Assembly (NCBI RefSeq): GCF_000004075.3
Contig: NC_026661.2
Location: 22,162,307 to 22,226,306, forward strand
DNA from: Cucumis sativus
Lineage: Eukaryota > Streptophyta > Magnoliopsida > Cucurbitales > Cucurbitaceae
Direction: 5' to 3'
Length of the DNA stretch: 64,000 bases
Shown: in pieces, positions 1 to 64,000 of the stretch
Layout of the letters: each line of letters opens with the position of its first letter
Numbering within the stretch: position 1 is the first letter of the stretch
Notes under the pieces: generated by a model
Database searches by the model: none
Told to the model about the DNA's origin: nothing
What the model saw: the letters and a program-made list of their open reading frames with translations, nothing else
Translations under genes and position numbers: made by a program

Positions 1-59
1 AACTATGCCAAGGATGAAGAAAAGGGGATATGTATATTTTTTCATTGCACAAAAGTAAT

Positions 60-330
60 AAATTTGACGTAGCCTAAGTGGAAGAAGTAATCCTCCAAGA
101 ATCAAGCTTGTAAATATTTTATTAGAATGATGATGTGTCTCATACAACAGAAAATGAACTCTATTTATAGAGTTTGTTATAAGTGGGGTAAAAGAATAAT
201 TACGCAAGAATATTATCCAATTAGCCCTATTTTTCATTTGATTCTTCTAGCCCTCCAAATAGAAAACTCTTCCTCGAGTTTTAGAAAGAAAAAATGAAGC
301 AAACAAGGAATGAAATAAACTCGTTCAACA
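60..330 (-). mobile_element. LTR-like retroelement remnant (fossil)
   Basis: Read on the minus strand, this segment has a TATAAATAG-type box followed by a leader and an AATAAA-like stretch, the usual layout of a plant Ty1/copia-like LTR. A second diverged copy with the same order of blocks lies at 11640-11830, which supports a dispersed repeat. No internal genes or paired terminal repeats are visible, so it is an old decayed fragment. The family assignment is tentative. Confidence 0.3.
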
Positions 331-1129
331 GACCAATCAAACCTCCTACATCTTGAATAAAAATATTTTGATCAGAGTTAAATTCAAGATAGAAAATCCA
401 ACACTGTTGCTAGAAGCCGAACATGTCCATTAACCATAAACCCATAAGGGATGTTTCCATCAAGCTCATTCAAAACTTGATCGATTTTTTTACTTCTACC
501 TTTGTTTAGAGTTTCGTTGTCTGATAACTCTTCCTCATCTCCTTTGTTGGATTTTTCTTGTTCGTTGGAGACTACTTCCGAATCAACATCTTAAGAAATT
601 TCCTTTTTTTCTACTTTGTGTGATTTTTTTCCCAATCACCTCGATCAAATACATAGCTCTAAAATTTTTCGCAAAAGTTATCTTCAAGATTTTTTATTTG
701 AAAGGTTTCCTGTGGAGATTCCTTTTTTTTCTTCAATATACAAAATTAATTATTTTTTGAACTCTGGCAAATGAATTGATAATTAATCTGTACTTTAGTA
801 CTTTTTCCGACAAACATTGAAGTTCTTTTGTTTTTTTTCTTTATTTACTCTAATGTTATAGGATTGAAGTACTTAGTATGTTTCAATCTCATAGTACGTA
901 GTGGATTGATTAGTTGATTTTCTTGAATAGGAATGTCTTGCTTGATTGTATTTCATAACCACAAGAGTAATTTTGAGTCTTGAACGTTTCTTGGCTTGCA
1001 AAAGTCCATGTTGGACGATTCTTAAATTTTTTTCTTTTTTATCTTGAATATTAAAGGTTCCCCCTTAAAAAAAGGAATATTAAAAAAAAGGAATACTTTT
1101 GTAGGTATGGGTAGTAAAAGGATTTGGGT

Positions 1130-1245
1130 AAAAGTGGCCAATTGGAGCATAGCAATTAAGGTATGTGCCCTTGATTAAGAGATAAGAAGTTTGAATCTCC
1201 CATCTCACTTGTTAAACTCAGGAAACAAAAAGAAAGAAAAAGAAA
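1130..1245 (+). mobile_element. tRNA-derived SINE-like fragment
   Basis: The segment has a tRNA-like head with an A-box-like stretch (TAGCAATTAAGG), a B-box-like stretch (AGTTTGAATCTCC) and an A-rich tail. The arrangement matches plant tRNA-derived SINEs. A related head is at 16655-16745. No target-site duplication was identified, so the ends are approximate. Confidence 0.45.
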
Positions 1246-1953
1246 AAAAAGATCATTAGAGGTGTGAAATCTTTATGCAGGCAAGAGAGTAAATATCCTC
1301 TCAACATATTATTTCATAATGAATGTTTATGAGATGTGTAATATCCTCAGAAAAGTTTATGCGCACAAAAGAGTATTCAATTAATATTTCTGTTAATCCT
1401 TCTCAAATAAATAAATCAACAAATAAATCAATTAATTAAAACTTTTGTCAATTGAATTGTTATCTTTTGAAATTTCTAGTCAACTGTAGACACTTTTGTG
1501 GCAGAACAAGATTATAAATTTTACTTTTTGGTTGTGTTGAAGATTTGTTTGATAGCATTTGAATGTTTTGATGCTGGGTTAGCATTATTTTCCTCTTTTG
1601 AATTTGAGTCTGGGTTTAGGTTAAAATTGACTTCATAAAATAACAATTGAGCCCTTCTCCAAAAGGTCCTTAAACGAATTTAGGAATGAAACTGCTTTAT
1701 GAATTAATTTATTTACTTCGCTCATGAGATAAGAAAGTTTCCTTCAACACCACCAAAAGACAAAGCAAATTAGAGAACAGTTTTTCACATTTTTCTATTA
1801 ACAATAGATATTTATGTTGGTGGTTGAAGGCGAAATTTATACATTTCAGGTTTCAATGACAAATGATAAAATCCAACAACTTAGATGAATTCTGGAAGGT
1901 AAACCCCCAATATCAGATGAATGGGAAAGAGCAAGATGCTGTTCAAATGAACT

Positions 1954-4900
1954 TCACCTTGCCATGGGACCTGATTGAGGGGGCAAAACCATGTAGATGG
2001 ATGTCATTTCAATGGACTCTGTTGAATTAGGAGGCTGACTATCAGGTGTTCGGGTCAATTCTGTGGCTAAGCAACTTTTCAGTTCTGCCAGCACTTGATT
2101 TATTGTTGGCCTTCTCTCAGAATTAACTGCTACACAAGCCATTGCTACTTCCACTGCTTTTCGAACAGATCGTATGTTATATTCTCCTTTTAATCTTGGG
2201 TCTCCTATATTTCGAATGTCACCTTGTGCAACCATGGAACCAATCCATTTAACTATATGAACTGAATTCTGGCCCTGGGATTTTGATATCACTGGTCTGC
2301 AACTCACTATCTCCAACAGAGCGATGCCGAAGCTATATACATCACTTTTTGGACTCAGCCTGTTTGATGTTTTGTACCTAAAAGACAGGGCATAAAGTTT
2401 CTTCATATTTTTCTTTCACATTTTCTTTTCTTTTTAGGAAAAACTAAATGATCTCATTGAGAAATGTCTGAAATTAGTAGTTACTCTGGGTCAAGGTAAC
2501 CGGTCTTATCATTTGTTGGGTAGCTCTTGGAAAGACCAAAGTCAGAAAGTTTAGCTTGGAAATTTTCAGTTAACAAGATGTTTGCTAGTTTCACGTCTCC
2601 ATGGACAATTGGTGGCTTACAACCAACATGCAGATGTTCTAGTCCTGCATTTAATAAACTCGATACGGCACAAGGTTTTCATTTTGTAGAGGACAAAAGC
2701 AAAACTTGATAATGTATTTGTGAAGATATTTGAAAGGAAACTTATCTCACCTTGAGCTGCATCCATTGCTATTCGGAGTCTATCTTCCCAACTTATGACA
2801 TTGGAACTTATCTCTGCATATCCAATAAAAAGAACAGGGAAGTGTTTTCATTCTTTTTATTTAAGTGGAACTAAAATTTTCAGTAGAACTTGGAATGTGA
2901 TGCACGTGTTTCAAATCTTTGCTAGATGTTAAAAGCAAACGTTACCAGAAAGGCGCTGTGCTAAAGTTCCATTGGCCATGTACTCATAAATGAGGCCGAG
3001 ATGAGTTCCTTCGTTCAAATACCCTACAAGGTTTGTCAAGTTTCGGTGGTGAACTTTAAGGAGAATGGTAACCTGTATGAAAGGGCATCTTTTTAGTCTG
3101 ATAAGCAAGTGTGAGCTAAATATTTTTTATTAGAATATCGAAATATGAGATACTATATACAAATACATTCCTCTTCTTTAAATTGATCGTGGCCTTGTAT
3201 TGCTGATGGTGCTAGCATCTTCACAGCCACTTGAATATCATCAATCAACCCATGGTAAACTGCTCCAAAACTACCTCTACCAAGAATCTGGTCAAAATTG
3301 TTGGTCATTGTCACAACTTCAGAGTAAGTGAACTGCCGCCTTCTCGTTTTCAAAGAACTGCTTCCAATGCTCGGGTTGGTTTGCGGACGATCCACCTCCA
3401 AGACCTCTTTACCTTTTTCTTTCCTTTTTCTTCTTGCAATACAAAAGAAAATCCCTGCAATTGTGGAAATAGCAAGTAGGCCACCAACCGATGCTACTAC
3501 TGGAATCACAAACTTATTCTTTTTTTTCTGCTTCTCCCCTTTCTGTTCCTCAGTGCAATCACTTAAAGGATGTGCTTCAAGATTTGGATTACCTTTCACG
3601 CTGTCATCAATAAATTTTCATTAGTAGGCATGTTAGACGTAGAACTTGAAATTGAAATATTACTTACAAGTCCAGCTATTCTAAGAAAGATACCTCAGTG
3701 ATAGTGAATTATCATTGAATCTTCTTAAGAGTACAGGTGGAATTGGACACGAGAGATTGTTGTTCTCCAAGTTTCTGTAAATAGAGAGAATACGTTTTCA
3801 GTTATCCTACAAACTACCTGGTCCTTGACTTTTTTTATTTATTTTTTCATTTTCATTGTAAGTAACTTACAGGACTTTGAGATTTGACAATTTGGACAGA
3901 GAATCAGGCAGTTTTCCTGTTAAGCCATTGTTTGACAAGTCCCTGAAATTAAAACTCTATTTACTATAATTGCTTTTAAGATTAAATTGGAGATCCTAGT
4001 TTAGATATTGTTTAAAGTAAAGATACTTACAGGGTTTCTAGGGCTGCTAGATTGGATAGATCTGGAGATATGTCTCCTGTCAGACCACTTGACGACAAGT
4101 TCCTGTAAGTTTTTTATTAGTGTTTTTTTTATCTCAATGCATATGTTTGGCTGGGAAACTTGGATGATTTATTTTCTAAGTAAAAAGCATGCATATACTT
4201 ACAATGATATGATTCTTGGGATTGACTCATTGGTACAACCTACACCATTCCAAGGATATGCTTTGGGGATGCATGGATCTCCTTGCCAATCTTTGATGAC
4301 TCCGTAAGTTGACTTTAATTTTCTCATTGTGTCCACTGATTTTCAGTGTATTGCATTCATGAAATCAATACTCAAGATTAAATTATTTGCCATCAGAATG
4401 TAAAAGCCGAAAATAAGAATCTAACAATGGAAAGTCAAGTCATCGTACCATCTTCCTGATCTGATTCTAGTTCTGAGATCTCAATTCTGAAATATACTTC
4501 TAAAGCATTGATGATTGGAGGAAGTGTTGAATTGTCAGTTCGAAAAAATGAAAGGTTGTGTTGTTTTTGTGGGAATTCCAATGGTTTGGTTTTATAATAG
4601 CTGCTTGGATACAAGTAATCGGGAATAATAGGTCCATCCCAATATTTCCCGTTATGACTGATGTTGAACCCTCGGAATTGCTTACGTGGAAGCTTTATCA
4701 ACTCTGCAAAGTGAAAGTATATATAATACTGGATATTTTCATCATCTGACTTCCACCAAAGATTAATAGATGAACTCGTGTTTTTTGGTGCTATAGCAGT
4801 TTCCATGACTATGGCTGCTGGATGGTACTTGTTGTGGCCGTCAACATTTACAGTAAGAGAGGTGTTTAATTGAATGAAATAATCGTCATCATGGAAAGGA

Positions 4901-5739
4901 TACCAAATTCGATCGAAAACATCATAAGGGTACCTGAAACAAAGGGGCACACGCACAAGAAATATTCCTTTTAACCATATTAGAAATTTCTTGCTGTGAT
5001 ATACAATAACGCATGGCAAAGTTGATGTATCAATAATAACTTACCTGTATTTTTCATTTGATCCCGACCCCATATTCAGTCGATCAAAAGTTGACAAGGA
5101 TCCAAATTGAATTGGGTAAGTATCTTCTGGTAAAGGTCTAAATTCCAATGCAGAGATGAAAGGTATTCCAGTTCCCGTATTTATTAGACAGATTTGAACT
5201 CTATTTACTGATGGAATATGTATGATTTCTTTGTAGACCTCACTTGCTGTGTACTCAATCATCACTTTATCCCACAGGCTATCTCCAAAGTAGAGATCAA
5301 ATGTTGGTAAGTTATTTAACCCATCATAATTTCCATACACAAAGCTTGCTCGAATTAAATATTTCTTTTGACTGATAATATTGCTTATGTTGTAACAGTT
5401 TCTGGTTTCTTGACGAAAGCTTCTAAGGGACTGTAGTTGTCTTTGATAGAAGCTCTTGAAGTTTGCGTTTATGGTTTTGCTTTCGCCACTGTTTATATAT
5501 GCTGCATCTGAAATGTAGTCAATGCTTGTTGTTGGCTCCTTGTATGTTGAATTTTCCGGTAATCCACAATCCAAGCTTATAAAACCTGAGATAATTTTAG
5601 TCACATACAATTTGATGAATGTTTATGTAGAAATATACAAATGATGATAACAATTTTTACCTGATTGATCTTGAGCTTGAACAGCAAGTACAAGAGCTAG
5701 ACCAACCAGAAAAGATCTCGTTGTTGCGTTCATTATCAT
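1954..5739 (-). CDS. RLK1: malectin-like LRR receptor kinase, non-RD (HGD), shortened activation loop
   Basis: Predicted plasma-membrane receptor kinase. Exons read downward: 5661-5739 (signal peptide ending VQAQDQS), 5045-5585 and 4449-4933 (malectin-like, starting FISLDCGLP and [11 protein letters not shown]), 4203-4335 (linker with GDPC), LRR exons 4031-4102, 3871-3942 and 3694-3774, 3171-3600 (TM, P-loop GRGSFG, VAVK lysine), 2946-3072, 2751-2813, 2485-2644 and 1954-2377. They sum to 2667 nt, so 888 residues in frame if the intron at 3170 uses a GA donor. The catalytic loop reads VHGDVK instead of VHRDVK, so arginine is lost but aspartate kept. DFG is present. The activation-segment exon is 160 nt against 190 in other copies, removing ten residues before GYLDPE. 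The ATG at 5739 gives the best signal peptide; a second ATG is two codons later. Kinase activity is doubtful. Confidence 0.9.
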
Positions 5740-7140
5740 GCCTTGGGAATTTCTCTCAGATTTGCTGCAGATAAGAATTCAAGTCAGTTATCTTGGCTTG
5801 CTAGGCCTTCCAAGTAATGTTCTTATATGTCTAATTCGTATTTGTGCCTTGACATTGAACATTTCATTTCTTCTCATCATTATTATATTATACTTCCCCT
5901 ATACTTTTGATGTATAGACTTTTAAAATATATTTTGAAGACGTGACTTATATTGGTGACATTTAAGATTTAGAAGTTCATTTACTTTATTATAAAAGACA
6001 CTATCTTCATATGATAATTCAACTGATTATCTTAAAGAATATAGTTTTGATGTATAGACTTTTAAAATGTGATATGCTCATTAAATTTGGCAAAATAACA
6101 GAAACTGGAGATCTAGCATTGCAAAGAAAGATTCATATTGTTAGATCTAAATGTTTTGCAGGTTATAGATCTTGGTCATAGATATTAAATTCATAGAACC
6201 TACAAGATATCTTCTAAACATTCCACTAATTCAACCAAATAAGGAATATCTTTTTCTTCTTTAAATCAAGCAGTTCTAATTTGTGATGTTGCTGCTCATG
6301 TTTGCAAGTTGACTTGAACTTGGTCTATCATTTTTTTAAAAAATAAATTTTCTGAGTTCAAGAATGTACTGATTTGTTTGTTTGTTTGTTTTTTTTATTT
6401 TTATGGCAGGACTTGGTCATCTATTAGAATACAAACAGTTGGACAGAGAGAATTTCAGCCCAATCATTGGCATCATGCTTTCCTTAGCAACGTTATTATT
6501 TAGACTTTACAAGCCCTTTATTTTATGCCCTACTTTCCCCTTAGCAGTACTAGAATTGATATGACATTTCTCTTAAAGGTTCTATTTTTCATTTCCATGG
6601 TTATTGTAATAAACAAAGGAAATTTGAAACTTGGTGAGCACCAATTATTTGAATGATAATGGCAATGTACTTTATTCCATCTTAATCTATTCATTATTCA
6701 ACCTTAGCAGATACAAAGTCGATAGTTTAGGTTTAATTAAACTAGAGAGTTTAATCTGTCAAAATTCTATATTCTCATAAATTAGAAGTTTTGGACTTAT
6801 CAAATACAAAATTAAGAGAGGTTTATGAATTTAAACTTATAAAATACAAAAGTAAGCTTTTTGGATCTTACTTAGGTTTCAAAATGTAACCTTTTCTACT
6901 TTTCAGATTCAAGCATTTTCATGAATGCTGGCTTTGTTCACTAGTGTTAACTTCTAACTAATTTCAAATAATTGTGATGGTCATAGAAATAATTATTATG
7001 AAATGGATCAGAGACCACCCAAAGAAGAAGCAATTAAAGCACGGTTTTTATTTATTTATTTTTTACATGAAGTCGAAATTTGTACGTTTGGAAGTTTTAA
7101 AAACACACTTCAATGATACATTCTGATATTCTGATGAATT
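5740..7140. other. RLK1 promoter and RLK2 3' flank
   Basis: No gene seen. The part from about 5760 to 6490 is recognisably homologous to 10860-11580 upstream of RLK2 (shared blocks such as the one near 6420-6480 and 11430-11485), so the RLK1/RLK2 duplication included the promoter. The remainder is AT-rich and plain. Confidence 0.6.
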
Positions 7141-10100
7141 TCACCTCGCCATGGGACCTGTTTGAGGTGGCAAAACCATGTACATTGATGTCATTTCCGT
7201 AGATTCTATTGAGTGAGGAGCTTGATTCTCTGGTGTTCGACTCAGTTCTATTGCTAAACAACTTTTCAGTTCTGCCACCACTTGATTCATTGTTGGCCTT
7301 CTCTCTGAATTCACTGATGCACAAGCCATTGCTACTTCCACCGCTTTACGGACAGAGGTTATGTTATATTCTCCTTTTAATCTTTTGTCTGCTATGTTTC
7401 TAAAATCACCTTGAGCAACCATGTGGCCAACCCATTTAATTATATGAATTGAATCCTGTCCTTTGGATTTAGATATCACTGGTTTGCAACAAACTATCTC
7501 TAACAGTGTAAGGCCGAAGCTGTACACATCACTTTTCTGACTCAACCGGTTTGATGTTTTGTACCTGAGAGACAAGCCATTAAGTTTCTTCAAATTTGTT
7601 TCTTTCCATTGCTTTTCCAAGGAAAAGCCAAGTGAAATTTGAGAAATGTTTGAAATTTGTGCTTACTCTGGGTCAATGTAACTGGTGTTATCATTTGTTG
7701 AGTAGCTCTTAAAGACACCGAAGTCAGAAAGTTTAGCTTGGAATTTTTCAGTCAACAAGATGTTTGTTGGTTTCACATTTCCATGGATTATTGGTTGCTT
7801 ACAACCATTATGTAGGTACTCTAGTCCTGTATTCAGGGTTTTGGACAAAAATAAATGTGGATAATTTGTTACAAAGAAGTTTGAAAGAAACTTGACAAAC
7901 CTTGTGCTGCATCCATTGCGATTCGGAGTCTATCTTCCCAACTTAGGACACTTGAACTTATCTCTGCATATTCAATGAGAACAGTGGAAGGAGGCCTCAA
8001 TTTTCATTTTTGTTCTTGAAATGAGTTTAAAACGTTCAATATAATATGAAAGCTGATGCATGTGTTTCAAATCATTGATAGATACTAGAAGATTACCATA
8101 AAGGTGCTGTGCTATACTTCCATTGGCCATGTACTCGAAAATTAGGCCAAGGTGAGTTCCTTCACTCAAATACCCTTCAAGCTTTGTTAAGTTTCTGTGC
8201 TGAACATTAAGAAGAGTAGCAACCTGTATGAAATTAGCATCCTTTTAATCTGATAAACAAGTGTGTGGAAAATATTTTTGTGAGTATCAAATATGAAATA
8301 CTAAGTATAAATATAAAATACATTCCTCTGCTTTGAATTGATCATGGCTTTGTATTGCTGATGGGGCTAGCATCTTCACAGCCACTTGAATATCATCAAT
8401 CATCCCATGGTAAACTGCTCCAAAACTTCCTCTCCCAAGAATCCTCACAAAATTGTTGGTCACTCTCACCACTTCAGAATAAGTAAACTGGCGTATTCTG
8501 GTCTCCAAAGAACTGTCACCAACATTAGTGTTGGTTTCTGGACGATGCACCTCTACGGCATCATTACCTTCTTGTTTCCTTTTTGATCTAGCAATCCAGA
8601 AAACAATCCCCGCAATTATGGCAATGATAAGCAGACCACCAATTGATGCTACTACTGGAATTACAACTTTGTTTTTCTCCTTCTTTTCCACTACAATCTC
8701 GTTATTGCATTTTACACTGTCATAAGATTTTCATAAGCAGGCTTGTTAGCTTGCAGTTTGAAATTGGAATAATATTTATAAATTCATCTATTCCAAGAAA
8801 GAGACCTTAATGATAGTAAACTATCATTGAATCTTCGTATGAGTTCAGGTGGAATTGGACATGAGAGATTGTTGTTCTCCAAATTTCTGTACAAAGAATA
8901 AATACATTTTTAAACATCTTTCAAACTGCATCTTCCTTCATTGACTTCTTCGTTTTATGTAACTTACAGGACTTCGAGTTTTGACAATTTGGATAAATCG
9001 GGTACTTTTCCTGTCAAGTCATTGTTTGACAAATCCCTGAAATAAAAACTCAATTAATTTTGTTATTGGTCAAAGGATGAAACTGTGTCTTGTTGATCCA
9101 GTTTCCTTGTACAATTTAAATGAGAGAATACTTACAAAATTTGTAAGGCCGTTAGATCAAGTATATCAGTTGATATAAAGCCTGTCAAATTGCTCGATGA
9201 CAAGTTCCTGCAAGATATATATATTTTTTTTTTTAGTTCAATTATGCGGTTATCTGGCAAAATCTTAGACGAAAAGGTTGTTATTTCCTAAGCAAAGTGT
9301 TTATGTACCGTATGTACTTACAGTGATATGATTCTTGGGCTTGATTCATCGCTGCAACCTATACCACTCCAAGGATATGTTCTCGGGATGCATGGATCTC
9401 CTTCCCAATCGTTGATCACTTTGTAAGTTGACTTTATTTTTTTGATTGCATCAACTAATTTCCATACAATGAATTTATTTAATTATCAATCTCGTTTAAA
9501 CTTTTGTGTGATTGAATGTAAAAGGCAGAGCTAAGATGCTAATAATGAGTAATGGAATCAGCATACCATCTCCCTGATCTGATTCTAGTTCTAAGATTTC
9601 AATATTGGAATAAATTTCAACAGCGTTGAAGATTGGAGGAAGAGTTGAATTCTCAATTTGAGTTAAAGTTAAGTTGTGATGCTTTCCGGGGTCCAAAGGT
9701 TTGATGTTGTAAATACTGCTTGTGCTCAAGTAATCAGGAACAATAGGTCCCTCCCAATAATTCCCATTATGACTTATGTTGAAGCCTCTAAACTGTTTGG
9801 GTTTAAGCTTGACCAGCTCAGCAAAGTAAAGATATGCATAATACTGGATATTTTCATCACCTGTCTCCCATATAAAAAAAAAAGGCCTACTTGCATTTTT
9901 TGGGACTATAGTAGTTTCCATAACAATGGCTGGTGGCTGGTTCTCTGATTGGTTGACATCTACAGTGAGAGAGGTACTTAATCGATCGTAATATTTATCA
10001 TTATTAATGGGAGGCCAAATTCGATCGAAAACATCATAAGGGAACCTGAAAAATGGCACTCACAGGGAATAGAAATGAGCCTCGTTCAATAAAAATTCAT

Positions 10101-10849
10101 GTTGTGATATAGACTAATTTCAGTCTAAATTGATAAATCAATAATAAGGCATCTGTACCTGTATGGGATGTTTGATGTCGAACCAATATCATATCGGAAA
10201 GCAAGCAAGAGGGACCCTGATCCAATCGAGTAAATATGGTCTGGCAAAGGTCTAAATTCTAATGCAGAGATGAAAGGGGTTCCAGCTTCTTTATTGATCA
10301 AGCAGATTTGTACTTTGTTTGTCGATGGAACATGAATGATTTCATAATTGAATGTATATGTTTCTGACGTAATGTTCACTGTTACCCACAAGCTATCTCC
10401 AAAGTAGAGATCAAAGATTGGCGGAGATCGTATCCCATCATAATTACCATACAAGAAGCTTGCTCGAATTAAATATTTGGTGCCATCAGTAATATTGCTT
10501 ATATTGTAACAGTTCCTGGTGCCATTAGGAAAGCTTCTAACGGTCCATAGTTGTTGTTCATAGCTATTTTTGTACAAGTCTATGTTTTCTGTTTCACCAC
10601 TGTTTATATATGCTGCATCTGAGATGTAGGTGAGATTTGTGGTGTAGCTAGAATTTGCTGGTAGTCCACAATCCAGGCTTATAAAACCTGAGAAATCAAA
10701 AAAAAAAAAAAAAAGCCAAATATGATTTTAGAATGTTTATCGAGAAAATACAAATATTCCTTACAATATTTACCTGATTGATCTTGAGCTTGAATAGCAT
10801 GTATAAGAGCTAAACAAAATAACAAACTTTTAGTTCTTGTATCCATCAT
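7141..10849 (-). CDS. RLK2: malectin-like LRR receptor, probable pseudokinase (HGN)
   Basis: Closest visible paralogue of RLK1. Exons read downward: 10774-10849 (signal, [10 protein letters not shown] start), 10159-10687, 9567-10045, linker with GDPC near 9322-9450, three LRR exons between 9208 and 8800, 8326-8716 (TM, P-loop GRGSFG, VAVK), 8097-8223, 7901-7963, 7667-7826 and 7141-7564. Phases agree wherever checked. The catalytic loop reads IIHGNVK: both the arginine and the catalytic aspartate of HRD are replaced. DFG is kept but is followed by VFK instead of LSK. The activation-segment exon is 160 nt, the same 30-nt loss as in RLK1, and the P+1 region reads SYIDPE. The alphaC-side motif HHRNL is QHRNL. 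The open frame is otherwise intact, so it is probably a non-catalytic receptor or scaffold rather than simple debris; that last step is inference. Confidence 0.88.
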
Positions 10850-11639
10850 CACCCCTTTCGAATTGCTTTCTGGTTGATTGCAGATACGACTTGAACTTGA
10901 AGCAGAGTGCTGTTGTTCCGGAGAAGAACTATCAGCTTTTCAACCTATTAAAGTGCTTATGTATACACTTGATACTGATTTCTTGATATTACATATATCG
11001 TTTTCCGTAGTTGGCAATGGAATTTCAACTACATGATTTTTTTATTACATACATAGTGAGGAGACTTCATAAAAATATTGATTACTTATTCAAAATCAGA
11101 AGTTCATTTATTTTATCAAAAGCCATTAGCATCCTATGATAATTACATTTATTGGCTTAAACAATATCATGTCAGATGTATGGACAAAATTTGAACACTG
11201 TTCTACCGTTACTTTAAATTTGGCAAGCTAACAGATGTTGAAAATCCAAAAGGTTCAGATTGTTGAATCTAAAATGTTATGCAGTTAATAGATTAAGATC
11301 ATAGATTCTTAGCCTCTGCAAAAATACCTTTCACCAATTTTACCAATAAAGAATGCTGGTTTTTCTTCTGAACAAAAATATTTGGCAATTTGGTGTATTT
11401 TTGCATATGTTTGACCTTGCCAACAGCCAACTCTTTTAATACAAGCCGTTGACAGGAAAACTTCAACCCAACCATCCACATCATGCTGACTGCGGCATAG
11501 GATATTGTCTAAAGCTCGAAGTCCTATGTTTTACGGCCTCATTTCAACCCAACCAACAACCATCCACATCATGCTAACTCCAGCAGAGGTTATTGTTGAA
11601 ATTAGTGCAAATCGAGCATGCTAGCAGCAATATGCTAAC

Positions 11640-11830
11640 TACATGATTTGATGTAGTCTAAGTAGACTAAGTAGCCTCTTTTGAGTAATCTTTTAAGAAC
11701 CAAGAGTGTGGAACTTTTATTAGAATGATAATATGTTTGGTACAAGCTCCTCTTTATAAGTAGGAATTAAAACAGAATTAAGGTAGAATAGTACTTAATT
11801 ACTCAACTAGTCATCCTTCTTCTTTACATG
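11640..11830 (-). mobile_element. LTR-like retroelement remnant, second copy (fossil)
   Basis: Diverged relative of the segment at 60-330, with the same order of TATA-like box, AATAAA-like stretch and downstream blocks on the minus strand. Only a fragment remains, with no internal region or paired repeat. It looks old. Confidence 0.3.
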
Positions 11831-11846
11831 CAATTGTTCAAAATTT

Positions 11847-12100
11847 GTGAGGATGACAATGGATGTTAGGAATGAAATGAATTCTAGAATCAATTATTTA
11901 CTTTGCACATTCAGCATGTCCAAAGACGAAGCAATTAGGCATAGTTATTTATATGCATTCTACCAACAAGAGAGATTTTCGTCGGTGATAAAAAGGCCAC
12001 AGTTTGTACATTTCAAGTTTCAAAAACCAAATAATGAAGAGATAAATTCTGAAATGAAAAGCTTTAACCAAACAATCGGAAAAATGTTGTACTGATTCTG
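11847..12100 (-). pseudogene. 3'-flank relic of a lost RLK1-like copy
   Basis: Shares ordered blocks with 1690-1900 next to RLK1, for example CAAAGACGAAGCAATTAG against CAAAAGACAAAGCAAATTAG, and GTACATTTCAAGTTTCAA against ATACATTTCAGGTTTCAA. No kinase exon follows on the expected side, so this appears to be what is left of a deleted array member. The open frame running through it is not credible as a protein. Confidence 0.35.
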
Positions 12101-12682
12101 ATAAAAGAAGTGCTTGGTTAAATGTTGTATAAGATATGGTGTGAGATTAGCTAGGATGCACGTATAGTTACGTAGATGAACTTAATCTTTTTCCTCTTTG
12201 GATATAGTCAATTTGAGCACAATCTAAATATTTGGACATCTATTTGCATTCAATTTTTTTTTTTTTTCTGCAGGAAGAGACTAAATCTCAAGTACGATCA
12301 TCATCTAAGATCTTAACATAGTTGAACTCTCCAATTAAGCCTAAAGACTTAAACCCAAGCTTTTGCTGCCCAATGGTACCTTAGGGTTGTTTGATTGCAG
12401 TCCATTAGGTTACTGTAAAAAATCTATAAGTTTCTTATAGTGAAACAGACTGATCTTATTCTCATATTGTTGTAATAAGAATGAATAAAACACATCAACT
12501 TCATTGCACACTGTTCACACAATTGCAAACTAAACTTCAGTGATACAACAATCAATTCAAATAGTTCAAAGGGAAACTGAAAGTTGAAATCAGGAAGGAA
12601 AGGAAAAAAAACATCAATTCAAGAAAAACTTGGGATGGGACTGGCATGAGTGGCATTCACAACCATAGTTGAGGACATCATT

Positions 12683-15600
12683 TCAGTGAATTCTTGATTC
12701 TAGTGGACGCTGTTCTAATCTCTGATTCAATTCCATGGCCAAGCATTCCTTCAGTTCTATCACTACTTGATTCATCGTTGGCCTTTCACTGGAGTTTTCT
12801 GATATGCAAGCCAAGGCTAGTCTCACAGCCTTCCAAACAGAGTTACTTTCATATGCTTCTTTTAATCTTGGGTCAACTATATTCTTGATATTTCTCTGAG
12901 CAACCATGGTGCGCATCCATTTGGCTATGTAATTCATTTCTGGGTCTTCGATGTTGGAAATTACTGGTCTGCAACTAATTACTTCCATTAAGGAAACTCC
13001 AAAACCATACACATCGCTTTTTTCAGTTAGCCTGTTTGATGTATAGTACCTGACAGACAAGCCACCGATGTTTGTTAACTTCATTTTTCTTTTCCTAACT
13101 TATGTATTTGAGAAGTAGTGGATTGAAAAATGTAGGAACTTACTCTGGATCAAGATAACCCGGAGTGCCAACAATAATAGTGCTCATGTAGGAGTTGTCA
13201 TCTGTTGGGTAAGTCTTTGAAAGACCAAAATCAGAAAGTTTGGCGTTGAGTTTTTCTGTCAATAAGATGTTCGTTGTTTTCACATCCCTGTGGACTATTG
13301 GTGGCTTACAACCATGATGTAGATACTCCAGTCCTGCGTATTTATTTTGCAATATTAAACACTTCTTAAGTTTTTCTCTCTGGAATGCCAATAACGTGTT
13401 TGCCGAAAGTTAAAAGGAATTATGAACTTATTCCACACACCTTGAGCTGCATCTATTGCAATCCGAAGTCTGTCTTCCCAGCTTAAGATACTTGTGCTTT
13501 TCTCTGTGTTAGACAAGCAAAACGTGTTTAAGCTTCCGGTTTTGGTTTCTAAAGTTGAATTTGATGTACATTTTCATTTCATAAATTGGGTTGTGAAGCA
13601 TGTGTTGTAACATGTATCTTGTAGCTAGAGCTAGAAGATTACCAGAAAGATGCTCGGCCAGGTTTCCTCTGGCCATGTACTCATAAATGAGGCCAAGGTG
13701 ATCTCCATCATTCATATACCCTACAAGGTTTGTTAAGTTTCTGTGGTGAACTCTCATAAGAATTGTAACCTGAAAGAAAGTGGAAATTAATTCCAGTTTA
13801 GGAAAGAAGTATGAGCTAACTTTTTCTGAAAATTAGATATTATATCTTAGGCGCATACCTCTGCTTGAAACTGACTGTAGCCTTGTACTGCTGATGGAGA
13901 AATCATCTTCACAGCCACTTGAGTCTCATCTAGCACTCCATAGTAAACCATCCCGAAACCTCCCTTACCAAGAACCTTCTCAAAATTGTTGGTTATCATC
14001 ACAACTTCTGCAAAAGTAAGCTGTCGTCTCCTTGTCTCCAAGGAACTGCCTAATTGGGTGTATGCCTTTGTGGGATTCCCTATCAAAGCAACATCATCAC
14101 CTTGTTGTTTCTTATTTGATTTAGCAATCCAATAGACAATCACTGCAATTATGAGGAATGCAAGCAATCCACCCACTGAGGCTACTGCTGGAATGATTAT
14201 ATTGTTGCTTTTCTTCCTCTCAGGTGTCATATTTGTGCATGAATCTAAACATAAATTTGGATTGCCTAATGTTCTGTCATGAAATACTATTTGTTAGTCC
14301 AAAACTAAATTTTTATCACGGACATAGATGTTATATGTATGAAGAGGAAAGCAAGTTCATGTTCCCTCCCTATAGTGGACCTTAATGTAAGACCGTTCTT
14401 CTGTCTTTTTTTAAGCTCGGGTGGAAGAGAGCCTGTGAGATTGTTATTCTCTAAGTTTCTGCGAAGAGAAAAAAGAATGGTTTAATTTCTATATTAGGGT
14501 TAATTTGTGCTTCACTTTTTTCTTTTGGATTTACTTACAGGACTGTTAGGTGTTTCAACTCGGACAGAAATGTAGGTACTTCTCCTGTCAAGTAATTATT
14601 GGACAAATCCCTAAAAATATAATTTCATTATTTTTAGCATTAGTTTAATCATATTGATCTAAATACTTATGAAGAGATTCTTACAATGTTTGTAACATGG
14701 GTAGACTGATTATGTACGGAGATATCTCACCCTTCAATTTGCTTGAAGACAAGTTCCTGGTATAACAGAGTTCTATCATCTCTCACAAGAATTGTAGCTA
14801 GTAGTATAGTTAAATCTCTCATATACACTTTACAGTAACTTTGGCTAGTAGTTGATAGAATTGAACTTTGTTTGTCACTTTGCAACTGAAGATGTAAACT
14901 TACAGTGATGTGATTCTAGGGATTGGATCAGAGCTGCAACTCAAACCACTCCATGGATATCCACTTGGCAGACATGGGTCTCCTACCCAATTTTTGATTA
15001 CTCCATAAGTTGACTGAACATTACTGATTGCATCCACTGATTTTTTCAATATATCGTCCATTAGTCTAAAGTAATGAGTAAAAATTAAAATAAAACCCAT
15101 AAAATGTTATACCATCTCCATCGTATGATTCGATTTTTGAGATTGTCATCATAGTATAAATTTCTAAAGCATTGATGATTGGAGGAAGAGTTGAATTGTC
15201 AATTGGGAAGATGGATATATGATGTTTTGATGTTGTTATTAAAGGAAATAGGAATGAAGTATCTGTTATTGTGCCTAAATATTTAGGAATAATAGGTCCA
15301 GTCATGTATTCATCATAAGTGATATTAAATCCCCTGAATTCGTTGCTTTGAAGCTGTTCAAGTTCAGCAAAGTATAAATATGCATAAAATTCATCACTTC
15401 CGTTTCTTGAGTCCCATGAGAAATTAAGGTACTGGATCCCTTTCTTTGAAGTTGCAGCAGTTTGCATGACTACAACCGGTGTGTCCTCCAAGTTGTCAGT
15501 AACTATGGAATCCAGGGTACTTAGTGGTGTATAGTTATTATCTTCATATGTTTCCCACACTCGGTCATAAGGATCATCAGGAAACCTAAATGAATATAGC

Positions 15601-16368
15601 ATGTTTCAAAGTGACTTTTTATCCTTAAAAATCACTCTCAAACATATTACTATTTAGGAAAATCAACTGTTCTATAGCATGCATGAACTAACCTGTACTG
15701 CTGATTTGTTATTGACCCCATATCGTATCGTTTATAAAGGCGCAAGGAATAAGATAGAGGTGAGTAACTGGAATAAGGAAGTTCTCTAAACTCTAATGTT
15801 GAGATGAATGGTATTCCATAGCCAATGTTGATTAGACAGATTGAGAATTTATCTACTGAAGGTGTGTGCATCATTTCTGTGTAGTAGTAGCTGTCATCCA
15901 CTGTTGTCCATCGAGTATTGCCTAAATACAGGTCAAATTGTGGAGTTTTATTGAGCCCATCATAATTTCCGTATAAGAAACTTGCTCGAATCAAATATTC
16001 GGTGTCTTTACTGGCACTTATATTGTAACAATTTCTAATATATTGAGAAAAACTTCTCAGAGTCCAGAGTGATTGTTCATAGTTCTTGAACTCAGGTGCT
16101 ACTCTGCTACTTTCCCCTGTCTTTATAAAGCTTTCATCTGATATATACTTGATCTTTGTCTTTGAATCGATGTAGCCTGATGAATTTGCTGGTAGACCAC
16201 AATCTAGACTAACAAAGCCTGGAGAACCAAAGCAACATAATGACTTCAAGAGAATGTTCATATAGAGTCTAAGGTATGGAAGTTGAGAAAATTACCGAAT
16301 TGATCTTGAGCTTGAACATGGAGTACAAAAGAACTTAACAGGAGCCAAATTGATATTGCAATTTCCAT
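12683..16368 (-). CDS. RLK3: malectin-like LRR receptor kinase, RD type, shortened C-tail
   Basis: Exons read downward: 16296-16368 (signal, [11 protein letters not shown]), 15693-16218 and 15113-15585 (malectin-like), 14904-15036 (linker with GDPC), LRR exons near 14757, 14612 and 14460, about 13859-14275 (TM near residues [12 protein letters not shown]-loop GKGGFG, VAVK), 13645-13770, 13441-13503, 13146-13335 and 12683-13049. The kinase has HRDVK, DFG and GTPGYLDPE, all expected for an active RD kinase. The reading frame stops at LESRIH, whereas paralogues continue about 20 residues to a conserved end of the form SPMPR or PMAR. The DNA beyond the stop still resembles that tail in another frame, so a small indel truncated it. 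The kinase domain itself is complete. Confidence 0.9.
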
Positions 16369-16654
16369 TTGGTATCTCTCAACTTTAGCTCTTGAAGATA
16401 GGGTAGTTTGTTGGTTATTTCTGTTTTATCACACTGATTAAATATATTTGATGCGAATTCAACCATTCCTATGGTTTTTCATTTGCTGAAATGCCATTTT
16501 CAAATGAAAATGAAATTTTGGTTAGACTTACAAAAATAAATAAACAAACAAACAAGAATGTCGTACTATCGATATCTTAAAAAATGTAGCATTACTTGAA
16601 AGTGATAGTTAGGAATGCACAAAGAACATGCGGTTTGAAGTGTCTACTCTTATG

Positions 16655-16745
16655 GTACTAAAAAATGTCAAATTATGTGCTAACGATCAAGAGGTCTATG
16701 ATTCAAATTCCCCTACTACTATTATCCTAAAAAAAAAAAAAAAAA
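16655..16745 (+). mobile_element. tRNA-derived SINE-like fragment
   Basis: A tRNA-like stretch with a B-box-like sequence (GATTCAAATTCCCC) and a long A-run tail. It resembles the fragment at 1130-1245. Ends are approximate and no target duplication was found. Confidence 0.4.
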
Positions 16746-16904
16746 GTTAAAATTCCCCTTCCATTATTATACTTAAAAAAAAATTAAGTTTAGGAAATTT
16801 CCACCCATTAAAGTTTTGAAAACAAAAAAGTAGTATGTAAAGTTTACCATCATATATTTTTTTTATAATTGTATTAAAAAATCTAAGTTGATAAGATTGA
16901 TTAG

Positions 16905-17000
16905 TTCATCCAACAGTTGACAGAATCAAAGTCCACTACATCAACTCTGTTGGCAAACATTAGGTGGAATTATGAATTATATAAGATCACCAGGTCTCCT
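16905..17000 (-). promoter_or_regulatory. Conserved noncoding block upstream of RLK3
   Basis: A block containing CAGTTGACAG and an AGGTGGAATTATG-like stretch. Related blocks lie at 21940-22060 (upstream of RLK4) and 26997-27085 (upstream of RLK5). This is the most diverged of the three. It may be shared promoter sequence retained after duplication; function is not shown. Confidence 0.3.
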
Positions 17001-17499
17001 CCATTTAAGGCCAAAGACCATTTAATAATAGATATGAGGATATAACTATCTATGATGTTTTTTCTTCCTTATGAAAATGTTTGCCTTAATTTTATACAAA
17101 TATTTGTGGAAGTCTTGATAGTTATTCCTGAAAAAGACTATTTAAAAGTACAATAATCAAAGCTTGTATTATAATATATACATAGTCAAACTCTTATCTG
17201 TTTGGTCTTAGCTTTAATCTACTTTAATTTTTACAATCATTCTTCTATATCCAAATATCATTTTTAAAAATTAATTTCTTAGTTGTACTAACTAACAATA
17301 TATAATCAGTTAAATTTGACGATTTGAGTAACCTACTAATCATCAAATGAAAGCTCATCAGTACAACCCGAAGTTTTGTTCCAATACATTTCTTCTTACG
17401 TGACTACCAATAAAATACAAGAAATACATAGATGATTTGATCATATATTGCTAAATAACAAATAAAAGATCCATATTATCAAAGTTCATGAATGATCGG

Positions 17500-17640
17500 A
17501 GATGAACTCAACCTCACTTCAATGAAATTTGTTGAATCAAGCCATGTGGACTCAGTTCCATGGCTGAAGCAATCTTTGAGTTCCTCCATAACGTTGCTCT
17601 AATCTTGGATTGACTTCATTGCAAATTCAACTTAAGTAAT
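17500..17640 (-). pseudogene. Relic of a receptor-kinase last exon
   Basis: On the minus strand the segment gives EELKDCF and then DSTNFIEVR, matching AELKDCL and ESTNFGERR in the last exon of RLK6. The two matches are closer together than in RLK6, and a piece resembling the NPRLEQR part lies directly before, so internal pieces have been deleted. It is more like RLK6 than like its neighbours RLK3 and RLK4. It cannot encode a kinase and is the remains of an array member. Confidence 0.55.
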
Positions 17641-17766
17641 ACCACAAAACACATCTAACCAATTTTTGTACTAAATTTCATCATCTCCAACTATTTATTT
17701 GATGAAATGAAGAGTGGATACAACCAGAAAATACTTGAGGTGAAGTCAATTGCTAGAATATTTTCT

Positions 17767-20700
17767 TCACCTTGGCATGGGACTAGAGTGGCTGGCATTC
17801 ATAACCATTGATATGGACATCATTTCAATGGAGTCTTTTGATTCCATTGGATGGCTTTCCGATCTCTGACTCAACTCCATGGACAAGCAGTCCTTCAACT
17901 CTATCACTACTTGATTCATCGTTGGCCTTTGATTGGAGTCTACTGATACACAGGCCAAGGCTAATTCCGCAGCTTTCCAAACAGAGTTGCTTTCATATGC
18001 TCCTCTTATTCGTGGGTCAACTATATTCTTGATGTCTCCCTGAGAAACCATGGCATGAACCCATTTGACTATGTAATTCGTTTCTCTGTCTAGGGTGTTC
18101 AAAATTACTGGTCTGCAACTAATTACTTCCATCAATGAAACTCCAAAACCGTACACATCACTTTTTTCAGTTAGCCTGTTTGATGTATAGTACCTGAGAG
18201 ACAAATCACCAAGTTTGTTTTCTTCATTTTTTTCTCACAATTTGAGAAGCAATTGATTAGAAAATGTTGGAAATTTAGTACTTACTCTGGATCAAGGTAA
18301 CCTGGAGTGCCAACAATAACAGTGGACATGTAGGACTTGTCATCTGTTGGGTAAGTCTTTGAAAGTCCAAAATCAGAAAGCTTGGCATTGAAATTTTCTG
18401 TCAATAAGATATTTGTTGTTTTCACATCCCTGTGAACTATTGGTGGCTTACAACCATGATGTAGATACTCCAGTCCTGCGTATTTGATTTTCCATAGTCT
18501 ACACTATAAATTTTTCTCTTGAATGATTATAATGTGTTTGTGCCAACATCAAAGAAATTATTAACTTGTCACACACACCTTGCGCTGCATCTATTGCAAT
18601 TCGAAGTCTGTCTTCCCATCTTAATATACTGGAGCTTTTCTCTGTATGCAAACAAGCAAAGTGTGGTTAGGCTTCGTATTTTGTTTTCTAAATTGACTTC
18701 AAAATTTTCAATTCAGGAATTGGGTAGTGAAGTATGTTCTATAAGCTTGTAAGTTGCAGCTAGAGCTAGAAGATTACCAGAAAGATGCTCGGCCAAATTT
18801 CCTTTGGCCATGTACTCATAAATGAGGCCAAGGTGACCCTCATCATTCATATACCCTACAAGGTTCGTTAAATTTCTGTGATGAACTCTCATAAGAATTG
18901 TAACCTGAGAGAAATGTGCAACATTTTTCAGTCTAAGCAAAGACATATGGGCTAAGGTTTTTTCTGAAAATTAAGTACTATATTTTAGGCTCATGCCTCT
19001 GCTTGAAACTGATGGTAGCCTTGTACTGCTGATGGAGAAATCATCTTCACAGCCACTTGAGTGTCATCTAGAACTCCATAGTAAACCATCCCAAAACCTC
19101 CTTTACCAAGAATTCTCTCAAAATTGTTGGTCATCACCACAACTTCCGCATAAGTGAACTGATGTCTCCTTTTCTCCAATGAACTGCCTAAATGAGTGTT
19201 TGTCTTTGCCGGATCCTTTTTCGAAGAAACATTCTTATCTTGTTGTTTCTTTTTTGATTTAGAAATCAAATAAATAATTGCCGCAATTATGAGGAGTGCA
19301 AGCAATCCACCCACCGATGCTACTATTGGAATGATGATATTATTATTGCTTTTCTTCCTTTCTGGTGTCATCTTTGTGCATGGCTCTAAGGTACATAAAT
19401 TTGGATTACCATCTATACTGTCATCAAATATGCTTTGTTAACACAAAACTAATTATTTATCATCATCATAAATATTATAGACATGAAGAAGAAAGCAAGT
19501 TCATGTTTCCTCCCTATAATGGACCTTAATGTAAGTGAACCGTTTTTCTGTCTTTTTGTAAGCTCAGGTGGAAGAGAGCCTGTGAGATTGTTATTATCTA
19601 GGTTTCTGCAAAGAGAGAAAACAGGATGGCTTACTTTCTGTCAATGAGTTTGATTTTTGTTCTTCTTTCGTCTAGGTTAACTTACAGGTATTGGAGGTGT
19701 GACAATTGGATCAGAAAATTAGGTACTTCTCCTGCCAAGTAATTGTTTGATAAATCCCTGAAATATAAGTACATTTTTATTGGCTTAGGTTCAAGCATAA
19801 AATTCTAATATAGTAATGGGGAGACTCTTACAATGTTTGTAACATTGGTAGACCGATTATGTCTGGAGATATCTCACCCTTCAATGCGCTTGAAGACAAG
19901 TTCCTAGTAACAAGTTAATTCTCTTATTATAAAATTTTCACTAGTTGTAAAGCTCAATTTAGTAGGATACAATCACGGAATTGAACTTTATTTGTTTCTT
20001 TGTAACTCGAAGTAAACTTACAGTGATATGATTCTGGGCACTAAATCAAAACTACAATTCAATCCACTCCATGGATATCCTCTTGGCACACATGGATCTC
20101 CTTGCCAATTTTTTTTTACTCCATAAGTTGACCGAACATTACTGATTGCATCCACTGAATTTTCAATATATCCATAATCATCAGTTCGAAGTAAGAAAAG
20201 TCACTTTGAACAAAAAAATAGAGAAAAAAAAAAAAAAAAGACAGACATACCATCTCCACTGTTTGTTTCCAATTCTGATATCTCCATCACAAGGTAAATT
20301 TCTAAACCATTGATGATTGGAGGGAGAGATGAATTTTCTATTGGGAAGAATGACAATTGATGTTGTAACGAGGACATCACAGATGGTTTGATATTATAAA
20401 TTGTTGTTGTGCTTAAGTAATCAGGAACAATAGGTCCATCCCAATATTCCCCATTATAGGTGATGTTAAATCCTCTGAATTGGTTGCTCTGAAGCTTTTC
20501 AAGTTCAGCAAAGTGCATATATACATAAAATTGATCACTTTCCTTAGATGAGTTCCATGAGTAATTAAGGTACTTGCTCCCATTTTTTGGAGTTGCAGCA
20601 CTTTGCATGACTATGGCTGCTGGATTGTAGCTATAGTAATTATCAGACTTTAAAGTGTTAATGGTACTTATTTGTGTGTAGTCATCACCATTGTACGCAT

Positions 20701-21547
20701 TCCAAACTCTATCATAATCATCATAAGGGAACCTAAAGAAAGACAATATTTACATAGGTCAGTATTTCATTTACCATTTATATGTATATAAATCAATCTA
20801 CAACTAACTTAAGCATAATTCAACTACTTTTGTGATTCAAATCCTATCACCCACCCGTCAATGAACTAAAATAACACCAACCTGTATTGTCTATCTGTGG
20901 TTGACCCCATATCTAATCGACAATAATTGTATAAAGAACCAGATACAGTTGGGTAAGTATAATCTGGCAGTTGTCTAAACTCTAATGCTGAGATAAACGG
21001 TATTCCTTGGTCAATATTGATAAGACAGATTTGCAGTTTATCTGTTGAAGGCACGTGTATAATGTCTATGTAGTAGCTATCATCCACTGTTCTCCATAGA
21101 GTATCTCCCACGTAGAGATCAAATTTAGGAATATTATTGAGCCCATCATAATTCCCATATAGGAAAGTTGCTCTAACCAAATATTTGGTGCCTTTGTTGA
21201 TGCTAATATTGTAACAGTTTCTAATTTCGTGAGGAAAACTTCTAAGATGCCATAGTTGTCTTTCATATATCGTGAATTCGGATGATACACTTCTACTTTC
21301 ACCGGTGTTTATATAGTCTGCATCTGACATATAGTCAATTTTTGTCCATGGTTCTCTGTAGCCTGATGAATTTGCTGGTAGGCCACAATCTAGGCTAAGA
21401 AAGCCTGGAGAACCATTACTTGTTAGCCATATACGGTTTAAAGAAGTAGGATCGAACCTAGTTAAGAAGATTACCTGATTGATCTTGAGCTTGAACAAGG
21501 AGTGCAAAAAGACTGAATAAGAACCACCTTGACATTGCAATTTTCAT
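17767..21547 (-). CDS. RLK4: malectin-like LRR receptor kinase, RD type
   Basis: Exons read downward: 21475-21547 (signal, [14 protein letters not shown]), 20882-21404 and 20251-20732 (malectin-like), about 20024-20155 (linker with GDPC), LRR exons near 19903, 19757 and 19604, about 18996-19420 (TM near [12 protein letters not shown]-loop GKGGFG, VAVK), 18777-18904, 18578-18641, 18286-18475 and 17767-18193. Phases agree through the malectin exons. The kinase carries HRDVK, DFG and GTPGYLDPE, so it should be catalytically competent. The intron after the QAE codon has a GC donor (AG|GCATGA). The protein should be about 880 residues. RLK5 is its closest visible relative, with matching introns, 3' end and intergenic sequence, so the pair is a recent tandem duplication. 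Confidence 0.92.
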
Positions 21548-21661
21548 TGGATCCTCTCAACTTTGCCTTTGAAGACTGGACAGGTGCGAAGTAAACTTGC
21601 AAATTACTCATTAGCTAACATGAACAAAGCAGTTCTTATTGTATTTGTTCTCCTGTTTTTA

Positions 21662-21680
21662 TTTAAAGAGAATTCAATCA
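21662..21680 (-). promoter_or_regulatory. Proximal promoter block of RLK4
   Basis: TTTAAAGAGAATTCAATCA lies about 115 bases upstream of the RLK4 start; a near-identical stretch lies at 26808-26825 upstream of RLK5. On the gene strand it reads as an A/T-rich TATA-like element (CTCTTTAAAT). A likely core promoter, inferred from position and conservation. Confidence 0.35.
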
Positions 21681-21939
21681 TTCATATGGTTTGTTCCTTT
21701 TCACTTTAGATATATCTTATTGATATGTTGTTTTCAAATGGAATTTTTTGAGATTTCAAAAAGAAATATATCATACAGAGAATATAAAAAAGATAGTGTC
21801 ACATACAAAATGATAGGCAGGTATATACTAATGACTTGGTTTGTTTTGAAATTGAAGTTTTAGATAAGTGAACTATTATGAAAAGTTTACCAACAGTATT
21901 ATACTTGACGAAAAAACAAGTGGGTAAGTTTGCCTTGCT

Positions 21940-22060
21940 CATCCATGACTGGTCTGACAGTTGACAACAAGAATGTCAACTGCACTATAAGCATCAATGC
22001 TGTTGTTAGCGACATCAGCTGGAGTAATATCACCATCATGACATTAAATAATGAGAACAT
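21940..22060 (-). promoter_or_regulatory. Conserved noncoding block upstream of RLK4
   Basis: Shares AATGTCAACTGCA and AGCATCAATGCTGTT with the block at 26997-27085 upstream of RLK5, and more loosely with 16905-17000 upstream of RLK3. It lies about 400 bases from the RLK4 start. It contains TTGAC cores on both strands. Shared ancestry is clear; a regulatory role is inference. Confidence 0.4.
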
Positions 22061-22782
22061 AAGCTATAATGTTTTCTTTAAAGACATTGACTCATTCCTT
22101 CATAGTAACTCTAAGAATGTCTTCAATTTTGCCAGTTTTGTGGATGAAAATGACCATGCCTTAATTTTGTATGAATATAGATAGAAATATTAACATTATT
22201 GTGAACAATTATTTGATAGATCTCTCAGAAGTTAGTTAGATTAATAAACGAAAAAATTTATAGTTAGCAGGTGATATTTTAATTGATGTTTCTATTTTTT
22301 AAACATTTATATATCTATTTTTTCCTTTCATTCTCACAATCATTCTTCTATATCTAAATATCATTTTTACAAATTAATTTCTTAGTTGTCCTAACTAACA
22401 ATATATGATCGAAATTTGTGGATTTGAGTAACATAATCTTCAAATGAAAGCTTATAATACAAAATAAGAATAAACAAAACTCAATTCAAAGTGTTTAAAT
22501 ATATTTTTAACTAGCAAAAATTGAACATAGTAGATAGTACTATGTGAACATAGTGTTTTATTCTCCAACACAGTTTAAAAAAAGATACAATAACCAAATG
22601 ATCGATATTATCAAGGTCCATGAATGATCGGATATTCACATTGCCGTTGGACTTAAAACGGCAGCCATGAACTCCACAGATGAGATGAAGCTTGGATACA
22701 ACCAATTCAAATAGTTCAAACGGAAGCTGAAAGTTGAAACCAGAAAATAATTGAAGCAAAGTCAGTTCCTAGAATATTTTCT

Positions 22783-25700
22783 TCACCTTGGCATGGGACT
22801 AGAATGGCTGGCATTCATAACCATTGATATGGACATCATTTCGATGGAGTCTTTTGATTCCATTGGACGGCTTTCCGATCTCTGACTCAACTCCATGGTC
22901 AAGCAGTCCTTTAACTCTATCACTACTTGATTCATCGTTGGCCTTTGATTGGAGTCTACTGATACACAGGCCAAGGCTAATTCCACAGCTTTCCAAACAG
23001 AGTTACTTTCATATGCTCCTCTTATTCGTGGGTCAACTATATTTTTGATGTCTCCCTGAGAAACCATGGCATGAACCCATTTGACTATGTAATTCGTTTC
23101 TCGGTCTGGGGTGTCCAAAATTACTGGTCTGCAACTAATTATTTCCATCAAGGAAACTCCAAAACCGTACACATCACTTTTTTCAGTTAGCCTGTTTGAT
23201 GTATAGTACCTGAGAGACAAATCACCAAGTTTGTTTTCTTCATTTTTTTCTCACAATTTGAGAAGCAATGGATTACAAAATGTTGGAAATTTAGTACTTA
23301 CTCTGGATCAAGGTAACCTGGAGTGCCAACAATAACAGTGGACATGTAGGACTTGTCATCTGTTGGGTAAGTCTTGAAAGTCCAAAATCAGAAAGCTTGG
23401 CATTGAAATTTTCTGTCAATAAGATATTTGTTGTTTTCACATCCCTGTGGACTATTGGTGGCTTACAACCATGATGTAGATACTCCAGTCCTGCATATTT
23501 GATTTTCCATATTCTACACTGTAAATTTTTCTCTTGAATGATTATAATGTGTTTGTGCCAACTTCAAAGAAATTATTATCTTGTCGCACACACCTTGCGC
23601 TGCATCTATTGCAATTCGAAGTCTGACTTCCCAGCTTAGTATATTGGAGCTTTTCTCTGTATGTAAACAAGCTAAGTGTTGTTAGGCTTCATATTTTGTT
23701 TTGTAAATTGACTTCAAATTTTTCCATTCAAGAATTGGATAGTGAAGTATGTTCTATAAGCTTGTAAGCTGCAGCTAGAGCTAGAAGATTACCAGAAAGA
23801 TGCTCGGCCAGATTTCCTTTGGCCATGTACTCATAAATGAGGCCAAGGTGACCCTCATCATTCATATACCCTACAAGGTTCGTTAAATTTCTGTGATGAA
23901 CTCTCATAAGAATTGTAACCTGAGAGAAATGTGCAACTTTTTCAGTCTAAGCAAAGACATATGGGCTAAGGTTTTTTCTGAAAATTAAGTACTATATTTT
24001 AGGCACATGCCTCTGCTTGAAACTGATGGTAGCCTTGTACTGCTGATGGAGAAATCATCTTCACAGCCACTTGAGTGTCATCTAGAACTCCATAGTAAAC
24101 CATCCCAAAACCTCCTTTCCCAAGAATCCTCTCAAAATTGTTGGTCATCAACACAACTTCAGCATTAGTGAACTGCTGTCTCTTTTTCTCCAAGGACCTA
24201 ACTGGATCCACTGGAAAAGTGTTATCCTTACCTTGTCGTTTCTTGTTTGATTTAGTAATCCAATAAATAAACGCTGCGATTATGAGGAACGCAAGCAATC
24301 CACCCACTGCTGCTACTACTGGAATGATGAAATTATTGTTGCTTTTCTTTTGCTCTGGTGTCATCTTTGTGCATGGCTCTAAGGTACATAAATTTGGATT
24401 ACCATCTACACTGTCATCAAATAAGCTTTGTTAATATTAAACTAACTTTTTATCATGGACATAAATGCTATATGTATATAGAAGAATGCAAGTTCATTTT
24501 TCCCCCTTATAATGGACCTTAATGTAAGTGAACCGTTCATCTTTTTTTTGATAAGATCAGGTGGAAGAGACCCTGAAAGATTGTTGTTCTCTAACTTTCT
24601 GCAAAGAGAAAGAAGAATGGCTTAATTTCTATATTGAATTCATTTCGTGCTTCACTTATTTCTTTCTAAGATAACTTACAGGTTTTTGAGGTATAACAAC
24701 TGGGACAGAAACTTAGGCACTTCTCCTGTCAAGGAATTGTTTGACAAATCTCTGAAATAGAACTTCATTGTTATTAGCATCGATTTAAGCATCTTGATCT
24801 AAATATGAATGAAGAAACTCTTACAATGTTTGTAGCATCGGTAGACTGAATATGTACAGAGATATCTCACCCTTCAATCCGCTTGAAGACAAGTTTCTGG
24901 TATAACAAAGTTCATTTCTCTCTTATTGAAAATTTTAGGGGGTAGGATAGTCTAATTCTCTCGTATGTACTCAATCGAATTGAAATGTATGTGTTAATTT
25001 TTAACTTAAAATGTAAACTTACAGTGATATGATTCTAGGGACTAAATCAGTACTGCAGCTCAAACCACTCCATGGATATGCTCTTGGCACACATGGATCC
25101 CCTTCCCAATTTTTTATTACGCCATAAGTTGATCGAACGTTACTGATTGCATCCACTGATTTTCCAACATGTCATCCATAAATCCAAAGTTATAAGTCAA
25201 AAGCGTTACTTTGAACAAAGAAACAAAAAGAAGTTAACATACCATCACCATTGTATGATTCTAGTTCGGAGATCTGCATCTCAACATAAATTTCTAAAGC
25301 ATTCATGATTGGAGGAAGAGTTGAATTTTCTATTGGGAAGAGTGAAAATTGGTGTGTTGATGCTGTCTGTATAGTTGAAAAAATATCATAAGATGTTGTT
25401 GTGCTTAAATATCGAGGAATAATAGGCCCATCCCAATGTTCCCCATTATGAGTGATGTTAAATCCTCTGAATTGGTTGCTCTGAAGCTTTTCAAGTTCAG
25501 CAAAGTGCATATATGCATAAAAGTTATCATTATCGTTTGCTGAGTACCATGTGAAATTAAGGTACTTGGACCCTTTCTTTGGAGTCGCAGCAGTTTTCAT
25601 GACTATGGGCGCTGGTTGGAAACTATTAGAACCATAAGCATCTACAGAATCAGAGGTACTTAGTGTTGCATAGTTATCATCATTGTATGCTTCCCATGCT

Positions 25701-26734
25701 CGATCGTAAATATCATCAGGATACCTAAAGAAAACACACCATGTTTACACATACGAGTATGTTTCGTTAGTATTCATGTTTGAGAGTGATTTTAAAATTA
25801 TTTAAATCAGGTTCGAAACTACTATGAACATGTCTGGAATCATTCAAAATATGTTCAACTTTTGAAGGTCATTTTTATATTCAAATGAATACAGATATGT
25901 TTAAGAGTGATTTTAACCTTTCAAAACTACTCTCAAACAAATTATTGTTAAAGGATAGTGATATGAACCGAACCTGTATTGCTCATTTGTTATTGACCCC
26001 ATATCGTATCGACTATAAAGGTACAAGGAATATAAAGTAAAGTAACTGAGATAAGGAAGTTCTCTGAACTCTAAAGATGAGATGAATGGTGTTCCCTGGC
26101 CAATGTTGATAAGACAGATTTGCAATTTATTTGTTGAAGGTGTGTGGATCATCTCTGTGTAGTAGCTATCATCCACTCTTGTCCATCGAGTATTGCCCAA
26201 ATACAGATCAAATTTAGGAGTTTTGTTGAGCCCATCATAATTTCCATACAAGAAACTTGCTCGAATCAAATATTTAGTGTCTTTAATGGCACTTATATTG
26301 TAACAGTTTCTAATTTCTTGAGGAAAACTTCTTAGAGTCCATTGGGATCGTTCATATGTCAGGAATTCAGGCGCTACACTTTTACTTTCACCTGTCTTTA
26401 TATATTCTGAATCTGAAATATACTTTATATTTGTGTCTAGATCATTGTAGCCTGATGAATTTGCTGGCAGACCACAATCTAGACTAAGAAAGCCTGGAGA
26501 ATCATTACTTGTAAGTCATATATTTAAACTATTTTGTTTTTTTTTTTTTCTTCCAAAAAAACAACAAACAGAGATAGTTATTAAACATATTAATGTTTTT
26601 AGTTCTTTAGATGAAGGTTATCAAATGAAAAGTTGAAGGGATGAAAGTTAAAGGAAGTTACTTGTTTCATCTTGAGCCTGAACAATGAGGAAACAGAAAC
26701 TAAATAGAAGCCACCTTAACATTGCAATTTCCAT
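22783..26734 (-). pseudogene. RLK5: malectin-like LRR receptor kinase with a frameshift in the activation segment
   Basis: Otherwise complete gene, sister to RLK4. Exons read downward: 26662-26734 (signal, MEIAMLRWLL), 25974-26493 and 25243-25724 (malectin-like, frame open throughout), about 25024-25155 (linker with GDPC), LRR exons near 24896, 24751 and 24600, about 24007-24413 (TM, GKGGFG, VAVK), 23796-23921, 23594-23659, 23302-23490 and 22783-23209. The activation-segment exon is 189 nt against 190 in RLK4: GTCTTGAAAG near 23371-23380 lacks one T present in RLK3 and RLK4. After DFGLS the frame shifts, GTPGYLDPE is lost and the last exon is out of phase. HRDVK and DFG remain upstream. WEDRL is WEVRL. 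One break only, so it is a very young pseudogene, a truncated receptor or a sequencing error. The donor after QAE is GC. Confidence 0.7.
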
Positions 26735-26807
26735 TGGGAAACTCTGAGCTCCTGAAGCTTGGCTACTTGCTTCCTTCTCTTCTTTTTCTCCCATTAATAT
26801 GATATAT

Positions 26808-26825
26808 TTAAAGAGGATTCAATAC
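26808..26825 (-). promoter_or_regulatory. Proximal promoter block of RLK5
   Basis: TTTAAAGAGGATTCAATA, a near match to 21662-21680 upstream of RLK4. It lies about 75 bases from the RLK5 start. Core-promoter role is inferred. Confidence 0.35.
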
Positions 26826-26996
26826 TTCCAAACTTTTAAATTTTGCTTGGAATTACAAGAAACTTCAATTAAACTAACTCAAGTATCACATATTAATGAC
26901 TCATTCAAAAGGTAGCGTCACATAAAAATTGCTAATAATCTTATTTTTATAACTGTAAAAGAAAAAAGAAAACCAAGTTGATTTCTTCATTGTTTA

Positions 26997-27085
26997 ACTG
27001 GTCTAAGAGTTGAGTGGGAGAATGTCAACTGCAATATCAGCATCAATGCTGTTTGCAACATGAGATGGAATTATGTAATCTTCAT
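26997..27085 (-). promoter_or_regulatory. Conserved noncoding block upstream of RLK5
   Basis: Matches 21940-22060 (AATGTCAACTGCA, AGCATCAATGCTGTT) about 265 bases from the RLK5 start. Shared with RLK4 and, more weakly, RLK3. Confidence 0.4.
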
Positions 27086-27372
27086 CACCATGCCTCTTCC
27101 ACTCAAAGCCAACATTCTTCAATTTTAAAAACAAAAAGGAAAGTTGAAGCTTATCTTATTCAAAATGTAAGAGTACACTAACCAAATTTATACGAAGCAT
27201 GAAGAAACTAAACACAACCTTCAAGTTTTGTTTGTAAAAAATGAAGAACTGAAAGTTTACAAATTTGATAACAATTACAATACAAATCTCCTTCGAGAAA
27301 TAGATCCCAGAAGAAGATGAAGAAGGCCCACCGAAGAAATTATCCATATTTTCAAGTACGATAATTCCATAT

Positions 27373-30300
27373 TCACCTCGCCACAGGACTTGAATCGGAA
27401 GCATTGATTCCTATAGAGATGGACCTCCTTTCACCGAAATTTGTTGATTCGAGCGAACCATTCTCATGATTCCGACTCAATGCTGTAGCTAAGCAATCTT
27501 TGAGTTCCGCCACAACGTCGCTCATCGTCGGCCTTCTACTGGAATTTGCCGCTACACAAGCCATTGCCACTTCCACCGTCTTCCAAACAGAGTTTCTTTC
27601 ATACTGCCCTTCTAATCTTGGATCCACTATGCTCTGAATATCTCCTAGCGCTAGCAAAGACGTAACCCATTTAGCTATATGTGGTGTATCTCCTGTTCTT
27701 GATATTACTGGTTTGCAACTTATTATCTCTAATAGAGCTATCCCAAAGCTGTATACATCGCTTTTCTCTGTTAGCCTGTTTGATACGTAGTACCTGAGAG
27801 GAAACCCAATGAATCTGTTTAATCAGTTTTTGTTTCAGTTGATTGGAGTTTCGTTTTAATTGCATATTAAGAAAAGGAATTAAGTAGGATCAGGGATTGC
27901 TGGGCTTTAATGGAGGAGGTTTTCTTGAATTCTGTTTCAGGGAGTAGGAAGAAATTCTTTGCCAGACTTGTCTGTTTGGCTTTTGGCATAAAGGACATGC
28001 CTTGAGAGGAATTATAGGCTTCCTAGAGGAGCTGAAAGGTAGGAAGTTGGAGAGGTTATTAAGTTCAATGGTTCGTTGTAGTAATTAGCTAGACTTCATT
28101 CTTTTGGATTGGAGTCCGTTTTGTGGTTATTTGGACTCCTTTTGTTGGACTGTTTATTCACTTATTCTTGTATGTTATTGTATATTCTTTCATTATTCTT
28201 AATGAAATCTCTCGGTTTCTTATATGAAAAAAGGAAAAAGAAAAACGGAAAGTAATCAAGTTGATGGCTGATTGAAACTAATGCTTACTCTGGATCAAGG
28301 TAACCAGGAGTTCCAGCAACAACGGTGGACATGTGGGTGTTGCCATCTGTGGGGAAGCTTTTGGAAAGACCAAAATCTGCAAGCTTGCCTTGGAAATTAT
28401 CTGTCAACAAGATGTTTGTTGTTTTCACATCTCTGTGGACAATGGGTGGCTTACAACCGTAATGCAGGTACTCTAGTCCTGTTATGTTCAGATTATTAAA
28501 TAGTTAGCGTTTACTTTGTTTGGGGAGAATTGTAAACTCAATCAAACAAGAAATTTTGTTTGGGGAGAGAAATAGTGCTTATAACTTGTTTGTAGAAATG
28601 ATTAAATGCATGACAAAATTTGTCTGGTTTTCTTACCTTGAGCTGCATCCATAGCTATTCGAAGTCTATCTTCCCAGCTTATGATACGTACACTCCTCTC
28701 TGCTTATAAGTGGAGCAAACACACGAGAAAGTTAAATTCTTTGTTCTTTACTGAAAGGTTAAAATTTAGACTAATCTTTTAAGTAGTATTGTGAAACTTA
28801 TCACCATTGGGTTTACCTGAAAGATGTTCGGCCAAATCTCCATTCGCCATGTACTCGTAAATGAGGCCAAGGTGGTTTTCTTCGTTCAAATATCCAACAA
28901 GGCTGGTCAAGTTCCTATGGTGAACTCTCATAAGAAGGGTAACCTGCATTTTTTTTTAAGTTATCAGTTTAAGTTTGATATAAAGTGGTAAACGAATTCG
29001 TAAACTATGGATTTAGGTTAGCTTGCCTCTGCTTGAAATTGCCGATATCCTTGTGATGATGATAAAGACAACATCTTCACTGCCACTTCAATTTCGTCAA
29101 TGACACCATAGTAGACCTCCCCGAAACCTCCTTTACCCAGAACTTTTTTGAAATTGTTGGTCATTTTCACCACCTCAGAATAAGTAAATTGTCGGCTTCT
29201 CACCTCCAATGAAGTACCTAACGGACTGTTGGTTCCTGACTTATCCACCACTGAGACAACATTTTTACCTTGTTGTTTCTTTCGAGATTTAATGATCCAA
29301 AAGGTTATTGCAACAATTGTGACAACAACTAGGAATCCACCAATTGATGCTACAATTGGAATGATGATGTTGTTTTTTTTCTCCTCATTCTTTGGACAAG
29401 GATCTGATGCACATCCTTCCAGATTTTGGTTACCTCCCACACTGTCATTCGTATCATTCATAGCTAGATAAGTTTGACTGAGATTGTGACTTCGGAAAAT
29501 TTTCAGTTTCCAGGAAAAATGCCATAATAAACTAAGCATAAGAGCTCAAGACAGCTAATTATAATTTCACTTCTTTTCGCTCCATCAAACTGACCTTAAT
29601 GATAGTGATCCATCATTGGATCTTTTCAAAAGCTCAGCTGGAATTGGACCTGAGAGCTTGTTGTTCCCTAGGTTCCTGCAAATAGGGACAGAATAACTCA
29701 ATTTTGTTATAGCTCAAGTTGAGCTTCTGATAGAACATCAATAAGATATGTTCTTATTCAATTGATATAAACCTCACTATTGCAGAGAAGAATGATGAAT
29801 ATCAAGTCTGAGATGAAAATGGAGAAAATAATTAAGAACAAGTAAAATCCTACCCTCTCTGCCTATCCTCTCTCTCAAGTAAGAGTGCAGAAAAACTACC
29901 CACAAAACTGATCTCCCTTTCTTCCCTCACCAACTTCCTATTTATAACCATGTAACTGCCTTAATATCTAATTACCCTTATACCCCTGCCCTATACTAAT
30001 CTAGGTAGGTATCTAACAGCTTCAAACATATTTTTCCAAATAACTTACAGAGTTTTGAGGTGTGACAAACTAGACAGGAAATCAGGCACATGTCCTGTCA
30101 AATTATTGTTTGACAAGTCCCTACAGAAACAAATGCAGTAGATTAGTACTTGTTTTCCAAGTTCAGCTTATTATTTAATCTACGCATCTGAACATAGAAG
30201 GAGACACTTACAAAGTTTGCAACATGGTTAGACTGGATATGTAGGAAGATATTTCACCGTTCAGTCCACTTGCAGATAAGTTCCTGTGCACAAAATTCAG

Positions 30301-31907
30301 ATTCTGATGAATTCCATTGATTCATCCGTTTAAGGGAAATTAAAGCTTCATAGAAGTTTTTCACATACAAGGATATGATTCTTGGTGCCGCTTCATTGCT
30401 ACAATTTAATCCACTCCAGGGATATCCCATCGGCATGCATGGATCTGCTTGCCAATCTTTCTTTACCCCATAGGTTGACTTGATATTGGTAATTGCTTCC
30501 ACTGATTATCCAAAGAAGTAATCTAATTAATATTCATTAACCTTTGACAAAGTCAACTCTCAATGTGCTTTTGAAGAAGGATGCCTACCATCTCCTTTGT
30601 CTGCCTCAAGCTCTGATATATCTTTCACTATATATACCTCGAAAGCATTAACGATGGGAGGAAGCGTTGCATTTTCAATTGGAGTAAAAGAAAATGTATG
30701 TCTATCTGCTGCATCCAATGGTTTATTGCCAAAAATGGTCAGAGTGGATAAATAACTTGGAATTACAGGTCCATAAAAAAGATCCCCATTGTGCATGATA
30801 TTGAATCCTCTACTCTGGTTGCCTCGAAGCTCTTCAACTTCAGCAACGTGGATGAATGCATAATATTCAGATGAATCTTCTGTATCCCACCAAATTTCCA
30901 GTGGATCGCTTGCATTTAGTCGGGAGGAAGCAGTTTGCATGACAATGGATGGTGGTTGGTGATTGTTGTGATCAGTTTCATCTACAGTTCGATTGGTGCT
31001 CACTTGTGTCCACTCTTTGAAGTTAAATGGTGCCCACATCCGATCATAAACATCAAAAGGGAACCTTAGGAGAGAGTAAACACATAAACATAATATCATC
31101 TCTGCCTTTAACTAGAGGCTTGTTAAAGCATATATTGTTTGCAATATTAGTGCTCAAATACCTGTATGTTTGATTTCCAGTTGAACCGACGTCCAATCGA
31201 TAATCCAGTGATAAGGACCCTGCGGCTGTTTGATAAGTGACATTAAGTAAAGGTCTAAATTCTAAGGCTGAGATAAATGGCACCCCATTTCCTGTGTTGA
31301 TCAGACAGATGTGAACTTTGTTTGAGGAGGTAATATGTATTAGATCTTTCAAAACGTTAGTACCCACTTTTGTGACGTTAATTGTCTCCCATAAGCTATT
31401 CCCGATATAGAGATCAAACATCGGTAGAGAATTCAGGCCATCATAATTCCCATATAAGAAACTTGCTCGAATCAAGTATTTGGTATCTTTTTTAACGCTT
31501 ACATTGTAACAATTTCTAATTCCTTGGGGAAAGCTTCTAAGTTTCCTCATTTGCTGTTGGAAGGTGTTTCCATAGACTGAAGCTACACTTCCACTTACAC
31601 CACTGTTTATGTAGGGTGCATCAGAAACATAGTCAATCGTGGTTGTTGTTTCGGTGTAACTCGTACCCTCTGGCGTTCCACAGTCTAAACTAATGAAGCC
31701 TGAGAAACATACAAGAAACGATTTAAACTTCTATTCTTTACACAACTCTTTGTATATGAAGATGATTGGAAGAAAGACAGATTGATTAGCTTCGGAGATA
31801 TATTTTTTACCTGACTGATCCTGGGCTTGAACAAGAAGTAGAAGAGTTAAACTGCATAGCAGTAAACCAAAGAGCGAATGGAGCCCTGACATTTCCATTG
31901 CCTTCAT
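27373..31907 (-). CDS. RLK6: malectin-like LRR receptor kinase, RD type, ADPC linker
   Basis: Exons read downward: 31811-31907 (signal; MKAMEMSG start, leucine-rich core), 31162-31699 and 30589-31064 (malectin-like), 30369-30501 (linker), LRR exons near 30285, 30121 and 29680, about 29030-29450 (TM, GKGGFG, VAVK), 28817-28945, 28637-28701, 28289-28480 and 27373-27794. The kinase has HRDVK, DFG and GTPGYLDPE. The linker reads WQADPCMP where all other copies have GDPC; in the related SYMRK receptor the GDPC motif governs release of the malectin domain, so processing may differ. Two introns are enlarged: the LRR2-LRR3 intron holds a solo LTR, and the intron before the last exon holds a LINE tail. 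The donor after QAE is GC (AG|GCAAGC). Likely functional. Confidence 0.9.
27880..28255 (+). mobile_element. 5'-truncated LINE tail in an RLK6 intron
   Basis: The intron between the activation-segment exon and the last exon of RLK6 is about 490 bases, several times longer than in its paralogues. The extra DNA ends in a U-rich 3' UTR-like stretch (TATTCTTTCATTATTCTTAA, then ATGAAATCTCTCGG) and an A-rich tail, as plant L1-type LINEs do. A short reading frame upstream (LFGFWHKGH) loosely resembles the end of a LINE ORF2. No clear target duplication was found. It is antisense to RLK6. Confidence 0.45.
29728..30018 (-). mobile_element. Solo LTR, probably Ty1/copia-like (fossil)
   Basis: A 291-bp insertion in the intron between LRR exons 2 and 3 of RLK6. 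On the minus strand it begins TGTTAGATAC and ends TTCTATCA, with a TATAAATAGG promoter box inside. It is flanked by a perfect 5-bp direct repeat GCTTC (29723-29727 and 30019-30023), the signature of integrase-mediated insertion. Only one LTR is present, so it arose by recombination between the two LTRs. Its intact ends and target repeat suggest it is not very old, but a solo LTR cannot be dated by LTR divergence. Confidence 0.75.
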
Positions 31908-33603
31908 CTTCTTGGTTCTATTTTCTGCTGCATTGCTTGATGAGAATTAAGAAAGTAGCCAACTTTATGCAGCGCCTTGAGACATTTATATTGAATGTTT
32001 GATGACAATAGGAAGTCAATACTACAGGGATTCTCTTAACACAGATTGGTCAATATTCACCGCTGGTCTTTGTGATATGTAAGGACACGTTACATAGGCA
32101 AGTTGCTCATGTACAGAATAAGTTACAATTAATCATCAGTTGAATTCAATTAATTTAATCGTTGTAACTAAAACCCTTTCGTTTGTTAATGAGTTTTGGG
32201 TTGTTCCTAAACCTAGTTTTGCGGAATAATTTTTTAAAACACTGTACTAAATATATCTTGAGAATCATATTATATAGAGTTGAAGCTCAATTTCATCATT
32301 ATGAGCTGCTAAATAATAAAAGATTAGGGAAGGCTTCCCGCTTCCATTTCCATTGACGTTGACATATTTGTTTTGAAGGGAAGTCTCTAGGAAAATAACA
32401 GAGACCAAGTCCAATAATTTATTGCCCAACTGGGAATGCAAGTTGAGTCAAGCTTTATGGCAGATAATAATTTGCATCCTTTAACCAATTAGCCTCTGCA
32501 AAAATAAAGCTGTGCTGGGCACGATTAAATTTCTTAGCCTTGTCAAAAACCTTCAATAAACCACCACAATTGAAGGGGGGAGTACAGGAAGAATCTTACA
32601 TTTGAATTATTCCTCTCACAACCAATTGGTTTTGAAATGGAACTCTATATTTATTTAATATAGCATCAAAACCAATAAAATCCAAGAGGTATTAAATCCA
32701 AAAACGAAAAAAAACACGATCCAAGATTGGTCAAATCTACGTGCTCTCATGAAGGATTTCACATTAAAAGAAGAAACTTTTGGAGTTACTCTTCTCATTA
32801 CCTTTTGATTTTAATAAGAAACTTCATGTTTATTTAATATATTATTTATTTGATTTTTATTTTCGTACAGGTTGAAAATCATTTGGATGTGTATCCAATG
32901 AATGTGATGCTGCCATTGGAGGGAAGGGAAGGTAGACTTGGCTGCTGAAGATTTACTGCCATTCAATTTGAACAAAAGATTGAGCACATGGGAAACCGTA
33001 GACTTCATGGAGTCAATGGCCGTATTAATTACTTTCTTCCACAAATACGTGTGGAATAAAAGAGCTTAGACATTCATTATGCATTATTGGTTTAGACATT
33101 CATTATGCATTATTGGTTGGATTGCTGTAAAGGCGAGAACTGAAGTTTTAACCACACTCGAAAAGTCCATTACATTAGGCAATATTTTAGTCTAAAGAAA
33201 GGCTGGCCAATCAACTCACCTTATCAATAAGTAATTTCATGGCAACTTGTAGTTAGTCAAGTCAAGAAAAATGGACCAACCATTCATAATTACATTTAAA
33301 ACCTCACTAATAAAATGTCATTTATGAACACAAAAAGTTTTAAGAATCTATAAGCTATGGTCAAGGAACCAACATTACTTCAAAACGTAATTTCAAGAAC
33401 TATAAGGAATTAGGCACGGCACACTGTGAAGGCTACACTCAGAAGTTCATATCCAAATTTGAAATAAGAATTAACGTCTATCAAAAGTTAATATAATTAT
33501 GCAGTACGGTTGTCTCTGTTTTCAATACAAATTTTCAATCGAAGCTCAAAGTGTGAGATGAAGAAACGTGAATCTCCAATACCCATTTGAAATTCAATAG
33601 ATT
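31908..33603. other. RLK6 promoter, RLK7 3' flank, unexplained segment
   Basis: No gene is supported. TTGACT/TTGACC (W-box-type) cores occur near 32015 and 32047 upstream of RLK6. The segment 32870-33055 is less AT-rich than its surroundings, follows a TACAG and may be a captured exon fragment, but no protein is recognised. A 26-bp exact tandem duplication lies at 33066-33117. Confidence 0.5.
33066..33117. repeat. 26-bp unit, two exact tandem copies
   Basis: The unit begins TTAGACATTCATTATGCATT and is repeated head to tail without mismatch (33066-33091 and 33092-33117). A simple recent duplication in intergenic DNA. Confidence 0.85.
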
Positions 33604-36600
33604 TCATCTTGCTGATGGATGGGATGCAGTGTAATCCAGAACAATGGACATTGTGTTCATGGAGGAGTCTGTCGAATTCAAAGCTTGATTCTCCCTGATC
33701 CGTTCCAATTCTATGGCTAAGCAATTCTTCAGTTCTGCCACCACTTGATTCATTGACGGTCTTCTTCCAGGGTTCTCGGATACACAAGTTATCGCTATTT
33801 CCACTGCCTTCCAAACTGAGTTCACTTCATAATTACTGTCCAATCTTCGGTCAATTATGCCATTAATATCCCCTCGAGCTGCCATGGAGTTTACCCATTT
33901 GATGATATGAGCTTCAGACTCAGTTAGTGGCCTTACAGGTTTGCAGCTGACTATCTCCAATAGAACAACCCCAAAGCTAAACACATCACTTTTCTCAGTT
34001 AACCTGTTGGATTTATAGTACCTGAAAGACGAGCAGTTAAATTTATTTATATACATTTAAATCCGCTCGAGAATCTTTAATTTAAAATGAAATCTGTTAA
34101 ATTTGGTTCTTACTCTGGATCAAGGTAACCAATAGTGCCAGCAACAATGGTGGACATGTGGGTGTTGTTGCCCTCTGTTTGGAAGCTTTTGGACAAACCA
34201 AAATCTGCAAGTTTGGCTTGGAAATTCTCTGTCAGTAAGATGTTTGTTGTTTTCACATCTCTGTGGATTATGGGCGGTTTGCAACCATCGTGCAGGTACT
34301 CCAATCCTGTTCTAAATTGTTAGAACTTTTTTCATGTTGATAAGGTGCTTGTGAAAATGCTCATGTGACATAATCAATTTACCTTGTGCTGCATCCAAGG
34401 CTATTCGGAGTCTATCTTGCCAACTTAAGACATGTGAGCTCTTCTCTGTTTGAATTTGATAAGTTTTGAAAATTTTAGTGTCAGCTTTTGAGTTGAAATT
34501 GAAAATAAAATTGCTGAGATTAATCAATTGAAAATGTTTAACTTGTTGGAAGTTGATCACCTGAAAGATGCTCTGCTAAGTTTCCATTGGCCATGAACTC
34601 ATAAATGAGGCCAATGTGGTTTCCTTCGTTCAAATACCCCACTAGACTTGTCAAGTTCTTATGGTGAGCTCTCAAAAGAAGTGTAACCTACAATGTAGAA
34701 AACAACATCATAGTTATTATACAGGTGAAGTTAACTTAGAAGTGAAAATTTTAGTGGTGTGTGCATACCTCTGCCTGAAACTGTTGATAGCCTTGTCCTG
34801 ATGCTTGAGAAAGCAACTTTACAGCCACTTGAACGTTGTTGATGAGGCCGTAGTAAACCATCCCAAAACCTCCTTTCCCCAGAACTCTCTCAAAATTATT
34901 TGTCATCTTTAATACTTCTGAATATGTAAATTGTCTCTTTTTTGACTCCAATAAAACACCAAGTCCATTTTGTGGTTTCTTCTTCAATTTAATAATCCAA
35001 AAGATGCTTGTTGCAATTGCGGCAATAGCTACCAACCCACCAATTGATGCTACTATCGGTATAACTACGTTATTTTTCCCACTCTTCTTCTTTGCACATG
35101 AATCTGACTGACATGCATCTAGATTTTGATTCCCTTGAACACTACGTCAATATTGTGACAAAAAGTTTATAATTTAAGAATACATCAAACTTGTAAAGTT
35201 AGACAACTATGTAAATCATGAAGCTTTTGCAGAAAATAAACCTTAACAATAATGAACCATCAACGGATTTCGTAATGAGTTCAGATGGAACAGTCCCTGT
35301 GAGCTTGTTGTTGTCTAACTTTCTGCAAATAGAGTGATCGATGTATTAATATTGCATATCCTAATTACTACGATTCAAGATGAATTATGCTCATCACTTA
35401 CAGGACTTTAAGCTTTTTCAATGTAGAAAGAAAAGTAGGGATATTTCCTGTCAGGTTATTATTAGACAAGTCCCTGCAAATATCAAGTACGATCAATGGC
35501 TAATTCTAATATAGTTCCAATTGGGGTCGGGGTTGAATGTATCCAACACCATTTACTTACAAAGTTTGTATCATTTCTAGATTCATTATATATGAAGAAA
35601 TTTCCCCACCCAATCCACTTGATGACAAATTCCTGAAAAGAGAAAGTTACTTATTTCATCATTTTATGTAAACATATTTTAGAAGTCAAAAGGTATATTT
35701 GTCATGAGGTTACTTACAGAGACCAAATTCTAGGAGCAGTTTCGTTGGAACAGTCTATACCCTCCCAAGGGTATGCTCTTGGAACGCATGGATCTCCTTC
35801 CCAGTCTTTGATTATTCCATAAGTTGACTTGATGTTTTTTATTGCATCCACTAGTTATTCATATATTTTTCAAAAATTAGAAGTAGCTAAATCTATTACA
35901 AGCCGATTTGGATTGACATTTTTAAAAAGTGTGAATCCAAAATGGCTCTAGATGAGAAAAGACGATCCAAAGGAAAAGAGAAATATAAGCATATACCATC
36001 TCCTTGATTTGATGCTAGCTGAGAGAGATCTATTACAATATAAGATTCCATAGCATTTAGGATGGGAGGAAGTGTTGAATTTTCAACTGGGACTATTGAG
36101 AATTGATGTGTTTTGGTCGGCTGATTTTGAATTGGTATTGGTTTTGTAGTATAAATAGTTGATGTGATCAAGTAACGAGGACTAAAAGGTCCATACATAT
36201 ATTGGCCATTATAGGTAATGTTGAATCCTCTTGTTTGATTGGGTTGGAGATTTTCTACTTCAGCAAAGTGCATATATATATGATATTGGGTTGTTTCATC
36301 TTCTGACTCCCATTGGAACCGCAAGGACTCATTTTTATTTATTTGAACTGCTGCTGTTCCCATGACACCAGACCCTAGCTGGAAATTATCGTTATCATCA
36401 GATTTTATCTCAAGTGTGGTACTAATGCTTGTCCACTGACCAAAGTTGAAAGGCACCCAAAATCGATCATAGACATCATCTGGAAACCTAAAGAAAAACA
36501 ACTTTTAGGAGAGATGATCTTGGTGAGAACAAAAAAAAAAAAAAGAAATAGTTGTCAAATGAGGCCTTTATTTGCTACAAACCTATATGAGTTATTTGTC

Positions 36601-37621
36601 GTTGTACCCATATCTAACCGACTATGATACAACAACGAGCTGGACGAGACGTAAGTCTCACTAGGCAAAGGTCTAAACTCTAACGAAGAGATGAAAGGAG
36701 TCCCATTGTTTGTATTTACAAGACAAATTTGTACTTGATTGTTTGAGGTCACATGTATGATGTCTGTTGTGATTTCGATGCTTTCCTCGGTGAATTTCAC
36801 TGTCGTCCATAGACTATCTCCAAAGTAGAGGTCGAAAGTTGGCAGTTTACTAAGCCCATCGTAATTACCATACAAGAAACCTGCTCGCATCAAATACTTG
36901 GTGTCTTTTTTAATGGCTATTGTGTAGCAATTCCTACGTCCTTGTGGAAAGCTTCTAAGGTGATGATATTGTTGTCGAAATAAAGTTTGATAATTAGAGG
37001 ATGGGCTTTTGCTTACACCACTGTTTATATAGGGAATATCTGAAGTAAAGAGAAGTGTTGTTGTTGATTCAACATAACTTGTATTTGTTGGCAATCCACA
37101 ATCTAAGCTGATGAAACCTACCAATAAGCAAATGAAGCTTAGAATCTTTTCTCTTTTTAACATTAATTTCTTCTTTAAATATTTGAATTCTTAGTTAAAT
37201 TTGGATAAACACAAAAATAAGTTGGATTATAGTTGTGTTTATAACAATTTTCTTGAAATCTATGCTTGTTCTTTTTCTTCAATTTTTTATATTATGGTTT
37301 TAACATATTTAGATAGAATACTTTGATTCTAAGTTAAAAAGTTTGGAATTTCTTTTTCTTTTCAAAATTTAGTTCAGTTTTTGATAATATGCAGTAGAAT
37401 TGGATAATAAAACATAGGAACTTATGAATGAAATGAGTGTTTTTAAGTCTAAATTTGAAAAACAAAAGACTTAATTTTTTTTTTATAAAAAGATTCAAGG
37501 AGTTAATTAGATTTATAAGATTAATATACATACCTAATTGATCTTGAGGCTGGACAAGAATGGCATTAAGAGCTAAGCAACCTAAAAAAGCGAGTAAATG
37601 TTGGGTAACAACCACGATCAT
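33604..37621 (-). CDS. RLK7: malectin-like LRR receptor kinase, RD type
   Basis: Exons read downward: 37534-37621 (signal, [14 protein letters not shown]), 36583-37117 and 35997-36487 (malectin-like, phases consistent), about 35720-35850 (linker with GDPC), LRR exons near 35632, 35473 and 35322, about 34772-35145 (TM near [21 protein letters not shown]), 34561-34688, 34382-34448, 34113-34310 and 33604-34021. HRDVK and DFG are intact; the P+1 loop reads GTIGYLDPE instead of GTPGYLDPE. The first intron, about 415 bases, is longer than in most copies. An in-frame upstream ATG at 37678 would add 19 residues, but the start at 37621 gives a cleaner signal peptide. RLK8 is its closest relative (HHKNL, EFMANG, SWQDRL shared). 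The donor after QAE is GT. Confidence 0.9.
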
Positions 37622-38728
37622 TTTGTTAATCTTAATCCTACAGATGGATTGAGTTAAATATCCGAAAGTCACAAACATGTGTAGTTTTTATATATATGTG
37701 ATTGTTATGTACTTTGTTTTGATCGATCCAATAATTTAATTAAGGCTAGCTAGTTTTAATAAACAAGATTTATTTAATTGACTTTTTAAGCATGATGATG
37801 ACAACTTAAGAAAACAATTAGCAACCATGTCAAATTCAAAAAATCAAGTGTTGAATATATAATATATATATCTTTGTTTCATATACCATATCATGCAATG
37901 TTGTTATTATTTTTTGAGATGTTGGGTGGATTTATAATAATATCATTGACTAAGCTTTGATATCCATATTTTTCCTTTTCATTTAATTTTTTTATATTTA
38001 ATAAGTAAATAAATTATACGTTAACTAATCGTAATTTTAAAATTTTCGTACAAACAAGACTTGCGTACAATTAAACCGTGAACGACCAAATCCATGCATG
38101 GAAACTTACAAAATAACCTTCAATGTTTGGTTTGGGTCATGAATTATCTAGGTCTCTTCCTCCTTTCTAGTTTTATCAATTTTTTTATTCTAATTTTAAT
38201 ATTACATTTTAGATGTCACAAAAATCATCCGAACAACGTTGTGTCGATGAAGTTGTTGAAATTGATGGATTAATAAGTGAGTGACCATAATCAAACGAGA
38301 AAACGTAGCCAATCGATTACAAATACTTCAAAAGGATATAAATTTTTTATATCTTTTTTTTTATGTTTAACATTGGATATTATTAAGAAAACAAGAAATA
38401 GTTATCCGACACATTTTTATAAAAGAAAACGAAAAACAGATAGTTACCAAATAAACTTAATAATTCGTTCAGTGTGACTTTCTTCTAAAATTCTAATAGT
38501 TCGTCAAAATTTAAATATAAAAAGTTAAAAGAAAAAGTAAGCAAAATTAGATGTCACATACTCACACCTATTGTAAATATATAAATACATTGACTTTGCT
38601 TCAAAACCATAAAGTAAAATGCTTGTTTGTTAATTTAATTAAACTTTAGAATCCAACTCGATATAGTTTACAATCAAACGAAAAATCAACAAGATCCTGC
38701 AATCCCCATATGAAATTCAACAACTTTT
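37622..38728. other. RLK7 promoter and RLK8 3' flank
   Basis: No gene seen; strongly AT-rich. A block with TTGACT at 37754-37790 is shared with the RLK8 promoter. The open frame at 38277-38477 has no family resemblance or splice context. Confidence 0.6.
37754..37790 (-). promoter_or_regulatory. W-box-containing block upstream of RLK7
   Basis: TTTAATAAACAAGATTTA, then AATTGACTTTTT, matching the order of TTAATAAACAAAGATTTAAC and CATTGACTTTTC upstream of RLK8. The TTGACT core (37778-37783) is the WRKY-binding W-box type. It lies about 157 bases from the start codon. WRKY control is inferred from the motif and from the known behaviour of FRK1-type genes. Confidence 0.4.
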
Positions 38729-41700
38729 TCATCTAGCCATTGGAGTGGCTTCACTATAATCCATTACAATGGACATCATGTTGACGGAATTCGTCGAATT
38801 AAACCCTCCACTCTCCGGTGTTCGTTCCAATTCCATGGCTAAACAACTCTTCAGCTCCCCCACCACATGGTTCATCGTTGGTCTTCTTCCAGAGTTCCCA
38901 GATACACAATTCAACGCCACCTCCACTGCCTTCCACACTGAGTTACCATCATAGCTTCCTCCCAATCTTTCATCCATTATTCCGTTTATGTCCCCTTGAG
39001 CCACCATCGAGTTTACCCATTTACTGATATGGGCATTTTCTTCACTTCTTGATATCACAGGTCTGCAGCTGATTATCTCCAGTAGAGCTACTCCAAAGCT
39101 GTACACATCGCTTTTCTCCGTCAGCCTGTTCGATAAGTAGTAGCTGGAAACACACAAGCCAATAACGTAAACTTTATTAGAGCTTTGAAAATAGGATCTT
39201 CTACTTTTATATCATGTTGGGTTACTGCGGAATTTTTTGTTTATGCAAAAAAATATCATATTGACTTGGCAATTGGAAGGGAGTGAACAAATTTTGGTTC
39301 CTGTTCTTACTCTGGATCAAGGTAACCAGGGGTGCCAGCAACAACGGTGGACATGTAGTTGTTAGTCTTGTTGGCATCTACTGGGAAGCTTTTGGATAAA
39401 CCAAAATCTGCAAGTTTTGCTTGGAAATTCTCTGTCAATAAAATGTTTGCTGTTTTCACATCTCTGTGGATTATGGGTGGCTTGCAACCATCGTGTAGGT
39501 ACTCCAATCCTGTTTTGAACAGTTAGAAATTTGTCTTATGTCGATTAGGTGTTTTTAAAAATGCTCATGTGAACCAATCAATTTACCTTGTGCTGCATCC
39601 AACGCTATCCGGAGTCTATCTTGCCAACTTAGCACATATGAACTCGTTTCTGTTTGAGTTTGACAAGTTGAGAGAGACAAAAACTGATGTCAAATTTTTG
39701 GGTGTTGGGTTGAATGATAAAAATTATGGTAAAAAAATGCAGAGAAATAAGCACAACTTTAGAAAATAAAAAACATTGGTGGAAGTTTTTTTAGTTAATT
39801 GCAAGTAGATCACCTGAAAGATGCTCTGCTAAGTTTCCTTTGGCCATGAACTCATAAATGAGACCAAGGCGGTCTCCTTCATTCATATATCCCACAAGAC
39901 TTGTCAAATTTTTATGGTGAACTCGCAAAAGAAGTGTAACCTGCAATATGGAAAACAATACTTCGATGAATTATAGGGATAAGCTGATTACTCGGAGATA
40001 AACTTTAGTGATGTACACGTGCCTCTGCTTGAAACTGTTGATAACCAAGACCTGAAGCTTGAGAAATCATCTTCACGGCCACTTGAGTGTTGTCTATAGT
40101 GCCATAGTAAACTATCCCAAAACCTCCTTTTCCTAGAACTCTCTCGAAATGATTGGTCATCCTCAAGACTTCTGAATATGTGAACTGCCGCCTCCTTGTC
40201 TCCAGGAACTGATCACTTATTTGATCATTGGGTCGTGAGGGTCCTGATGGATCCACTTTTGGAACAACGGTTTTATTTTGTTGTTTCTTCCTTGATTTAA
40301 CAATTAAAAGAACGATGATTGAAACTGCGACGAGGCCTATGAATCCACCAACTGATGCTACAATTGGAATAACAATACTAGTCTTCTTCTTCTTACTCTT
40401 GCACGAATCTGATGTACAAACTAGATTTGGATTCCCTTGAAAACTATATCAATAAAACATATGAGAATCAATTTGTTTTGATGAGAAGAGTCTATGAAGG
40501 CATCAAAATTACAATTACATTAACATAAACCATAAGTTTTTGTTAGAAACTAAACCTTAATGATAACGAACCATCATCCATTTTCTTAAGAAGTTCAGAT
40601 GGAACAGAGCCTGCGAGCTTGTTGTTATCTAACTTTCTGTATAAAGAGAAATCAACGATATTTTAATATTGTGCATCTTAAGTCCTATCACTCAAGTTGA
40701 GTTATGCCTTTTACTTACAAGACTTTAAGGTTTGACAAGGAAGAGAGAAAATCTGGGATATTTCCCGTCAAATTATTGTTTGACAAGTCCCTGCAAAGAT
40801 TAAAGATGGTTAATCTCTAAAGTAGTTCCAATTAGGATAGGGTTGAATACATCTAATCATTACTTACAATATTTCTAGCATTTGTAGATTCTCTATACTC
40901 TGAGAAATCTCTCCTGTCAATCCACTTGATGACAAATTCCTGAAGAAAAAAAGAGTTAATCATTTCATGTAAATGGTTAGAAAGGAATATTTGATCGTGA
41001 GTTGCTTACAAAGACAGAATTCTAGGAGCAGTTTCATTTGTTTTGGTACAATCTATACCCTCCCAAGGGTATGCTCTTGGAACGCATGGATCTCCTGCCC
41101 AATCTTTGACTATTCCATAAGTTGACTTGATGCTTGTTATTGCATCCACTTATTATTCATATGACAGACAAGGATTAAAATCAGTTTAAAGTTCACACAA
41201 GTGAAGGAAAATTTTAAGATAGATAATAAGATTTAGTAAATACCATCTCCTTGATCTGATGTTAGCTCTGACATATCTATTACAGAATATATTTCCATGG
41301 CATTTATGATTGGAGGGTGTGTTGAATTCTCAATTGGTATAAGTGAGAATAGATGCTTCTTTTTTGGTGTTTTTAATGGACTTATACTATAAACCGTTTG
41401 TGTTGTCAAGTGCTCGGTTATGAGAGGACCATACCAAAGACTCCCATTATAATTGATATTGAATCCTCTGGTTTGAGGGGCTTCGAGATTTTCAACTTCC
41501 GCAAAGTGCATATATACATAAAACTGGGTGTTTACATCTTCAGGCTCCCACCAAATATCCAAAGTCTTTTCGGTATCTATTCTAACAGCTGCAGTTCCCA
41601 TGACGGCCGACCCTGGTTCGTAACTATCATCAGTTGAATCTATCATAAGTGTGGTACTTATGCTTGTCCACTCAGGCCAATTGAAGGGCGGCCAAAATCG

Positions 41701-42538
41701 ATCATATATATCACTAGGAAACCTGAAGAAAGAAGTTGACACATACTTTTTAGGAGGATTGTGAGTATTCAAATTAGAATGTGTCACATGTATGGAATAA
41801 ATTTCGTTTCTTTGGAACCGACCTGTATGTTTGATTCGATATTGTACCAGTATCTAATCGGTAGTAAAGTAACAACGATCTTGTCAAGGTCTTATAAGCG
41901 TTATTTGGCAAAGGTCTGAATTCCAACGTAGAGATGAATGGAATTCCAGTGTTTGTGTTGACGAGACAAATTTGTACATGATTGTTTAAGGTTACATGTA
42001 TGGAATCTATTGTGGTATCTAGATTCTCATCAGTAAAATTCACCGTCTTCCAGAAGCTATCTCCAAAGTAGAGATCGAATTTTGGCAGTTGGTTGAGCCC
42101 ATCGTAATTCCCATAGAAAAAACTTGCTCGCATCAAATAATTTGTATTCTTTTGTACACTTATATTGTAGCAATTTCTACGTCCTTGTGGAAAGCTTCTA
42201 ACATGAAGATATTGTTGATGTAGATATTCGTTATAAGTAGAGGACAAACTTTTGCTTTGACCACTGCTTATATAAGGAGCATCAGAAGTAAATCGAAGTG
42301 TTGTTTTTGGTTCAACGTAGTTTGTGTTTGGTGGCAATCCACAATCTAAGCTTATGAAGCCTAAAACACAAGCAGATGAAACTTAGTTGATTGATTTTAT
42401 GAAGAAACAAGCAGTAATTAGACTGAGTTTGGGGCATAAATATGCATTACCTGTTTGACCTTGAGCTCGAACAAGATTAAGCAGAGCTACGCCACTCAAA
42501 AAGATAAAGATCAGCAAATATGTTGAAACACCCATCAT
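38729..42538 (-). CDS. RLK8: malectin-like LRR receptor kinase, RD type
   Basis: Exons read downward: 42451-42538 (signal, [14 protein letters not shown]), 41823-42360 and 41244-41722 (malectin-like), about 41011-41148 (linker with GDPC), LRR exons near 40939, 40791 and 40638, about 40024-40446 (TM near [21 protein letters not shown]), 39813-39940, 39587-39652, 39310-39509 and 38729-39143. The kinase has HRDVK, DFG and GTPGYLDPE, with a slightly longer activation segment ([11 protein letters not shown]). The C-terminal tail ends ATPMAR, matching the family. The donor after QAE is GC (AG|GCACGT). This is the last minus-strand member of the array and looks fully functional. Confidence 0.92.
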
Positions 42539-42619
42539 GATTAGATTACCTTCTTAATTCCATTTCCATTGAGTTATATATCTATAATTGCTAATGAGCA
42601 ACAAATTTATGTGTTTTTC

Positions 42620-42656
42620 ATTAATAAACAAAGATTTAACTTCATTGACTTTTCTA
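42620..42656 (-). promoter_or_regulatory. W-box-containing block upstream of RLK8
   Basis: Partner of 37754-37790 upstream of RLK7, with TTGACT at 42645-42650, about 107 bases from the RLK8 start codon. Likely shared by descent. Confidence 0.4.
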
Positions 42657-45464
42657 GATTGGTGTGACAGCTTATGAATACAAGTGGACCAGATGAAGTT
42701 CAATTACCTAATATAAGCTTGAGTATACATATGAATGCAGATACTTTGGATATTTGAGATACATTAATATTAATAATAATATGTTTTGATGTTTTTTTTT
42801 TTTTTCTTCAAGAAAAATGAAGTTTTGTTAATGGTCTTTGCATTTGCAAATTTGTTTTTTAATAGTCATTATTCTAAAGTCTAATGTATGTAATTTAGAT
42901 GGCCATCACGTAGTTATTTATTTTCTAAAATTTTAGCTTCCATTTTGTATAGTTTGGTTACTGTGTACCCTAGTTTATAAAGTCAACTAGCTAGTTTATA
43001 GAGAGAAAATTAAAGAAGTAAATGATTTTTCATTCCATGATAATTAATTAAGCACATTATACTATACTATTGACTATGCTAATGAATATATATATATGAA
43101 CCAAAAAAATTAAAGTATGAAAGTCGTTCTCAGTGTCATTCTCTCCAAACCAATAATACTCTTTGATTCTTCTCCAATTTTTGTTTTTCAATTTGTTTTT
43201 GGGTTGGTTCTTTATTTTATTGAAGGTTGAGTGCTTCAACAATTTGATGTCATACCAACAATTTTGGACTAAAATAAATTAGAAATAATGCTCAAGTTGT
43301 CTCCTAACTTATCCTCTTGCTCTATATATTTAAAATACTCATACGGTATAACACGACGTGATTAGATATAAAAAGATTGTTAATTCTCAATCTGTCTAAA
43401 TAAAAGAAAAATAATCAATATGAGTATTTTGATTAACAATAACTTATCCTCTTTCTTTTTCAACGTAAAAATAAATTCGAAACTAAAAATAAATTGTGAT
43501 TGCAAAGAAACGTTATTAAAAGAGCAGTAATCATAGTGATTGGAATAATTCTTTCCATTTATCTATTTATGAGAATTATGGAATCTTCGACTTGTTCTAT
43601 GCTAAGTGGTGAAGGTCAACATACATATACTATACATACACATATGATATATTATAAACCAACATGCCCTTTTTCTTATTATATATTCTCTTAGTCAAAT
43701 CAGGGTTTGATTAAAGGGATGAATGAAATATAGTGATTTAAGGCAATATATATAGATTTTTTTTGAACCAAGAGACTTAATTTGAGTTATAGCTTTCTGG
43801 CAGTTTTTATATAGCAGTGGGCCATTATGAGTTATATATATCTATCTCACTTTCTCTTCCAAGTTAAAGAATTACATCTAAGTTTTAAAACCACATAACA
43901 CTCATAAATATATATATAATTAATGATGAATCATTTTTGTTGAGATATGATATATGAAAACCCATTTTGAAATAAACATGAAGCTTAGGGAGCATATAAG
44001 AGAAGAAAGGTGAAATCCAATCAAGAAATTTATGTTGTCTGCAGCCAACCCACATGAATTGCCAATAGCTTCAAATTTATTACAAATCTCTCTTCAAAAT
44101 TAAAATAAATTCTCCCAGAAGAAACCAAACTTGCTTTCCAAAGGTTGAAAATGATGGGGAATAATGTTTTAGAGTTTCGAAGATGCCACCTCTTTCCTCA
44201 CTACTCCAAAATGTTTGAGAATTAATTGAATTCATTATCTGACGTCAATTGCAAACTTTAAACAAATTTATTATTGATACCACGTAAAGGTTATATGTGT
44301 TTGTTTTTTTTCTTATATATAATATAATTACTTTCTTTGATTCTTTTATCATTTGAAAGTCGATCTTATTTGATATCTATTTAAATTGCTCAAAATTCTA
44401 AAAAACGAAACCAAACAACATACAACGACGTGAATAAAAACAAGCATTTCTAACTTATTTGGTACTTGAGCCATCTAAATATAATACACAATGGGTGAGA
44501 TGACAAAATTGTTAATAAATAAACTCAAATAGTTCAAAGTCACCTTTGAACTAGATTAAAGAAAAGTATTGCTTACATACATTATAGTTTGTTTTACGTG
44601 ATTGATTATGATTGACGATGTGCAAGACTATAGGTGTTGCACACGATGTATTCATATACGCGTATATATTTAGAAAAACATATGTTTTGTATTAATGAAA
44701 AAAATGATGTAACACCTCATAATTTTGCACCATTTTAATTAGGTGTATGTATGTGAGATTTGAGTATCATGATATTGATAGAATTATTAAGGTGTCCCTT
44801 TCCATTATAATTATTGCATATGGAGAAAGAAAAGGTTGAAATGTTTCATTCCCCTCGTTCCCATCTAACACAATCTTTGAAACATTTAAATTAATTAATA
44901 TCACATCATCACCTAAACTTTCTTCCCCTAATTTCTCTTAAAACTAGCAAATAATTAATGTCTTTGTGGTTTAGTGGAACATCATCTTTAGGTCCAATTT
45001 ATGATTTTAATTAGGCCTTAAAATTAACTTGATGGCCATTTTCCTAGTGATAATATAATGCTTCTTCAACATTATTAACCTTCTCCCTTATGTTAATGAA
45101 ATAAATAAATAAGTATGCATCAAACTGGTAGTTGTGAATGTATGTAATATTGTCCATTTTGGTGGATTGACTTTTTGGGTTATTGTAGGAAAACATCATA
45201 TCTCTCATATATATCAACAAATTAATTGATATAAAAACTTAAAACAAACAAATATACGAAATCTTAAAGTAAAATTTTCAAAGAAAGTACACTGCAAATT
45301 TATATATATACCATGCCTAGCCTAGCTTGGTTTGATCATCACGAGAAGATGAAATCAATATGCATGCATGGTGTCACTGCAGCCATCAAAGTTGATTAAT
45401 TTTGCGTAATATTTTGGAACATGGTTGGAAAAGTTGGACTGTACAACGTGAAATAAGTATAAAA

Positions 45465-45546
45465 GAAAGTCAAAATTGTACAAATATTTCAAAATATTAT
45501 CACTTTTGATTGATTATTCAAACCCCATGGTTTCATTATAAATATA
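45465..45546 (+). promoter_or_regulatory. CRP1 promoter: GAAAGTCAAA element and TATA box
   Basis: GAAAGTCAAA at 45465-45474 (a TTGACT W-box core on the other strand) and TATAAATATA at 45537-45546, about 130 bases before the CRP1 start codon. The same 10-mer is upstream of CRP2 and CRP3. Confidence 0.5.
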
Positions 45547-45668
45547 TGGATCCATGCAGCTTCAAAATCATCACCAATAATCCAAAGAAGTTTGAGTACA
45601 TACACGTACGTACCCAATAGTACATACCCCTTCACTTCACTGTTATATCTCTTCAAAATATTCTACCA

Positions 45669-46064
45669 ATGGCCATACCTAAACTCCCTCTAACCTCTGT
45701 TTTTATCACCGTTCTCGTCTTCGCCATGGTTCTCTCTCCCATGACAACTCCAACCGCCAGTGCCACTCGTGTTCTTCTACAGCAAAGTAAGGATTTTTTT
45801 TCCTTTTTTTTGTAAATTAAATATAGACAGTTTGTACATTTGAATTTGATTAATAAACAACAGTAGCTATTTTCTTTAATGGAAAAAACTTGGTTGTTAA
45901 TATTTAAAGCTAATTATGAGTTGGGGTGGTGTGTGTATGTGTGTGCAGTTAATAGGCCGCCTATATGTCCGGCGTGCGTGTGCTGCGAACCGCCACCGGC
46001 GGGATCCTGTTGCCGCTGTTGTGCTTCTCCGATTCAGACTTCATCTCAGAACGGGTCGCCATGA
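45669..46064 (+). CDS. CRP1: small secreted cysteine-rich peptide
   Basis: Two exons, 45669-45786 and 45949-46064, joined at a GT-AG phase-1 intron to give 77 residues. The first exon encodes a signal peptide (MAIPKLPLTSVFITVLVF) followed by ATRVLLQ. The second encodes a short mature region with eight cysteines in the pattern CPxCxCC-x5-6-PPAGSCCRCC. CRP2 and CRP3 share the intron position, the (A/T)R(L/V)L stretch at the exon end and the cysteine doublets. I do not recognise a named family. It would be secreted to the apoplast, where such peptides can act as signals or antimicrobials; the function is unknown. An AATAAA lies downstream near 46288. Confidence 0.8.
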
Positions 46065-47788
46065 AAAAATCAGAATTTGCTGATCATACTTGCTGATCTG
46101 TCCATGGGAGTAAGGATTTGAAGATGCATGCATGCTTTGAGAATAAGGAGAAGACGAATCTCCATTATCCAAATAATAATAATAAATACTAATTAAGATT
46201 TGTTTTAATTAGGTTAATGTGTGATTAGATTAATGTTACGTTGTTATTTGAATTAATGAAGTCTCAGTTTGATATTCTAATTGAAGAATAAAAGAATGAA
46301 AATAATATACTTCAAATTTAGTGTTTGTGAATTCCCTTATTCCCTTAGCTTTGATATTATGCTTTGGAGATGAACTTAGGAAAAAAATCTCAAAACTTAA
46401 AGAATAAAAAAGATGTAATGTTAATTATGAAACTTTAGGGATGAAATGAAAATTAAAACCAAAAGTTAGGGATAAAAGTAAGCACCAAATGAAAATCAAC
46501 TCAAAACTCAAAATAACAGTAGAGAAAGAAACTCTTTTATGATCTAAGTTATCACTGTTTACCTTAAAACTCAAAATCTAGACCTCAAAATAACAGTAAG
46601 GGAAAAAAAAAAACAAAGAAAAACTTATTAGAAGAAAAAACAAAAGAATATGTTGATCCAACCATGAAATAAATAGGATTTTCGATGCATTTGAGATTTG
46701 TCTCTTTCTTTTTTTGTGTTTTCATGATGGAAATTAGGTTTAATTTGCTCATTTTGGTTTTCTTTATTTTTCAATCTTGAAAGATTTAAGAAAATAATGC
46801 TTGATTCGTGATGTTATAACCACATCAGTGTCATTTTGTTAGATATATAATTATAATGGGCTAATCAACATCAATATATTTTAATCCTTACTAATTTGAA
46901 TTAGAGTTTCTCAAATGAAAAAGTCAATCTAGAAAACCCTAATGGATGCAACTAAATTCTCTCTAAGCTCCATTTTGTTGGTGATTGTTCTTGTATATAT
47001 CTGTTGGGAAGAAAAAGAGAGTAAATTATAAAAAGCAAACGACTGTGAAAATTTTCTGATATGTATGTAATTAAAAAGTTGTTTATTTCCTTTCATGGAA
47101 GAAGTCTACTTGATTAATTGATTTCGTATCTATTAATATTCACACCTTAATTATATTAAACCGAATAATAAATATTGAATAAACAATAAAATTAATGCTC
47201 GTCATCTAATTCATCAGTTTCCATTAATTGAAAATTTGCTTGTGACAGCTAGATGGGATCTTAATCAATTAAGTTCAATTCACTGTTTAGCCAAGTTTGA
47301 ATAATATATAACATTTCTATATAGCTTGATTATAAATACTTGGTGGGTTTACGAATGGTGTTTTTAGTTGCATACAAGATTGAAAATGTATTGTTTTTAG
47401 TGTTTAATACAAATTAGTGCTCAAAATCCCGATTTGTCTAAGCAAATTAAATGAAAATATATCCTCATGGGGTAACTTAGATTTGTCTTTACATTAAAGT
47501 AGTCTGTCTCTTCTAGCATTCAATTTCAATCATAACCAAGTCATGTGTAAGATTGTTTTTTAAAATATATAGTGATGATAAGTTTATGATTAATAAGAAA
47601 AAGGTACAATAAAAGCTGGGGAGCTAAAAGTACTTTTGAAAGTCAAATATATAGAGAGCACCAACTTTGGTTAAAACAAAAATGGCATACAAAAATAATA
47701 ACAGAATAGATCAGTTGTGTGTGTGTATTATATATTATAAGGGAGAAGGGTTCGATTATTACGACAAAGTTGAAAAAATATCATAACG
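46065..47788. other. Intergenic, CRP1 to CRP2
   Basis: AT-rich, no gene, RNA or mobile element recognised apart from the CRP1 3' flank and the CRP2 promoter. Confidence 0.6.
47638..47654 (+). promoter_or_regulatory. CRP2 promoter: GAAAGTCAAA element and TATA-like box
   Basis: GAAAGTCAAA at 47638-47647 runs directly into TATATAG at 47648-47654. A second TATA-like run lies nearer the gene around 47728-47741, so the start of transcription is uncertain. The 10-mer is 142 bases before the start codon. Confidence 0.45.
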
Positions 47789-48372
47789 ATGGCCATTCTA
47801 AGGTCCCATTACTATACTCTTGCTTTTGTTGCTCTTTTCATAGTTTTCGTGATGGTTTCTTCTCCTCTCATGATAGCAAGCTCCCATGCAGCTCGTTTAT
47901 TGACCAAAACAGGTGAGCAAATTAGTCTCAAATGTTTCGGAGTTTAGTCTTAAATAATTTTATCTCTAAGTGAACTAAAAGTTTAATTTATTGTCAACTT
48001 AATTTCATAAATGTTTGTCTGATGGTTTTACCATAGAGAGCTTTCTCAATTAATGAGTTGACAGAATTAAAATGTTTATAAATGGATGTGTGAGAAGTTG
48101 TTATATTGTACATGTGTAGATGGGGTTCTGAGAATATATATCAAAACATTCAAGTCTTACTGTGATGTATATATATGTGGGGATCATTGGATCAAGGTGT
48201 AAGGGTTTAGATACTTAGTTAGGTTGAGATTTAAGATGAACAAATTTGGGTTGACTTAGACTTAAGAGATCCTTCACGCAACCTTTGTATATATTGATAT
48301 GCAGATCATATTCAACCTTTGTGTTGCGAGTGCTGTGGTTGTTGCTCTACTTCTGATCCGTTGAAGCCGTGA
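47789..48372 (+). CDS. CRP2: small secreted cysteine-rich peptide, compact form
   Basis: Exons 47789-47912 and 48305-48372, phase-1 GT-AG intron, 63 residues. The signal peptide is strongly hydrophobic (LAFVALFIVFVMVSS) and followed by SHAARLLTK, as in CRP3. The mature part has only six cysteines in three doublets, LCCECCGCC, without the CPxC start or the PPPxG spacer of CRP1 and CRP3. It is either a contracted relative or a different fold. The frame is open and the splice sites are good, so it is likely expressed. Function unknown. Confidence 0.75.
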
Positions 48373-49244
48373 ATATAATTTCATTGGACTTATATTACTG
48401 CTTCATCAAATCCAACTTCAACATCGTCACCTATCGTCTCTAATATATAAAGACATCCTTCAATAGTAAACCAGTACTCAGCTCAATATATAAGCTGATC
48501 AAAAGCCATGTACTAATGTCCATTTGAATGGTTGGAAGCTTGAATCTCCATTAATCCGTATGAATTCAAATCTAGCTTGTTACTTATGGTTTTTGTTGTA
48601 TATTCATGCATGTATTCTATGTAATGGTAATTTGAACATTAATTAAACGAAATTAAACCCATGTTTTCATTTTGATCAAACTTAATTTAAAAAACAGATA
48701 TGACAAATAATTTTTTTAAAAAATAAATGACCAGGACTAAGCTTTTCATACCCGGCCATTTATTAAAAAAATTAATTAGAGCAATCATACCTCTTTAATA
48801 AAGCCAACAAGTAAATAAATAAATAAAAGACAATTGCACCTTATTATATTTATTTTTGCATAGAAAATAAGGTTCAATATTTTTACTAATTTTTCTAATG
48901 CCCTAAGTCGTGTGGATCCATTAGCAATGTTTTAGTTAAATAATCGGAATCGCAACTATATACAAAATTTTTGGATGCTCATTATTTAATTCTAAGTTGA
49001 AAGTTTCATGAGACTATTATTGCCACATTAAACCTTGCACTACAATCAAAGAAGAAAGATCAAACATAATTTTTTTAAGAAGAAAAAGAAAGTCAATCTT
49101 AATTATTTTCTAATTACTTACCGAAATTAATGAGCCTAATTCACACCTAAAGCTTACATTGTATTCTTATAACCTTAAAATTAGAGGGATGATTATGTAT
49201 TCTCTATGCTACATATTATTAATTATAGACCTTGATACTGTACT

Positions 49245-49568
49245 TCCATGAAAATTCAATATTCAATAATTCCTTTAAGAGTGTGTGTGCTAATAATATA
49301 CTAATCTTTTCTATTGTTGAGTATATATCTTGCTTAAAAGAAAAAAGAAAAAAAAAATCGTCTAATAAATGTGAACTCAAACTCGCTCTTTTGAAATTCA
49401 AAACCTCATTATTGTATTTAATAATCCACGAAAATTTAATATTCAATACTTTCTTACAAATGTTTATGCTTATGTACTAAATTTTTTCTATCATTAAGTA
49501 AAAAATAAAAATAAAAATATAATGAATGTGTGAACTCAAACAAGCTCTTTTGATATTCAAAACCTCAT
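49245..49568. repeat. Imperfect tandem duplication, about 150-165 bp units
   Basis: Unit 1 (49245-49409) and unit 2 (49425-49568) share their starts (TCCATGAAAATTCAATATTC against TCCACGAAAATTTAATATTC) and ends (both finish with TTCAAAACCTCAT). Several differences and length changes separate the copies, so the duplication is not recent. It ends about 80 bases before the CRP3 W-box element. Confidence 0.65.
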
Positions 49569-49646
49569 CTTAGAGATGTGCATAAAATATGGAATGGGGA
49601 TAGGTTTGATGAGAATAAAGTGAATATAAAAGTAAGAAAAATGTTT

Positions 49647-49706
49647 GAAAGTCAAATAGAGGGGCTATGCTTTGCTTCATAATTAAAGGAAAACAGCCTA
49701 TAAAAG
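49647..49706 (+). promoter_or_regulatory. CRP3 promoter: GAAAGTCAAA element and TATA box
   Basis: GAAAGTCAAA at 49647-49656 and TATAAAAG at 49699-49706, 55 bases before the start codon. Spacing is typical of a plant core promoter. Confidence 0.55.
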
Positions 49707-49753
49707 CATGCAATAGAGAAATTTAATTTGGTGTAGTGTTAAAGAATATAATC

Positions 49754-49905
49754 ATGGCTCTGCAAAGGTGTGGCAATAACGTTGGTTTTGTTGCTGTTTT
49801 CATAGTTCTAATGGTGGTTTCTTCTGCCCCTGATCTCATGCTAATTACTACCTCCCATGCAGCTCGTTTGGCCAAAATAGGTGAGCAAATTTAATACATC
49901 AATTT

Positions 49906-49944
<39 letters not shown>

Positions 49945-50099
49945 GTTTAATTAAGATTGAATACATAATTGGATATATAATGGTAATTTGGTTTTGGGTT
50001 TGGGCAGATCCACCAATGTGTCCTCAATGCATGTGTTGTAGTTCACCACCACCAGGGTTTTGCTGTGATTGCTGCTCCAATTCTCAGTTGCCACCATGA
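49754..50099 (+). CDS. CRP3: small secreted cysteine-rich peptide
   Basis: Exons 49754-49880 and 50008-50099, phase-1 GT-AG intron, 72 residues. The signal peptide (VGFVAVFIVLMVVSS) is followed by SHAARLAKI. The mature part has eight cysteines: CPQCMCC, then SSPPPGF, then CCDCC. This matches CRP1 (CPACVCC, PPPAGS, CCRCC) far better than CRP2 does. The intron contains a (TA)n microsatellite. Function unknown; secretion is inferred from the N-terminus. Confidence 0.8.
49909..49942. repeat. (TA)n microsatellite in the CRP3 intron
   Basis: About 17 TA repeats. Likely length-polymorphic; no coding effect. Confidence 0.9.
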
Positions 50100-51295
50100 A
50101 TAAAATTCATCTTCGTTACATGTAATTACCTATGATATGTAACATTATTAAATATTTCATAATCCATTATATTGGATTAGTATTTAAGCTTTATATATAT
50201 AACTATTATGTAACCCTACTACTCTATTTTATTACCCTTGCTCTATATATATAACAATAGAAATTATTTAAAATATTTCAATGTATTCTAATAGTAATTA
50301 TAATATAAACTACTGATTACTTTAGGTAATTAAGCTAATGGTTCGAGTTGTTGATATTAATTGTGCTTTAATTATATTAGGATTTTCTAATTAAATTGTA
50401 CTCTTTAGATATAATACCAATAAATAAAAAATTGATACATATAGTATTATATATACCATCATCTTCATGACGCATTGTATGTGATAGGAATGGAGACAAA
50501 ATTTAATATATAGTACTCTTGTTTTGCTCATTCGTAAATAATAATCAACTCCTTGATTATTTTTTGAAGGGATTTTGTTATTGATCACCAAAAGTAAAAC
50601 AAAAAGAAAATAATATATATATTTCTTTTAAACAATAATATATTTATTCTCAACACCCATGCCATTTAGATATAATTAATTACTTAGAAACTCATGTAAC
50701 ACCATTTAATTTGGAATTTGGATAATTTTTTTAAAACTTAGTATACTTTCTGAAATGGACATTACCATTTAACAATTAATTGGAAATTATGAAAGTCTTA
50801 CATTACTTATACAATATATATTCAAATAGTGATGATACTGGATGTTTGATATAAGATCAAAAGCTAAGACACAATGATATATATATATATATATATATAT
50901 GGAATGTGAATGTGTATTTTTAAAATTCATAGAAAGAATGGTATACAACATAACTTCTTGAAAACGTTACCCATAAATGAAGAATAGTAATTACATTAGA
51001 AATTTGTGTTCACGAATTAGGTTTTTAATACACTAATTAAATTGTTTTTAACTTATTTTTCTTCCCTTTTCATCTATATCTATGTATGTATATAGTTGTT
51101 TGAGCATTGACCTAGGAATTAACAAGTGGGAGAATCAATAATCATATTATATATAAAGAAGTTTATAGGAAAATGTCAAATGTCAATGAAAATTCCAATT
51201 CCAATTCCAATTGCAACTAATAATTTGTTTGGATTATAACTATAAAGAAGATTAAGAAATAGGAATTATGCAATTAAAAGCATAGGGTTTTAGAA
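50100..51295. other. Intergenic, CRP3 to RLK9
   Basis: AT-rich, with a second (TA)n run around 50876-50900. TTGACC occurs near 51107 and two GTCAA cores near 51174-51186 upstream of RLK9. No gene recognised. Confidence 0.55.
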
Positions 51296-54200
51296 ATGAA
51301 TTTGGTCTATGTGGTGTGTGTGTTTCTTTTGGCAATTGGCTTCCACTTTCTATCCCTTCATGCCGACAATTCTCCCAAAGGTAAACCAAATAATTATATT
51401 TTTCTTTTAGAAGATCTTTAAATTAATTTTATTGTTTTTATTGATTAACCTCATGATCATAATTCAGATTTAGAAAAACATTCTTGTTTTTTTTCATTTT
51501 TCAAATTACCTAGATTTCAAAAGAAATAAAACCCAATTTCAATTTTCATCAATTTTCATCAATTTTAGGAGTTGTGTTTGCCAATTGAGATGTGTAAAAT
51601 GCCTTTGTTTGTGGCACAAAGTTATAAAATATGAAGTTAGTTGATATAAATTTTCGAAAAATAAAAAATGAAATGATAAATTTTACTATACCTTTTAATT
51701 TGTCTGGTTAGGTTTGGAAGATGTGATTTTTAAATCATCCATTTAAGTTAATTATTGTTTCTTTATAAAGTTTAGAGTTTTAATAAGCAAAATTTGAATC
51801 AAACCAAAGATGTATTGAAAAAAATTGATAACTTATGAACGTTGGTGATCTTTAACGGTTAAAATTATTGATTCAGAGTTTAAATTAATACACAACAATA
51901 ATGTTTAAAGGGTTTAGTTGATATTTTTCGTAATTAAAAACAAGTTAAAATTTAATTTATTGTTGTTTTTAAATATACCAAAACGAATCAAAATAATTAT
52001 AAAATATAATAAAATTCAAATTTTGATTAATGGAAGATAATAAGCACTAATAGACTATATCTACTGATATTCGTCAATCAATGTCTCTAAATCAGTATCT
52101 ATAGTACAGAAAGTCTAAACTTTTAGAGTAATACTCGGTGCAAATTGAACCTCGTTCATTTTTGCATTTTTTCTCACTATTCATATAAAGAGAATGTTAA
52201 TTTTCATAAATATAACAAAATGTAAAATATTTATGTTTTAAATATAACAAATGGATAACATTCCATTTTTTAAAAATATTTTGGCCATTTTCATAGTTTT
52301 GCTTTTCTTCTGTCATTTTTAAATATTTACAAATATATTAAAATATTATTTAAGTGAGCGTATTTGATTTATTTATTTTTGTATAAATTACATAAATTTT
52401 GAAATTTGCCGCTCTGAGTTTGTTTGAAGATTTCATTAGCATCGACTGTGGCGGAGTTGTTGATTCCGTAGACTCCGAGAGTGGATTTCCATACAAATCA
52501 GATCAAAATCTCATAGATTCAGGAGTTATCGGTCAGATTTCCTCAGACATTGCCGATAATTATCGTCTTCAATACAGACACCTAAGAAGTTTTCCCCACG
52601 GCGTGAAGAACTGCTACACTCTCCGCCCAGATTCCGGCAGAAACAACAATTACTTGATCAGAGCCATTTTCGTTTATGGCAATTACGACGGTAAAAACAC
52701 TACCCCTGTTTTCAGCATCTATGTCGGCGTTAATCTGTGGAGTACCATCATATACGACGATACTAGAACGGAGGCCATTGTCGTGCCTCCCACAGATTAC
52801 ATAGACGTATGCCTTGTCAATATTGGGAATGGAGTCCCTTACATTTCTACCTTGGAATTACGCCCCTTGGATAACTCTGTTTATCGCACTGATCCCCAGC
52901 AGTTCCTGGTCTTGTCCACTCGACGCGATGTTGGCGGCGATTATAGACTCAGGTAATCCATTTGACTGGAGTGCCTTAATTCTTTGTTTCAACCTGCTTA
53001 ATTTTAAGAATTATTCCTTTTCTTCAATAGATATCCACAGGATGTTGATGATCGAATCTGGGTAGAGTATGATGATGACTTCAATTTATCGTGGTTGAAG
53101 AAGATTCAGACGAACGGGAGCATCACGCAGAATAGTAATGATCCGTACAAAATACCAGCATCGATGTTGAAAACCGCTTACGGAACCCTAAATTCCAGTG
53201 TTCCTTTCGTCTATGAGTGGTTCCCTTACGACTTCAGCCCTACTATATATTTCTGCTTTCATTTCGCTGAGATTGAGAAGTTAAGTTCTGGAACGGTTCG
53301 AGAAATGAGTATTGTGTTGAATGACATCTACACCATTGCACCATCTGTAATTCTTCAGTATCTCGTACCACAAACCATATGCACAACTTCCGCTGGTATC
53401 CCTGTTAATATCAATGAAGAGAATTACTTGCGAATTTCCGCTGCTTCCGGTTCGAAACTTCCTCCCATTATCAATGGGTTTGAGCTTTTTTACTTCGCAA
53501 ACCTCTCTTATTCACCTACATTCTCACAGGATGGTATGTTTCTTCCTTTCATTCTCCAATTCTTGTTCATTACATTAATATTATTGTCTTTGGATACAAG
53601 TTTTTGCATTATTTTTGTCTGCATGTATAGTTAATGCTGTAATGGACATAAAGAATACGTTCAAGCTATTGAACAGTGACTGGCAGGGGGATCCATGTTT
53701 GCCTGAATTTTCTATATGGAGTGGTTTAAACTGCAGCCACGGTAATCCTCCTAGGATCATTTCACTGTGAGTGCTTCATTTTAACTCAACAAACTTGACC
53801 TTGTCGATAAATATTCAAATAATTTCCGATGTAAATAATTTCTGGGAAAGCAGGAACTTGAGTAGGAGCAATTTAACAGGAGAGATCCCATTTTCCATCT
53901 TGAATCTCACTCAATTGGAGACTCTGTACGTGCTTCACTGTTTAAGATTACATGAAATTGAACTTTGATTGACAAAATCATTACATATAGCTCTTTTTTT
54001 TATTCTAATCCTCAACCTGCTTTTTTATCTTACAGGGATTTATCCTACAATAACTTAAGTGGATCACTTCCAGAATTTCTAGCACAACTACCTCTTCTGA
54101 AAATCCTGTAAAATATTAACTCTTTTAACCCTCGATTCTCAATTGCAAGTAAAACATTTTGCAGGATAGGATCAGTATAATTGATTGGATTACTGATTAT

Positions 54201-56257
54201 CTTTTGACCATTTCCTTGCAGCGATTTAACTGGTAATAATCTTGGTGGCTCAGTTCCGGAAGCACTTCATGTGAAATCTATAGATGGAGTTTTGGATTTG
54301 AGGTATCACTGATTGTATTCCCTTAAATTCTACGAGAAATTCACATATTCTTCTTGTCACTGCCTTTGATTTTGTGATTTAGATTCTCACTATTCGCTTC
54401 TTCCTCTTGTTGAATGCAGAGTGGGTGATAATCCAGAACTCTGTTTGTCACCTCCTTGCAAGAAAAAGAAAAAGAAAGTTCCTGTTCTTCCTATCATCAT
54501 TGCTGTAGTAGGAAGCGTCATCCTAATTATAGCCTTGGTCGTACTTTTAATTTATAAGAGAAGCAAGAAAAGTAAGTCATGTCATTTCTTGATGCTGCTT
54601 TTGTGTTTCTGATGATAAGTATTGGCCCTTAGAGAGAATTTGGAGAGGAAATATCTGCTTGTGAATATGTCTTGTGGATTATGTTTTGTAGAGAATTCGA
54701 GAAATTCGACGGAAGAGAAAATTTCACTAAAGCAAAAACATCGGGAGTACAGTTATTCTGAAGTCGTGAGTATTACAAATAATTTCAAAGACATCATTGG
54801 AGAAGGAGGATTTGGAAAAGTATATAAAGGTGCTTTGAAAGATAAAACTCTGGTTGCTGTTAAGCTGCTCTCATCAACGTCAAAGCAGGGCTATAGGGAA
54901 TTTCAAACTGAGGTTATAAATAATATATGTTTTAAACAATTATTGAATTTTTTCTCTCTGTTTTTTCAATTTTGATTGAATTCATATGATAATGCTTCAG
55001 GCGGAACTCTTAATGATTGTTCATCACAGAAACTTGGTTTCTCTTGTTGGATATTGCGACGAGGGTAACACCAAGGCCCTCATTTACGAATACATGGTCA
55101 ATGGAAATTTGCGGCAACGTTTATCTGGTAATCATGTTTTATGATGAGATTTCATTTTCTAATGTGTTAATTAGAAACAACTCAAATAGAACTGGAATAG
55201 TATCAAAATATGAAAGATATAGCAGTAATATATAATCAGATACTTGGAACCTCATATCTTTAGTAATTTCACTCTAAGCCTAACTTCTATCCTAATAGAA
55301 TTTCAATCAAAATCCTAAAACCCTAAATTTGTTTGAAGTCTTGAGACAAATACTCCCTAAGACGTGTGAATGAGGTTAATTTCAACTAGAATTAATAGAA
55401 TCGTTTTGGCTACAGACGCAAACACAGACGTTCTGAGTTGGAATGAAAGACTTCAAATTGCAGTGGATGCAGCACATGGTTACCATCATCATCAACCTTC
55501 AACTTTCTCACCTTTCTTCTTCGTTATTATTATTATTATTTTAATTATTTTCTTTCCTTCCTCTTCCATGGATGTTTCAGGACTTGATTATCTACACAAT
55601 GGTTGCAAGCCAACAATAATCCACAGAGATTTAAAACCTGCCAACATACTATTAGATGATATGTTGCAAGCCAAAATAGCTGATTTTGGATTGTCTAGAA
55701 CTTTCCAAGTTGAAAATCAACCTGAAATGTTAACACGATTAGCTGGAACACCAGGGTACTTTGATCCTGAGTAAGTACTTCAATAAAATTGAATTTCACC
55801 TTCTACACACGATGTCTTAAAATTGATGGTAAATTGATCATATTTTTTTTATGTTTTCAGAAGCCAAACGCTTGGAAATTTGAATAAGAAAAGTGATGTA
55901 TATAGCTTCGGGATAATCTTATTTGAGTTGATCACTGGCTCCACTGCAATAACAAGAAGCTACAATGGAAATAACATTCACCTTCTAGATTGGGTTGCTC
56001 CAATAATGAAGAAAGGGAAGATTGAAGATGTGGTTGATGTGAGAATAAAAGGAGAATTTAACCATAACTCAGCTCGTAGAATGGCGGAGATAGGCATGTC
56101 ATGCACCAAACCAAATGGTAACCAAAGGCCTGACATTAGTGTTGTTTTGGAGGAGCTTAAGGAGTGTTTGGCAGTGGAGATGAGTACACTTTCAGAAAGC
56201 TGTGAATTTTCTTCAACAATTTTATCTGAGTTTAATGTTGGTCCTAATCTTAGGTGA
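51296..56257 (+). CDS. RLK9: malectin-like LRR receptor kinase, RD type, diverged subgroup
   Basis: Thirteen exons: 51296-51380 (signal, [15 protein letters not shown]), 52430-52952 and 53031-53533 (malectin-like, FISIDCGG and [11 protein letters not shown]), 53631-53766 (linker with GDPC), LRR exons 53854-53925, 54036-54107 and 54222-54302, 54420-54571 (TM near [15 protein letters not shown]), 54692-54912 (N-lobe, GEGGFG, VAVK), 55001-55127, 55416-55478, 55581-55770 ([17 protein letters not shown]) and 55861-56257. They total 2622 nt, 873 residues, in frame. Unlike RLK1-RLK8, an intron separates the transmembrane exon from the N-lobe exon, and the malectin domain starts FISIDCG. The first intron is about 1 kb. 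All catalytic motifs are present, so it should be an active kinase. It points away from the minus-strand array. Confidence 0.93.
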
Positions 56258-56422
56258 TTGAGTTTCATTTTTACCTTCAAACACAACAATATCTAGTTGT
56301 CATGACTTGTGTGTATACCCCTGATTTTTTACATTTTTTTTCCCCTCTTTTTTTCAAAGCTAGAAGATTATAAGTTGTTGCACATACATACTAGCAAAGA
56401 CAAATTATAAATAAAAAAAAAT

Positions 56423-56494
56423 AGGTCCTACCGGGAGTCGAACCCAGGTCGCTGGATTCAAAGTCCAGAGTGCTTACCACTACACCATAGAACC
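56423..56494 (-). tRNA. tRNA-Gln (UUG anticodon)
   Basis: 72 nt. On the minus strand the acceptor stem GGTTCTA pairs with TAGGACC, the anticodon loop CTTTGAA carries TTG between CTGGA and TCCAG stems, and the T-loop reads GGTTCGACTCC. A T-run following the gene on its strand (56412-56421) is a fitting Pol III terminator. Confidence 0.95.
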
Positions 56495-57109
56495 ACATGT
56501 TAAAACTAATTTAAATTTATTAAAGTAACCTCAAAAGCTATTTGGTTCAAATCCTTCCATCCTCCCTTGTTGTAGGAGAAAAATTATATGAAAATCATTT
56601 GAATATAAATCTCTTTTTCCAAAAAGAAAAAAAGAAAAACCACTCTTAAACATGTTTTGAATATGAAAATAAAATGATATATATTGGATGGATTCAAAAA
56701 TCACTTGAAAAATATATGGGATGTGAGGAAGTGATTTTCAATTAACTGCAAACAATGTTTGTAGAGAAGAAAGAAGTAGAGGAAAACCACCGTCATAATT
56801 AGACTCAACTACTAATATCTTTCACTTTCTGTAGAATATAAACCAAATTGTGTAGTCCATTTAAACTCAATTGTCCCCTTCAACTTTAATTTTTTCACTC
56901 AATGCTTATCTCAAACTACATGCAACTCCCCAACCACACCCTTCCTTGACTCATTCCCAAAGTTATTAATACATTCAAAATGTGTCAATTACTCTAACTT
57001 GAAGGCTCTTTTTGCTTAAATCATTTTTTTCCTTCATTATAATTTAATGTATCCAAGTAATATTACTAATTGAGGTTAAGAAAAAGAATATTTATATTAA
57101 CATCAAAAT

Positions 57110-57181
57110 TCCGTTGTCGTCCAGCGGTTAGGATATCTGGCTTTCACCCAGGAGACCCGGGTTCGATTCCCGGCAACGGAA
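57110..57181 (+). tRNA. tRNA-Glu (UUC anticodon)
   Basis: 72 nt. The acceptor stem TCCGTTG pairs with CAACGGA, the anticodon loop CTTTCAC carries TTC, and the T-loop reads GGTTCGATTCC. A run of six T follows at 57183, as expected for Pol III termination. Confidence 0.95.
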
Positions 57182-57645
57182 CTTTTTTATTTTGATTTTC
57201 TTCCTCTTATGGAGGAGATGCTGAAGAATTCTGAAAACACTTACTGACTTTTCCAAATCTTTTTCTTCCAGGTGGGCCGCATCCTTGTTTATTACGCCGT
57301 TGCTTCCTCCCCCTTCACTTTCCATTCTTCTACATCCCCAAATTCCTCCCTTCCACCACCCTCACATTATTATTTCTTTACCTATTTACCTTACAACAAA
57401 ATTACTACCATTTCAACCTTTTCTTTTTCTTGTTTCTTTTGGGTAGAGGCATGGTTGTCAATTTTGAAGTGGCATCCATCTTTTTAAATTAATGTTTTTT
57501 TCTTTCCATTAGAAGAGAAGACTATTCCTTTTTACTTACTCTAGTTGAATTGAAAGTCACCATATGGGCAGGCTTATGTCCTTTCCTATTTGAGTTTGAC
57601 GCGCTTTTCTTCTCTTTTATTTATTATCATTACTTCTTTCTGTCC

Positions 57646-57646
<1 letters not shown>

Positions 57647-57676
<30 letters not shown>

Positions 57677-57679
57677 CTT
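57647..57679. repeat. (CTT)n microsatellite upstream of RLK10
   Basis: Eleven CTT units within a pyrimidine-rich stretch about 150 bases before the RLK10 start codon, probably in its 5' leader or promoter. Confidence 0.85.
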
Positions 57680-57823
57680 GAGCCTGTTGTTGATGCAGGG
57701 CAGAGCTGAGCTGAGCTGCTTCTGGGGACAGGGCACCTTTCCTTCATTGTTGATTCTTTGGCTAACTTCATAATCTTTAACCATTTTTTTGGCTTCTTCA
57801 ATGTTCTGCTTCAATTACTAACT

Positions 57824-60800
57824 ATGGATTACGTTGGAAATGGCCATAATGTTCCAAGCACCAAAATTTGTCTTTTATTCAAATCTTGCTTCATCTTCTA
57901 CTGCCTCTTTACTATTCTCTCCAACTCTAAACTGGCTTCTGGATATGCATATGGTGCTCGGAATCTTGCTTCAGTTACCCCTTCAGGTGATTTAGTTGAC
58001 TAAAATTAAAACATACCGACTCTCTTCACGGATTCTTAATTTTACTTTCATTCTTTCCTTTTAGATTGTAAATGGATTCTGCTTTCTTCTCCGAGATTTT
58101 TTGCACCCATGACCAAACTTCACGGTTGACTGTCATTTGATTTGACCCGTTTTTTGAAAATAATGAATGAATACTTTTTGTTGTTGATGTCACAAGCCAC
58201 TTGCAGCAGCACCTTTTTCTCAGAGCGGCGAGCACTAGTGAGAAAATAACCTTGTGTAGGAAAGGAATGGAAAAGGAGCTCGGATAGAAATAACAAAGTT
58301 GTGTATCCATACTTCCAAATTTTGGGTCAAATGACAATATCAATTTGGATCATCCATATTCCATACAAAAATCTCTTCTTCTTGATGAAAAAGAAGTTAC
58401 ATGCCATATACTCCCATTCCACTACTTTGGAGAGGAAAAGATAAGTTACATGGAATGAAACACTGGGCACAAGGTGTCACGAGCCAAGGCAGAGTTGTTT
58501 ATAGTTTTTGAGTTGCACAAACTGAGGGATGGAATTGTTAATATGAAGTTTGAATTGTTAATATGAAGTTTGAATTGTTAATATGAAGTTTGAATTGTTA
58601 ATATGAAGTTTTCTATCTTTAAACATTATTTATAAGAAAATTTCTACCTTAGACCTAATTAATAATTCAATTAACTTTGATCTGTTTTTACCTATTGGAC
58701 CTTTGCTTGTAAATTGGAAAATGTATATCTTATTGGTTTCCTTCTCTCAAACACTTGTATTAGGTTTTATTAGCATTGACTGTGGAGCAAATGAAGATTA
58801 TATGGATAATGGCATCTTGTATAAATCGGATAGTGACTTTGTAGATACAGGAATCAACCAGCCAGTGTCCCTTAACATCTCTAGAAATCTTCGGCCACAG
58901 TTAAAAAATGTGAGAAGTTTTCCTGAAGGGAGAAGGAATTGTTATGTCCTAAAACCTGAAAATGGAAAGGACAACACTTACTTGATTCGAGCTTCGTTTC
59001 TATATGGAAACTATGATGGAAAAAACTCTACCCCTAGTTTTGATTTATACCTTGGGTCCAATCTGTGGTGGACAGTGGACTGGGACAATGGATATGTAGA
59101 GACCCTTTATACCCCTTCCACAGATTACATTACTGTCTGTCTTTTCAACACTAGCAAAGGGGTGCCTTACATTTCAACATTGGAGTTACGACATCTAGAT
59201 AATACCATTTATCGAACCCCTGCCAGGGCTCTCGTAACGATGCAACGTTTCGACATTGGTGGAAGATCAAATTTAAGGTAACTTGCATTTGTTGATGTAG
59301 TTCGGCTCTTCTTGTTCAATGTAATAAACTGAGTGTTAGGCGATTAATGTCGTGGAACAAATGTAATTTGTTTTGAAGTTGTTGACTTTTGTAATTTTTG
59401 TTAACTAGATACCCGGCTGATGTTTATGATCGAATTTGGAACCCCTTGGACGTTGCCACACTGAATTCCAGTGCCACAAACTCTAGCATAAGCCAGGGAA
59501 ATAATGATGCATACAAAATACCAGATATAATGCTGAGAACTGCTGCAAAGGAACAAAATGCCACTTGCTCCTTGAGCTATTTCTGGGAAACCCAATCTTC
59601 CAGTACACAGTTTTATGTATACTTCCACTTTGCTGAGATTGAGAAGCTTGTAGGGAAACAAAGGAGATTGAAGGTTGATTTGACTGGCCAACGAAATGCA
59701 ACAACAAATGCTACACTTGATTACTTGAAGCCCCTATCTGTCAGTCTAACTGGCACCCCAGATAACGCAGGCCAGCTGCAGTTTTCAATTTCTGCTGCCG
59801 CGGGATCAGACCTCCCTCCGCTACTGAATGGCTTTGAGATATATGCTGCTAAAGATATGCAAAATGCATCAACCGTTCCTGTTGAGGGTACATATCTTCT
59901 GCTCTTGTCTTTGCTTCCTAAATTCCTAATATTATTTTGTGTGTAGTGCTTGCTGTTATTTAAGATGATGGAGCCGCATCGACTGCTTGTTTCTAAGAAA
60001 GGATGCTACCAGATTAGCTGGTAGATTAGAATCACCTTTCCTGACGTGTGATAATTTCAAAGTACTAAACTTAGGAAGGGTCATCTCGAAATTATGGATA
60101 TGGCATCACTTGTTTTCTTTTTTCTCTCAACTTATTGTCATTTGATCTTCTGTTTGCCACTGGAAACAATAGCTGATGCTATGATGGGTGTCAAGCGAGC
60201 ATTCAAATTGATCAGAAACTGGGAAGGTGATCCATGTTTTCCAAGTGAATTATCATGGTCTGGCTTAACCTGCAGCAACAGTAGCGCATCAAACATCCTC
60301 TCAATGTGAGTGCCCTCTTAGGCCATCAAAACCTGCTACAAAGCATGAATTTGAACTGTTCATGACTTGTAAATCTCAAACACAGAGCCCCATTTAACAG
60401 TCCTGGACTCTTGGTGCACATTCATTTTCTTTTTTGTAGCTTAGGAGAATGTTCAAGTTGACCAATGTTCTCTTGCACATGCGATTACATCTGTTAAAAT
60501 AAATGCCTCGTTTCTCACTTTTGTCTTTTAAGCAGAAACCTGAGCTCAAGCAACTTGACAGGAGAAATTCCTGCTTCAATCGCAAATCTCCAAGAAATAA
60601 CATCACTGTAAGCGTCCATCTAGAGTTTTTCTTTTATGTTAATAGTATTATCAAATGGTGTTAAGACCAAAAAGGGCTTTAAAGAACAAGAAAAGTTAAT
60701 GAGTACCGATTTTGTGCCAAACTAATATTTTGTTCTCTATCAGGGACTTGTCCAATAATGAGTTGACAGGAGAGGTGCCAGAATTTTTAGTAGATTTGCC

Positions 60801-63294
60801 AAATTTAAGAAACCTGTAAGTTTCTTAACTTTTATTTAGACATCCTGAAAATGAAATTCTAGGAGGAAACTAAAGATTGTCTATGTTTGCAGTAATTTAA
60901 CCAGCAACAAATTCACAGGCTCGGTTCCCAAGGCTTTATTGCAAAGGGCCCAAGCTGGATCACTTACATTAAGGTAGCAATCAAATAAAGTTCACTTCCC
61001 TTCGCTTTATTCTAAGTTATTTCTCACTTTCTGACCTTCTAATCTAGGCCTTGTTTAATAACAATTTCATTTTTACTTTTTAGCTTTTCAAATTTATGAT
61101 CATTTCCATAGCTCCGCTTAAATTTCTTTACTATGATTTTCATATTTCGTCTTATTTCTTATGGTGGTTAGAAAAAAAAAAGAGTAGTTGACAACAAAGA
61201 AACTTATAGGTTATAAGTTTCGTTTTCAATTTTTTTTAAAAAAAACCAAATTTTGATGAAGCAGCATTAATGTTTTAATACTAAATGATTAATAGAAAAC
61301 ACAAATGAAAATCCATTTGCTTACGCCTTACATTTTCTTCTGCTTGTACTAGTGTTGGTGAAAATCCAGATCTTTGTATATCACTTAAATGTTCTGACAA
61401 GTTGAAGAAGTACTTGCCTCTTATAATCATCGCCTGTATACTTGCTGTGCTCCTACCTATCGTAGTGTTTGCTTTGGTAATGTACAGAAGGAGACGACAA
61501 AGAGGTACTTGTCTTATTTCTTCAGCTTCAGGTTCCATAATTTATTTATGCTTTTAACATATATCTTTGGATTACTGATGGCCTCATAGTTTAAGTAAAT
61601 ACAATGTAACTGAGGCAAACAGGGAAAAGAGTTCCCAAGTGATGGTTGACTTTGAAGATGTAAATGTACCATAATTTGTGTATTTTCCTTGTTGCAGAGA
61701 ATCTCAAAAGAGAGATCGAAGAAAGGTTGCTGAAATCGAAAAACCATCAAGTTAGGTATTCAGAGATACTCCTTATCTCAGATAACTTGAAGACAACTAT
61801 TGGGGAAGGAGGGTTTGGAAAAGTGTACTACGGTACACTGGGTGATAAAACCCAAGTTGCTATCAAGCTTCTGTCTGCATCTTCACGACAAGGCTCTAAC
61901 GAATTCAAAGCAGAGGTTCAGTTTTTCAATACTTCAAATTTTGTTTGTAACTTTTTACAAAGTGCACTAATGTCTGATACATTATGCACATGCAGGCTCA
62001 AATATTAACCATTGTTCATCATAGAAATCTAGTTTCTCTCATTGGTTACTGTGATGAGGCTGAGAATAAGGCGCTCATCTATGAATTCATGTCTAACGGA
62101 AATCTACGCAAGCATCTGTCTGGTAATAGTCATACAAAGGATTTTGCTCTAAAATATATGTATGTATGTATCCTGATGGTTGGTTGACTATACAAGATGA
62201 TTTTCCCCTTTTCCTGATACAGATCCAAACACAAAGGCCTTGAGTTGGATGGAAAGGCTCCAAATTGCAGTTGATGCAGCACAAGGTTATTTTAATCAAC
62301 ACAGGAGCTTATTAATCCATATTTTTTTTCTTTACCCTTCTAATTTGTGAAATCTAGTAAACAAATTGCAGGGTTAGAATATTTACACAATGGTTGCAAG
62401 CCACCAATAATTCACAGAGATATGAAAACTTCAAATATCTTGTTGAATGAGAGAATGCAAGCAAAAATATCAGATTTTGGACTGTCCAGGGTATTTGCAA
62501 ATGAAAGTGATACTCATTTGTCCACATGTCCTGCTGGCACTTTCGGATACGTAGACCCTTTGTAAGTATCAACAATCACGACATTACAAGCATCATGTTC
62601 ATTCAGTATAATGCATAATTAAATAGACACTACTACTATGACCTTACTTTAATAGGATATGTTCTGTAAGGTATACACAAATATGGCCTTGAGTTCAAAA
62701 TCTACGCAACTGTGAAATTGTGATGACTATATTTACACTTTAACCTACTTTTTCATACTATTCAAGCAAATTTCAATGTTGAAACGGTCAGGTTCTCTAT
62801 TTCCTGTTTGAGAATACGAAAAACTCCTCGTTACACAAACTAAAGAATTTAAGAACATATAAATGTATTGCAGGATTCATTTATCTGGGAACTTCACCAA
62901 GAAAAGTGACGTTTACAGCTTTGGGGTTGTGTTGTTTGAGTTGGTGACTGGGCAACCTGCCATAATCAAGGGTGAGTACAACAAACACATCGTGGACTGG
63001 GCTAAGCCTTTCATTGAAGAAGGTAATATCCAAAACATTGTTGATCCAAGGTTAGAAGATAGCGCAGAAAGTTGTTCTGTTGGAAAATTTGTGGAGTTGG
63101 CTCTGTCTTGTACATTGCCTACTACACCTGAAAGGCCCGACATGAGTGATGTTGTGTCACAACTCATTGAATGTTTGAAGATGGTTCAAGACAAAATGCC
63201 ACAAGTGCCACAAATGTCACAAATCAAATCACACAGAACTGAGGAGTTCTCTTACAATTCAATTGGTTCTGAATCACTGTTCAGTCCTAGATAA
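57824..63294 (+). CDS. RLK10: malectin-like LRR receptor kinase with altered APE motif
   Basis: Thirteen exons: 57824-57986 (signal, hydrophobic [15 protein letters not shown]), 58764-59277 and 59409-59887 (malectin-like, [11 protein letters not shown] and [11 protein letters not shown]), 60173-60305 (linker with GDPC), LRR exons 60536-60607, 60744-60815 and 60893-60973, 61353-61504 (TM near [14 protein letters not shown]), 61698-61915 (GEGGFG, VAIK), 61996-62122, 62223-62285, 62372-62561 (HRDMK, DFG) and 62874-63294. Total 2685 nt, 894 residues, in frame. It has the same extra intron as RLK9. The segment after DFG reads [11 protein letters not shown], and the codon across the next junction is Leu where relatives have Glu (DPE). 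That glutamate forms the conserved salt bridge of the APE motif, so folding or activity may be altered. A start at 58721 in the first intron would also read into the malectin exon, but the spliced start matches RLK9 better. Confidence 0.88.
58532..58611. repeat. 20-bp unit repeated four times in RLK10 intron 1
   Basis: GAATTGTTAATATGAAGTTT occurs four times head to tail without mismatch. An exact minisatellite of recent origin; copy number may vary between accessions. Confidence 0.92.
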
Positions 63295-64000
63295 AAGTAA
63301 TTAAACAATTCATTCTTTTTCAGTTGAGTTGAACTGTGAGGATTATCCAAACTTCCAAATCTGTATAATAGGTCCTCAACTTTCAATCTTTTTTCAATGA
63401 AGTTGAAATTTGAGAACAAATGGTCCATTGGATCTAATTTGTAACTAAAAAATTTGTCTGTATAATTAGTGAATTTTCAAAGATAATCAAGGTTCACCAA
63501 CTAAATATGTAATGTTAGATGATGATATTTCTAAGAGTTTGAACTTACATCAAATTCAGTTAAAAGGACGAGGATTCAAATCATGGACTTTTCGATCATC
63601 AACGTATATTAATACTAGTCGATGATAAACAAACATTTGAATTTCTAGTCAAATAAAAATGGAGGGTAGCTGTTTTTCTTTTTCTTTTGCTTCTAATTTC
63701 TCTATCAACCAGAAAGGATTAGTATTAGTTGATATATTTCCTAAATCTCCAACATGGAGAAGAATTGTTATTCTCGATGATATATAGTTTATATGTTCAA
63801 AACATTGATGATATATTGAAAATTGAAATCTGATATATAAATCAACCTAGATTGATCCATAAATTTGCAAATGATTTTAATTAAGTTGAAGTAAGACTTA
63901 GGCCATACATTGATAACTGTCATAAAATCATGAAGTACTTGAAAACTCTATTAATCCAATCAAACTTGTTGATGTAAAGTCAAATGTACCCCATCCCATG
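63295..64000. other. RLK10 3' flank
   Basis: AT-rich, no gene recognised. A stretch near 63565-63600 (GAGGATTCAAATCATGG) is reminiscent of a SINE B-box but too little remains to call. Confidence 0.55.

What the first reader, a model, noticed from the sequence alone, without database searches (positions are those of the whole stretch)
38729..56257. Secreted cysteine-rich peptide trio at the switch point between two receptor-kinase blocks
Three peptide genes lie between eight minus-strand and two plus-strand malectin/LRR receptor kinases. Physical linkage of small secreted peptides and receptors is known for some plant recognition loci, such as the S-locus of Brassica. Here the linkage is seen in sequence; a ligand-receptor relation is inference.
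Basis: partly seen in the sequence, partly recalled or inferred. Interest (0 to 1): 0.7.

Follow-up and report, generated by a model that had tools for sequence, protein, structure and literature searches.

The report
Defence-type peptide trio inside receptor cluster
In a plant genome that looks like cucumber, three related genes for small cysteine-rich peptides, probably secreted, sit in the gap between two oppositely facing blocks of receptor-kinase genes; the linkage is real and testable, but nothing yet shows that the peptides bind those receptors.

Summary
Between 38729 and 56257 lie three tandem two-exon genes (77, 63 and 72 aa), each with a signal-peptide-like exon and a short Cys-rich exon. 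They fill the 8.8 kb head-to-head gap between eight minus-strand and two plus-strand malectin-like/LRR receptor kinases (LRR-I type); the cluster continues outside the window to at least 13 genes. The peptides share a phase-1 intron, look under purifying selection, reach no Pfam cut-off, and were found only here in this genome (limited sensitivity). Each has GAAAGTCAAA, a W-box-containing 10-mer, 98-204 bp upstream of its ATG and nowhere else in the window. Most likely they are WRKY-controlled, defence-type secreted peptides (inferred). That they are ligands of the neighbouring receptors is a hypothesis (about 0.25). Against it: three apparently older peptides face 13 receptors, some of them young duplicates, and four other fetched malectin loci hold no such peptide. 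The S-locus is only an analogy: neither receptor nor peptide belongs to its families. Extra finding: two plus-strand receptors right of the window are chimeras, R6-like through LRR1 and R10-like from LRR2 to the kinase.

The parts
45669..45786 (+). P1 exon 1: start, hydrophobic leader, candidate cleavage after ASA
45949..46064 (+). P1 exon 2: CPACVCC...GSCCRCC cysteine module and stop (77 aa in all)
47789..47912 (+). P2 exon 1
   Evidence: 78% DNA identity to P3 exon 1
48305..48372 (+). P2 exon 2: shortened cysteine module CCECCGCC and stop (63 aa in all)
49754..49880 (+). P3 exon 1
50008..50099 (+). P3 exon 2: CPQCMCC...GFCCDCC cysteine module and stop (72 aa in all)
45465..45474 (+). W-box-containing element GAAAGTCAAA upstream of P1
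   Evidence: 3 in the window, 0.38 expected
47638..47647 (+). W-box-containing element GAAAGTCAAA upstream of P2
49647..49656 (+). W-box-containing element GAAAGTCAAA upstream of P3
38729..42535 (-). R8, malectin-like/LRR receptor kinase, left neighbour of the trio (12 exons)
   Evidence: (model)
51296..56257 (+). R9, malectin-like/LRR receptor kinase, right neighbour of the trio; the model's last two small exons beyond 56201 look spurious and were left out
   Evidence: (model)
1957..6545 (-). R1, malectin-like/LRR receptor kinase; HGD in the catalytic loop; model has a frameshift mark at the exon 8/9 junction; first exon uncertain
7144..11677 (-). R2, malectin-like/LRR receptor kinase, pseudokinase-like (HGN; GTPGY segment missing in the model); first exon uncertain
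12634..16368 (-). R3, malectin-like/LRR receptor kinase; model has a frameshift mark, and a stop in its last exon
17770..21802 (-). R4, malectin-like/LRR receptor kinase; first exon uncertain
22786..26746 (-). R5, malectin-like/LRR receptor kinase with a frame break in the activation-segment exon (23302-23490)
27376..31907 (-). R6, malectin-like/LRR receptor kinase; its ectodomain type is shared with R11 and R12
33607..37624 (-). R7, malectin-like/LRR receptor kinase
58664..63204 (+). R10, malectin-like/LRR receptor kinase; start exon uncertain; the model's last two small exons look spurious and were left out

Best explanation
The trio are real, tandemly duplicated genes for small secreted cysteine-rich peptides of the defence type, lodged in the divergent gap of a large LRR-I (malectin-like/LRR) receptor-kinase cluster. 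Most likely WRKY factors switch them on through a shared W-box during pathogen attack. The leader is cleaved in the ER, and the mature peptides of about 29-45 residues fold in the apoplast through paired cysteines and act in the same immune branch as the neighbouring receptors. Shown: gene structure, coding constraint, linkage, the shared W-box sequence, and no further copy found in this genome. Inferred: secretion, WRKY control, an apoplastic immune role. Open: whether any peptide binds any of these receptors.
For: Three paralogues with the same intron phase and place. pN below pS in all three pairs. A strong hydrophobic leader and no second hydrophobic stretch or C-terminal tail. GAAAGTCAAA (W-box core on the other strand; motif recalled) occurs exactly three times in 64 kb, once 98-204 bp upstream of each ATG, although blastn at E 1e-3 finds no similarity between the gene units except P2/P3 exon 1 and the overlaps of the units themselves. 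The three 250-bp promoters share this 10-mer; 2 of 1000 Markov-1 triples and 1 of 1000 random separated triples reach 10. Literature lead: AT1G51915, recalled as a small 'cryptdin-like' protein gene beside the Arabidopsis LRR-I cluster, is in a list of Hpa-site-specific induction (downy mildew), and IOS1 (AT1G51800), an LRR-I kinase, is in a localised-induction list of the same study (PMC4498041, passages).
Against: No expression data could be examined. When random 250-bp windows are drawn only from the same intergenic region with overlaps allowed, 30 of 1000 triples share a 10-mer or longer, a figure inflated by overlap. 32% of random 250-bp stretches of the window hold some W-box, and receptor promoters are not clearly enriched: 8 of 13 have one within 500 bp, with 0.76 expected per 500 bp (several receptor starts are uncertain). 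Homology of these peptides to AT1G51915 was not tested: no sequence was at hand.
Confidence: 0.55

Rival explanations
1. Ligand-receptor locus: one or more of the peptides is the endogenous ligand of one or more neighbouring malectin-LRR kinases, and linkage is kept because the partners co-evolve (a RALF-like use of a malectin ectodomain).
For: The family was found only at this locus. It sits exactly at the head-to-head junction. Ectodomains differ more than kinases, for example R4/R5 66% against 94% identity, and were exchanged between blocks in R11/R12. RALF peptides are perceived by malectin-domain CrRLK1L kinases (PMC10317173, passages).
Against: Three peptides against 13 receptors; by dS the peptides look older than the R3-R5 duplications. 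Four other fetched malectin loci (C3 twice, C4, C5) hold no such peptide. Some LRR-malectin kinases perceive cellulose-derived ligands (PMC10317173). In R4/R5 the kinase end has a lower dS (0.085 against 0.42 in the malectin exons), which points to kinase gene conversion rather than ligand-driven selection; malectin dN/dS was 0.20-0.56 in 11 pairs.
Confidence: 0.25
2. Direct defence peptides: the Cys modules act as antimicrobial or metal-binding apoplastic peptides, with no receptor role; linkage to receptors reflects only a shared immune neighbourhood.
For: Very high Cys density in a short exon. The label 'cryptdin protein-like' is given to a grape gene discussed in phytoplasma-infected vines (PMC8037961, abstract and passages), and 'cryptdin protein' to a differentially expressed gene in a trunk-disease study (PMC12220349, passage).
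Against: The grape name rests on a PANTHER label, and membership of these peptides in that family was not tested here. The cysteines come as CC/CxCC groups, and no defensin or other Pfam model reaches its cut-off.
Confidence: 0.3
3. Chance neighbours: the peptide genes fell into, or pre-existed in, the gap and have no functional relation to the receptors.
For: No synteny, co-expression or binding data; no peptide at four other fetched malectin loci.
Against: In this genome the family was found only in the cluster. If the recalled Arabidopsis order (AT1G51910 receptor kinase, then AT1G51913/15/20 small proteins) and homology are confirmed, the linkage has been kept between Brassicales and Cucurbitales.
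Confidence: 0.25
4. Arabinogalactan (AG) peptides of the cell wall: the Arabidopsis gene AT1G51915 is catalogued as AtAGP42.
For: P1 has 44% P/A/S/T. AtAGP42 = At1g51915 is used as an AG peptide predicted to have no GPI anchor (PMC7769824, passages); the Brassica rapa table gives BrAGP42 30, yes, no and 77, which I read as %PAST, signal peptide, GPI and length without having seen the column heads (PMC5372829, table passage).
Against: P2 and P3 have only 33% P/A/S/T, no C-terminal hydrophobic tail is seen, the shared feature is cysteine rather than AP/SP/TP repeats, and homology to AT1G51915 is untested.
Confidence: 0.07

Closest known systems
Arabidopsis LRR-I (malectin-like/LRR) receptor kinases: IOS1, FRK1, SIFs
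   Same: Malectin_like + short LRR + kinase architecture (R8 and R9); stress roles and a tandem/proximal duplication pattern are described for the subclade (PMC12382012, passages).
   Different: Here 13 genes lie in two opposed blocks with a peptide trio between them, and two members are ectodomain chimeras. Subclade membership was judged from architecture, not from a tree with Arabidopsis proteins.
PTHR36328 'cryptdin protein-like' small proteins (grape Vitvi09g01554; the same label for Arabidopsis AT1G51915/AtAGP42 is recalled)
   Same: Small plant proteins tied to infection in print: AT1G51915 in a downy-mildew-site induction list (PMC4498041), the grape gene in infected vines (PMC8037961).
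Brassica S-locus (SCR/SP11 with SRK)
   Same: A small Cys-rich secreted peptide beside a receptor kinase (general knowledge).
   Different: The receptors are malectin-LRR, not S-domain; the peptides reach no Pfam cut-off; several paralogues instead of one pair; no allelic data.
RALF peptides and CrRLK1L kinases
   Same: Peptides perceived through malectin-type ectodomains (PMC10317173, passages).
   Different: No RALF match; the receptors here carry LRRs.

Membership tests
LRR-I (malectin-like/LRR) receptor kinases | Malectin_like ectodomain, short LRR block and kinase in one protein | tested here: met
   R8 and R9 match PF12819, an LRR model and kinase models (2 of 13 scanned); PF12819 matches at all 13 loci and the aligner extends the other 11 through LRRs and kinase.
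LRR-I (malectin-like/LRR) receptor kinases | Active-kinase motifs (catalytic-loop HRD, DFG, GTPGY region) | tested here: inconclusive
   11 of 13 cluster models read HRD; R1 reads HGD and R2 HGN without GTPGY; R5 has a frame break. The models rest on a hand-typed seed.
LRR-I (malectin-like/LRR) receptor kinases | Groups with Arabidopsis LRR-I in a tree | not testable with these tools
   No Arabidopsis proteins were at hand; trees held only this genome's genes.
Brassica S-locus (SCR/SRK) | S-domain receptor kinase | tested here: not met
   R8 and R9 show Malectin_like + LRR and no S-domain model.
Brassica S-locus (SCR/SRK) | SCR/SP11-type peptide | tested here: not met
   No Pfam family matches P1 or P3 up to E 10; P2 gives only a bacterial FtsL_2 match below its cut-off, E 0.088.
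Brassica S-locus (SCR/SRK) | Haplotype polymorphism with allele-specific pairs | not testable with these tools
   One assembly only.
Plant secreted cysteine-rich peptides (general) | N-terminal signal peptide and several Cys in a short mature part | tested here: met
   12-residue hydropathy 3.1-3.3 within residues 11-23 and A/S-x-A cleavage candidates at residues 32, 34 and 36; 8, 6 and 9 Cys in P1, P2 and P3. No signal-peptide predictor was available.
PTHR36328 cryptdin-like | Match to the PANTHER model | not testable with these tools
   PANTHER is not held; the name comes from a grape report and from recall for Arabidopsis.
AG peptides | At least about 35% Pro/Ala/Ser/Thr (threshold recalled) | tested here: inconclusive
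   P1 44%, P2 33%, P3 33%.
RALF | RALF Pfam model | tested here: not met
   No match for any of the three.

The most novel reading that the evidence does not exclude
The trio are endogenous ligands of LRR-I malectin kinases, a receptor class recalled as having no firmly established peptide ligand. The peptide-receptor linkage is ancient (also at the Arabidopsis IOS1/SIF cluster beside AT1G51913-AT1G51920), and ectodomain exchange between the two blocks (R11/R12) re-pairs ligand-sensing halves with different kinases.
Probability: 0.18. Interest if true: 0.85.

Novelty: new member of a known kind. Interest (0 to 1): 0.42.

Why it matters
Ligands of the LRR-I immune kinases (IOS1, FRK1, SIFs) are, as far as recalled, largely unknown. 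A compact locus with three candidate secreted peptides, a shared W-box and a set of receptors, two of them with exchanged ectodomains, gives a small and directly testable ligand-receptor matrix in a likely crop genome. Even if no binding exists, three defence-type peptide genes without a Pfam family are worth annotating.

Tried and rejected
Relatives of the peptides in IMG/VR (P1) and in GTDB genomes (P3): none (these collections are not of plants, so this says little). Pfam for all three: nothing over a cut-off. PDB sequences with P1 only: 4 matches at E 0.33 or worse, taken as chance. PDB with the R8 ectodomain: the 60 of 116 matches shown all lie in its LRR end, which adds nothing on the malectin part. 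A first Cys regex on the window gave the three peptide exons and two unrelated frames. Further copies in the own genome: protein searches found P1 and P3, P2 alone and P3 alone, so the protein search is not very sensitive: it missed the known paralogue from exon 1. DNA of P3 exon 1 recovered P2 as a positive control and nothing else. CPxCxCC as DNA: 20 places, 2 of them P1 and P3; of the 18 others 9 were fetched and none looked related, and the other 9 were not inspected beyond their matched letters; the reversed control pattern gave 12. A PPG-CCxCC pattern gave P3 alone. PxxGxCCxCC as DNA: 3 places, P1, P3 and one in a Gly-rich frame that looks unrelated; control 3. Peptides beside other malectin loci: none in 140 kb at four places on C3, C4 and C5, nor in 60 kb of cluster flanks; most other malectin loci of the 70 matches were not examined. 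W-box enrichment in receptor promoters: not clearly above chance. Positive selection on the malectin exons: dN/dS 0.20-0.56 in 11 pairs, none over 1. One paralogous gene, C3c, was dropped from the trees because its kinase part could not be modelled. A PF13855 search with a very strict E-value found nothing and was uninformative. Rfam: two tRNAs only. Literature, from listings unless passages are cited: searches for Cys-rich peptides with receptor clusters, IOS1/LRR-I ligands, cryptdin-like names, cucumber LRR-I clusters, linked peptide-receptor clusters, Arabidopsis neighbours and grape neighbours showed no report of this arrangement; they cover only the open-licence library, and most listed papers were not opened. 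Passages opened without use: PMC5550703, PMC7730307, PMC11396901.
Full report
What is there. The window is C7:22162307-22226306 of a 226.6 Mb genome in 88 contigs. Genome size and the contig lengths seen (C1 32.9, C3 40.9, C4 26.8, C5 31.9, C6 31.1, C7 22.5 Mb) fit cucumber, Cucumis sativus, as recalled; no call names the species. A search with the Malectin_like family gives 70 matches (exon pieces) in the genome. On C7 they outline a cluster: one gene left of the window (R0), eight minus-strand genes R1-R8 and two plus-strand genes R9-R10 in the window, and two more plus-strand genes R11-R12 to the right. R8 (898 aa) and R9, which flank the peptides, have Malectin_like, LRR and kinase domains, the architecture of the LRR-I subclade.

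The peptides. Splice-site enumeration gives P1 (77 aa), P2 (63 aa) and P3 (72 aa), each with two exons and a phase-1 GT-AG intron after the leader. P2 and P3 are 39% and 43% identical to P1 in the alignment. P2 lacks the first CPxC and the proline-glycine spacer. Each has one strongly hydrophobic stretch within residues 11-23, A/S-x-A cleavage candidates at residues 32, 34 and 36, and no further hydrophobic segment. All three pairs show pN 0.33-0.36 against pS 0.60-0.75, which fits purifying selection; one dS value is saturated and the sequences are short. A mechanical scan found these three places in the window, none in 200,000 bases of 20 other loci and none in 8 simulated windows (designed after the fact). 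No Pfam model reaches its cut-off, and P1 has nothing above chance in PDB sequences.

Restricted to this locus. Protein searches, DNA of P3 exon 1 (it recovers P2 as a control) and motif patterns gave no further relative. The protein search did not recover P2 from P3 exon 1, and 9 of 18 CPxCxCC places were not opened, so more diverged copies could be missed. Scans of 200 kb, of which 60 kb are cluster flanks and 140 kb four other malectin loci on C3, C4 and C5, found none.

Promoters. The 10-mer GAAAGTCAAA, which contains the W-box core on the other strand (motif recalled), occurs three times in the window, once per peptide promoter; 0.38 are expected and 0 of 100 shuffles reach 3. The distances to the ATG are 195-204, 142-151 and 98-107 bases. 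Blastn finds no other promoter similarity at E 1e-3. A common 10-mer in three 250-bp promoters was reached by 2 of 1000 Markov triples and 1 of 1000 random separated triples, but by 30 of 1000 triples drawn with overlap from the same region. Receptor promoters are not clearly enriched for W-boxes: 8 of 13 within 500 bp.

Receptor evolution. Gene models from a spliced aligner gave trees of 16 proteins (13 of the cluster, C3a, C3b and C4a; C3c dropped). The malectin domains of R11 and R12 group with R6 (100/99), while their kinases group with R10 (100/100). Per exon, both are closer to R6 in exons 2-5 (R12 also in exon 1; exon 1 of R11 is poorly modelled) and closer to R10 in exons 6-12. This fits one recombination in the intron between LRR1 and LRR2 before R11 and R12 duplicated (inference). 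R4/R5 have dS 0.42 in the malectin exons but 0.085 in the last kinase exon, which suggests gene conversion. R2 and R1 have altered catalytic loops, and R5 has a frame break.

Literature. AT1G51915 is listed under Hpa-site-specific induction and AT1G51800 (IOS1) under localised induction (PMC4498041, passages). At1g51890 and At1g51920 stand together in one cell of a co-expression table, row AT4G18250 (PMC3725900, passage). That AT1G51913/15/20 follow an LRR-I kinase array is recalled and rests on gene numbering; homology to P1-P3 was not tested. A review states that some LRR-malectin kinases perceive cellulose-derived ligands and that CrRLK1L kinases perceive RALF peptides (PMC10317173, passages). 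A species-wide inventory notes high presence-absence variation with tandem or proximal duplication for the LRR-I subclade, and stress roles of IOS1, FRK1 and SIFs (PMC12382012, passages).

Judgement. Linkage and the genes themselves are solid. A defence role is likely but inferred. Binding to the neighbours is a fair hypothesis with evidence on both sides: locus restriction, position and ectodomain exchange for it; unequal numbers and ages, the lack of peptides at the other malectin loci examined and possible glycan ligands against it. Filing it under the S-locus kind is not supported.

Noticed in passing
C7:22226454-22236964 of the own genome (window coordinates about 64148-74658, right of the window; L016 and L017): R11 and R12 are chimeric receptors: exons 2-5 resemble R6 of the opposite-strand block, exons 6-12 resemble R10, with a clean switch between LRR1 and LRR2.
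   Followed up: yes
window 17770-21802 (R4) and 22786-26746 (R5): R4 and R5 share 94% of kinase residues but only 66% of malectin residues; dS is 0.085 in the last exon against 0.42 in the malectin exons, which suggests recent gene conversion of the kinase end.
   Followed up: partly
exon 8 ends of R4, R5, R6 and R8 (models end near window 19010, 24007, 29006 and 40017): After the conserved exon-8 end, 4 of the 12 cluster genes reported (R4, R5, R6, R8) have GC, 7 have GT and R1 has GA; R2 gave no match. The four look like GC-AG introns.
   Followed up: partly
window 7144-7826, 2485-2644 and 23302-23490: R2 looks like a pseudokinase (HGN, GTPGY segment missing in the model), R1 reads HGD, and R5 has a frame break in the activation-segment exon.
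   Followed up: partly
window 56423-56494 (-) and 57110-57182 (+): tRNA-Gln (TTG) and tRNA-Glu (TTC) genes lie between R9 and R10.
   Followed up: no
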